Source of the DNA: Neocallimastix lanati (nom. inval.)
Taxonomy: Eukaryota > Neocallimastigomycota > Neocallimastigomycetes > Neocallimastigales > Neocallimastigaceae
NCBI GenBank assembly: GCA_016946835.1
Contig: JACVTC010000208.1
Coordinates: 112,501-176,500 of the forward strand
Length of the DNA stretch: 64,000 nucleotides
Direction: 5' to 3'
Shown here: in pieces, positions 1-64,000 of the stretch
Layout of the letters: each line of letters opens with the position of its first letter
Position numbering within the stretch: position 1 is the stretch's first letter
Position numbers and translations under genes: made by a program
Notes under the pieces: model-generated
The model's input: the letters and a program-made list of their open reading frames with translations, nothing else
The model's database searches: none
Told to the model about the DNA's origin: nothing

Positions 1-1084
1 AAAAAGAAAGAAAGAAAAACTTTTATCTTTTCTTTTTTTTTTTTTAATTATTTTAAAACTTTTATTTCAATGTTTTATTCTTTTGCATAAAAAAAAAATT
101 TTTTTTCTTGCAGTATTAAATTAGCAATATCAATTAATTAATAGATCATTTTATAAAAACTATAAATGACGTATAAATGACATCATTTTTTATTTTATCC
201 AAATTAAAGATTACTCAATAGTCTTATTATTTATTATTCAATTATTTATTATTTATTATTTATTATTTATTATTTATTATTTATTATTTATTATTTATTA
301 TTTAATTATTTAATTATTTATTATTTATTATTTATTATTTATTATTTATTATTTATTATTTATTATTTATTATTTATTATTTATTATTTATTATTTATTA
401 TTCAATTATTTATTATTTATTATTTATTATTTATTATTTATTATTTATTATTTATTATTTATTATTTATTATTTATTATTTATTATTTATTATTTATTAT
501 TTATTATTTATTATTTATAATTAATTATCTATTATCTATTATTTATTTTATTTATAATTTAATTATTAAATTATTTATTATTCAATTATTTATTCATTAT
601 TTATTATTTATTTATTTATTTATTAATCATTCAACTATTTAATTATTCCATTATTAATCCTTTTTCTTTTTTATTTCATTAAAAGTATTAAAAATAATAA
701 TAAAATAAAATAAAATTTTTTTTTTTTTAAATTGATGCATCCAATTTATATATTTTTATTAAAGTATAATTTCTTACATTGATATAAAATAAAATTTTAA
801 TTAAAGATAATTAAAAAAGAAAATAAAAAATAATTGATATTTATATATATGATATATAATATATACATAACTTCTTTTTTTTTTTTTTTTTATTTATTTA
901 TTATTATCACTATTAGCATAATTAATTAGTATTTTTTTTTTATATCCATACTATTATTATTAAGATTATTATTTCTACTATAATTATGTCCAAATCTTTT
1001 TTTTTTTTTTTTTCATAAGAAAAAGGTGATAATGAAATTCTTTGGTATTATTAACATAACATATTTAGGATTCAAATTTTTTAT

Positions 1085-1134
<50 letters not shown>

Positions 1135-1343
1135 GTAAAAAAAGTTTCATAATTAAAAAAAAAATAAAAAAAAAAAATGAAATGAACTAACGAACTAAAT
1201 ATATTTTATTCATTAAAAAATTCATGTTAATAATGATAATAATAAGAGTAATAATATTATTATTATTATTACCAGAGTTAGTAAAAAAAAAAAAATAATA
1301 ATAATTTTATAAACTATTGAAGTGGATTGATAATTTTTAATGG

Positions 1344-1386
<43 letters not shown>

Positions 1387-1761
1387 AAAAAAAATTAATA
1401 TATTAAAATTTAATTTAATTTTATTTTTTTTTTAAATTTAAACAAGGATTTATAATAATAGATTTACTTTTAAAAAAAAAATATTATATTAATATTTTTT
1501 TTTTTAAATTTTTTTTTTAAATTTTTTTTTTTTTTTTTTTTTTTTAATTTTTCAAATTTTATAAAAAAAATAAAAAATAAAATAAAATAAAATAAAAAAA
1601 ATAGAAAAAAAAACTCATTTATAAATATCATTAACTACTTTTAATTTTTTTTTATTTATTTAATATATATAATTTAACAATATTATTATTTTTTTTTTAT
1701 TTTATTTTATTATTATTCTTTTTAATAATATATTATTTTATCTATTTAATTATATTCTCTA

Positions 1762-1792
<31 letters not shown>

Positions 1793-1825
1793 TTATTTTT
1801 TTTTTTATTTTTTTTATATTAAATT
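1..1825. repeat. A/T-only intergenic DNA with heptamer satellite
   Basis: I see no gene here. About 232-520 is a tandem array of the heptamer ATTATTT with a few interruptions. It is followed by poly(T) runs (about 1087-1132), a (TAAA)n tract (about 1346-1385) and (TTA)n runs. The last 100 bases before the ankyrin gene are T-rich and presumably contain its promoter, but I cannot single out an element. Confidence 0.8.
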
Positions 1826-4384
1826 ATGAATAATACTAAAAATTCCAATGAAGAAATACAAAAAGAATTAAAAATTATCTTAAAAAAAAATAATAAAACG
1901 GAATTGGAAAATTATTTTATAGAAAAGGATATAGCCATAAAGGATATAAGAGGAGGAGGAGGAAGCGATAATTTTGATTTATTGATTTATTCTATTGAAA
2001 ATGGAGCCTCCCTAGACATCTTAAAATTTTTTATCACTCAGGGACAGACTACACTGGATTTAAATTACACGACAAACCACCATGGTCAGGAGAAGGTACC
2101 TCTCTTTTCTGCCCTCATGAACAATAATTTTAGCGTGGCAGATCTTTTATTACAAAATAAAGCCGATATTAATTATTGCGTTAATAATAAGGAGGATGGT
2201 GACATCATCCATTATCTCTTTACCCATGCCAGCCTCAATAACAAAAACTTAAAATATATATTGAATCATGGGTACGATACCTATTTTCTTTTCACGAATA
2301 TTAATTCAAGCTTAATCACTGATTTTATACGAAGCTTTAAAAATAAATTTTTAGAGATCATCTTTAAACACTATCTCTTCGATAATGCCTTCATTATTAA
2401 CCTTCTTAAATGGTATAAAAATCGTACCCCTCTCTCTCTCCATCATTTACAAGGGGTAATTACCAAGGAAAAAAATAAATTAAATATTAAAGAGAATACC
2501 TATGAAAACTATTATCATGACGCCCACAAGGAAGAAAATTGTGGCGCCATTAAAATCTTGCTTGAAAATGATGGCAGTGAACCGGAGATCATCTTTCGAA
2601 GAATAAATCTCTACGACATACTGGAGATGGCAATCAAGTTGAATGACTATAAATTTGTGGCAACCATTCTTCAGCAGTACGACTCTTTTTTCAGTTTTAA
2701 GGGTATTATTTCTGAAAAAAATTTTATTTGTTCCAGTGAAAATAACAATATGGATATCATGAAGCTGTTAATTGAAAAGGCCTTAAATTTACCCATCAAA
2801 GAAAATAAAAATAATAATGCCATCGCTTTTCGGACTTCTTTTGGCACCAAAAATTTCTCCTCTTCCTCCTCTTCCTTCCCTTCTTCTTCTTCTTCTTCTT
2901 CTTCTAGTCATGACCTCCATAAAACCTATTCCTTAAATATCATTTTAACTATGGCCATCGAAAGTAAAAATATGACCCTCGTTAAATATTTATTGGAAAC
3001 AGAGGAATACAGCCGTTACATCGATGTTAATACAGCAAATGAAAATGATGAATTTCCAATTATTTCTGCGTTCTATGCCAATAGTGTTGACCTCTTTAAA
3101 TATCTATTAGAAAAGGGCGCCAATAGTAACACAAAAAATAAAAATGGTGCGTCGTTACTTTCCCTCGTCATTGATAGATTTAACTACAATGTCAAATATA
3201 TAAAGTATCTCTTTGACCACAACGTCGACATCACTGCAAAGGATGCCAGTGGTACCTATCCTTTAATTAAAGCCATTTATAAAGATGATTTTGATAGCGT
3301 CCTTCTGTTAATTAAATATGGGATAAAGCATCATATTGATATGAATATTACTGACGTTAATGGCAGTACTCCCATAACGCTCTCCTATAAAATAGAGCAT
3401 CATGGAATTTTCAAATTTTTAGTGAACTATTTAGATATCAATGGAAAGGACGCCAACGGGAAGAGTATTCTCTATTATACCATCCTCAATGGGGATGTAG
3501 AAACTTCCAAGTATTTGATTAGTCATGGCGCAGACCTTAACTCCATTGATAAAGATGGTAATTCCGCCTTTGATCTTTCTCTTACTCAATGTACCGAACT
3601 GGTGACCCCTTTAATTAATAATAAAAATTTACTGTTAAACAGGCCAAACGTACGAGGGGAGACCCCGTTAATTTCGATGATTAAGAGTATTAATCCTTGT
3701 AGGAATAAAGAGAAAAAAATATCCTATTACTATTTAAATATTAGTTTTAAGATTGCCAGTTTAATTGAAAGAGGATCCGACGTTAATTACGTTGATAAGG
3801 AAGGCAATACTCCCTTAGTCTATGCCATTGAAAAGAAATCCTTAACGGTGGTGATGCTTCTCATCAAACATGGAGCCAATATTAATTTTTTCATAGCGAA
3901 TAGAAATATCACCATTTTGATGTATGCCATTGAGCTAAATCGAATGGATATCGTTAAATATCTGGTGAAATGTGGAGCCAATATTAATTTTAAAAATGAG
4001 AATGATATTAACGTCTTGATAAGCAGCTCCAAAAAGGGGAAAACCAAGATATTTGAATATTTAGTGAAGAATAATGTTAATGACTTTACAAGTGAAGTAA
4101 TTAAAAAAGTTATTGTGGATAATCGATTAGACTTATTAGATATTCTCATAGAAAATAATATGAACATCAACCTCAAGGATGAAAAGGGAAATACGCCGCT
4201 GGTCTATGCCATTCAACATCGTAATCTTGATATCATTGAATATTTAATTCATCATGGAGCTGACTGTCATACTATTAATGATAATGATGAAACCATTGAC
4301 AGTATAAATTATAAATACTATTGGAAATACGGTCTTAAAGATGCCTATAAATCTATATATAAGCTTATCAATAACTTTCGATAA
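1826..4384 (+). CDS. Ankyrin-repeat protein, 852 aa
   Basis: This is a single-exon gene with much higher GC than its flanks. Ankyrin repeats run through nearly the whole protein. Clear examples are GNTPLVYAI-x-LLIKHGANIN around residues 660-690 and again near the C-terminus (GNTPLVYAIQHRNLDIIEYLIHHGAD). I judge about 15-18 repeats, some degenerate. A serine-rich linker at residues 345-361, coded by TCT/TCC repeats, splits the array in two. There is no signal peptide, membrane segment or catalytic domain, so the likely role is a protein-binding scaffold; the partner cannot be told. The N-terminal 50 residues are charged, with a short Gly run. The start is the first ATG after T-rich DNA. Long ankyrin-only proteins are abundant in anaerobic fungi (family knowledge). 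No intron is needed to explain the frame. Confidence 0.9.
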   Translation: MNNTKNSNEEIQKELKIILKKNNKTELENYFIEKDIAIKDIRGGGGSDNFDLLIYSIENGASLDILKFFITQGQTTLDLNYTTNHHGQEKVPLFSALMNNNFSVADLLLQNKADINYCVNNKEDGDIIHYLFTHASLNNKNLKYILNHGYDTYFLFTNINSSLITDFIRSFKNKFLEIIFKHYLFDNAFIINLLKWYKNRTPLSLHHLQGVITKEKNKLNIKENTYENYYHDAHKEENCGAIKILLENDGSEPEIIFRRINLYDILEMAIKLNDYKFVATILQQYDSFFSFKGIISEKNFICSSENNNMDIMKLLIEKALNLPIKENKNNNAIAFRTSFGTKNFSSSSSSFPSSSSSSSSSHDLHKTYSLNIILTMAIESKNMTLVKYLLETEEYSRYIDVNTANENDEFPIISAFYANSVDLFKYLLEKGANSNTKNKNGASLLSLVIDRFNYNVKYIKYLFDHNVDITAKDASGTYPLIKAIYKDDFDSVLLLIKYGIKHHIDMNITDVNGSTPITLSYKIEHHGIFKFLVNYLDINGKDANGKSILYYTILNGDVETSKYLISHGADLNSIDKDGNSAFDLSLTQCTELVTPLINNKNLLLNRPNVRGETPLISMIKSINPCRNKEKKISYYYLNISFKIASLIERGSDVNYVDKEGNTPLVYAIEKKSLTVVMLLIKHGANINFFIANRNITILMYAIELNRMDIVKYLVKCGANINFKNENDINVLISSSKKGKTKIFEYLVKNNVNDFTSEVIKKVIVDNRLDLLDILIENNMNINLKDEKGNTPLVYAIQHRNLDIIEYLIHHGADCHTINDNDETIDSINYKYYWKYGLKDAYKSIYKLINNFR

Positions 4385-5948
4385 ATTAAATATTTTATTT
4401 TATTTTTGATAAAAAATAAAATAAAATAAAATAAAATATATATATATAAATATATTTATTATTATTATCATTACCATTATGTATATATATATATATATGT
4501 TTAAATTTATTTAAGAATTAAAAATATTTATATAAAAATATATAAAAACTATTAAAGTAAATACCATAATATATATAAAAAATCAATATAATTTTTCAAC
4601 AAAAAAAAAAAAAAAAAAAATTGTATATATATATATATAGTATGTATATAGTATGTATATATTGATATAAATAATTTTTATATTTGTAAAATACCATTTA
4701 AAAAAAAAAAAATTATGATAAATTAATAGATAATAATTAATAGTTATTAATATTTTAAATATTATAATTTATTTATTTATTTATTTATTTTTTTTACTTT
4801 TATCTGTTATTGTTTTTGCTTTATTTATTGTAACATTGATAGATTTTTATTTTAAATTATACTTTATAATATTTATCAGAAATTGTTAAATTATAAAATA
4901 AAAAAATAAAATTTAAAAAATTGCATATAAATTAAAATAAAATAAAATAAAAAAAAAAAAAAAAAAAAAAAAAAATGAAAAAAAAAAAAAATTAAATAAA
5001 TAAAAAAAAAGAATAAATTTATTTTTATATTTTTTGTAATATTTTTTTAAGATATGACAACTCTTATCGCTAATACTCAAAACAATATATAAACCCATTA
5101 TCTTTCATATTATATTATTTCATGATTACGTTGAAAAAGGAATAGCCTATATTATGTATATTGATTATACTGTTCTGTAATTCCGATGATAATTCGATGG
5201 TTATTCTTTTTTTTTTTTTTTTTTTTTAAAGTGACTCTTCTAGAACAAAGAGAGAAAGAAAATATGGAATATAGGAAGAGTATAGAAAAGTGAACCTGAT
5301 GTTTTTATATATTGTTTTAAACTGGATATGTAGTAATATTGGAGTTGTATCATTTTAATTAATTACTATCATGTAGTTTTCTACATATTATCATTGTAAT
5401 AAATCCATTGTATTTTTTTTTTTTTTTTTTTTACTTTAGCATTATTTTATATATATATTTTTATATATGTATATTTATATATGTATTTTTATATATATAT
5501 TTTTATATATTTATTTTTATATATGTATTTTTATATATGTATTTTTTCTATAGTATTAGTTAAACTCATGTAGCTATTGTAAAAATGTAAATGGAGGAGA
5601 TTGATTCACTCCAAAAGCTTAGGTTTAAAGGACTTTTAATTTAACAGGATGGGAATTTTTTTTTTTTTGTATAGTCTTTCACTACTAACAATTTATTTAC
5701 CTTTTTCCATTTTAGTTTAAGTATGATTACTTTTACAGAAAAATTATTACCTACACCCAGCTTTTTTTTTTTTTAATCCATTAGAAAATTTAAAAAAAAA
5801 ACTCAAAGATAAAAATTTTATTTCAAAAATTATGATTATATATAAAAAAAAAAAAAAAAACTCATCTAAATTGCAGAACATTAGGATGGCTACATATGGA
5901 AGTGAATCTTGCGTATGATGATGATGATGATATAACAAAGAAAAATAG

Positions 5949-5999
<51 letters not shown>

Positions 6000-6600
6000 A
6001 TAAATGTTTTGTTTATTCAGTCTCTAATTTCCAGGTTAGCTTAGATACAGAAAGTTAAAAAAAAAAGGATAGTATAAAACTTCCTATTCAAATGATCAAT
6101 AGTCTAAAGAAACCATTCTACAAAATCAAAAAAAAAAAATCAGAAGGAATCCCCTATTACTTAAATTTATTAATCCCCACAAAAAAAAAAAAAAAAAAAA
6201 AATCAAAAAAAAAAAAATTAAAAAATTAAGAAATTTTTAAAAAAAAATTAGTTGAACAGTAGGATATAGAATTGTGAATAATTAAATAAAAAAAATATCT
6301 ATGTATGTATTAAGCTTAAGAAAAATAAAAAGATAAGCTTGAATTATACCATTACGTATCAATATACATTATTTAATGAACTTCAGGAAGATTTACAAAT
6401 ATAAAAAAAAAAAAAAAAAAAAAGCGAAATCATGAAGAACAAATTAATGATTATTTCCAAATACTCAAAACAATAATAATAATAATAATAATATCAACTA
6501 ATTATGAAAATAATATAATAAATTATATTTCCTAATAATAATAAATAGTGTGAATCCCTCCAAAAAAAAAAAGAATATCCTGAAAGCAAAATTAATCTCA
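4385..6600. other. Intergenic, low-complexity, no gene recognised
   Basis: Poly(A), poly(T) and (TA)n tracts alternate with short moderately complex islands (5,100-5,400, 5,560-5,680 and 5,990-6,170). The islands show no sustained reading frame. They may be the decayed 5' part of the copia fossil that follows, but I cannot show that. A short (ATG/CAT)n stretch lies at about 5917-5932. Confidence 0.6.
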
Positions 6601-6613
6601 GAAATTAATAATA

Positions 6614-6639
<26 letters not shown>

Positions 6640-6651
<12 letters not shown>

Positions 6652-7522
6652 TCCTATTCCTACTTCTGAATCCTTTTCTACTCAATCTTTTAGAATTGGT
6701 ACACTTGGTACACACTGACATTGTAGGTAAACTGGAAAACATCTTTCCAAGATTTTCCAAAGTTATAATGACTACCTTACTTTCCTTGATGATTTTCACA
6801 AAAATGTTGGATTTATCGATAAAAGAATAAATCTGATATATAGGAAAAATTTTATTGAATTTTATAAATATTGACATTAAATTTATATATAATATTCATA
6901 TTAATAAACGTTTAAATCTGATAATGGTACTGAATAGAAAAATATATATATATATAAAATGTAAACCTCCTTTTTAAAACAATCATGGTATAAAAATTTT
7001 ATTCATTCCCTTCCTTGGATATCCTCATCAAAATAGTCATGTTGAACGGTTAAACCAAACTATTAACAACTGTGCTAAAAACTCTTTTCAAATTCTGGTA
7101 AATTACCTCTTTCCTTTTTTTTGGGGGGGGATTCTACCCTTTAATATTCAATGTGCGGCCTTTTCTTATATCACTCGAAATCCACATTCTAGTATATTCA
7201 TTTCAAAATTCCTAATGAATTATTCATTACTAATAAAACCTATTGATATTTCTAACATTTAAAGTATTTGGTTGAAAAGCATTTTTCTTTAATGATCATA
7301 AAAAATAAATAAACTTGAAAATCATTCTAAACAAGGTATTTTTATTGATTATCCTGAAAATTCTTCTGGATACTAACTCCATTATTACTGCTGCTAAAGA
7401 CGTTCACTTTATTGAAGATATACCTGGAACTATTGATACTTTTTTTTTTTTCTTAAACTATTGACTCTTTAATCAACTATCTCAATTTATCGATTAAGGG
7501 GAAAAGTACTAATAATAATAAT

Positions 7523-7561
<39 letters not shown>

Positions 7562-7582
7562 TATAATAATAATAATAATAAT

Positions 7583-7620
<38 letters not shown>

Positions 7621-8280
7621 TATCAACAATATTCATATTTACAATAATGACTTCTCAGATAATAATAGTAATAGAAAAAGAAGAATTCAAGATGATGAAG
7701 ACTCCGATGATAATTCAGATACTCAAACACTAAATATAAGAAAAGGAAATATTATCTAACAATAAAAATATGAATAAAATACGTAAAATCTTCAATATTA
7801 GAGCACAATATCCAAGTACTTATGAAGAAGCTATGAATTCAAAAAGATTCAAAAGAATGAGAACATAACTATAAAAAAAAAAAGATAAAATTAAAAATAG
7901 GTATGATAAAAATATTAATGATAGTGGTTAACATTAGTAATATACCAAAAAAAAAAATGCAAATATTATAGACACAAGATGGGTATGTATGTAGTAGTAA
8001 AAAAACGACAATACTAAAAAAAAAAAGTTAGCTTTGCAGTTAAAGGTTGTCAATAGAAAGAAGGTGAAGATTTTATTTCATCATAATTCACATACTGCAC
8101 ACTATCGGATAGTTTAAGAATCATCATCGCAATCGCATCTATCAATCAATAAATAAATAAAATTTAAAACAATTAGATATATATAAAAACAGCATATTTA
8201 AATGTTGATTTCAACGAAACAATATATGTAAAAAATTCCAAAAAAGGAGATAAAAATTGTACCAAAAACAAAGTATGGTC

Positions 8281-8323
<43 letters not shown>

Positions 8324-9482
8324 TATATGGATTAAATCAAGCTAGATTTATGAGGAATAAAGGGAATAACTAATTATTTAAAATCGATTGGTTTTCAAAC
8401 AATACAAATCAGGCAAATGCTTATTTTAGAAAATATAAAATATAATAAAGATAGGATTATTAACTTTTATATGTTGATGATATTTTAATAACTGACGAAG
8501 ATTATAAAATTAAACATATAATTAAGAAGTTAAAAAAATAAATATACTATTTCAAAAGAATCTGATGTCAGAAAAATTATTGGAATAAATATTTATAAAA
8601 CTAAGGATGATTACAAAATAAATCAAGAAGATTGTCTAAATAAAATTATTAATAATTATAAAATGAATAAAACTAAAATTACAAAATTATCCTTTGCAAA
8701 AAAAAATATTAAATAAAAATAAAAAAAGAATGCAAAACCTATTGATGTTGGAAAATACAAGTCATTACTAGGTTTACTATTATATATTGTAATAAAATCT
8801 AAACTAGATATTACATATGCGGTCAATCAAGCATCAAGAAATTGTGAATATTCAACAACAATAGACTATAAAGTATTATTAATGATAATACAATATTTAA
8901 AATCTTCCATAAATAAATTAATATGTTATAATAAAAAAAAAAAAAAAAATAAATGAGTAGGATTTTCAGATGCTGACTATTACTAATGATGAAGCTACTA
9001 TGAAGATCGAAGATCTGTAAATGGATATATATTCATACTAGGTAACAGTCCAATTTCATGGAAATCTCAAATTCAAAAAGAAATGTTATATTATCAACAG
9101 CAGAAGCTGAATTTGTTAGTCTTTCCGAATGGGCAAAACACGGAATATGGTTTAAAAAAAAAAACTTATTCAAAGAAATTACTAATAAAAATATTTTAAT
9201 AAAAAAATAAAAGTAGATAATAAAGCCTGTATAGCAATAGCTGAAGATGAAAATGGAAAAAAGGAAGATGTAAACCTATTGATACAAAATGGAAATTTAT
9301 TCAAGAAAAAATAAAAAAATAAAAATAAAAAAAAAAAAAAACATATATATATATAAAATTAGAATATGTTAGAACAACATATAGGCTAGCTGATCCTTTA
9401 ACAAAACCAGTGAACCTATATTAACATTAAAAAAAATTTAACGACGTAATTTTTAATAATTAAAAAAAATATATATATATAA

Positions 9483-9530
<48 letters not shown>

Positions 9531-9945
9531 TATAAATATATAGAATATAAAATTTAAATAAATAATAAAATCTAATAAAGACATAATGTTGGGGGGAATG
9601 TTAAATAATAGAGTAATTAAGATGATGTATATTAAGTTTATTATAAATAAAATTAATATAAAATACATGTAAAAGTTATTATTTAGAAAAATGATTCTTC
9701 TTTATTAAATAAAAATAATATTTAATAAATAAAACATATAATATAAAATAATTAATCATGAGTTTCACTCTTTTGCAATTAATCTTTGAGAGATAAGAAA
9801 GTTTTCATAAACTTATCAAAAACTTTTTTAAAAAAAAAAAAAAAAAGGATTATTTGGTGTAACCAGTTAATAAATAATTAAATAATTGAATAATAATAAT
9901 AAAATAGAATATTCTTAAATAATTTATCTTTATTTGAAAATTTAT
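6640..9945 (+). mobile_element. Ty1/copia LTR retrotransposon fossil, heavily broken
   Basis: Translated fragments in changing frames follow the copia pol order. An integrase start (HTDIVGKL) lies near 6710, SDNGTE near 6915 and PHQN-x-HVERLNQTI near 7025. The RT active site LLYVDDILIT lies near 8470. RNase H pieces follow (GFSDADYY near 8960, SVNGYIFILG and ISWKSQI near 9020-9070), then the copia end signature ADPLTKPVN near 9390. A polypurine tract (TTGGGGGGAA) ends at 9598, and TGTTAAAT from 9599 looks like the start of the 3' LTR. The LTR's right end, about 9945, is uncertain. No 5' LTR or gag was recognised. The copy carries many breaks and internal A/T repeat expansions, so it is old. 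Confidence 0.8.
7508..7618. repeat. (AAT)n microsatellite inside the copia fossil
   Basis: About 110 bases of ATA/AAT triplets with a few ATT interruptions lie between the integrase-like and RT-like parts of the fossil. This is repeat growth in dead DNA. Confidence 0.85.
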
Positions 9946-13242
<3,297 letters not shown>

Positions 13243-14411
13243 ATGAAATGTATAACATCTATTCTGATTTTAATAAACCTATTATTAATTTTTGGGGAAA
13301 CCAACACCCAGCAAGTCATCACAACAAATTCAACACAAAGTAATGAACAATCACCCCCAGTTGAAAAAATATCAGAATCAGTTATTCAGTATCAAAAAAA
13401 TCCATTATCACTTACAGAAGATTGTAGAAATGTAATAGGCTTTTTATTAGAACAAAATGAAGATATTATCTATAAAGATATCCCAAATTGTTGTGAAAAA
13501 GCTGAAGATACTTATTGGCATTATATTAATTGTGAAAATGGTTCCATTACTGAAATGTATATATAGAGTTAAATTTATAAATTAAACATTACCGATATTA
13601 AATATATAAATATATTTATAAAGTTTTATTTTATTTTTTTTTTTTTTTGAAAAAAAAATATATATATATATATATTTATATATAATGATATTTATAAATA
13701 TTAATTATTCATTGATATATTCTAAATTAATAAATATATTTTTTTTTTAATTTGTTAAATATATATGTAAATATATATAAATAAAAGGGATTTAAGATTT
13801 GATACTAGTAGAATTCAAAAGAAAATTGATTTTTCAAATTTTCCAATACTAAAAAAGTTAAAATCATTGTAAGTATTATTCATTAAATAAATAATTTAGG
13901 GCAATAAAAAAATTCATAATTAAAATTATTTATAATTTTAATAAAAAAATAATTTTTTTTTTTTTTTTATTTCATTTTATCTTATAATACTTGATTAATT
14001 GAACTTATTTATCTTTAAATCTTTGATATTATCAATAAAAATAAATCAAACTACATATTAAATTAATATAGTGCTATAGAAGCAAAGTTTATAAACGATG
14101 AAGTACCATCTGTATTCTTTGATTTTCCAGAACTTACAAAATTGTAATATATAATTTATAAGAAAATTTTATATTAATTTCTTAAAAAAATTTTTTTTAT
14201 TTTTGTACATTATTAAAAATTTCTTTTTTTTTTTTTACTGATGAATTGTAATTTCTTTGTTTTATTTAAATAATATTTTCTACAGAGAAATTTCACAATC
14301 CAATATAGAAAAAGTTCCAAACAATTTAAATGAACACAGCTTAATAGAAGAAGTGTAAATATTACTATTATTAAAAATATTTAAAAATATATTGTAATTA
14401 ATATATATTTT

Positions 14412-14454
<43 letters not shown>

Positions 14455-16074
14455 AATGCTATTAGAAATAAATAAATAATGAATTTAATTCTTATGTTAT
14501 TATACTTTATTTATTTAATTTATTTATTTATTTATTAATTAATATTTTCATATTTTAGTGTTTTTTATAATAATTCACTTGTAGGATTTCCCTCTAAACT
14601 ATTAGATTATCCAAATATAAAAGTTTTGTAAGTATTTTCTATTACCTTCATCTTATTATTATTATTATTATTTTTTTTTTTTATTTATTAAAGAATAGTT
14701 TTGTATTTAATATTATTTATAAAGTTTAAAATGCTAATAATTAAATCATATTATAATAAAAAATTTAAAAAAAAAATTTTTTTTTTTTATTTTTTCTTTA
14801 AAGGGATCTATCATTAAATGAAAATATTCGTGAAGTACCAAAAAATATTAAAAACTTAAGCAACTTAACAGAATTGTAAGTTTAATTTCATAATGAAAAA
14901 GAAAATATATATATATAGTTATTTATTAAAATATATAATATATATATCTATTTAAATTTATGAAAGAATATGTATTAATATAAATAATATATATATATCA
15001 TTATGATTTATTTACTATAGATATCTTCAAAATACAGGTTTAACTGAATTACCGAAAGAAATTTTTTCATTAAGTAATTTAGTAGAATTGTAAGTTACAA
15101 AATCGTTATTAGTATAGATATTTATTATTATTATTATTATTTTAATATTAATAAATATTATATATATTAATTAATGTTATAATCTTTTTTTATATATATA
15201 ATTAAATTTTATTATAAATAAATGTTATATATATTAATTAATGTTATAATCTTTTTATATATATATATAATTAATATTTTATTATTAATATAATTATTAT
15301 GTAATGTTATTCCAAAAAACAGTGACATTGATAGAAATCCAAAATTAAATGCAATTATTCATAATTTTGGAAATAAAATTAAAAATTGTGATTTTAGATA
15401 TACTAATATACTATGCTATGAGCCAGGATCATGTGAAAATTTTTGTACGGGTGAATCCAATGAAGATTTTCGTGAATTTGTAAAAGAAGATGCCATTTCC
15501 TATACTATATGTACCAAAAAAATATTAAGTGATCATGAAAAATCATTTTTCCAATCAAAGCTATTTATTATTCTTTTAGTTATCGCTGTTGTATTGACGA
15601 TCATCATTTTATCCGTACTTTTATTCCGTTCTTATCGGGATAAAGGTAACTCTAAAAAGAATCCTTTAGATCATGATATTTATGTCGCTCCTGTGATAAT
15701 AAAGAGAGAACCTATCGTGATTAATAATGGAGAAATTCTCTCAAATGACAAAAGCCCTAATATTCCTGCTATTCATATACCTAATATTAGTGATGCTAAT
15801 TCTAAAATGTCTAATAGTAGTTTTATCAGTGATGACTCCACAATCTCACCATTAAGTAATCACCATTCTACTAATAGTCCAATAATTAGTCCACTCTCCA
15901 GTTCCCCAACGACCAGTCCAAGATTAAAGTATTATTATAGTGATAATAAACATAATACCTTACCTATTTATAGACAAAATGAAAAAAATATACCTGAATT
16001 TAGTTTATCGGAAACCAATCGTAGAACGATTGCTATTACTCGTCCTAATTTCAACTTACATAACATGAATAACA

Positions 16075-16119
<45 letters not shown>

Positions 16120-16760
16120 GTGAAAAACACGCGAAATCCTATTCATATGATAAAACGCTAGAATCTATGATCATAGAAGCGGAATTAATAGATGAATTTA
16201 ATGTAGATAATAATGACAATGATAAAAATTTACCTCCTTATTCTGAACCTTTTGATAAATCATTGAATAACTATATTAATTATCAAGAAAATTCACCAAT
16301 AAATATTAGTAATAATATTAGTAATAATAATAATGATAATAATAATGATAATAATAATGATAATAATATTAATGATAATGATAATAATAATCAAAATAAT
16401 GATAATAACAATAATGCTATGAATAATAATAGCATCGCTTCTGATCATGATAATACTACCTTTGATGAAATTGATTTAACAAATACCATAAATAATAATT
16501 TACATAGTCATATCAATGATAATATAAAATTACCTTCTTATTCTGAATCAGTTATACAGCGACCCCAAGATAGTAATAATTTATTAAAACTTACGACCTC
16601 AAATAATACTTCACCTTCACCATCGCCATCACCCCTTAGTAAAAAACGATCCCTACATAGTCTCCACGATATTGCTTCTTTATGTATCACAAATCAAGTG
16701 GATGACTCCTCAAGTAGCAAGAATATAATACCTACTAAAGAAATAAATAATAAAAAATGA
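13243..16760 (+). CDS. Leucine-rich-repeat single-pass membrane protein, 727 aa predicted, 8 exons
   Basis: My exon model is 13243-13556, 13788-13868, 14072-14143, 14286-14354, 14559-14627, 14804-14875, 15021-15089 and 15323-16760. Every intron is GT-AG and in phase 2, and the frame stays open to the stop. Residues 1-23 form a signal peptide. Residues 105-249 hold six LRRs, for example LYLQNTGLTELPKEIFSLSNLVEL from exon 7. A Cys-rich cap follows (CDF-x-CYEPGSCENFC). A transmembrane helix spans about 329-350, followed by RSYR as stop-transfer. The cytoplasmic tail of about 375 residues is rich in Ser/Asn/Asp, with Asn runs and three LPxY motifs (462-465, 552-555, 652-655). No kinase domain is seen. 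The protein reads as a surface receptor or adhesin with an LRR ectodomain; its ligand is unknown. The junctions are predicted by eye. Confidence 0.85.
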
Positions 16761-16826
16761 ATCCTACAAATTCTCACAAATCCGCCAAATCACATAAAAC
16801 ATAGAAATAAACCAACAAACAAACAA

Positions 16827-16863
<37 letters not shown>

Positions 16864-16978
16864 AAGATATAAAATAAAATAAAATAAAATAATAGTAGTA
16901 AACATCAAAATAATGATACAACCAATAATTAAATTTATTTTATATATATATATATTATTTATATATAAAATATAATAA

Positions 16979-17012
<34 letters not shown>

Positions 17013-17869
17013 TTATTTAAATTAAAAGTTTGATTTTATTTATTTAATTTTTTAACAAAATATTTTTTTTTATCTTTCTCTTAATAATATAAAAAGAAAA
17101 ATAAAACAAACGATCAAACCACAACTAAATAAATAAAATAAAATAAAATAAAATAAAAAATAAAAAAATAAAAAAAAAAAAAAAGATTAAATAATTATAA
17201 TAATTAATAATTAATAATTAATAATTAATGTATAATTAAAAAAACTAAATAAATAAAGTCTATTTATATTAGTATTTATTTTTGTTCTATTGTTCTTAAT
17301 GTTTTTATATTTTTATTTTTTTATTTTTTTTTATTTTGTTTTTGTTTTTGTTTTTTTTATCTCAAATAAAACTATTTTAACTCTCTAATTTAAAGTTTTC
17401 TATTATATTTCATTTTTTTTTAAAAAAAAGGAAAAAGAAAAAATTATTATTATTATTAAAAAATATAATTAATTAATTAATGAACAAATAGTTAAATATA
17501 TTTTTTATTTCAAAAAAAAAAAAGTTAAAATTTTATGTATTTGATTTAATACAAAAATTATTCATAATAAAATGTTATAGAACATCAAATTACATACAAA
17601 AAGGTCTTTTAATTTATTAATATTTTAAAAAAAAAAATAAAATGAATGATATCCCTTTTACAGAACTCTATTCAAAATTAATAGTAGTAATATAAAAAAA
17701 AATAATTATTAACTATTGTTAAGTAGTTAAAAAATAAAATAAAATAAAATAATTAATAATAATAATAATTAATAATAATAATAATTAATAATAATTAAAT
17801 TTATAACCAAGAATTACTTTAAAAAATTATTCTTTACCACCACAAAAACCACAACCACAACCACAACCA

Positions 17870-17903
<34 letters not shown>

Positions 17904-18366
17904 ATAGCATTCCTTTTTTTTTTTTGTTAAAATTCTTGATGACATTTTATTATAAAATCATAAATAAATAATATTTACTAAAAAAGAAAAAAAAAATTTT
18001 TTTTTTTTTGAAAAATTATTTGATTGGATTATTAAATAAAAATTTGAAAATTTCATATATTATATTATACTATTTTATCATATAATATACTTTTTAATTT
18101 TTAATGGTTTATTAAAATAATAAAATAAACAAAATACAAATATTTTATATTATTTTATATTATATATCAACTTTTTTTTTTACTATTAATTTTTTTTTTT
18201 ATTTTTTTTTTCATTTATTAAATTCTTTTCATTAATTCTATAATAATAAATACAATAAAAATATATATAACATATATAACATATAAAAATATATATAACT
18301 TATAAAAATATATATAACTTATAAAAATATAAAAAATATAAAATAGTCTTTTTTTTTTTTTAAACA
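16761..18366. other. Intergenic A/T DNA
   Basis: Poly(A) tracts (about 16830-16860, 16982-17009, 17870-17900), a short (CCACAA)n run near 17845-17870 and (TTAATAA)n runs near 17750-17800. No coding signal is seen. The last T-run (18350-18361) directly precedes the next gene. Confidence 0.75.
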
Positions 18367-18960
18367 ATGAGCTCGGACAATATGACGACGGAAAATACTA
18401 AAACTAATGAAAAAAAAAATACTGAAGTGACGATAACGGAAGAATTATTAATTCGTATCGCACCCAACGGTAGTTTATTACGTCCAGATGATGCCGAAAT
18501 TGTTAAAAAGCAACTTGGTAAAAAACCTCGTGGTTTAATCGCTATGGGTGCCCGTTGTTGTTGTGGAAAGCCTGCTGTAACTATTACTTCACCACGTCTT
18601 CCCGACGGCTCCCCCTTCCCAACATTTTTATACCTCTGTCTTCCGGAACTCATTAGAGAAGTATCTCGTGTAGAGGCAACAGGTATTATGAAAGAAATGA
18701 CCGAACAACTTAAATCCGATCCAAAGGCACTTGAAGCCTACAAAAAGGCACATACTAGTTACATTGCACGTCGTAATTTACTTGGTTATGTACCAGAAAT
18801 TGCTAATGTATCTGCAGGAGGAATGCCTTCACATATTAAATGTTTACATTCACTTGTTGGATATTCACTAGCAGCAGGTAAAGGAGTATGTCTTATTGGT
18901 GATAAGGTTTTAGAGATGATAAATTGGGATACTTCTGTATGTCACTGTGAAAATAAATAA
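18367..18960 (+). CDS. DUF501 family protein, 197 aa (bacterial type)
   Basis: The intronless frame matches the bacterial DUF501 family (PF04417), best known from actinobacteria, where the function is not established. Landmarks are QLGKKPRGLIAMGARC near residue 40, CCCGKPAVTITSPRLPDGSPFPT near 63-86, the helix SRVEATGIMKEMTEQL near 98, YIARRNLLGYVPEI near 131, and SAGGMPSHIKCLHSLVGYSLAAG, the family's most conserved block. The C-terminus is CHC. The conserved cysteines (CxC, KCLH, CHC) suggest metal binding (inference). About 20 extra N-terminal polar residues precede the domain. There is no targeting peptide that I trust. GC is far above the flanks. A bacterial gene inside fungal-type DNA, next to ordinary A/T intergenic sequence, points to horizontal transfer, but contamination or broad fungal occurrence should be excluded. 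Confidence 0.92.
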   Translation: MSSDNMTTENTKTNEKKNTEVTITEELLIRIAPNGSLLRPDDAEIVKKQLGKKPRGLIAMGARCCCGKPAVTITSPRLPDGSPFPTFLYLCLPELIREVSRVEATGIMKEMTEQLKSDPKALEAYKKAHTSYIARRNLLGYVPEIANVSAGGMPSHIKCLHSLVGYSLAAGKGVCLIGDKVLEMINWDTSVCHCENK

Positions 18961-20104
18961 AGTAGGATGATAAAGTTTGAATTGGAAAAAAAAAAAAAAT
19001 ATTTCAAATTATTGTTATTCTAAATAAAAAAACCAATATGCATAATATATACATATATATATAAAAGTATTTCAAATATTAAAGAAGAAAATTATAAATA
19101 AAACAATAAAACAAATTATTCATTTTAATTTTTTTTTTTTTTTTTAGAAAAAAAAAAAAAAAAAAGTATTAAACGTTATCATTATACCTTTCGCACTCAT
19201 TTTTCATAAACACACAGTAAATATTATATTACAAAAAGTATAACTATATATTTATTGTAGTAACTATATATAGATTATAATATTTTTTTATTTTCAATAA
19301 TAAAAAAAAAAAAAAAAATATGAACAAGTAAAACAAAAAAAAAAACAAATAATACCAAAGAAAAAAAAAAAAAATAGACAAATAGATAATTTTAATTTTA
19401 AACAATGTAAATTTTTTTTTTTTTTTTTTTATTATAATCAATCTATCTTTTAAATTCGATATATTATCATTTTATAATTAAAATCAATTAATATATGTAT
19501 ATATATATCTAATACTTTAATTTTATAATAAAATGAAGTAATAATAGGTATTTATTATTACAATTTTATATTTAAATATAAATTATTAAAAAAAAAAAAA
19601 AATTGCCTTTTTTAAAATTGTAATTTCTATTTACATTTCAATTTTTAAATCTATTTTCATTTCAATTTAAAATTTCATGATAGGATTTCAACTTTTTTTT
19701 TTTTTTTTTTTTTTGATATATAATATTTTGATTGGTTTAATACATTAAAAAAATAATAATAATAATAATTAAATATTTTTATATTTATAAAAAATATATA
19801 TATATATGTATTCATTTATAAGTAACTTTTTTAAAATATTGAATTATTAATAATTAGGGTATTAAAGGACGACGTTGAAGTGAATTATTTTTATTTTATT
19901 TTATTTTATTTTATTTTATTTTTAATCTATTATTTATAATAATTTTTTTTTTTTTTTTTTTTTTTTTTATTATTTTTTTTTTGAAAAAGTAATTTTGTTA
20001 AATATCTAAAAGTGTTTGTTCGTTTTTTTTTTTTTTTTTTTAGCTAATTAAATTTAAAATATTCAAAATGATAACTAATATAATTTTTTTTTTTTTATTT
20101 ATTA

Positions 20105-20140
<36 letters not shown>

Positions 20141-20487
20141 AATAGAAAAATAATATTAATAATAATAATAATATGTAATAATAAATAATAAATATTTTGA
20201 TAAAATATATATATATATGGTTTGGTTAAACAAATTATTAAGAGTAATAATCGTATTAACTTATGAGATAGTCATAGAATGAAGCAACATATAAAATAAT
20301 AATAATAAAAAAAAAAAAAAAAAAAGGAGTGAGATTTCTATTTTTACATTTATTTTAATTTTTACTTTTATTTTAATTTTTTATTTTTATTTATTTATTA
20401 TTATAATTTTTATTTATTTTTTATTTCTATTTCCTATTTCTATTTCTATTTCTTATTTCTATTTCTATTTTTATTTATTATTTTATG

Positions 20488-20532
<45 letters not shown>

Positions 20533-20577
20533 TACTATAATTAAAGACAGTTCAATTTTTAATTGTTTATGAAATTC

Positions 20578-20611
<34 letters not shown>

Positions 20612-20947
20612 TATATGAACATGTATAAATATATATATATTTCATGATATTCTTTAAAATATAATTTTTAAAATTATATCTATACTTGATTGAAAATTAT
20701 TATATATTAAAAAATGAATTAGTTTTTTTGATGGAGAATATTTAATTATTATTTTATACTATAACAAACAAACAAATAGACAAATAAACAAACAAAAAAA
20801 AAAAAACTACTTTTATTCAAAAGTAGTTTGTTGGTTTGTTAAAATTCAAATTATTTAATCAATTTAATCTTCTCTATTCAAAAAAAAAATTTAATAGTAA
20901 TTAATAAAGTTTACGATGGAAAATAAATTTGTACTACCCTAAAAAAT

Positions 20948-21006
<59 letters not shown>

Positions 21007-21206
21007 TAAATGGAAAAGGTTTGATTCATGATTCATGATTCATTATATTTTATTTTATTTTATTTTTTTTTTTTATTTTTTTTTATTTTTTTTTCTTTAT
21101 TTTTTTATTATTATTATTATTATTTTTTTTTCATTTACTTTAATATTTTTGTTTATTATATATATATATATTTTAGGATATTTTAATTTATTATTATTAT
21201 TTTTTT
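18961..21206. other. Intergenic A/T DNA, no gene
   Basis: Poly(A)/poly(T) runs alternate (19403-19430, 19946-19968, 20106-20139, 20953-20999). There is a (TTA)n run near 20488-20530 and a TTTAT/TTTCTAT run at about 20340-20475. An inverted pair, ACTACTTTTATTCAAAAGTAGT, at 20806-20827 forms a short A/T hairpin. No reading frame of interest. Confidence 0.75.
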
Positions 21207-21698
21207 TTAAATATTATTATCATAATCTTTTTCTGAATCTAAAGAAACATCCAAGGATTTTTGTTCAATTATCAATGCAAAATTCAAAAAGAGATCATCT
21301 AGAAAAGGTAAAGATTTATTTCTGTAATTTTCTAATTCTTTACAGGCAAAGATCCAGTGAGAAAAGCTAGGTACACTAACACCACAACAAGGGCAACATT
21401 TAGGGCAATCTTCTGAGACGATTTTTCTTTTAATGGAAATACTAATGTCGAATTTAAAACCACACCTAATACGAGAAATCCAAAAGAATCCCAACTGATA
21501 CTTAGGATATTGAAATGTTAAGTTTCTGATTTCTGAAATAAATCCAAAATCATTCTCCTTGTAAATAATTGCTTTTTTAGCTTTAGAGGGTTTGAAGACA
21601 TCTCTTTCCCAATAAAACTTTTTTATTTCACTTGTTTTCTTACCATTTAATTTCTTATCCAAAGTCCTTGATTCTTTAGTCCATGAATAATGTGACAT
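21207..21698 (-). mobile_element. LINE (non-LTR) 3' end fragment, 163 aa open
   Basis: The frame reads like the extreme C-terminus of a non-LTR retrotransposon pol protein. An arginine-rich segment (GFFWISRIRCGFKFD) is followed by a zinc-knuckle-like array, CPKCCPCCG-x-SVPSFSHWIFACKEL, of the C-x2-C-x(n)-H-x4-C sort, then a helix NYRNKSLPFLDDLF. No RT or endonuclease part is present, so the copy is 5'-truncated, as most LINE insertions are. It stands alone between A/T tracts. The region just 3' of it on the minus strand (21,000-21,200) is T-rich on the plus strand, which could include a decayed poly(A) tail. A small host gene that took over this domain is possible but less likely. Confidence 0.6.
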
Positions 21699-22094
21699 AG
21701 TAGGAATATTATTAGTGAGATGATTAATAATACATGATGAGTTTAATAATTTACAATAAAATATTATTATTATTATTATTTTTTTTTTTAATTATTATTA
21801 ATTATTAATTATTACTATTTAAATATTTATTTATTTAAATATTTATTTATTTATTTATTTATTTATTATAAAATTCACTTTTAGAATCTATTCTCCAATG
21901 TAAAAAAAAAAAAAAAAAAAATAAAAAAAAAAAATAACATTAACAACAATAGAAGACGGATCGTATTTTTAATAAAAAATCCTCAAATAAAAGATAAATA
22001 TATAGATTTATATATAAATATTTTTAAAAAGATATTCATATATATATTATATGTAGTTAATAGTAATTTATTTTTATTTTTACTTTTATTTTTA

Positions 22095-22127
<33 letters not shown>

Positions 22128-22656
22128 TTTTTTTTTTTTTTTTTAATTAATAGATTATAAAAATATATATATAAATATATAATTTATATTTATATTTTTT
22201 TATTTTTTTTGTTATTGTTATAGCATTGTCATTATAAAAATTGTATTTATTGTTTTTTTTTTTTTTCCTATGGTTATTTTTATTTTTATTTTTTTTTTTT
22301 TTAATTATATTATATTATTGTCTATTTTAATAATTGTTTTAATTTTCTACTATATATTATATATATCTATATATATTCTTGATAAATATTTTTAAATAAT
22401 AAAAATAATTAATAATACTCATTATTAACATATATATATTCTTGATAAATATTTTTTTTAAATAATTAATAATACTTTTTATAATCATATATATATATAT
22501 ATTCTTAATAAATATTTTTTTAAATAATTAATAATACTTTTTATTATCATATATATATATATATATTTATATTGCTATTAATTATCAAATTAATTTATTA
22601 TTAATTTTTTTTTTTTTTTATTTGTTTTATATATATATTTATAATATATATATATT

Positions 22657-22704
<48 letters not shown>
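21699..22704. other. Intergenic A/T DNA
   Basis: TATTTATT, (TTA)n, (TA)n and poly(T) runs. A unit of about 60-70 bases containing ATTCTTGATAAATATTTTT recurs three times at 22,375-22,570, a small degenerate tandem repeat. The poly(T) at 22672-22706 lies over the 3' end of the next gene (minus strand). Confidence 0.7.
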
Positions 22705-22711
<7 letters not shown>

Positions 22712-23249
22712 TGTTTTTTAACTTGTAATACATAAAATAATAAAGAGACTCCTTCAGTTGGAAAACTACCAACTAATAAGTCAATGGGTATAATTTTTGA
22801 ATCATCAATTTTGTACCATTGGAAACTATTAGATATATGAGTATAGGCAATATAACGACCATCCTTTTGAGTAACAAAGCCATGAAGTTTATAAAAGGTA
22901 CTATTACTTTCATTTCTATATTCTGGATGAACATGTGCACCCATATCAATTTCCATTGGAATTCTAATTGGACGATTAAGTGAACGTTTCATACATCTTT
23001 CTCTACGAATAGGATTAAATGATATCTCCATCGTTGTAGTACCATCTCTTACAATTGAAAATACTAAAATTTCAGGTAAATGTACAAAACTAGTATATCT
23101 CACTATATGACGATGAACTCCATCATTATCTACACATGATTTACAATTACAGTTAAAATCGGTTTTTTGATTACTGAATATAGTTGGAAATACATAATCA
23201 CTTAATATTATTTCATCATCATTTGATTCTTGAGGTCTTGAAATATTGG

Positions 23250-23324
<75 letters not shown>

Positions 23325-25658
23325 ATATAATAATTTGAGGTAATAGTAATAAAAATTATTTATTATAAATGTGAGGGTGGTGATGGTATGGTGTTTATAT
23401 TAAGTAAATCATTGACAAATATATAATATAAAATGAAATAAAATATAATTATATATAAGATAATTATATAAATAAAATTAATATATAAATATAAGTATAA
23501 ATATAAATATAAATATAAATATAAATATAAATATAAATATAAATATAAATATAAATATAAATATAAATATAAATAAAAAATAAAAAATAAAAAATAAAAG
23601 TATATATTTAAATATATTAATGTATTTATATATTTATATATTTATATATTTATATATTTATATATTCATTGAATAAATAATATTACTTTACCATCACTAT
23701 TTAAAGTAATAAAAGGTATTTCATTTTCTTTTGAATCAGTATCAGTATTCATAGTTTCTTTATTTTGACTTTCTTTATTTTTTAAGGATTCATCTATAAA
23801 AACAGGTAAATGATTAAGTTCTTCACGCATGATATCGATAAAAGAAATTTCATATTTATTCTTTTCTTTAATTTCTTTTGTTAAAAGTAATGGGAAGAAA
23901 CGACAATACTTCATTACGGATTTCTGTGATTTCTTTTTACATATACTACACATATCTCTGCATATAATAGTTGCTTGACATCTAGATCTTAGTCGAGTAC
24001 CTACTAAAATTTTATCTAATAATATACGAGCAAATTCTGATGAATAGTTACAACGATTCATATTATCTGAAACATATAAACCTTTTGAGGTTTTAAATGA
24101 AGATTGTGCAATGTCACTAAAATAATCAATAAATGGATCTTGAATAGATGAAAATAAAGTTTGGATTAATGATGTTGGATTAACCGTTAATGAATCATTA
24201 TAATTATCATTTAAATCGGCTAATAATTTTGGATCATTTTTATTAATTTTTAAAATTTCTTGTAAAGTGTCATCATCACTTTGAATAATTTGTAATAATT
24301 TATATAATTCACGTTGAGCATCATTCAACATACAATTATATCTAAAATATTTAAAAAAATAAAAATGAAAATAAAAATAAAAATAAAAAATAAAAATAAA
24401 AAATAAAATTATATATATGTATAATAAAAATAAATATATATATTATAATATATATAATAATATAATATAGTAATATAATAATATAATAATATAATAATAT
24501 AAAAATAATATAATAATATAATAACATAAAAATATAAAAATATAAAAATATAAAAATATAAAAATATAAAAATTTTATAATTTTATAATTTAATAATTTA
24601 ATAATATGATTATATTTAAATAATATGATAATATTTAAATAATAATAATAATAATATCATATTATTATATTTATATTTATATTATATTTATATAGTATTT
24701 ATAAAATATTTATAAAGACAAGAGATAATTATTAAAAATATTATAAAATAAAATAAAATAAAATAATAAAGTAATAATAAAATATATATATAAATTTTAT
24801 ACATAATAAAATAAAATTTTATATAAAATTTATTATTATATTTATCTTTTTTTTTTTTTTTTTTTAATATTATTTTATATTACTTATACTAAAAATTTTA
24901 AAAATATTTATATATACATATATATATTAATAATATTACCTTGGAAAACTTGTTTCAGCACCTGGTAAATTGCATAAAACTTGTAATGTTGATGTAATCC
25001 AACAACAACGACTATCTTCTAAACCATCTGAAATTAAAGGTGTTTGTTTATCTTTAGTGAAATATATTTGACAAGTATTATGAAGTGTATCGGAACCATT
25101 ACTAACAGAATTTATTTTATTGGGTGAAGAAGGTTGGTTATTATCATTATTATCATCATTATCTTTATTGTCATCAAGATTACTTAAATCAATATCTCTT
25201 GTTGTAATTTCCATTGGCTCTTCCTCTTTATTTTCAACTTTATTCATGTATACTGAATCAATAGGTCTTATATAATCATTACGAGTATTAAATACTGATT
25301 CTAAAATAAGCATATCAACTTCATCATATTCATGTTCACACACTGCAGGAACATCTTCTAAATCTAAAATAGGAATATTATTAATACCATTAACCGGTGC
25401 AATATGTTGAGCAAAGCCACAACTTCCATTACAAGAAGCTAAATGTTCATGAGAAGTAGAAACATGTGGGAATGGAGAAGGACTCGGTGGTGAAACGATA
25501 ATTTCAGGAACTTTTATAGACGCATTATCAGAAGTGAAATTAGAATGTAAATAAACATCGGGTTCACTATTGTAGTTTGTTTGTTTAACACTTAAAAGAT
25601 TACTATCACTTTTACTGACCTTTCCTTTTAAATCTTTATATATCTTCGAAAGTCTCAT
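22705..25658 (-). CDS. Ubiquitin-specific-protease-like protein, 638 aa predicted, 3 exons, probably inactive
   Basis: My exon model on the minus strand is 25658-24940, 24341-23692 and 23252-22705, with GT-AG introns; the phases (2, then 1) keep one frame. A low-complexity N-terminus (1-205) precedes a Cys box, DGLEDSRCCWITSTLQVL (candidate Cys219). The zinc-finger-like pairs of USP fingers follow: CSIC in exon 2 and NCNCKSC in exon 3. Then come LPEILVFSIVR (the family's LPpvLiihLkRf), YKLHGFVTQKDGRYIAYTH, WYKIDD and a final SLLFYVLQ. These are the C19 peptidase landmarks in order. The catalytic GHY is GRY here (about Arg589) and the oxyanion Asn before Cys is lost, so deubiquitination is unlikely. 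It may bind ubiquitin as a pseudoenzyme. The first intron (about 600 bases) and second (about 440, with (AT)n and (AAATAT)n) are microsatellite-rich. Confidence 0.75.
23258..23640. repeat. (AT)n and (AAATAT)n microsatellites in a USP-like intron
   Basis: About 30 AT dinucleotides at 23,258-23,320 and about 14 copies of a hexamer AAATAT at 23,490-23,572 fill the second intron of the USP-like gene. Confidence 0.85.
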
Positions 25659-25785
25659 CTTTTTTTTAAAAAAAAATTATCTATATATTTTCTATTATAT
25701 AATAATTAATAATTTTTTTATTTTATATATTAAAATTTAAGAATTAATTAAAATATATATATATACTATAATTTATTTTCTTTTA

Positions 25786-25819
<34 letters not shown>

Positions 25820-25909
25820 ATATTATTATTATATTATCCAGCAAAACAATAAATTATACACATTGAATTTAAAAATATACTAATTATATTTTAATCTATA
25901 TATACTTAT

Positions 25910-25966
<57 letters not shown>

Positions 25967-27662
25967 TTATATCAAATTCCACTTTATTCTAAATTATTCC
26001 TTTTTTTTTTTTTTTTTATTAATTCAAATATATATTCTTTATTATCTAATTCAAATAGGATACTATTCCTATTTTCACATAATATATTTTTTATTTCAAT
26101 TTTATATATTAATATGAAATCCAATTTATATATATATATAATACAATATTTTAATTCTTCCTTGTGTTATTATAATTATTATTTATCATTATTTCATTTA
26201 TTTTATTATTATTATTTTATTATTATGTTTTGTTAATAATTGATTAGTACTTTAATGTTATATTAATAGAAATGTGTTAAACTATTGAATCTTTTATATA
26301 AAAATAATCTTTTTATTTTTCCCTTATTATTTTTTACAGAATATATATATATATGTATATACTTTTTTATAAATAAAAAAATTAATTTTATAAATTTATT
26401 TTCTTTTATAAAAGTTAAAAAATAAAAAATAAAAAAATATATATAAATATAATACAATTTTACAATTTACCTAAAAATTAAGTATACATACATAAAAGAT
26501 GTATCATTTATTATATATATGAAAATATTAATATTTTATTTATTATTCGGAATAATATGAAATAATATGGAATAAAAAATAAAAAAAAAAATAATAAAAT
26601 ATATAATACTATGAATGTTTTTATTTTATTGAACTATTATTCTATTCAAATAAAAATAAATGCCTTTTTAATGTGTTAATATTTCCTTTAATACATCATA
26701 TTTTTGCATTTTATCTCATATTTATTAAAATAAATTTCATTTTTAAGATTATTAATACTTTTTTTTTTCATTAATTAAGTTTTATGTTTATTATTCAATA
26801 TCAATTATTCATTCAAGTTACTTCATCATTTTTAAAAAAAGTTAATAATACATGTAGCTTTTAATTTTTGGAATTATTTTATTTAAATAAGAAATAAAAA
26901 AATAAAAGTAAAAAAATATATATATATATATGAAATTTAAATTTTAAATAATTTAAATTTTATTATAATAAATATATTCCTTATTATTCATCCATCTTTT
27001 GTTACTCATTTATCAATTAATTATAATAATTTTATATATTTTTGATTATAATTTAAATTACCTTTTCCTTTGAAGTAATAGTCTTAATTGATTTATTATT
27101 ACTTTTTTTAACTTTTTTTATATAGTTATTCTAAAATGTTAGTAGTAAAGAAAAAAAATGTTTTTGTTAATATACTTTGCATGAAATTAAAATTTTAAAA
27201 TTTATATGGAACATTTTTTTAATAATGAATATAATATTATTTATTTATTTATTATTTTTTATTTATTTATTTATTTATTTATTATTTATTTATTTAAATT
27301 GTATATATATTATTAAAATTATATTCTATGTGGTTATTTATTATTTATTATTTATTATTTATTATTTATTATTTATTATTTATTATTTATTATTTATTAT
27401 TTATTATTTATTATTTATTATTTATTATATATTATTTATTATTTATTATTTATTATTTATTATTTATTATATAATTATATATACAATTATATCAATAAAC
27501 TTAATTAATAATCAAATATTATTAAGAAAATTTAGCTTTCACACGAATTAATTTTTTATTTACTAATTTTAATAGAATTACTAATAAAAAAATTTTTTTT
27601 ATATCATTTGTTTTAAAATTATAAATTATAACATTTAGAACATTTTTAATATATGAAGAAAA

Positions 27663-27710
<48 letters not shown>

Positions 27711-27925
27711 AAAAAAAAAAAAAAAAAAAAATATTTGATTAATATAATAGTATAATAAATCCATAATTATAATAATATTAATATAATTATATTTTAATTA
27801 TATTATTATTAATACATCATTCTTTAATTTAAAAAATTATGAAAAGATAAAATATCTAACATCTAACATTACTAATAAAAAAATATGTATTTTATTTTTA
27901 TTCTTAATCTTAATAACCTAAAAAA

Positions 27926-27956
<31 letters not shown>

Positions 27957-28200
27957 AAATAAAGATAATAAATAAAAATATAAAATAAAAATAAATAAAT
28001 GAAATACAATTGCAATTTTATATTTCATATATAATTATGTTAATTAATTAATAATTAAGTATAATTAAAAAAAAAAAAAAAAAATTTCTTATAAAAAAAA
28101 TAATAATAAATGAATAAAGTATAATTTGAAAAAGCTTTTTCTTTTAAAGTCTTTATAAAAATTAATTTTATTTGTTTATATAAATCTATACTTTATGGTT
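25659..28200. repeat. Intergenic A/T DNA with a second ATTATTT array
   Basis: No gene is seen. Poly(T) runs lie at 25,910-25,957 and 27,667-27,709. About 27,336-27,475 is a tandem array of the same heptamer ATTATTT that fills 232-520, in a different place 27 kb away. Confidence 0.75.
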
Positions 28201-28502
28201 TGAGTAATGAATTACAAAAATAGAATGTAGTGCATTTGCAATGTGGCTTATAATTATTTATGTTAAAGCCATACATTTTTAAGATATCTATATAATCATA
28301 AATAAATATAATTATTATTTCAGAAGAAATAATAATATATTCAATTAATAGAATTATAAAAATTTATTTGTTTTTAAAATACTATTTTTACAATTGAATA
28401 TTAATAATATTTTATTTATTTAATTATTATATATTTAATTATTAAAAATTACAAGCCACATACAAAAATACACCACTTTGTGAAATGCACTAAAATATAC
28501 AA
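28201..28502. repeat. Diverged inverted repeat, arms share TAGTGCATTT and TGTGGCTTxTAATT
   Basis: The left arm (28,228-28,260) and the reverse complement of the right arm (28,447-28,502) share TAGTGCATTT, then TGTGGCTTATAATT / TGTGGCTTGTAATT. Between them is about 190 bases of A/T DNA. A third copy of the motif (TGCATTGTGGCTTATA) lies at about 29,276. It could be a MITE-like element or paired fragments of copia-type LTRs. I cannot decide. Confidence 0.35.
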
Positions 28503-28879
28503 TATAAATATTAAAAGTATAGAAAAAAAATTACAAAGGAATATACATTTTTTACCACTAATGAAAACAATATATAGCAAAAAATAAATAAATAATAATA
28601 ATAAAAAACATTAGATTGAATATCTTTTTAACATTTTTTTATTATCGTTCGGTTTAATACTTTTTAATAAAGTATGATTGTAATATATAAAAATTAATTT
28701 TTTAAGATTTATCAGAAAACTATTTTTGATAAAAAATTAATTTTCTTATATGGTTGACTTTGATGTCTCAATATATTTTTTAGGTTAAACTGTCTTAAAT
28801 ATATATTGAGTGTGATATATATAACAAATATTTAGTTGGTATATTTTAATTAGAATATTACTAATGAAAAGCTAAAAAA

Positions 28880-29160
<281 letters not shown>

Positions 29161-29164
29161 AAAA

Positions 29165-29480
29165 GTTATGAATTTATGGTTTATAATTATGTCAATTTTA
29201 TTAATATATTTTATGATAAAGAGTTACTGGCACTTAATTATTCTAAATTAAATGCTTTTATATTAATGCATTGTGGCTTATACATTATTTATATTACAAT
29301 ATGTTTCAATACATTTGAAGCTTATATTTTATACATTTCACATATTCTAACATTCCCCCTTAAACCTAGTTATTCTATAATGAATAAATTGGTTTACTGG
29401 TGAATATGTGTATATAAAATTATCCTATTTTACACTATTAACTTGATATTATTAAACTATTATATATATTTCTATCCTAA
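29165..29480 (-). mobile_element. Possible Ty1/copia 3' end and LTR remnant
   Basis: On the minus strand, a purine tract (AAGGGGGAA) is followed by TGTTAGAATATG at 29352. This is the same layout as the 3' LTR junction of the copia fossil near 9599 (GGGGGGAATGTTAAAT). A short stretch upstream of the tract reads TKPINKFI-like. The copy is broken and most of it is not recognisable. Confidence 0.35.
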
Positions 29481-29485
29481 ATTAA

Positions 29486-30129
29486 TGTAACGGAGGTGCT
29501 TCTATTGTAAAGGCGGGATGAGATATAGAAACACAGAAAGGAGAAAACTCAATAGGTTTACACTATCTGTATAAATAATTCGTTTTATTAGAAATATTTT
29601 TTATTAATTATAAAATTTAAAATAATTATTAATATTAATCAACAAGGTAATATTTCGAATTACTTATACGTTAATTATTATTAATAAAAGCACGAAGAAA
29701 AATATTTTTATTCGTGAAGTTCGCACTATTTATACTTTTAACGGAAAAACAGTTTTAACATGTAAAAATAATTTTAAAGAAATATTTAGAAATATGTTTG
29801 TCATAATTAATAATGTAAAGTTTCTAGAATATAGATTTTAATTGATGAAAATGAATCTTATCAAAAAAGAATAAAATAATTTATATAATAAGAATTTCTA
29901 AATTCATTTCGGTTGAATTACGAACCGAAAGAATCTTTAACTTTCTATAATTTTATACAGAAAGAATATTCAAGAAAATATTATTAATAATTAATAAAAT
30001 AATTAATAAAATAATTATTTATGCAAAATGGGTTGAGGTGTGAGTCGAACCCATGAAGTATTGGTCATGGTCAATGTAACTAACCATTGAACCAAAGTTC
30101 TAATTTTACTAACTGAAGATTTCGTTACA
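29486..30129 (-). mobile_element. Solo LTR 'I', 644 bp, with tRNA-like segment
   Basis: The LTR has inverted ends (TGTAACGG ... TTCGTTACA) and is flanked by the 5-base duplication ATTAA on both sides (29481-29485, 30130-30134). Oriented by its similarity to the LTRs of element D, it reads on the minus strand. It carries A-box and B-box sequences near its start (see the separate entry). No internal region remains, so it is a solo LTR left by LTR-LTR recombination. Confidence 0.85.
30042..30094 (-). promoter_or_regulatory. tRNA-like A and B boxes in solo LTR I
   Basis: Read on the minus strand, TGGTTCAATGG (30094-30084) fits the RNA polymerase III A-box TRGYNNARNNG at every position. GGTTCGACTC (30051-30042) fits the B-box except for the last base. 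The offset from CAATGGTTAG to GGGTTCGA is 37 bases, the same as in the LTRs of D. A CAATG/CATTG hairpin follows the A box. A T4 run lies shortly downstream. Confidence 0.75.
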
Positions 30130-30134
30130 ATTAA

Positions 30135-30700
30135 CCTCTAATTTTACATGAATAAAATATTTTTTATGTTATATTAATTATTTAATTTAATTTAAATATT
30201 GCTAAAATAATTTCTTAAATATATTTATAATCTAATAATTTCCCCCTAAAACTAAATATTTAATATTTTTACACCATTAATAAATATTAGATGAATCTAT
30301 GTCATCTTTAATATAAAATAATTATATGGCTTAAATATACCATTTATATATGATGGAAACCTTTCTCTTGAAGGGTGATATTATACCATCTCAATTTATG
30401 TGAATACCTCTTATATATTGGGTTTTATATCACTAATAATTATAATCCGCTTTATAGATTAGCATTAACTGTATATATTTTCGCTTTGTAGTTTTAGCGA
30501 TAACTATTAAAATAAATTGTTAATTATATATTGGTGTATTTGATAAATCATAATCTTGGGGTATTAAAATTGATTGTATTTATAATTAATTATATTATTC
30601 TAGTTATTTAAACTATATAAATTGTTTCATAATTGATTAATATTCACTATTTCAGTTAATTCTTTCTTAAAGGTTAATTTTCGTTAATTTTCGTTATTAG
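30135..30700. other. Unassigned A/T-rich stretch between LTRs
   Basis: Moderately complex sequence without a reading frame. TTTCCCCCT near 30,239 could be a polypurine tract read on the other strand. It may be decayed internal sequence of an older LTR element. Confidence 0.4.
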
Positions 30701-30718
30701 TGTAACGAAATCTTCAGT
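30701..30718 (+). mobile_element. Start of another I-type LTR (target of G1/H/B)
   Basis: TGTAACGAAATCTTCAGT equals the first 18 bases of LTR I read on its own strand. The rest of this LTR is not in the window beyond the inserted stack. Its last four bases, CAGT, are the duplicated target of G1, H and B. Confidence 0.7.
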
Positions 30719-31916
30719 TGATACGGGCTGGGGTTGAAACACTAAGATATTCAAAACAAAAAAAAAAAATAAATATTAACACATAACTATAAAAATAAAT
30801 TTGGAAACAAGAAAAAAATTAAATTTTAAAATATTCTTTATTTAAATTTAAAATTAAAATTATTTGTTCCAAGTATTAAAAAGAAAGAAATTTATTCTTC
30901 TTTTTATACTTTTATTTTAATACATTTTATTTATTATTAATATATTCTTTATAAAAAAAACTATTATAACTATTTTATTTTAATTTTTAATTATTATTTT
31001 AAATTATTTTTTAAAAAAAAAAAAAAAAAAAGAATAACATTTATTAAATTAAAATATAAAAAATTAATTTAGAGATTGTATCACGAAGGGCATTCCGGGC
31101 GGTAGCTTCTTCTTGATATTGTTTTTCAGAGAGAGAATTATACAGAATTGATATTTTCTGTATTTTAGATCATTTTTTTATTATTGAAATTCTGTATTTT
31201 AGTTCATTTTTATTTTTAATAAAGATTTAATTTATTTTTGATTTTTGATTTATTTTTAGTTTATTTCAAAGGTTTAGAAAATATTATACAGAAACTTATA
31301 ATTCTGTATTTTATATCAAATATTTATTGAAATAGGTTTTTATTATTCTTAATATAAAAATAAGAATTAATAATGATTTAAATATTATATAATTTTTAAT
31401 AAGAATATTTAATAATAATTTTTATTATATTTAATATAAATAAAAGATTTTTATTAGAATATTTAATAATAATTTTTATTATATTTGATATTAATAAAAG
31501 ATTTTAATAAGAATATTTAATAATAATTTTTATTATATTTAATATTAATAAAAGAATTTTATAAGAATATTTAATAATAATTTTTATTATATTTGATATT
31601 AATAAAAGATTTTTATTAGAATATTTAATAATAATTTTTATTATATTTGATATTAATAAAAGAATTTTATAAGAATATTTAATAATAATTTTTATTATAT
31701 TTAATATTAATAAAGGAAATTTATAAGAATATTTAATAATAATTTTTATTATATTTAATATTAATAAAAGAAATTTATAAGAATATTTAATAATAATTTT
31801 TATTATATTTGATATTAATAAAAGATTTTAATAAGAATATTTAATAATAATTTTATTTTATTATTATTAAGAGTATTTAATAGGAAATACAAGGTATTTA
31901 GTGACACCCCGTATCA
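30719..31916. mobile_element. Solo LTR 'G1', 1198 bp
   Basis: The ends are inverted (TGATACGGG ... CCCGTATCA) and CAGT flanks both sides. It has no internal region. Its start resembles G2 (GGGGTTGA, ACTTAGATATTTAAAA-like). A minisatellite of about 55-60 bases fills 31,375-31,855. Confidence 0.85.
31375..31855. repeat. Minisatellite inside LTR G1
   Basis: About eight or nine copies of a unit of roughly 55-60 bases (core AGAATATTTAATAATAATTT, then TTATTATATTTGATATTAA) with small differences between copies. Confidence 0.8.
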
Positions 31917-31920
31917 CAGT

Positions 31921-32244
31921 TGTTAAGGTTTTAGAGAATTAAATAAAAATAAAGTAAAGAAACACAAATTTTATTTTTTTATTTATTATTTTTATTTATA
32001 AATTTATTTGATTTTATTCATTTATTTTATTAATTGGTTTGATGATTTTTAAAAATTGGTAGCAAAATTTACAACTATTTATACTTTTTTCAAGGCATAA
32101 AAGTTGTTCTTGCCACTAAATTACATTTTATTTATTTTTTTTTTTTTTTTTTATAAAAACTATTAAATTTAAATTGAATTTTATAATCAGTTATATAAAA
32201 TTTAATTATAACAATATAAATAAAATACATTTATAATATTAATA

Positions 32245-32285
<41 letters not shown>

Positions 32286-32761
32286 CTAAAATATTACTAA
32301 TAAGAATTTATTTAATTGGCTATAATTTTTATTACAATCTGTTAAAATATTCAAATAAAAATAAAAATACTATTCTAATATAAAGGTTTTTAATAAAATA
32401 AAATATTTTTCAATATAAAATAAAATATTTCGATATAAAATTTTATAATAAAAGTTAAAATATAATATATAAATTTTTAATCATCAATATATAAAAATAT
32501 TATTAATACAAAATTTCATTATTAATAAAAAAAAATAAGACTTATTATTAATATTGCTAATATAAGTTTTAAATATATAAAAATATTACTATTAATATAA
32601 GATTTAATATAAAAATATAAAGTTTAATATAATTTTTGATTTAATTTTTGATCTTTGGATTTAAAAATTTATTAAAGTACAAAAATAATAATGTACACAT
32701 AATGTATTAGAAATAAATCGTAGATTTAATTAAGAATGCATTATTTAGTACATTCTTATCA
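31921..32761. mobile_element. Solo LTR 'H', 841 bp
   Basis: It starts TGTTAAGGTT and ends TACATTCTTATCA, with CAGT on both sides (31917-31920, 32762-32765). It belongs to the TGTTAWGGTT...ATTCTTTAYCA group that also includes A/B, E and F. Confidence 0.85.
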
Positions 32762-32765
32762 CAGT

Positions 32766-34868
32766 TGTTATGGTTCAGGTTTTATTAGAATTTTTATTTA
32801 ATTATTTATTTTTAATATTTTTCTGTCTACATTTTAATTATTGAAAAACTTCACTTATTTATACTTTTTGAAAAAAAATAAATATGTAAAGCCTTTCTAC
32901 ATTTTATTATCATATTTAAAAAAAATATTTACTATTACTAATTACTTAAAATTTTATATTAATTTAAATTAACTAATTCATAAGTATTTTTATTTTAATA
33001 AATTTTGTTTATATAATTTTATATTATTTTTCATATACTAAAACTAAATTATTTAATATATACGAAAAGTAACAAACAAAATTTAAAAAGATTTTACAGA
33101 AAAATAAAGTTATTTTAATCAAGAATGTTAATATAATATTCTTATATTTTATATAAAATAAATTTAAAAACTATAATATATTTAATATTTATTATTAATC
33201 AATTAAGATTTGATTTTATTTGTGGGGAATAAAAATATAAAATAATCAATTTAAAAATAAAATAAAATACTAAAAAGAATACAAGTTTAATATTGATACA
33301 ATATAATAATAATATAATAATATATTTGAAAATAAAAATAAAATATTAATATTGATAATAAACACTTTAATAAAATAATAAAATTTAAGGTTAAATTATA
33401 GATATTGATATTAATAATAAAAATATAAAATTATTGATAATATTTTAGAAACTTTTAATAAAAATATAAAAAAAATAAATATATTTAGAAAATATTTTAG
33501 TATAGAAAATATAGTAAAGTAATATTAAGTAAAGAATAATATAATGGATTCTAAAGTAAGTTGAAATTCTAATTAATAATCCATTATATGTTCGTTCTTT
33601 ACCAAGATGCCCCCACTAAGACTCAAGCTAATCTATAGCTGAGTTATACTTTACTATATTTTTCAAATGAACATTACGATTCATTTGAATCATAGTATTT
33701 GGGTCCGCAAGTGTTACGGTATTAAATTGTTTTTTTATTACTTTTAAAGGACCGACAAAATAAGGTTCTAATTTAGAACGACTAAAATTTCGAACAAGAA
33801 CTAAATCACCGATTCTTATGTTTTTGGAATTTTTCATGCTATTTTTTTCTTCCCTTCGATTGGCCCAATATTTACTTGCGTTCTTTACATTTTCAGCTGC
33901 TTCCATGGTCCACCTATAATGTGAGATAAATTTTTCTAAAAGAATTTCATCTGAAGATTTATTCACTCCTTGTGTAGGTCTAGCAGCAATGTCGAAAGGC
34001 TGTTGATCCTCACGACCATAAACTAATTCGAAGCTAGAATGTTTGGTTACAGAATTCTTTGTAGTTCTAAGGGCCCACAAGGCTGAAGGTAATACCTCAT
34101 CCCAGTCTTTATTTTCTTCACCAAGTAATCTCAATAATTTACCAATTTCTTTATTCCTATTTTCAACCAATCCATTACTTTCTGGGTGATAGGTAGTGGT
34201 AAATTTTACGTAAACATCATATAAGTCCAGGAATATTTTAGTCATATCCGATGCGAATTGAACGCCATTATCCGTTGTAATGACTTGAGGAACTCCATGT
34301 CTAGCGAAAACATTTATTAAAAACTTAATAATGTCCTTAGATGTAATATTTTCAGTAGGTTCAGCCTCCACCCACTTTGTGAAATAATCCACCGCAATAA
34401 TGATATATTGGTTTTTATTACCAGTCTTTATTAAGGGACCAATAATATCAAGTCCAAGATGAGTAAAAGGGCCTTCAACTTCTGTTGGAATGTTTTCGGT
34501 TGGTTCTGGATATGGCTGAGGGCGATTTAACTGACATTTTTCGCATTTTGAAATTATCCGTTTTATATCGTTGACCATATCATTCCAGTAGTAACTTTTT
34601 CTAAGTCTTTGATATGTTTTATAATAACCTTCATGGCCAACATGATGTGCTTCGAGAATTAATTTTAGTTTTTCATTTGTTTCGGTAACAAGTTTTCTAT
34701 AATTATTTCCATCTATAAAATAATCTATACCATCAATCTTTGTAAATTTTTCTTCAATAAATTCTTTAATTACTTTAGAAAGTGAATCATTTTCATCATC
34801 TTTATTCGTTTTTATAGCTAATACCTTTTGTTCTTTATCGTTCTTCATTCTAGATAAAGCGTCGGCTA
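32766..34868 (-). mobile_element. Element B, Ty3/gypsy copy, truncated
   Basis: The 3' LTR (32766-33604, 839 bp, left side) is followed by a polypurine tract (TGGGGGCAT read on the minus strand) and the integrase end of pol. The copy then stops where the left LTR of D begins. LTR and coding part are almost identical to element A, with a handful of differences, so A and B are recent sisters. The 5' two thirds, gag and the other LTR are absent. It is broken by loss of that part. Confidence 0.85.
33628..34868 (-). pseudogene. Element B pol remnant (integrase part)
   Basis: This holds the integrase zinc-binding segment (H-x-H ... CEKCQLN), the DDE core blocks (LGLDIIGP, TTDNGVQF, YHPESNGLVENRNKE) and the C-terminal part ending NRNVHLKNIVKYNS. 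It matches the last 407 residues of the pol of A closely. It ends abruptly at the junction with D and has no RT or protease. Confidence 0.85.
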
Positions 34869-35799
34869 TGTAACGTGTAAGAAACTCTAATAAAAAGAAA
34901 TTTTTTATAAGAGTTTATTTTTTATATTGATTGAGTTTATTATTAAAAAAAAAATAAAGAAAAATACTTATATTTAAATAGACGAAAATTAGAAAAAGTA
35001 GAAGACTCGTATATAAAAATAAGTTTTTAAAACACAAAATTTTATTAAAAAAAATTTTAAACTTTAAATTTTAGGTTATTATTATTTTTAATATTTATCT
35101 TTATTAATATTTTTAATAATAATAACCCTTGATTTCTGAAAAAACAGAAATCAATCGTTATTTTATACTTTTTTATTTATTAATTAATCTTATTTTATAT
35201 TTATTTATTATTATTATTATTTTATCATGTGTCTGTTTAATTAATTAATTATTATTATTTTTTTTTTTCATGTGTTTATTTAATTAATAATTATTTAATA
35301 TAATATATTAATTATTTCTTAATTAAGCTATTGTTTGCTAGTCAGCTGTTGTATCTTCAGGAAAAGACTAGCAGAAAAACCTGAAGATTTTCTTAATCGT
35401 ATTAAATTAGAACGAATTATTTCAAAGAAATTTATTATTTAATTTAATTTAATTATTATTTAATATTATTGTGAAAATAATTTTAGAATATTAAATATTA
35501 ATTTTAATTTATTTATTATTTAATATTATTGTGGAAATTATTTAGAAGAATTTTAAATTTTAAACATAATTGTATTTGTGAAAATTCTATTATTATTTTT
35601 TAATATTTAATATTATTATACTTACGTATTTTAATTTTTTAATCAATAAAATTTATATTTAGATTAATTTGTAATTAACGAAATTTATATTTAGGTTAAT
35701 TTGTAATTAATAAAATTTATATTTAGACTAAGAAATATAGAAAATATTTCTATATTTCTTACATTGCTCCCTTTAGAAAAGATTTTTGTGAAAATCTCT

Positions 35800-38700
35800 T
35801 TAATTATTTATGTTATTATTAACTTCTATTAATTCCTTCTTTCTTTCCGTATAGGGTTCCAATTGGGAGATATGAAATATCGGGTGGAGATGCATGTTTT
35901 CTGGTAATTCCAACCGATAATTCATTCTTCCCCGTTCTTCTAAAATTCTAAAAGGGCCAAGATATTGATTTGACAGCTTTTTAGCAGGCTCATTTGTGAA
36001 ATAATAACGTTTGAGCCAGACTTTATCGTTAACCTTAAGAATTGGTCCAGAAGATTTTTTATTGTCTCCGAATCTTTTAAAATCTTCCTTAGCCTTAATT
36101 AAGTGTTTCTTTAATGAGTCAAAGTGGGCAGCCCAGTCACGAGTAAGAACGGAAGCATTATCTTTTAAGAGGATTGGAGGAGAATCAATGTTGCAGCATG
36201 GGTTGAATCCATAATTGGCGTAAAAGGGGGATTTGCCAATTGATTTATGTAAGGAATTATTGTATGCGATTTCACACAAGGGAAGATAAAAACACCAGTC
36301 TGTTTGGGCAGAGGAGCAATAACAACGTAGATATTGTTCGATCACTGAGTTTGCTCGTTCGATTTGTCCATTACTCTGCTGATGGTGAGCTGTCGCAAGG
36401 CTCGGTTTAACACCTAAGGAGTGGCATAAGGAAGTCCAGAATTCGGATGAAAACTGGGATCCATGATCCGAAACAATAACTTTTGGGAACCCGTGATAGC
36501 GAAAAACGTTAGCAAGAAGAAGTCTTGCAGTTAATTCAGCTGAAGGTACATCTGAACAAGGGATCAGATGAATCATCTTGGTAAGGTGATCCGAGACAAC
36601 CATGATACACGTACAATTTTGTGAATTGGGGAGAGAAACAATGAAATCCACACCGATGATTTCCCAAGGTTTGCTGGGAACTGGTAATGGTTGGATTTTC
36701 CCGTACGGCTTATGGCGGCGTATTTTGTTCTTCCCGCAAACTTCACAAGAGTATACATAATTTTGAACGTCATTACGCATATTTGGCCACCAATAATAGC
36801 GCTTTAATTTTTCAAGAGTCTTATTGACACCTTGGTGACCATTAACTGGTGTGTCGTGGAACGACCTTAAGATGTTAGGTTTTAATGGAAAAGGTACAAT
36901 GATCCTTTTCTGAAAGTGAAGGATTCCTTCAACTATGCTAAAAACAGAAGATTTTAATTGGGAGTCTTTATTTTTTAGTTTTGAGAAAATGTCTCTACAT
37001 TATTTGTCTTTTTTCTGAGCTTCTATCAATTTGTTAATATTTTCTATAGTAGTACAACAGAAATCTTCTTCTTTTAAAAGAGTTGTTTTGATAGATTTTT
37101 TACCATCTTGCAATTCCTTGTAGTCTGGTCTCCTGGAAAGTGCATCTGGTCTGCTGTTTTTTTCTCCAGATCTATATGATATTCTGTAATCAAATTTTGA
37201 GAGAAATAAACCCCATCTTATTTGTCTTTGGTTTAAGTGATGAGGTTTTTTGAAATAGAGTAAGTTTTTATGATCTGTTATAATTTGAACTGGTAGCTTT
37301 GAACCTTCCAAGTGATGTCTCCACACTTCTAATGCGGTTATGACAGCTAAAAGCTCTTTATCATATATAGTATAATTAGATTCAGTTAGGGTCATGGATC
37401 TAGAATAAAATGCTACTGGGTGAAGCTGATTATCTTCTTCACTTTTTTGAGACAAGATACATCCAACAGCGAAGTCACTTGCATCTGTTTCTACAATGAA
37501 TTCTTTATCTGGGTCAGGATGAATAAGGAGTTTGTTACTTTTGAAGGATTCTTTTAACCTAGTAAATGCTTCATCGGCTTTCTCATTCCATATGTACTGA
37601 TTATCCTTTTTTAATAATTTTCTGAGTGGCTCCATGATTTGAGCAAAGTCTTTTATAAACCTCCTATAGAAATTGCATAAGCCAAGAAAGCTTTGAAGTT
37701 CCTTGAGATTTTTTGGAACGGGCCACTCTAGAATAGATTTCAGCTTATCTTCATTCATAATAAGTCCTTTAGAAGAGATTCTGAAACCTAAGAAATTTGT
37801 TTCCTGGACATGGAAGTCGCACTTTTCTAATTTTGCGTATAATCCATTTTCTATTAGCCTACTCAATATGAGGGAAACATGACTTGTATGTTCTTTACTA
37901 CTTTTAGAATAAATAATAATATCATCCAAGTAGATTTGAACAAATCTTCCAATAACATCAGAGAATATATCCTGTACAAAGTGTTGGAAGACTGAAGGTG
38001 CATTTCTTAGCCCGAACGGCATTACTAAGTATTCGTAATGTCCTATGGGAGTCCTAAACGCCGTCAAATATTCATGTCCTTCTCGTATTCTTATTAAATT
38101 ATATGCTGATCTGAGATCCAGACGTGTAAAAATTACCGCACCCTGGAAGGATTCAATAAGATCATTTATCCTTGGTATAGGGTAACTATTTCTAATAGTA
38201 ATTGAATTCAACTTGCGATAGTCAACACAAAGTCTTAACGTCCCATCATGTTTTCTTACAAAGAGAACTGGAGCACCAGCGGGTGAATTCGACTTCCGAA
38301 TAAATCCCTTATTTAAATTTTCATTTATATATTCCTTTAAGGCTTTCATTTCTGTGATGGATAAAGAATATATTGGACCGTAGTATAGTTGACTTCCTGG
38401 GATTAAATCTATAGACATGTCATAATTTCTGTGGGGTGGCAATTTGTCGGCTTCTTTTTTCTCAAATGTTTTCTTTAAATTGAAGTAATATTTTTCAACG
38501 ATTTCTTTTTTTGTTTCAATGCTTTGTTCTTTAGTACGTTCAATAGGGATTTCTTGTAAAGCAGCACAAAGATCTACATCATTTTCTTCATTAAGAAGAT
38601 TATCGTAGACAATTGTATCGTCAGGGACCATAGAAGCAGTGAAATCTTTAGAATGGAAGATAAATTTATTCCCTTTTGCTGAATCACAATGTTTTGCACA

Positions 38701-39861
38701 GTACTTTTCTAAGAAGTAAATAGTATTTTTTTCAAAATTTATATAGGGCTTATGTTTGTTAAGCCAATCTCTTCCTAGAATTCCAGTAATTCCTTGGAGT
38801 TGTAAACTGGCAATATTAAATTCAAATGTTTCATGGTGATCCATAAAGCTGAGTTTAAGAGGTTTAGTCACATACTTAATATTCATAGATTTTCCATTTG
38901 GTAGTTGAATGTTAACAGGAGATGGTAGACCAGAATACGGAATCTTATTTATTTTAACGAAATTTTGACAAATGAAACTTCTGGAAGAGCCAGAATCTAT
39001 TAATAATTTAATTTTAATTTTATCATTGTTGACTACTAATAAAAAAGTGGAGGTCATCATATTTTTCTTGTTAGGAGTGAAATTTGCTGATAATAGATTA
39101 TCAATTTTACTTTTCTTATATTTCTGATAATTTTTATTTCTATATTCACTCCTTTTGGATTCGGAGAATTTCCTTTTGTGATAGGTATCCTTAGGACTTT
39201 TATCTTTAGACTTTAGGTTGGTTTCCAAATAACATTTCTTATCCAATGTGATAATCAAATTAGTAGCTTCAAATAAGTTAGAAGGCCGTTCGGCTTTATC
39301 AAATTCTTTTTGAACTTCTTCTAGGAGTCCTCTTCTTATTAAGTCAATGTAGACTCCATCATTCCATCCAATTCTTTTGGCAAGCCTTCTAAATTCTATA
39401 GTATAAAAGGCTGCCTTTCCAAGGGTCCTTTGTCTTAAATTTAATAGTTTTTCAATAAGAGAATACCTCTGTTCTTTGCTATCACCAAAATTGTTGATTA
39501 GTAATTCTTTAAATTTCTCATATCCAAGTGTTTGAAGAATCCCTTCTTCCTTAAGAGATAAACCCCATTTTTTTGAAGGACCTTGTAATTTGTGAATTAA
39601 AAAAGAACATTTACTTTCTTCAGCAGTAAAAGAATTTGGGTGGTCATGGAAAAAGAGCTCACATTGGCTAATAATTTCTATCATATTCAAGTTATTTTCA
39701 TTTTCTTTTTCTTGTGTTAGTATGCCATTGGGTGAGAAGAAGGTTGGAATATATTCCGTAATAGTTGAAATTAACTTTGATGTTTCATCCGGCTTATTTT
39801 TTGAAATGGAAATGTCATTATTTCCATTGTTTTCTGAAGTACCTGCAATATTAATATTCAT
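35800..39861 (-). pseudogene. Element C gag-pol coding region
   Basis: The order from the N-terminus is a gag-like region (FHDHPNSFTAEESKC, typical of Ty3-type capsid), protease with LIDSGSSRSF, RT with YLDDIIIYS, RNase H (VETDASDFAVG, YDKELLAVITALEVWRHHL), then integrase with HPIFHISQLEPY near its end. I see no CCHC knuckle in gag and no chromodomain after the integrase. The coding region is interrupted about once. A poly(A) run of about 39 lies about 60 bases before the gag start (39924-39962, T on the plus strand). Confidence 0.85.
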
Positions 39862-39921
39862 TATGAAATAAAAATAAAGTGAATGTATAGAGTATAATAT
39901 ATTTTTTATAAAAATTATAAT

Positions 39922-39964
<43 letters not shown>

Positions 39965-40010
39965 TTTATTTTTAACTATAATTATTATTATATATAAAAT
40001 TATTATATAT

Positions 40011-40027
40011 AAATCAAGAGTTATTAT
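40011..40027 (-). promoter_or_regulatory. Self-primer binding site of element C
   Basis: The 17 bases directly inside the 5' LTR are the exact reverse complement of 40271-40287 in that LTR. That site lies 31 bases downstream of a TATA-like GTATAAAATAA (minus strand, about 40,311-40,321) and so at the expected 5' end of the transcript. This is the Tf1-type self-priming layout. No TGG-type tRNA site is present. Confidence 0.75.
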
Positions 40028-40487
40028 TGTAAGAAACTCTAATAAAAAGAAATTTTTTATAAGAGTTTATTTTTTATATTGATTGAGTTTATTATTAAAA
40101 AAAAAATAAAGAAAAATACTTATATTTAAATAGACGAAAATTAGAAAAAGTAGAAGACTCGTATATAAAAATAAGTTTTTAAAACACAAAATTTTATTAA
40201 AAAAAATTTTAAACTTTAAATTTTAGGTTATTATTATTTTTAATATTTATCTTTATTAATATTTTTAATAATAATAACTCTTGATTTCTGAAAAAACAGA
40301 AATCAATCGTTATTTTATACTTTTTTATTTATTAATTAATCTTATTTTATATTTATTTATTATTATTATTATTTTATCATGTGTCTGTTTAATTAATTAA
40401 TTATTATTATTTTTTTTTTCATGTGTTTATTTAATTAATAATTATTTAATATAATATATTAATTATTTCTTAATTAAGCTATTGTTT

Positions 40488-40539
40488 GCTAGTCAGCTGT
40501 TGTATCTTCAGGAAAAGACTAGCAGAAAAACCTGAAGAT
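40488..40539. other. Interleaved inverted repeats (pseudoknot-type) in LTR of C
   Basis: GCTAGTC (40488-40494) pairs with GACTAGC (40517-40523), and ATCTTCAGG (40504-40512) pairs with CCTGAAGAT (40531-40539). The order A-B-A'-B' is that of an H-type pseudoknot on either strand. The same four blocks lie at 35337-35388 in the other LTR. Confidence 0.7.
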
Positions 40540-41029
40540 TTTCTTAATTGTATTAAATTAGAACGAATTATTTCAAAGAAATTTATTATTTAATTTAATT
40601 TAATTATTATTTAATATTATTGTGAAAATAATTTTAGAATATTAAATATTAATTTTAATTTATTTATTATTTAATATTATTGTGGAAATTATTTAGAAGA
40701 ATTTTAAATTTTAAACATAATTGTATTTGTGAAAATTCTATTATTATTTTTTAATATTTAATATTATTATACTTACGTATTTTAATTTTTTAATCAATAA
40801 AATTTATATTTAGATTAATTTGTAATTAACAAAATTTATATTTAGGTTAATTTGTAATTAATAAAATTTATATTTAGACTAAGAAATATAGAAAATATTT
40901 CTATATTTCTTACATAACGAATCTTAAAATGTTATGGTTCGAGGAATTCAAAAAAAAAAAATTATATAATATTAAAACACAAAAAAAAATTTTATTCTTT
41001 CACAATAATTTTTATTTATTTATTATATT

Positions 41030-41210
41030 TTTATTTTAATTTTTATTTTATTTTTATTATTATTTTTATTTATTTATTTTATTTTTATTTTATTTTTATT
41101 ATTATTTTTATTTATTTATTTTATTTTTATTTTATTTTTATTATTATTTTTATTTATTTATTTTATTTTTATTTTATTTTTATTATTATTTTTATTTATT
41201 TATTTTATTT
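41030..41210. repeat. Minisatellite in the LTR of E (also at 48914-49094)
   Basis: About four copies of a 42-base unit made of TTATTTATTTATTTTATT and TTTATTTTATTTTTATTATT blocks. It is present with the same copy number in both LTRs, so it predates this insertion. Confidence 0.8.
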
Positions 41211-42035
41211 TTTTTTTTTTTTTTTATTTATTTATTTTTATTATTTCTATTTTTTTTTCTTTTTTTTTTTTTTTTTCTCTCTCCTAAAAAGGGGTTCCAA
41301 GGTAGTCAATTTATATCTTTTTAAAGATATAAAAGTAGCAAAGCCTCTGGAAGTAGTTGAAGAGATGGAAAAACAATAGATTTTTAAATCTTATTGATTA
41401 TTTCCTTATTGTAATAAATAGAAATTTTATTATTTCCTAATATTCAAATTAACCAAAATAAATCTATAATATAAAAGATGCATTATAGATAAGAATTAAA
41501 CAAAAAAAAGAGAAGCAGTATTACAATAAAATTGAATACTTTAACTTAATTTTGATACTAATTTAATATGTAATCTTATATATTAATTTGAATGACATAA
41601 TAGAAAATAAAATACATTTATTAATATATGAAAAATCTTTTACAATTTTAAATACAGAAAATTTTATTTTATTTATTTCTTTCATTTCAATTATTTCTTA
41701 ATTCGAAAGACAGAAATATTGATAAAGTTATTTAAGTTGTTTATATACAGGAATTATTCCTTATTTAGAAAAATAATACTAAAAGTAATTAGTACTATGT
41801 TATTGCTAAACTCTCATAAATTTAATTTACCTTTATAAGGAATGAACATAAATTTAAATTAAATTTTATGTATAAACTTAAATTTTCAGATCAAATAATA
41901 TAGTAAAATTATTAATGTAAAGAATACATAAATTTATTAATATTTTAAAATTCACCTTGACTATATTAAAAGGTTTTTAATAAGAATCAATTTATTACTT
42001 CATTCTTTATCACGATGCCCCCGCTAAGACTCAAG

Positions 42036-45000
42036 CTATATTGTAGCTGAGTTATATTTTACTATATTTTTGAGGTGTACATTCCGATTTAATAATATTC
42101 CTGAATTTGGATCAGCTAACGTAACTGTATTAAACTTTTTCTTGATTACTTTTAAAGGTCCATTAAAATAAGGTTCTAGTTTAGTTCTACTAAAGTTTCT
42201 AACTAGGACTAAATCTCCCTCCTTGATTTCCTTAGCCTGATTCATACTTTGTTTTTCTTCTCGTCTAACAGCCCAATATTTATTTGCATTTTTCACATTT
42301 TCTGATGCTTCTATGGTCCATCTATAATGAGATATAAACTTTTCCAATAGAATTTCATCAGAAGATTTATTTATACCTTTAGTCGGTCTTGCAGCTATAT
42401 CAAAAGGTTGTTGGTCTTCACGACCATAAACTAATTCAAAACTAGAATGGTTAGTGGTACTATTTTTAACGGTTCTTAAAGCCCAGAGAGCAGAGGGTAA
42501 TACCTCATCCCAATCTTTATTTTTTGTCCCAAGCAATCTAAGGAGTTTACCAATTTCTTTATTACGATTTTCCGTAAGTCCATTAGATTCGGGATGATAT
42601 GTTGTAACAAATTTTATATATACATCATATAGATCTAAAAATATTTTAGTCATATCTGATGTAAATTGGGCACCATTATCGGTGGTAATTACTTGGGGAA
42701 CTCCATGACGAGAAAATACGTTAATAAGGAACTTAATTACGTCTTTAGAAGTGATATTTTCAGTCGGTTCTGCTTCTACCCACTTAGTGAAATAATCAAC
42801 AGCTACTATTATATATTGATTATTACTTCTAGTTTTAACCAGTGGACCGATAATGTCCAAACCAAGATGTACAAAAGGTCCTTCCACTTTAGTAGGTAGA
42901 TTTTCTGTAGGCTCTGGATAAGGTTGTGGTCGATTTAATTGACATTTTTCACACTTACTGACAACACGTTTAACATCATTCACCATGTCGTTCCAATAAT
43001 AACTCTTACGTAAACGTTGATAAGTCTTATAATAACCATCGTGTCCAATATTATGAGCCTCTAATATTAATTTTATTCTTTCATTAAGATCGGTTACTAA
43101 TTTTCTATAATTGTTACCATCAATAAAGTAGTCAATACCATCAATAGTGGTGAATTTTTCATTGATAAAATCATGTATTACTTTGGATAATAAGGCTTCA
43201 TTTTCATCATTCGTAATATCATGGTTAATTATTTTCGTAGCTAAAACTACATTTTCTTTATTATTTTTCATTCGGGATAGGGCATCAGCAAGCACATTCT
43301 TTTTACCGGTTTCATATCTAATGTCTACACCAAGCATACTAGCTGTCAAACACCATCTAGTTTGCCTTGCATTATGTGGTTCCTTATTTTTGAACAACCC
43401 TAGTAACGGTTTATGGTCCGTATATACAATAGTTGGTATTGGATTTCCATCTATATACGGTTTTAATTTAGTTATACAATAATATAGGGCAGCACCTTCT
43501 AGGTCAGTTATACCATAATGCTTTTCTGCTCTGGTCAAACTTCTACTAATAAAGTGAATAGGGTGTTCTTTTCCAGTTTCATTATCTTTTTGTAATAACA
43601 CACCTCCTATTCCATCATAAGAAGCATCGGTACGTATAATAAATTCTTTATCAAACTGAGGGAAACTTAATATGGGTGCATTTATTAGTTTTTCTTTCAG
43701 TACTTCAAACGATTTTTGGTGTTCACTAGTCCAAACATACTTCACACCTTTCCTTAATAATTTACACAAACACGCAGTAATTTGTGAATATTTATCGATG
43801 AAATTTCTATAGTATCCAACAGCTCCTAAAAATGAACGTAATTCATGGATGTCCTGAGGGGGTTTCCAATCTCTGATAACCTCGATTTTACTATCAAGAG
43901 GTTTTAAGCCTTTAGTGGTTAATCTATGCCCCAAAACATTCACTTCTGTTTTCATGAAGTGACACTTTTCAATATTAAGTTTTAATCTATTTTCTTTGAG
44001 TATGGATAAAACTTGTTGAATATGTTGGAGGTGTTCTTCAACTGTTTTAGAGTATATAAGTATATCATCGATAAAATTATAAACACACTTTCCTATTAAA
44101 GGAAATAGGATTCTATTCATTTCTCTTTGAAAGGTTGCAGGAGCGTTGGTTAGACCAAATGGCATAACTTTAAATTGGTAGTTACCAAACTTAGTGGTGA
44201 AAGTTGTTATACCAATACTTTCTTCCTCCATTAAAATTTGGTGATATCCAGAGTATAAGTCAATGGTAGTGAAGATAGTTGCACCATTGAGACTATCAAA
44301 AATTTCATCAATGTATGGTATAGAATAAGAATCCTTTATAGTAGAATCATTAACCTTCCTATAATCTACACACATACGCCATTTCCCATTAGGCTTTGGT
44401 ACTAGAACAATAGGCGAAGACCATTCAGAATTTGAAGGCTCAATTAACTTTTTATTAATTAACTTAGTTAATTCTTCCTTTAAAATATCTGTCTTTAATT
44501 TTGTTAGCCGATAAGCTCTTTGTTTTATAGGTTTGGTACCAGCTTTTAGATTTATTTTGTGTGGTGAAAGCAATGATGGTGTTAATTCCTCAGACGACGT
44601 AGCAACAATTTCTATATTGTCCTCTAATAGGTGTATTATATCAGTTCTATATTTTTCATTTAGAGTATTCATAAATATTGTATTATGTATATATTCCATA
44701 GGTGGTAATCCTTCTAATTTCTTTAATTCCCCACCAGCATATTTTTCCTTACTATTATCCTCAAGTAATTTGTTAACACTACAAATATATTTTTCGTCAA
44801 TTGCAGAATTATTTATTGGTGTAATAGAACTGATAGTACCATCCATGTTATATTTACATAAGCAATTATTTAAGGGATTAATAAATAATCTATTATCAAC
44901 TATAGTTTTTAAATTAATTAGCATGTCATAAAATGGTTCCTCTTTTTCTACAATTCGGAAATCAATTAACAATGAAAGCTCATTAATTTTCACAGGTATC

Positions 45001-46145
45001 CTAACGACTATTCCTTCAGAGTATTCATCGTCTCTAGTGGCAAGCATTATTCTACCACAACTATGACCAACAACGGTATATTGGTATGGTAGAGAATTAT
45101 AATATTTTTGTGACATAATATTTAAATTACTACACGTATCAATAAGTAATTTTCCAGATACACCATCAACAGAGGCATCTACCATTGCAATATCCTCCTC
45201 TGTTATTTCTGTACTTTTACTTTTATAGTTATGATCAACATTATTAACTAATGTTGTAGTAGCAACTACATTATTAATAGCGCCAACAACATTAGTGGTG
45301 GCTTTTACTAGTTTTAAACCTTGGGAAACTTGACTTCTTATTTTAGGCGCAGCATTCCAAAGCTGTCCAAAGGTAATATTACACTTGGTATTGCTTAAAT
45401 CATCCCATACATCATATTCCTTATAATTAGAAAGCATTTTAATAATTCGATTTACCCGAGGTATTTTCATACTATTATTATTATCATTATTATTATTATT
45501 ATTAATACCATCTGTATTAATTAATTTATTCAATATATTTTTATTATTCGTTACATGATTATTATCGATAATAGTTTCATTATTATTAATATTAATAGTA
45601 TTATTATTATTAATATCATTTACGACTGGGGTTTTTCTAATAGTTCCGTTGTTTCTATTATTAGGATTACTAGTATTATTATTATTATTTTTGTCTTTTT
45701 TTCTTTCTCTAGTTTGGTTAATTTCCCTTGGAGCTTCTACATTATCAACTTTTGAAGTTATTTCCTCTTTATTAGTAATTAAGTTTACATTAGACTGACT
45801 GGATGATGCAGTTTCGAATTCTTTAGAATTAGTACTAGATTTCAAAAATCTTTCTTTATCACGTATTGCTTTTTCAATTTTCTTTTCTTTATTGATATTT
45901 GGTTGCATAATTATTGATGTTTGCAACTGTTTCTTATGAGGTATCACCTCTTCAGTTTCCAATTCTCTTTCTTTTCTTTTTCTTAATGCAGGAGTGTTTA
46001 TAGGTCGTGGATTATCACGTAGGCTTTTATGAATTTTCCTTCCTTTTCCATTATCTAACTCAACATCACTTTCATCAAGTTTTCTTTTTGCCGCACCGAC
46101 AAAATATTCTCCTACCTGATCATGACTTTTGATAGTATAATCCAC
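42036..46145 (-). CDS. Element E pol, about 1370 aa
   Basis: An Asn-rich N-terminal linker (about residues 130-225) is followed by a retropepsin-like region (GKLLIDTCSNLNIM, near 335), RT (SEWSSPIVLVPKPNGKWRMC, LTNAPATFQ, FIDDILIYS near 690), RNase H (RTDASYDGIGG, DLEGAALYY) and integrase (H-x-H ... CEKCQLN, GLDIIGP, TTDNGAQF, YHPESNGLTENRNKE). There is no chromodomain; the protein ends in HLKNIVKYNSATI. The frame is open upstream of the first ATG and overlaps the end of gag in the -1 frame. It looks whole. The pol of A is the nearest relative in the window. Confidence 0.93.
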   Translation of the reverse strand: MDYTIKSHDQVGEYFVGAAKRKLDESDVELDNGKGRKIHKSLRDNPRPINTPALRKRKERELETEEVIPHKKQLQTSIIMQPNINKEKKIEKAIRDKERFLKSSTNSKEFETASSSQSNVNLITNKEEITSKVDNVEAPREINQTRERKKDKNNNNNTSNPNNRNNGTIRKTPVVNDINNNNTININNNETIIDNNHVTNNKNILNKLINTDGINNNNNNDNNNSMKIPRVNRIIKMLSNYKEYDVWDDLSNTKCNITFGQLWNAAPKIRSQVSQGLKLVKATTNVVGAINNVVATTTLVNNVDHNYKSKSTEITEEDIAMVDASVDGVSGKLLIDTCSNLNIMSQKYYNSLPYQYTVVGHSCGRIMLATRDDEYSEGIVVRIPVKINELSLLIDFRIVEKEEPFYDMLINLKTIVDNRLFINPLNNCLCKYNMDGTISSITPINNSAIDEKYICSVNKLLEDNSKEKYAGGELKKLEGLPPMEYIHNTIFMNTLNEKYRTDIIHLLEDNIEIVATSSEELTPSLLSPHKINLKAGTKPIKQRAYRLTKLKTDILKEELTKLINKKLIEPSNSEWSSPIVLVPKPNGKWRMCVDYRKVNDSTIKDSYSIPYIDEIFDSLNGATIFTTIDLYSGYHQILMEEESIGITTFTTKFGNYQFKVMPFGLTNAPATFQREMNRILFPLIGKCVYNFIDDILIYSKTVEEHLQHIQQVLSILKENRLKLNIEKCHFMKTEVNVLGHRLTTKGLKPLDSKIEVIRDWKPPQDIHELRSFLGAVGYYRNFIDKYSQITACLCKLLRKGVKYVWTSEHQKSFEVLKEKLINAPILSFPQFDKEFIIRTDASYDGIGGVLLQKDNETGKEHPIHFISRSLTRAEKHYGITDLEGAALYYCITKLKPYIDGNPIPTIVYTDHKPLLGLFKNKEPHNARQTRWCLTASMLGVDIRYETGKKNVLADALSRMKNNKENVVLATKIINHDITNDENEALLSKVIHDFINEKFTTIDGIDYFIDGNNYRKLVTDLNERIKLILEAHNIGHDGYYKTYQRLRKSYYWNDMVNDVKRVVSKCEKCQLNRPQPYPEPTENLPTKVEGPFVHLGLDIIGPLVKTRSNNQYIIVAVDYFTKWVEAEPTENITSKDVIKFLINVFSRHGVPQVITTDNGAQFTSDMTKIFLDLYDVYIKFVTTYHPESNGLTENRNKEIGKLLRLLGTKNKDWDEVLPSALWALRTVKNSTTNHSSFELVYGREDQQPFDIAARPTKGINKSSDEILLEKFISHYRWTIEASENVKNANKYWAVRREEKQSMNQAKEIKEGDLVLVRNFSRTKLEPYFNGPLKVIKKKFNTVTLADPNSGILLNRNVHLKNIVKYNSATI

Positions 46146-46231
46146 TCTGTAGTCTTTACTTTCTGCATCAGAAGAATTGGAAGTATATTTTAATGAAGCT
46201 ATTTTTTTGATGGGAGTGCTTCCTCTCCCTT

Positions 46232-47236
46232 CTACTGGTTTAAAGGTCCTTTGGAAAAAATCTGTTTCTTATTTTCTTCTATAATGGCTTGTAGTTTGGG
46301 ACAATGTTGTTGATAATGTCCAGGTTCCTTACAGAAGAAACAGGTTTTGACGGTAGAGTTTCTTGGTCCACGTGTAAGGTTCTCCCTTTCACTTTCATCA
46401 GAAACTTTCCTATTGTCCCTGTTTTCATAAGTATTTCTTGGTGGTGAACTACGACTCTTATTATAATTATTATTATTATTGTTGGAAACATTTCTATTAG
46501 GACTTGGTACACGATGTAACCTCACAGCAAGTCTATCCACTTTTTCTGCAATTTCATAAGCCTTTGAAAGTGGTATATCATCAATTAAAGTTACTCTTTT
46601 CCAGGCCTCAATATTATTCTCAAGTGCATCAGCATAGTCCAAGATACTGATTTGTTTTTTGTGAGTTTTATCTAATTTTAAATATAATGTCCGATATCTT
46701 TTATTAAAATCCCTTACTTTTTCATTTCTACCAATTTTAAGAGCACGCAATTCCCTTAATAAGGTATTCTGATCTTCCTTTGCCCCATAGAATACTTCAA
46801 GAGCGTTGACGATCTCGACAAAAGAAGGATAACGGTTAGTTCTAACACTATCATTACTAGAACTACTTGAACTAGTAGAGCTACTGGTGCTAGATCCTGA
46901 CATCTCACCAGTATCAGTGGAACCATTCAATTCTACATTTTCTTCTGCTGTAGTAGCAGGTAGTTCTAATTCTTGGATAATTTGTCTTGGTTCACCAGTA
47001 GACGTTAATAGGCAAGCAACAAAAATAGTTTTTGGATCAGTGATATTTTGTAATTGGATCCATAACTCAATTTCAGAAGCCCAAGATTTTATATCCAAAT
47101 GGTCCTTGTTTAATTTATCAACATATTTTAGTTCCTTTTTAAGATCTTTAAATGAAGGAACATTAGTAGTATCATTAGTAACTGAAGCCATATTTCTTGA
47201 GTAGAAATTATACAGTAATATAGGTAAAATATTCAA
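46232..47236 (-). CDS. Element E gag, 334 aa
   Basis: Capsid-like region (LNKDHLDIKSWASEIELWIQL, then VRDFNKRYRTLYLKL), a Ser-rich loop at about residues 112-128, and one CCHC zinc knuckle CFFCKEPGHYQQHC near the C-terminus for RNA binding. The start lies just inside a poly(A) leader of about 66 (T on the plus strand, 47253-47318). It ends a few bases after the heptamer T TTA AAC. Confidence 0.9.
   Translation of the reverse strand: MNILPILLYNFYSRNMASVTNDTTNVPSFKDLKKELKYVDKLNKDHLDIKSWASEIELWIQLQNITDPKTIFVACLLTSTGEPRQIIQELELPATTAEENVELNGSTDTGEMSGSSTSSSTSSSSSSNDSVRTNRYPSFVEIVNALEVFYGAKEDQNTLLRELRALKIGRNEKVRDFNKRYRTLYLKLDKTHKKQISILDYADALENNIEAWKRVTLIDDIPLSKAYEIAEKVDRLAVRLHRVPSPNRNVSNNNNNNYNKSRSSPPRNTYENRDNRKVSDESERENLTRGPRNSTVKTCFFCKEPGHYQQHCPKLQAIIEENKKQIFSKGPLNQ
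46238..46244 (-). promoter_or_regulatory. Probable -1 recoding site, gag to pol, in E
   Basis: The heptamer T TTA AAC in the gag frame lies next to the gag end. The -1 frame beyond it is the open pol frame. A GGGAG/CTCCC hairpin follows about 12 bases downstream. The same heptamer and hairpin stand at 63866-63872 in A. Ty3/gypsy elements commonly use recoding here (family knowledge). Confidence 0.7.
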
Positions 47237-47249
47237 AATAAAAATAATA

Positions 47250-47320
<71 letters not shown>

Positions 47321-47595
47321 TTGTGTGTGTGAGTATGTTATAGATATATATAATATAGTATTAGAATTTATAAGTTTACAAACACTTCAGAGATTAGAAA
47401 AAAAAATAGGTAAGTTTACAAACACTTCAGAGATAAAAAAAAAAATAAGTAAAATTTTTTTTTTTTTTTTTTTTTGTTTTTTTTTTTTTTTTTTTTTTTT
47501 TGTTTTTTTTTTTGTTTTGTTTTATTTTGATATCCAAGATTAAAATATTTTATAATTATTGTTTATTAAATTATATCTTTATAGTTATTTATATG

Positions 47596-47804
47596 AGGTT
47601 CGAAATACACTTCGACCACCTACAAGAAATATATTTTTAGGTTCGAATAACACTCGACCACCTAAGGAAATTTTATATTATTGGTTCGAATACCTTTCGA
47701 TCACCAATAGAAGATATAATTATATTAAGGTTATAAGCTCGAATGACACTTCGACCACTTATAATGATAATTATTTGGTTCAAGATACACCTCGACAACC
47801 AAAT
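47596..47804 (-). repeat. Five tandem hairpin modules in the leader of E
   Basis: The modules are 47596-47621, 47637-47665, 47680-47708, 47731-47764 and 47773-47804. Each has an outer stem that differs between modules but stays paired (AGGT/ACCT, TTAGGT/ACCTAA, ATTGGT/ACCAAT, TTATAAG/CTTATAA, ATTTGGTT/AACCAAAT). Inside is a nearly constant TCGAA-N5/6-TTCGA core, weaker in the fifth. Spacing is 41-51 bases. They lie between the primer site and gag and so are in the RNA leader. Confidence 0.85.
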
Positions 47805-47884
47805 CAAACAGGTAGTAAAAAAAATATAGTAGTCCTTCTTCTTTGGCTCAATTTCACTTAACCACAGAGTAAGAACAGTAAACA

Positions 47885-47921
<37 letters not shown>

Positions 47922-48788
47922 GAATTCAGTACACTAGAATTTCTTATATGTAGCACGGAATAAATTAATTGCTAAATTAAAAAAATTAATATGGAAAATT
48001 TATAAATATTTCTTATATATATATTATTAGCTTTATATTATTTTCGGATCCGCAGATTCTTTACAGGGCCGTTCGACCTCCACTATTGAACCGTCAGAAT
48101 AGTGAATATAACAGAGTAGTGTGTGCCTGTACGAACACGGGACCTTACCACTTTTTCTATTCTGTTATCACTTGTATCACTAAACCTTATTCAATAATGC
48201 TCTACTACCTCCCTATGTGTAAAGCAATCCTTCTCCTATTCTCTAATATAAACGTCTAATTTTTATATCTATATATATCAACAGTCTTGGTATCAATATA
48301 TAGATACTATATATATGTATATATTTATAAATTTGAATTTATAATTTCAATTATAATATAATTTAGTCGATAATATAAATACGAATTACTATATACACTT
48401 AATTGTAACAAAGCCTTAAGCTAAGGAGTTTTTCATCCAACAGCCGCCGATTACAATAAGTTATAAATTGTATAAAAGTATTCTTATATTAATGAATAAA
48501 TGTATAATATAATTAAATTATTATTCTTACTAATTAGTACTTGACAGGAATAAATATTTCAAAGTTTTATATCACACTGTTTCTCTTGCACAAACAGAAA
48601 TATAACAACTTTGTTGAATGAAATTATTTATCCAACTAATATAGTAAGGACGTAGGTGCTACTTTAAATTATTAATATTTATTTATGTATATATTATATT
48701 TCTATATTATTGTAAAAAAAATTTTTTTTTTTTATTTAATTAAATAAAATTATTGTGTATGTTTTAATATTAGTTTTTAATTTTGAAA

Positions 48789-48806
48789 TCCCCGATATCT
48801 CCACCA
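48789..48806 (-). promoter_or_regulatory. tRNA-type primer binding site of E
   Basis: On the minus strand, seven bases inside the 5' LTR, TGGTGGAGATATCGGGGA is complementary to a tRNA 3' end finishing in CCA. The acceptor stem implied (GGAGATA) would suit a tRNA-Ala-like primer, but I cannot confirm the tRNA. Confidence 0.6.
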
Positions 48807-49918
48807 AACTTTATGTTATGGTTCGAGGAATTCAAAAAAAAAAAATTATATAATATTAAAACACAAAAAAAAATTTTATTCTTTCACAATAATTTTTATT
48901 TATTTATTATATTTTTATTTTAATTTTTATTTTATTTTTATTATTATTTTTATTTATTTATTTTATTTTTATTTTATTTTTATTATTATTTTTATTTATT
49001 TATTTTATTTTTATTTTATTTTTATTATTATTTTTATTTATTTATTTTATTTTTATTTTATTTTTATTATTATTTTTATTTATTTATTTTATTTTTTTTT
49101 TTTTTTTTTATTTATTTATTTTTATTATTTCTATTTTTTTTTCTTTTTTTTTTTTTTTTTCTCTCTCCTAAAAAGGGGTTCCAAGGTAGTCAATTTATAT
49201 CTTTTTAAAGATATAAAAGTAGCAAAGCCTCTGGAAGTAGTTGAAGAGATGGAAAAACAATAGATTTTTAAATCTTATTGATTATTTCCTTATTGTAATA
49301 AATAGAAATTTTATTATTTCCTAATATTCAAATTAACCAAAATAAATCTATAATATAAAAGATGCATTATAGATAAGAATTAAACAAAAAAAAGAGAAGC
49401 AGTATTACAATAAAATTGAATACTTTAACTTAATTTTGATACTAATTTAATATGTAATCTTATATATTAATTTGAATGACATAATAGAAAATAAAATACA
49501 TTTATTAATATATGAAAAATCTTTTACAATTTTAAATACAGAAAATTTTATTTTATTTATTTCTTTCATTTCAATTATTTCTTAATTCGAAAGACAGAAA
49601 TATTGATAAAGTTATTTAAGTTGTTTATATACAGGAATTATTCCTTATTTAGAAAAATAATACTAAAAGTAATTAGTACTATGTTATTGCTAAACTCTCA
49701 TAAATTTAATTTACCTTTATAAGGAATGAACATAAATTTAAATTAAATTTTATGTATAAACTTAAATTTTCAGATCAAATAATATAGTAAAATTATTAAT
49801 GTAAAGAATACATAAATTTATTAATATTTTAAAATTCACCTTGACTATATTAAAAGGTTTTTAATAAGAATCAATTTATTACTTCATTCTTTATCAAAAA
49901 AATTAGAAATTAGAATGC

Positions 49919-49971
49919 TGGCATAGTGGTTAGTCACTATGACCTCAGCCTGAACCACTAGGGTTCGACTC
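49919..49971 (+). promoter_or_regulatory. tRNA-like A and B boxes in left LTR of D
   Basis: A-box TGGCATAGTGG (49919-49929) is a perfect fit to TRGYNNARNNG. B-box GGTTCGACTC is at 49962-49971. TAGTGGTTAG to GGGTTCGA is 37 bases, the spacing I recall for tRNA-Glu genes, which also read TAGTGGTTAG and GGGTTCGACTC. A TAGTG/CACTA hairpin corresponds to CAATG/CATTG in LTR I. A T4 run about 20 bases on could end a transcript. Confidence 0.8.
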
Positions 49972-50247
49972 ACACCTTTACTAAAATTTTATATCATTTA
50001 AATTTTAAAGAATTTTTATACTTCATTTCTGTATTTGCTTCTGTATTTGTTTCTGTATAAATTTCTGAAAAAATTAACAAAAGAAATTCTTAGAAATTAA
50101 TAGAAACAAATCAGATAGAAATTCTATTTTAATTTATCTTTTATCATTATTTCCTTTAGATTCTTTTTAACCGAAAATAATCAATTTTTATGAAACTATT
50201 TAATGATTTTATGGTTTTAAATTTTTATGGATTTAAATTTTGAAAAA

Positions 50248-50306
50248 CTATAAATAGGAGTGAATTTCGCAGCCAAAAAAAAATATTCTAAAAATTGTGT
50301 TTTTAT
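50248..50306 (+). promoter_or_regulatory. TATA element and candidate self-primer in left LTR of D
   Basis: CTATAAATAG at 50248-50257 is a good TATA box. GTGTTTTTAT at 50297-50306 is the exact reverse complement of the 10 bases directly inside the LTR (50489-50498, ATAAAAACAC). Confidence 0.5.
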
Positions 50307-50488
50307 TAATTATTGAATTAATTAATAAGTAATTCGAAATATTACAATAATTAATCTTTATAATTAATATTTTTAAATTTCTTAATTAATAAAACTATAT
50401 TTTAAAAAACCAAATTACTTATTAATCAAAAAGTGCTTACCTATTGTGTTACACTCTTTAAAACACGGATATTCCAATATTCGTTACA

Positions 50489-55660
<5,172 letters not shown>

Positions 55661-55728
55661 ATATAAATCATTTAATCAAAAATAAATTTTATTTCATCAA
55701 AGTACTATTAATCATTCTAACTTATGAT

Positions 55729-55761
<33 letters not shown>

Positions 55762-55983
55762 TATTTTATATTATTCAAAAACATTTATTCTAGATAGTTT
55801 TATTTTTATACTTTATTTTTAAAACTTAAAATTCATGTAATTTTTATTATTCAATGTATTAATTAAATTATCACTCCTATAAGTATTTTAGTTATAGTTT
55901 ATTATTATAAAAGTTAGAATTAGAAATAGTTTAGATTTAAAGCAAAAGATTCGTCTGGCATCCGAATCCTAGAGGAGGACCAT

Positions 55984-56592
55984 GTAACGAATCTTAAAAA
56001 ACTAGAAATTAGAATGCTGGCATAGTGGTTAGTCACTATGACCTCAGCCTGAACCACTAGGGTTCGACTCACACCTTTACTAAAATTTTATATCATTTAA
56101 ATTTTAAAGAATTTTTATACTTCATTTCTGTATTTGTTTCTGTATTTGTTTCTGTATAAATTTCTGTAAAAAATTAACAAAAGAAATTCTTTGAAATTAA
56201 TAGAAACAAATCAGATAGAAATTCTATTTTAATTTATCTTTTATCATTATTTCTTTTAGATTCTTTTTAACCGAAAATAATCAATTTTTATGAAACTTTT
56301 TAATGATTTTATGGTTTTAAATTTTTATGGATTTAAATTTTGAAAAACTATAAATAGGAGTGAATTTCGCAGCCAAAAAAAAAAATATTTTTTAAAAATT
56401 GTGTTTTTATTAATTATTGAATTAATTAATAAGTAATTCGAAATATTACAATAATTAATCTTTATAATTAATATTTTTAAATTTCTTAATTAATAAAACT
56501 ATATTTTAAAAAACCAAATTACTTATTAATCAAAAAGTGCTTACCTATTGTGTTACACTCTTTAAAACACGGATATTCCAATATTCGTTACA
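55984..56592 (+). mobile_element. Right LTR of D, with tRNA-like boxes
   Basis: 609 bp, TGTAACGAAT ... ATTCGTTACA. The A-box is at 56019-56029 and the B-box at 56062-56071. The TATA element and GTGTTTTTAT are also present. Confidence 0.9.
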
Positions 56593-56892
56593 TTAACAAA
56601 AACATTTTTTTTTTTTTTATAATATTTTTATATATTTTTTTTTTATAATTATTATCTCTATATTAAATCATAATTGTTATATTTTATATTAACATTAATA
56701 TAAAAGTTTATATTATAATAATTAAATTTTATACTATAATAATATTATTTTATATGATTTATAATTAATATAATTCATCATTTTTATATAATTAATTTTA
56801 TAATAATATATATTTTACAAACTTTATATAATTAATATAATTTATAATAATTTTAAAATATCATTATTTTTCTTTTCATCTTGTATCATAAA
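56593..56892. other. Unassigned A/T DNA between D and G2
   Basis: No gene. The stretch is A/T-rich and does not continue element B, as would be expected if D had simply inserted into B. Its end, TGTATCATAAA (56882-56892), may be the start of yet another LTR, cut after 11 bases, but this is weak. Confidence 0.4.
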
Positions 56893-57911
56893 TGGTAGAC
56901 TCGGGGTTGACACTTAGATATTTAAAATCAAGTAGGGGGGGACGGGTATTACCCTGCTTTGATTTTAAATAAAAAAATAAATAATTTTTAATAAAGAATT
57001 ATTTTTTTTTTTTATTAATATAAAAGTTTTTTTTTATTTAAAGTACACCCATTTAATTTTTAAGAAATTGTTACAATATTTATATTTTTTTATAAATTTA
57101 AAGTATAATTAATTGTTTATAATTTAAGTAATTTTATAGAATTATTGAATTAATTTTATATCAATAATTCATTTTTGTTTTAATTTTTATAAATATAATA
57201 ATATAATATTCAAATATAATTTAATTAAAAATAATTATAAAATAAATATATAGAAAATAGTTTTTACTATTTTCTTTGATATTTTTAAGTTAAATAAATT
57301 GTTTTTAAAGATTAATATAATAAATTTAATAATCTTTAATTATTTTAAATAATACTTGTAATTATTTTCAAAATAAAATAAAATTTTTATAATATTTAAT
57401 TAATAAATTTGATAATATTTAAATAATAATTTTTATAATAAGTAAAAATTTTTAATAATAATTTTTAATAATAAATTTAATTAATAATCTTAATAATTTT
57501 ATAATAATATTTAATAGTTATAATATATAAATTTTTATAATAATATTTAATAATTTTAATAATTTTATAATATTAATAATTTATAATAATTTTTAGAATA
57601 ATATTTAATTAATAATTTTAATAATTTTATAATAATTTTTATAATAATATTTAATTAATAGTTTTAATAATTTAGTATCTTAAAAGTATAATTTTAATAT
57701 TTACAATTGTATTTTAATATACATATATTTAATAATATAACAATAAAATAATTAATTAAAATTTATTTACATTATTTACAAGTTAAAATTAATTTATATC
57801 AAAATAAATTAAATTTTATTATTAAGTTTAGGTTATCAAGAATATAGGAAAGTACAATTTAGTAAAGAATTATTAATAATAAAATAAAGGTTATTAATTC
57901 ATTCTTTACCA
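56893..57911. mobile_element. Solo LTR 'G2', 1019 bp
   Basis: It starts TGGTAGACTCGGGG and ends TTCTTTACCA (inverted TGGTA/TACCA), with TAAA on both sides (56889-56892, 57912-57915). The start resembles G1. Confidence 0.7.
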
Positions 57912-57916
57912 TAAAG

Positions 57917-58887
57917 TGTTAAGGTTCGGAGAGAGGGAAAAATAAAAATAAGTATTAATATAAACAACAAAAAAAAAATAAACAAACAAGAAAATTAATA
58001 AACAAAATAAATTTTTGTTTTATAAATCCTTTATTAAAATTTTATTTAAAAATTACAATATTAATTTACAATATAAAAAATACAATTTTTTTTACTGTTA
58101 TTTATATTTTTTTTTTCTTAAAATAATAGAAATGGTAAAGCCATTTCTTTGTATAATAAAAATTAATTATTAAATATTTTATATTAATTTTTTATTATTA
58201 ATATAATTATTATTTAACTTATAATAAATAATACTTATATATTAATCTATTACTAATTATTTATTACTAATCTACTTAATTATATATTTTAAAAGACAAA
58301 TTTTTTTATTTTACAGAAGTTAATTCTGTGGTTTAGTAATATTTATTTAATCCTAAAGTTTAATTTTACTAAGTTTAGAAAAATAATATTATTTAAATTA
58401 TTAATATAAAAATTATAATCATTTCATCAAATTTATAATATAATATTTATAATAAAACATATAATAATAATATAATTATTTCCTTTTATGTTTAATCTTT
58501 TATTAGTAATCATTAATACAATTTTTTTAATTTGGAATTTTCCAAAGAAATAATTGATATTGATAAGTTTAATATTAATAAAAGAAATATTGATAAGATT
58601 TTGATAAACTATAAAGAAAATTGATAAAATAAACTATATAATATTGATAAGGATTTTAATAATAATAAAATATAGATAAGAATAATAAAGGTAGCATAGA
58701 TAAGGAATTAATTTTAAATATACTTTTTTAAATAGTATAATTTAATTTGTACTAATTAGGAATATAGATTAATTTATTAGAATATAGAAAGTTCCAAAAG
58801 AATAAAGAATCAAATAATTTGTTTAAGGGTTAAATGAATCATTTAAGATGCATAACCAAAAGAACATTATTTGGGCATTCTTTATCA
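57917..58887. mobile_element. Solo LTR 'F', 971 bp
   Basis: It starts TGTTAAGGTTCGGAG and ends GCATTCTTTATCA, with AAAG on both sides (57913-57916, 58888-58891). Same LTR group as H, A/B and E. Confidence 0.85.
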
Positions 58888-59753
58888 AAAGTGTTATGGT
58901 TCGGGTTTTATTAGAATTTTATTTAATTATTTATTTTTAATATTTTTCTGTCTACATTTTAATTATTGAAAAACTTCACTTATTTATACTTTTTGAAAAA
59001 AAATAAATATGTAAAGCCTTTCTACATTTTATTATCATATTTAAAAAAAAATATTTACTATTACTAATTACTTAAAATTTTATATTAATTTAAATTAACT
59101 AATTCATAAGTATTTTTATTTTAATAAATTTTGTTTACATAATTTTATATTATTTTTCATATACTAAAACTAAATTATTTAATATATACGAAAAGGAACA
59201 AACAAAATTTAAAAAGATTTTACAGAAAAATAAAGTTATTTTAATCAAGAATGTTAATATAATATTCTTATATTTTATATAAAATAAATTTAAAAACTAT
59301 AATATATTTAATATTTATTATTAATCAATTAAGATTTGATTTTATTTGTGGGGAATAAAAATATAAAATAATCAATTTAAAAATAAAATAAAATACTAAA
59401 AAGAATACAAGTTTAATATTGATACAATATAATAATAATATAATAATATATTTGAAAATAAAAATAAAATATTAATATTGATAATAAACACTTTAATAAA
59501 ATAATAAAATTTAAGGTTAAATTATAGATATTGATATTAATAATAAAAATATAAAATTATTGATAATATTTTAGAAACTTTTAATAAAAATATAAAAAAA
59601 ATAAATATATTTAGAAAATATTTTAGTATAGAAAATATAGTAAAGTAATATTAAGTAAAGAATAATATAATGGATTCTAAAGTAAGTTGAAATTCTAATT
59701 AATAATCCATTATATGTTCGTTCTTTACCAAGATGCCCCCACTAAGACTCAAG

Positions 59754-62700
59754 CTAATCTATAGCTGAGTTATACTTTACTATATTTTTCAAATGGACAT
59801 TACGATTCATTTGAATCATAGTATTTGGGTCCGCAAGTGTTACGGTATTAAATTGTTTTTTTATTACTTTTAAAGGACCGACAAAATAAGGTTCTAATTT
59901 AGAACGACTAAAATTTCGAACAAGAACTAAATCACCGATTCTTATGTTTTTGGAATTTTTCATGCTATTTTTTTCTTCCCTTCGATTGGCCCAATATTTA
60001 CTTGCGTTCTTTACATTTTCAGCTGCTTCCATGGTCCACCTATAATGTGAGATAAATTTTTCTAAAAGAATTTCATCTGAAGATTTATTCACTCCTTGTG
60101 TAGGTCTAGCAGCAATGTCGAAAGGCTGTTGATCCTCACGACCATAAACTAATTCGAAGCTAGAATGTTTGGTTACAGAATTCTTTGTAGTTCTAAGGGC
60201 CCACAAGGCTGAAGGTAATACCTCATCCCAGTCTTTATTTTCTTCACCAAGTAATCTCAATAATTTACCAATTTCTTTATTCCTATTTTCAACCAATCCA
60301 TTACTTTCTGGGTGATAGGTAGTGGTAAATTTTACGTAAACATCATATAAGTCCAGGAATATTTTAGTCATATCCGATGCGAATTGAACGCCATTATCCG
60401 TTGTAATGACTTGAGGAACTCCATGTCTAGCGAAAACATTTATTAAAAACTTAATAATGTCCTTAGATGTAATATTTTCAGTAGGTTCAGCCTCCACCCA
60501 CTTTGTGAAATAATCCACCGCAACAATGATATATTGGTTTTTATTACCAGTTTTTATTAAGGGACCAATAATATCAAGTCCAAGATGAGTAAAAGGTCCT
60601 TCAACTTCTGTTGGAATGTTTTCGGTTGGTTCTGGATATGGCTGAGGGCGATTTAACTGACATTTTTCGCATTTTGAAATTATCCGTTTTATATCGTTGA
60701 CCATATCATTCCAGTAGTAACTTTTTCTAAGTCTTTGATATGTTTTATAATAACCTTCATGGCCAACATGATGTGCTTCGAGAATTAATTTTAGTTTTTC
60801 ATTTGTTTCGGTAACAAGTTTTCTATAATTATTTCCATCTATAAAATAATCTATACCATCAATCTTTGTAAATTTTTCTTCAATAAATTCTTTAATTACT
60901 TTAGAAAGTGAATCATTTTCATCATCTTTATTCGTTTTTATAGCTAATACCTTTTGTTCTTTATCGTTCTTCATTCTAGATAAAGCGTCGGCTACTACAT
61001 TCTTTTTACCTTGCTCATAGCGAATATCCACTTTTAGCATACTTGCAGTCAAACACCATCTTGTTTGTCGTGCATTATTCGGTTCCTTATTATTAAATAA
61101 ACCTAGTAGAGGTTTGTGATCTGTAAAAACTATGGTTCTAAAGGGGCTTCCCATAATATAAGGTTTTAATTTAGTAATACAATAATATAAAGCCGTTCCT
61201 TCCAAATCGGTTATTCCATAATTCTTTTCTGCTTTGGTTAAGCTACGGCTAATGAAATGAATCGGGTGTTCTATTTCCGATTCGTCTTTCTGCAATAAAA
61301 CTCCACCAATACCTTCATATGATGCATCTGTTCGAATAATGAATTCTTTGGAAAAATCAGGATATTTTAAAATAGGAGCATTAATTAATTTTTCTTTTAA
61401 TTTGGTAAAACTTTGTTTTTGTTCATTATTCCATTTATATTTTACGCCTTTTCTTAATAGCTTACAAAGAGGAGCTGAGGTTTGAGCATATTCATTTATA
61501 AAGTTCCTATAATATCCTATAGCACCTAAGAATGATCTTAACTCATGTATATTCGTGGGTTCTTTCCAGGCTTTAATTGCTTCAATTTTACTATTTTGAG
61601 GACTAAGACCCTTAGTAGAAATCTTGTGACCAAGAACTTCAACTTCCGTTTGCATAAAGTGACATTTTTCAATATTAATTTTTAATTTATGTTCCTTGAA
61701 GATTGCTAATACTTGTTTTATGTGTTGGATATGTTCTTCGACAGTTTTTGAATATATAAGTATATCATCAATAAAGTTGAAAACACATTTTCCAATTAAA
61801 GGAAATAAAATTCTATTCATTTCCCGTTGGAAGGTAGCCGGAGCTCCAGTTAATCCAAAAGGCATAACTTTGAATTGGTGGTTGCCAAATTTGGTTGTAA
61901 AACTGGTTATTTCAACACTTTCTTCGTCCATTAGGATTTGATGGTAACCTGAGTATAGATCCATAGTAGTAAAGATTTTGGCACCATCTAGACTGTCAAA
62001 TATCTCGTCAATATAAGGAAGGGCATAAGAGTCTTTTTCGGTTAGATCATTCACCTTGCGGTAGTCCACACACAATCTCCATTTTCCATTAGCCTTTGGG
62101 ACCACAACAACAGGTGAAGACCATTCTGAATATGATGGTACAACTAGCTTTTTCTTAATAAGTTTAATTAGTTCTTCTTTAATAATATCAGATTTAAATT
62201 TGGTTACTCTGTAACATCTTTGTTTAACAGGTTTTGCGTTCGCTTTCAAGTTAATTTTATGAGGGGCCAAGTCTGACGGTGTTAATTCTTCAGAAGATGT
62301 CGCTATAATGTCCAAGTTTTCTTCAAGTAATTTTACTATTACATCTTTATAATCTTTACAAAGGCTTGCTAAAAATTTTTCATCATGGATATACTCTTGC
62401 GGAGATAGACCTTCAAGTTTCTTTAATTCATTAGTTGTGTCTTCATATTCAAGTATTTTCCTTACTATACATACTAATTTTTCTTCTTCTTGGAAATTAT
62501 TATTAATAGGAGCTATAACGTCGATTAGTCCTTGAGAATTAAATTGACATAAACTATATCTTATAGGATGGATAAAAAGATTGTGTTCTACTTGAGTTTG
62601 AAAATTAATCAACAAATCATAAAATGGGTCATCATCATCAATTATACGAAAATCTACTATCATTTTATAATCATTAATCTTAACAGGTATTCGTACAATA

Positions 62701-63677
62701 ATTCCTTCCGAATACTCATCATTCTTAGTCGCTAAACGTATCCTTCCACGACTAATACCTACTTCTTCATAATTTCCAGGTAATTTCTCATAAAATTTTT
62801 TTGTGATAACATTGAGGTTACTACAAGAATCAATAAGTGCTTTACCAGGAATTTCATCTACTGTTACATCAACCATGGCAATATCTTCTTCTGAGGTTTC
62901 CTTACTTTTGCTAATATAAGAGTGATCAATATTATTTACCAAAGTAGCAGCAGCAATAGTATTGTTTAATGCACCTATTATTTTCTTTTCAGGTTTTTCT
63001 AATTTTAATCCTTGACTTACTTGACTTCTGACTTTTGGAGAAACATTGAGGAGCTGACCGAAACTAATATTACACTTGGTTTCATTCAAATCTTGTAAAA
63101 CATCATATTCTTCTTGATCCTTACACATCTTGATGTTCCTAAGCGTTCTACTAATTGTTGCTTTTTCTTTAGGCTCTTGAAAATCTATGAGCTTCTGTAA
63201 TGTAATATTCTCATGACCTTCGTCATTAAGCTTTTCAGGAACTTCAATAACTTCCATTTCATTGATTTGTTTTGTTTTAATAATTTTATCGTTTTCATTA
63301 TCGATTAATTTATTTAATCGTTGATGCATTTTATCACTAGTAGTACTGATGCTATTTCTTTGTTTTGAAGAATCCAGACTTTGCTTTTCTCTTATAGTAA
63401 TATTATCCTCCCTTTCCTTCCTTTTTCCCTTGTTATTTCCAAAGTTAGCTCTTTCTTTATTCCGAATTTGTTTTTCTTTGGCTTTCTCAATATTTATATT
63501 AGGCTGCGCCATTATCGAAGGATGTAGTTGATTTTTATTTTTAACAATTATTCTATTTTCTATTTCCTTCTCTTTTATCTTTCTTGTTGCAGGAGTTGTT
63601 ATAGGGGTAGGATTATCTTTGAGACTTTTACGTTGTCTCTTTTCATTATTTTCACTAGTTTCATCGTTAGTCGTCAA
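59754..63677 (-). CDS. Element A pol, about 1307 aa
   Basis: Same layout as the pol of E: charged N-terminal linker, retropepsin-like region (LIDSCSNLN), RT (FIDDILIYS), RNase H (RTDASYEGIGG), integrase with HHCC and DDE blocks, no chromodomain, and an end in HLKNIVKYNSAID. Nearly identical to B over the last 407 residues and clearly related to E throughout. The frame is open upstream of the first ATG towards the gag overlap. Confidence 0.92.
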   Translation of the reverse strand: MTTNDETSENNEKRQRKSLKDNPTPITTPATRKIKEKEIENRIIVKNKNQLHPSIMAQPNINIEKAKEKQIRNKERANFGNNKGKRKEREDNITIREKQSLDSSKQRNSISTTSDKMHQRLNKLIDNENDKIIKTKQINEMEVIEVPEKLNDEGHENITLQKLIDFQEPKEKATISRTLRNIKMCKDQEEYDVLQDLNETKCNISFGQLLNVSPKVRSQVSQGLKLEKPEKKIIGALNNTIAAATLVNNIDHSYISKSKETSEEDIAMVDVTVDEIPGKALIDSCSNLNVITKKFYEKLPGNYEEVGISRGRIRLATKNDEYSEGIIVRIPVKINDYKMIVDFRIIDDDDPFYDLLINFQTQVEHNLFIHPIRYSLCQFNSQGLIDVIAPINNNFQEEEKLVCIVRKILEYEDTTNELKKLEGLSPQEYIHDEKFLASLCKDYKDVIVKLLEENLDIIATSSEELTPSDLAPHKINLKANAKPVKQRCYRVTKFKSDIIKEELIKLIKKKLVVPSYSEWSSPVVVVPKANGKWRLCVDYRKVNDLTEKDSYALPYIDEIFDSLDGAKIFTTMDLYSGYHQILMDEESVEITSFTTKFGNHQFKVMPFGLTGAPATFQREMNRILFPLIGKCVFNFIDDILIYSKTVEEHIQHIKQVLAIFKEHKLKINIEKCHFMQTEVEVLGHKISTKGLSPQNSKIEAIKAWKEPTNIHELRSFLGAIGYYRNFINEYAQTSAPLCKLLRKGVKYKWNNEQKQSFTKLKEKLINAPILKYPDFSKEFIIRTDASYEGIGGVLLQKDESEIEHPIHFISRSLTKAEKNYGITDLEGTALYYCITKLKPYIMGSPFRTIVFTDHKPLLGLFNNKEPNNARQTRWCLTASMLKVDIRYEQGKKNVVADALSRMKNDKEQKVLAIKTNKDDENDSLSKVIKEFIEEKFTKIDGIDYFIDGNNYRKLVTETNEKLKLILEAHHVGHEGYYKTYQRLRKSYYWNDMVNDIKRIISKCEKCQLNRPQPYPEPTENIPTEVEGPFTHLGLDIIGPLIKTGNKNQYIIVAVDYFTKWVEAEPTENITSKDIIKFLINVFARHGVPQVITTDNGVQFASDMTKIFLDLYDVYVKFTTTYHPESNGLVENRNKEIGKLLRLLGEENKDWDEVLPSALWALRTTKNSVTKHSSFELVYGREDQQPFDIAARPTQGVNKSSDEILLEKFISHYRWTMEAAENVKNASKYWANRREEKNSMKNSKNIRIGDLVLVRNFSRSKLEPYFVGPLKVIKKQFNTVTLADPNTMIQMNRNVHLKNIVKYNSAID

Positions 63678-63859
63678 CTTCCTTTTTGTCGCACTAACTA
63701 TAAATTCTACATCATTCTCATTATCGGATTCTTTGTGAGTTTCATTAGTATAGGAAGCATCTTCTTTTTCTTCCTTATTATAATCATTTGTACTACTAGG
63801 AATGGATTTGTATTGTAATGAAGCTATTTTATTTTTATAGGGAGTGCTTCCTCTCCCTT

Positions 63860-64000
63860 TTAATGGTTTAAAGATTTTCCACTATATAACCGTTTCTTAT
63901 TTTCTTGAATAATTGCATTTAACTTAGGACAATTATACTGCAAATGTCCTGGATCGCTACAATAAAAACAGGCTTTAATGGTAAGATTTTTCATTTTTTT
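63860..64000 (-). CDS. Element A gag, C-terminal part only (runs off window)
   Basis: The visible part includes the zinc knuckle ACFYCSDPGHLQYNC and the tail PKLNAIIQENKKR, matching the end of the gag of E. The heptamer T TTA AAC lies at 63866-63872, just before the gag end, with the same GGGAG/CTCCC hairpin after it. Confidence 0.8.
   Translation of the reverse strand, partial: KKMKNLTIKACFYCSDPGHLQYNCPKLNAIIQENKKRLYSGKSLNH

Follow-up and report, generated by a model that had tools for sequence, protein, structure and literature searches.

Why do elements of several retroelement families in this 64,000-nucleotide stretch of DNA (the window, read at its full length) begin within the first 18 bases of the long terminal repeats (LTRs) of other retroelements? 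The features that raise this question, with target-site duplications abbreviated as TSD, are as follows.

29486-30129, minus strand: solo I-type LTR (TSD TTAAT, read by eye), with the A-box and B-box layout of D
30701-30718, plus strand: bases 1-18 of a second I-type LTR, with CAGT at the end
30719-31916, minus strand: H-type LTR, TGATACGG...CCGTATCA (ends as read in the window, TGATACGGGC...CCCCGTATCA)
31917-31920: CAGT, second copy of the 4-bp target
31921-32761, minus strand: B-like solo LTR (ends as read in the window, TGTTAAGG...TTATCA)
32762-32765: CAGT, third copy
32766-34868, minus strand: B element, interrupted by the start of D
34869-34875, plus strand: bases 1-7 of the D 5' LTR, identical to 55983-55989
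34876-40914, minus strand: Ty3/gypsy element C (LTRs identical at 884/887 aligned bases, TSD TAACG)
40915-40929, plus strand: the 5-bp repeat TAACG at the 3' side of C (its TSD copy), then D-LTR bases 8-17
40930-49896, minus strand: Ty3/gypsy element E (LTRs identical at 1083/1083 bases, TSD AAAA)
49897-50488, plus strand: remainder of the D 5' LTR (tRNA-like +1 near 49912, A-box 49919, B-box 49962)
51461-55660, plus strand: D gag-pol open reading frame (ORF), 1399 aa, with reverse transcriptase, RNase H, integrase and a C-terminal Chromo domain
55983-56592, plus strand: D 3' LTR (A-box at base 36, B-box at base 79, TTTT at base 104, TATAAATA at base 367)

The junction coordinates and TSDs bear out the original prediction that the left LTR of D is broken by C behind base 7 and by E behind base 17. 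Following E, the D LTR resumes at base 14 (position 49897), and the duplicated AAAA corresponds to bases 14-17. A G1/H/B stack had also been placed after base 18 of an I-type LTR, and this was confirmed by a match that comprises the LTR head (bases 1-18); we take the three LTR units at 30719-34868 to be that stack. They used one CAGT target again and again, and the remainder of the I-type LTR is not joined to the stack within the window because D cuts B at 34868. Judging from LTR divergence, D is the oldest insertion, C is younger, and E is the newest and lies nearest to the promoter. As had been argued, three matches within 18 of 610 LTR bases are unlikely to arise by chance (p of about 2.6e-5, computed post hoc).

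In both D and I, the A-box lies at LTR base 36 and the B-box at base 79, which places the tRNA-like +1 at base 29, where it had been expected; the distance to this start in the window is 15 nt for E and 26 nt for C with the TSD counted. ARAGORN found no tRNA over the 64,000-nt window and Rfam found none in the D or I LTR, leaving the A- and B-boxes and local hairpins, so that the tRNA-like parts would be promoters at best rather than tRNA genes. The two boxes align in seven divergent tRNA-like sequences. A two-hairpin structure derived from one of the seven scores above shuffles (covariation 3/500), and the number of pairs with changes on both sides was equalled by 50/500 shuffles.

The elements differ in their coding content. 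C, E and B show the Ty3/gypsy order of reverse transcriptase, RNase H and integrase, within one ORF each in E and B and split in C over two ORFs (reverse transcriptase-RNase H, then integrase), and Pfam found no chromodomain in the three. Their LTRs and integrase rule out a non-LTR element of the TRE5 type. D is a chromovirus by its C-terminal chromodomain (PF00385, E 9.2e-18, residues 1349-1397, after the integrase), and I is likewise a chromodomain family.

We examined the insertion sites of these families in DNA searches in which the best 40 matches per family were scored, a sample in which young copies are over-represented. By a tally done by hand, 18/48 insertions in the C, E and B sample lie next to a tRNA gene, to a tRNA-like sequence or to a D/I-like LTR head (unique insertions: C, 6/21; E, 8/17; B, 4/10), whereas no such direct site was found for the control families (D, 0/20; I, 0/9; together 0/29; Fisher p = 4e-5). 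Two E copies read at internal flanks only (C179 and C157) were left out, five more E matches lie outside the sample, and insertions C665b and C743 were counted apart from C666 and C389 because their TSDs differ. Among the 30 other insertions, 25 abut another LTR terminus by script and 4 by eye, and 1 has no class call; thus 29/48 adjoin other LTRs only, as read from immediate flanks. Flanks were compared with the D and I LTRs by BLAST at E 1e-9, since lower stringency gave a mass of AT-rich matches. The recurrence test counted TG-starting termini only and gave 42 C/E/B flanks, two of which are I-LTR heads, and 0 D flanks; TA-starting matches, to which some D flanks corresponded, were left out of this count.

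Ten of the 18 direct sites lie in D/I-like LTRs and three at real tRNA genes called by ARAGORN. Outside the window, D/I-like LTRs contain eight insertions of the C, E and B sample; in six of these, the LTR is left with a head of 10, 11, 17, 17, 17 or 18 bases, and the remaining two (L010 and C666) start at LTR base 14-15, the position at which other families cut two independent D LTRs. Several insertions at recurrent positions in independent loci carry TSDs. There are two exceptions: the second flank of the E copy at C666 is I-LTR base 90, apparently a rearranged junction, and one D copy lies within a D LTR near base 450. An even spread along LTRs or a lack of preference for tRNA genes would have contradicted the targeting hypothesis, and neither occurred in this sample.

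The same position is occupied at real tRNA genes. An LTR end lies 14-17 nt upstream of 11/18 single tRNA genes, where 0.17 were expected, although the LTR-end library was kept by recurrence with tRNA-site loci included and is therefore not fully independent. None of the 18 has an LTR end 21-200 nt upstream, and 7/18 have no library LTR end. In 4/8 Cys-Gly tRNA pairs, an LTR end lies 95-102 nt before Gly, which by our reckoning is about 14 nt before Cys. At L163 and L164, an LTR-like terminus was seen 51-52 nt downstream of tRNA-Gly. Among 38 SINE-type sites, an element end at a spacing like that of the single tRNA genes was found at L150 and L187 by script and at L182 and L140 by eye, while most SINE copies have no LTR end and L146 has one at 35 nt; these counts were made partly by eye because the first SINE classifier gave 0 full copies and the head pattern missed L182.

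All families and unnamed LTRs together give 31 tallied cases with a distance of 13-17 nt to the +1, a list limited to cases already within 10-20 nt (C60, L169, L171 and L182 by eye; window C at 26 nt, L036 at 22 nt and the ambiguous C58 excluded). The wider cases, outside this main peak, belong to C, at 26 nt in the window and probably about 22 nt in L036; for the E copy at C58, the A-box itself is ambiguous. Where the +1 is at LTR base 29, elements insert after base 17-18 (C445, C665b, C246 and window E); where it is at base 20 (by eye), insertion follows base 10, at 13 nt (C15); and where it is at base 9 (by eye), the elements end 7-9 nt outside the LTR (L129 and L137, at 17 and 15 nt). As the insertions move with the tRNA-like start, the A-box rather than the LTR start acts as the ruler.

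For the H family, one side per LTR was located (10/20 flanks), and each of these ten lies beside an LTR terminus, at 3-6 nt (eight by a looser script rule of one recurrence, two by eye); no tRNA or A/B-box was found beside H among the ten. The H copy in the window lies directly after base 18 of the I-LTR head, and in L172 tRNA-Ser has an H-like end at a distance of 16 nt.

Our results strongly support a Ty3-like targeting of Pol III promoters, with elements placed 13-17 nt upstream of tRNA genes, tRNA-like LTRs and some tRNA-derived SINEs. We conclude, with a probability of roughly 0.87, that several Ty3/gypsy families (C, E, B and, judging by its neighbours, putatively H) form a guild that integrates at Pol III promoters. 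D and I, which carry chromodomains, are without this targeting. By analogy with Ty3, the integrase would be tethered via TFIIIB, in which case a Pol III initiation complex must form, or must once have formed, around base 14-20 of the D and I LTRs. Insertion some 15 bases before tRNA genes and tRNA-like LTR parts stacks the elements on top of each other. An insertion would leave the promoter and its flanking bases intact, so that the next element could enter the same few bases between the earlier element and the promoter, and repeated entry would build towers with the newest member beside the promoter.

The original prediction further proposed that these LTRs serve as decoys. This idea is supported only in part: more of the 18 direct sites are in D/I-like LTRs (ten) than at ARAGORN tRNAs (three), but such a distribution is no evidence of selection. 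If D and I LTRs had evolved or kept their tRNA-like promoter as a sacrificial landing pad, an insertion before base 18 of the 5' LTR would spare the TATA box and the coding region and drain insertions from host genes. The aligned boxes and the two-hairpin score are in keeping with this, as are C and E in the window, which strike the 5' LTR of D, and five of six LTR heads read, which precede DNA other than a polypurine tract. However, such conservation is equally expected from a role in transcription or from a SINE relic, the structure comes from one of only seven sequences and its two-sided changes were matched by 50/500 shuffles, the C copy of L036 sits in a 3' LTR (polypurine-tract-like sequence adjoins it), and solo LTRs could account for the remaining heads; we consider selection as a landing pad improbable. 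Similarly doubtful is a specific form in which the D LTR is a dual promoter, where a Pol III unit of type 2 (A-box 36, B-box 79, TTTT 104) precedes a Pol II TATA box (367). In this form the Pol III unit would bind TFIIIB in vivo, the insertion peak of rival elements would be its footprint, and selection would maintain the unit as a pad that steers other elements into the 5' LTR of D itself, where they do no harm.

Integrases might instead favour the sequence or structure of LTR termini themselves, the tRNA-like part being incidental. Most sampled insertions adjoin another LTR terminus, H was found only beside such termini at its ten located flanks, and C, E and the H stack of the window all lie within the first 18 LTR bases. 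This is nevertheless very unlikely, as equal spacing is found at real tRNA genes and some tRNA-derived SINEs without an LTR of their own, and the sites follow the A-box, whether this puts them past base 17-18, past base 10 or outside the LTR altogether. That insertions are drawn to AT-rich DNA or to open chromatin, with no part played by a Pol III factor, is just as hard to credit: the window is AT-rich and tRNA genes are commonly nucleosome-free, but the matches beside tRNAs lie 14-17 nt upstream and none at 21-200 nt, and D and I go elsewhere within the same genome. Chance or an assembly artefact can be practically dismissed, for although the three window matches were chosen post hoc, insertions at independent loci fall on the same positions again, several of them with TSDs, and 11 tRNAs have an LTR end in the bin against 0.17 expected.

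Pol III targeting as we propose it has known relatives. Ty3 of Saccharomyces cerevisiae integrates 1-4 bp from the Pol III start (PMC5911963), 2-3 bp according to a structure paper (PMC8632968), or, measured from the mature tRNA, at about 15 bp (PMC5006619); its integration is tethered by TFIIIB (PMC8632968), and its integrase has its own chromodomain serving as a ruler (PMC8632968, PMC5911963). C, E and B resemble Ty3 as Ty3/gypsy elements at a short, fixed distance upstream of Pol III genes. They differ in that a genome of 199 Mb has several LTR families with this habit, that the TFIIIB tether is assumed by analogy, that LTRs of other retroelements and SINEs are targets, and that Pfam detects no chromodomain in them. 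The Dictyostelium TRE elements, which had been offered as a parallel, fit less well than DGLT-A, as a review table gives distances of 40-54 bp for TRE5 and 13-33 bp for DGLT-A (PMC5911963). DGLT-A, about 15 bp upstream of tRNA genes, is also a Ty3/gypsy element without a chromodomain beside related chromoviruses with other habits; in contrast to the present case it is known from compact genomes, and the accessible text makes no mention of LTR targets (PMC5006619).

In having a tRNA-like sequence with both boxes in its LTR, D recalls Helenus/TRIMp3, but it cannot be placed in this group, whose members are short, non-autonomous TRIMs without pol (PMC10886601), since it has a 1399-aa gag-pol-chromodomain ORF. 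The discussion of that paper considers a long LTR stretch in common with an autonomous partner unlikely, and its accessible parts do not mention other elements inserting into Helenus LTRs (PMC10886601). A short element in L008, with two LTRs about 966 bases apart (by eye), is a candidate of the Helenus/TRIMp3 kind. Cassandra also has a Pol III promoter within its LTR, although this is of the 5S type, in plants, and non-autonomous (as given in PMC10886601). The use of other retroelements' LTRs as targets is new relative to Ty3-like Pol III targeting; the literature searched on anaerobic-fungus retrotransposons, chytrid Ty3/tRNA and tRNA-like LTRs, mostly outside subscription journals, gave no report of it.

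Pol III targeting has been discussed as a safe way of life in compact genomes (PMC5006619). Here, several families target Pol III sites in the large, repeat-rich genome of an early-branching fungus, apparently an anaerobic gut fungus, and mobile elements themselves make up many of the targets observed. The insertions provide a natural map of possible sites of Pol III initiation complexes, retroelement LTRs included, and the towers built at the same site could yield a readable order of insertion.

The chromodomain Ty3/gypsy element D is a chromovirus, and the tRNA-like start (+1) placed near LTR base 29 by the original prediction was adopted for D and for the related family I, with the A-box at base 36. 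The features concerned are as follows.

D, single ORF of 1399 aa: gag, RT, RNase H, integrase and chromodomain.
D LTR: A-box at base 36, B-box at base 79, TTTT at base 104, TATAAATA at base 367.
I-type LTR: A/B layout as in D, TATAAATA at base 396.
34876-40914: element C, after D-LTR base 7, target-site duplication (TSD) TAACG.
40930-49896: element E, after D-LTR base 17, TSD AAAA.
30701-30718: I-type LTR head; next come, in order, the H-type LTR, the B-like LTR and B, each border marked by CAGT.

Coordinates and TSDs bear out the predicted insertion of C after base 7 and of E after base 17, and the predicted G1/H/B stack behind the I-type LTR head is confirmed at its CAGT borders. No chromodomain was detected by Pfam in C, E or B. 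Because the LTR pairs are identical at 1083/1083 positions in E, 884/887 in C and 579/586 in D (common part), D is the oldest insertion and E, which adjoins the tRNA-like part, the newest. A second LTR tower (57900-58900) reads LTR ending TTTACCA, TAAAG, LTR 57917-58886, AAAG, B LTR. The H-type LTR contains 54-bp tandem repeats (31286-31933), and H LTR length seems to vary among copies. The outer flanks of D (34860-34868, 56593-56600) have by eye no common TSD, though D sits within B; perhaps two D copies recombined. An I internal stretch from outside the window (L189) has by eye an ORF with D-like gag, integrase end and chromodomain, in which RT and RNase H are largely missing; this element probably depends on others. 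The A/B-box segments of seven tRNA-like sequences align nearly gap-free. A two-hairpin structure, derived from one of these seven sequences and tested on them, beat shuffles (covariation equalled in 3/500, pairs changed on both sides in 50/500), which is only suggestive.

The host assembly comprises 199 Mb, and the window is very AT-rich. At least 150 matches to PF02013, all over cut-off, were listed in this genome, and 0/14 control genomes were positive; this domain is the fungal dockerin found in the anaerobic gut fungi, Neocallimastigomycota. Published work gives 187-201 Mb and a GC content of ~18% for Neocallimastix assemblies (PMC8561657, PMC12341934).

Flanks were read for 30 of 40 scored LTR matches of C, for 20 of the 25 other E insertions among its 40 matches plus the window copy, and for 10 B insertions chosen from matches, full-length pairs first. 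Once LTR pairs and duplicated loci had been merged, an informative flank was available for 21 C, 17 E and 10 B insertions, many of them read at a single end. Direct sites, which adjoin a tRNA gene or tRNA-like sequence or else the head of a D/I-like LTR, numbered 18 among these 48 (six for C, eight for E and four for B). Three of them were ARAGORN tRNAs (Cys, Met, Ser), 10 lay in D/I-like LTRs, and the rest were tRNA-like sequences whose wider flanking context was left unread. Another 25 insertions abut an LTR terminus recurring in the data set by script and four more by eye (L014, L017, L023, L037), leaving one B insertion (at C24). Controls read in the same way gave 0/20 unique D insertions and 0/9 I insertions, one I copy having an LTR terminus at 21 nt (Fisher p 4e-5 for direct sites, 2e-16 for direct plus script-supported stacked sites). 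H, included as a check, had an LTR terminus at 3-6 nt in 10/10 located flanks (8 by a looser script rule, 2 by eye) and therefore supports stacking; the located side of these flanks held no tRNA or A/B-box, and for direct Pol III targeting by H the evidence is the window stack plus a single H-like end, found 16 nt from a tRNA-Ser at L172. In contrast to the C/E/B sites, one D copy (G000:C423:279450-285514) lies within another D LTR near base 450.

The distance from LTR start to +1 differs by LTR type. Where +1 is base 29 (D, I), those C/E/B copies whose head could be read follow base 17 or 18 (C445, C665b, C246, window E). For the LTR at C15 we count +1 at base 20, and E follows base 10, 13 nt away. 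LTR3, the LTR type of a short element present at L008, has its A-box at base 16 and +1 at base 9; in 2/6 LTR3 copies another element ends outside the LTR, at 7 nt in one and 9 nt in the other, which puts these ends 15 and 17 nt from +1. Sites thus shift along the LTR with +1, so it is the tRNA-like part, not the LTR start, that acts as the ruler. The comparison with tRNA genes and tRNA-like LTRs proposed in the original prediction, run on this sample, placed insertions 13-17 nt upstream of +1 (mean 14.9) in 31 tallied cases, a list restricted to cases first found within 10-20 nt. Window C, at 26 nt, stands outside the list with a C at L036 (about 22 nt) and an E at C58 (A-box ambiguous). An exception to a perfect rule is the E copy at C666, whose second flank falls at I-LTR base 90; this flank begins with the initial bases of the internal region of E and so looks rearranged.

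From the tRNA side, 75 B-box sites were read: the first 8, the next 57 from a list of 100, and 10 picked from the remainder for a B-box form resembling true tRNAs or LTR3. ARAGORN found 18 single tRNA genes (12 consecutive, 6 picked), and 11 of them carried an already known LTR end at 14-17 nt upstream (7/12 consecutive, 4/6 picked) against 0.17 expected by background (8 matches/9600 positions), the LTR ends coming from C/E/B flanks and being retained by recurrence across all loci, tRNA sites included. No LTR end lay 21-200 nt upstream of any of the 18. By eye, L167, L181 and L131 (missed by ARAGORN) also fit this spacing, and L184, L190 and L197 do not. In four of eight Cys-Gly tandems an LTR end lay 95-102 nt before Gly, by our reckoning about 14 nt upstream of Cys. 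At L163 and L164 an LTR-like terminus (TGTTAAGGTTCG) stands 51-52 nt downstream of tRNA-Gly, against the upstream pattern. An abundant tRNA-derived SINE starting GCCATGTTGGTCC accounted for 38/75 B-box sites (e.g., L001, L003, L004, L135); an LTR end lay 14-15 nt before its start at L150 and L187 (script) and L182 and L140 (by eye), a weak one at 35 nt at L146, and most of the 38 had none.

Towers could arise if promoter distance sets the insertion site: each insertion would leave the promoter-proximal repeat and flank as before, and the next element would therefore enter the same bases. Such a model predicts neighbors separated by the TSD alone and the newest element beside the promoter. TG-starting matches stood at 3-5 nt in 31/42 C/E/B flanks, CAGT was used three times in the window stack, and the far side of tRNA-adjacent copies was often another LTR; age order was examined in the window alone. 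In Ty3, contact between TFIIIB and integrase directs insertion to a position a few bp upstream of where Pol III initiates (PMC8632968) and roughly 15 bp away from the mature tRNA (PMC5006619). Because the spacing matches that of Ty3, TFIIIB tethering of integrase is the most likely mechanism here. The predicted Ty3-like Pol III targeting is upheld by the spacing, the tRNA genes and the D and I controls, its TFIIIB component being inferred from the spacing match.

The behavior of C, E and B is that of Ty3, DGLT-A and Tj1 (PMC5911963). Helenus TRIMs are short, nonautonomous elements with tRNA-like sequences in their LTRs; their autonomous partners, it is argued, necessarily depend on a Pol II promoter and probably do not have a long LTR stretch in common with them (PMC10886601). 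D differs from what is described there, since its A/B-boxes lie in the LTR of an element that encodes gag-pol and has a TATA box as well. The short element at L008 (about 1197-2532) has its two LTRs some 966 bases apart, with a tRNA-like start to the LTR; it may represent a Helenus-like TRIM from an anaerobic fungus. In the literature on retrotransposons of Neocallimastigomycota and anaerobic fungi and on tRNA-like LTRs, we found no earlier report of LTRs as targets, of a site common to several families or of this host group, and as far as that search reaches, all three are new. Should TFIIIB tethering hold, D and I would carry LTRs that load TFIIIB.
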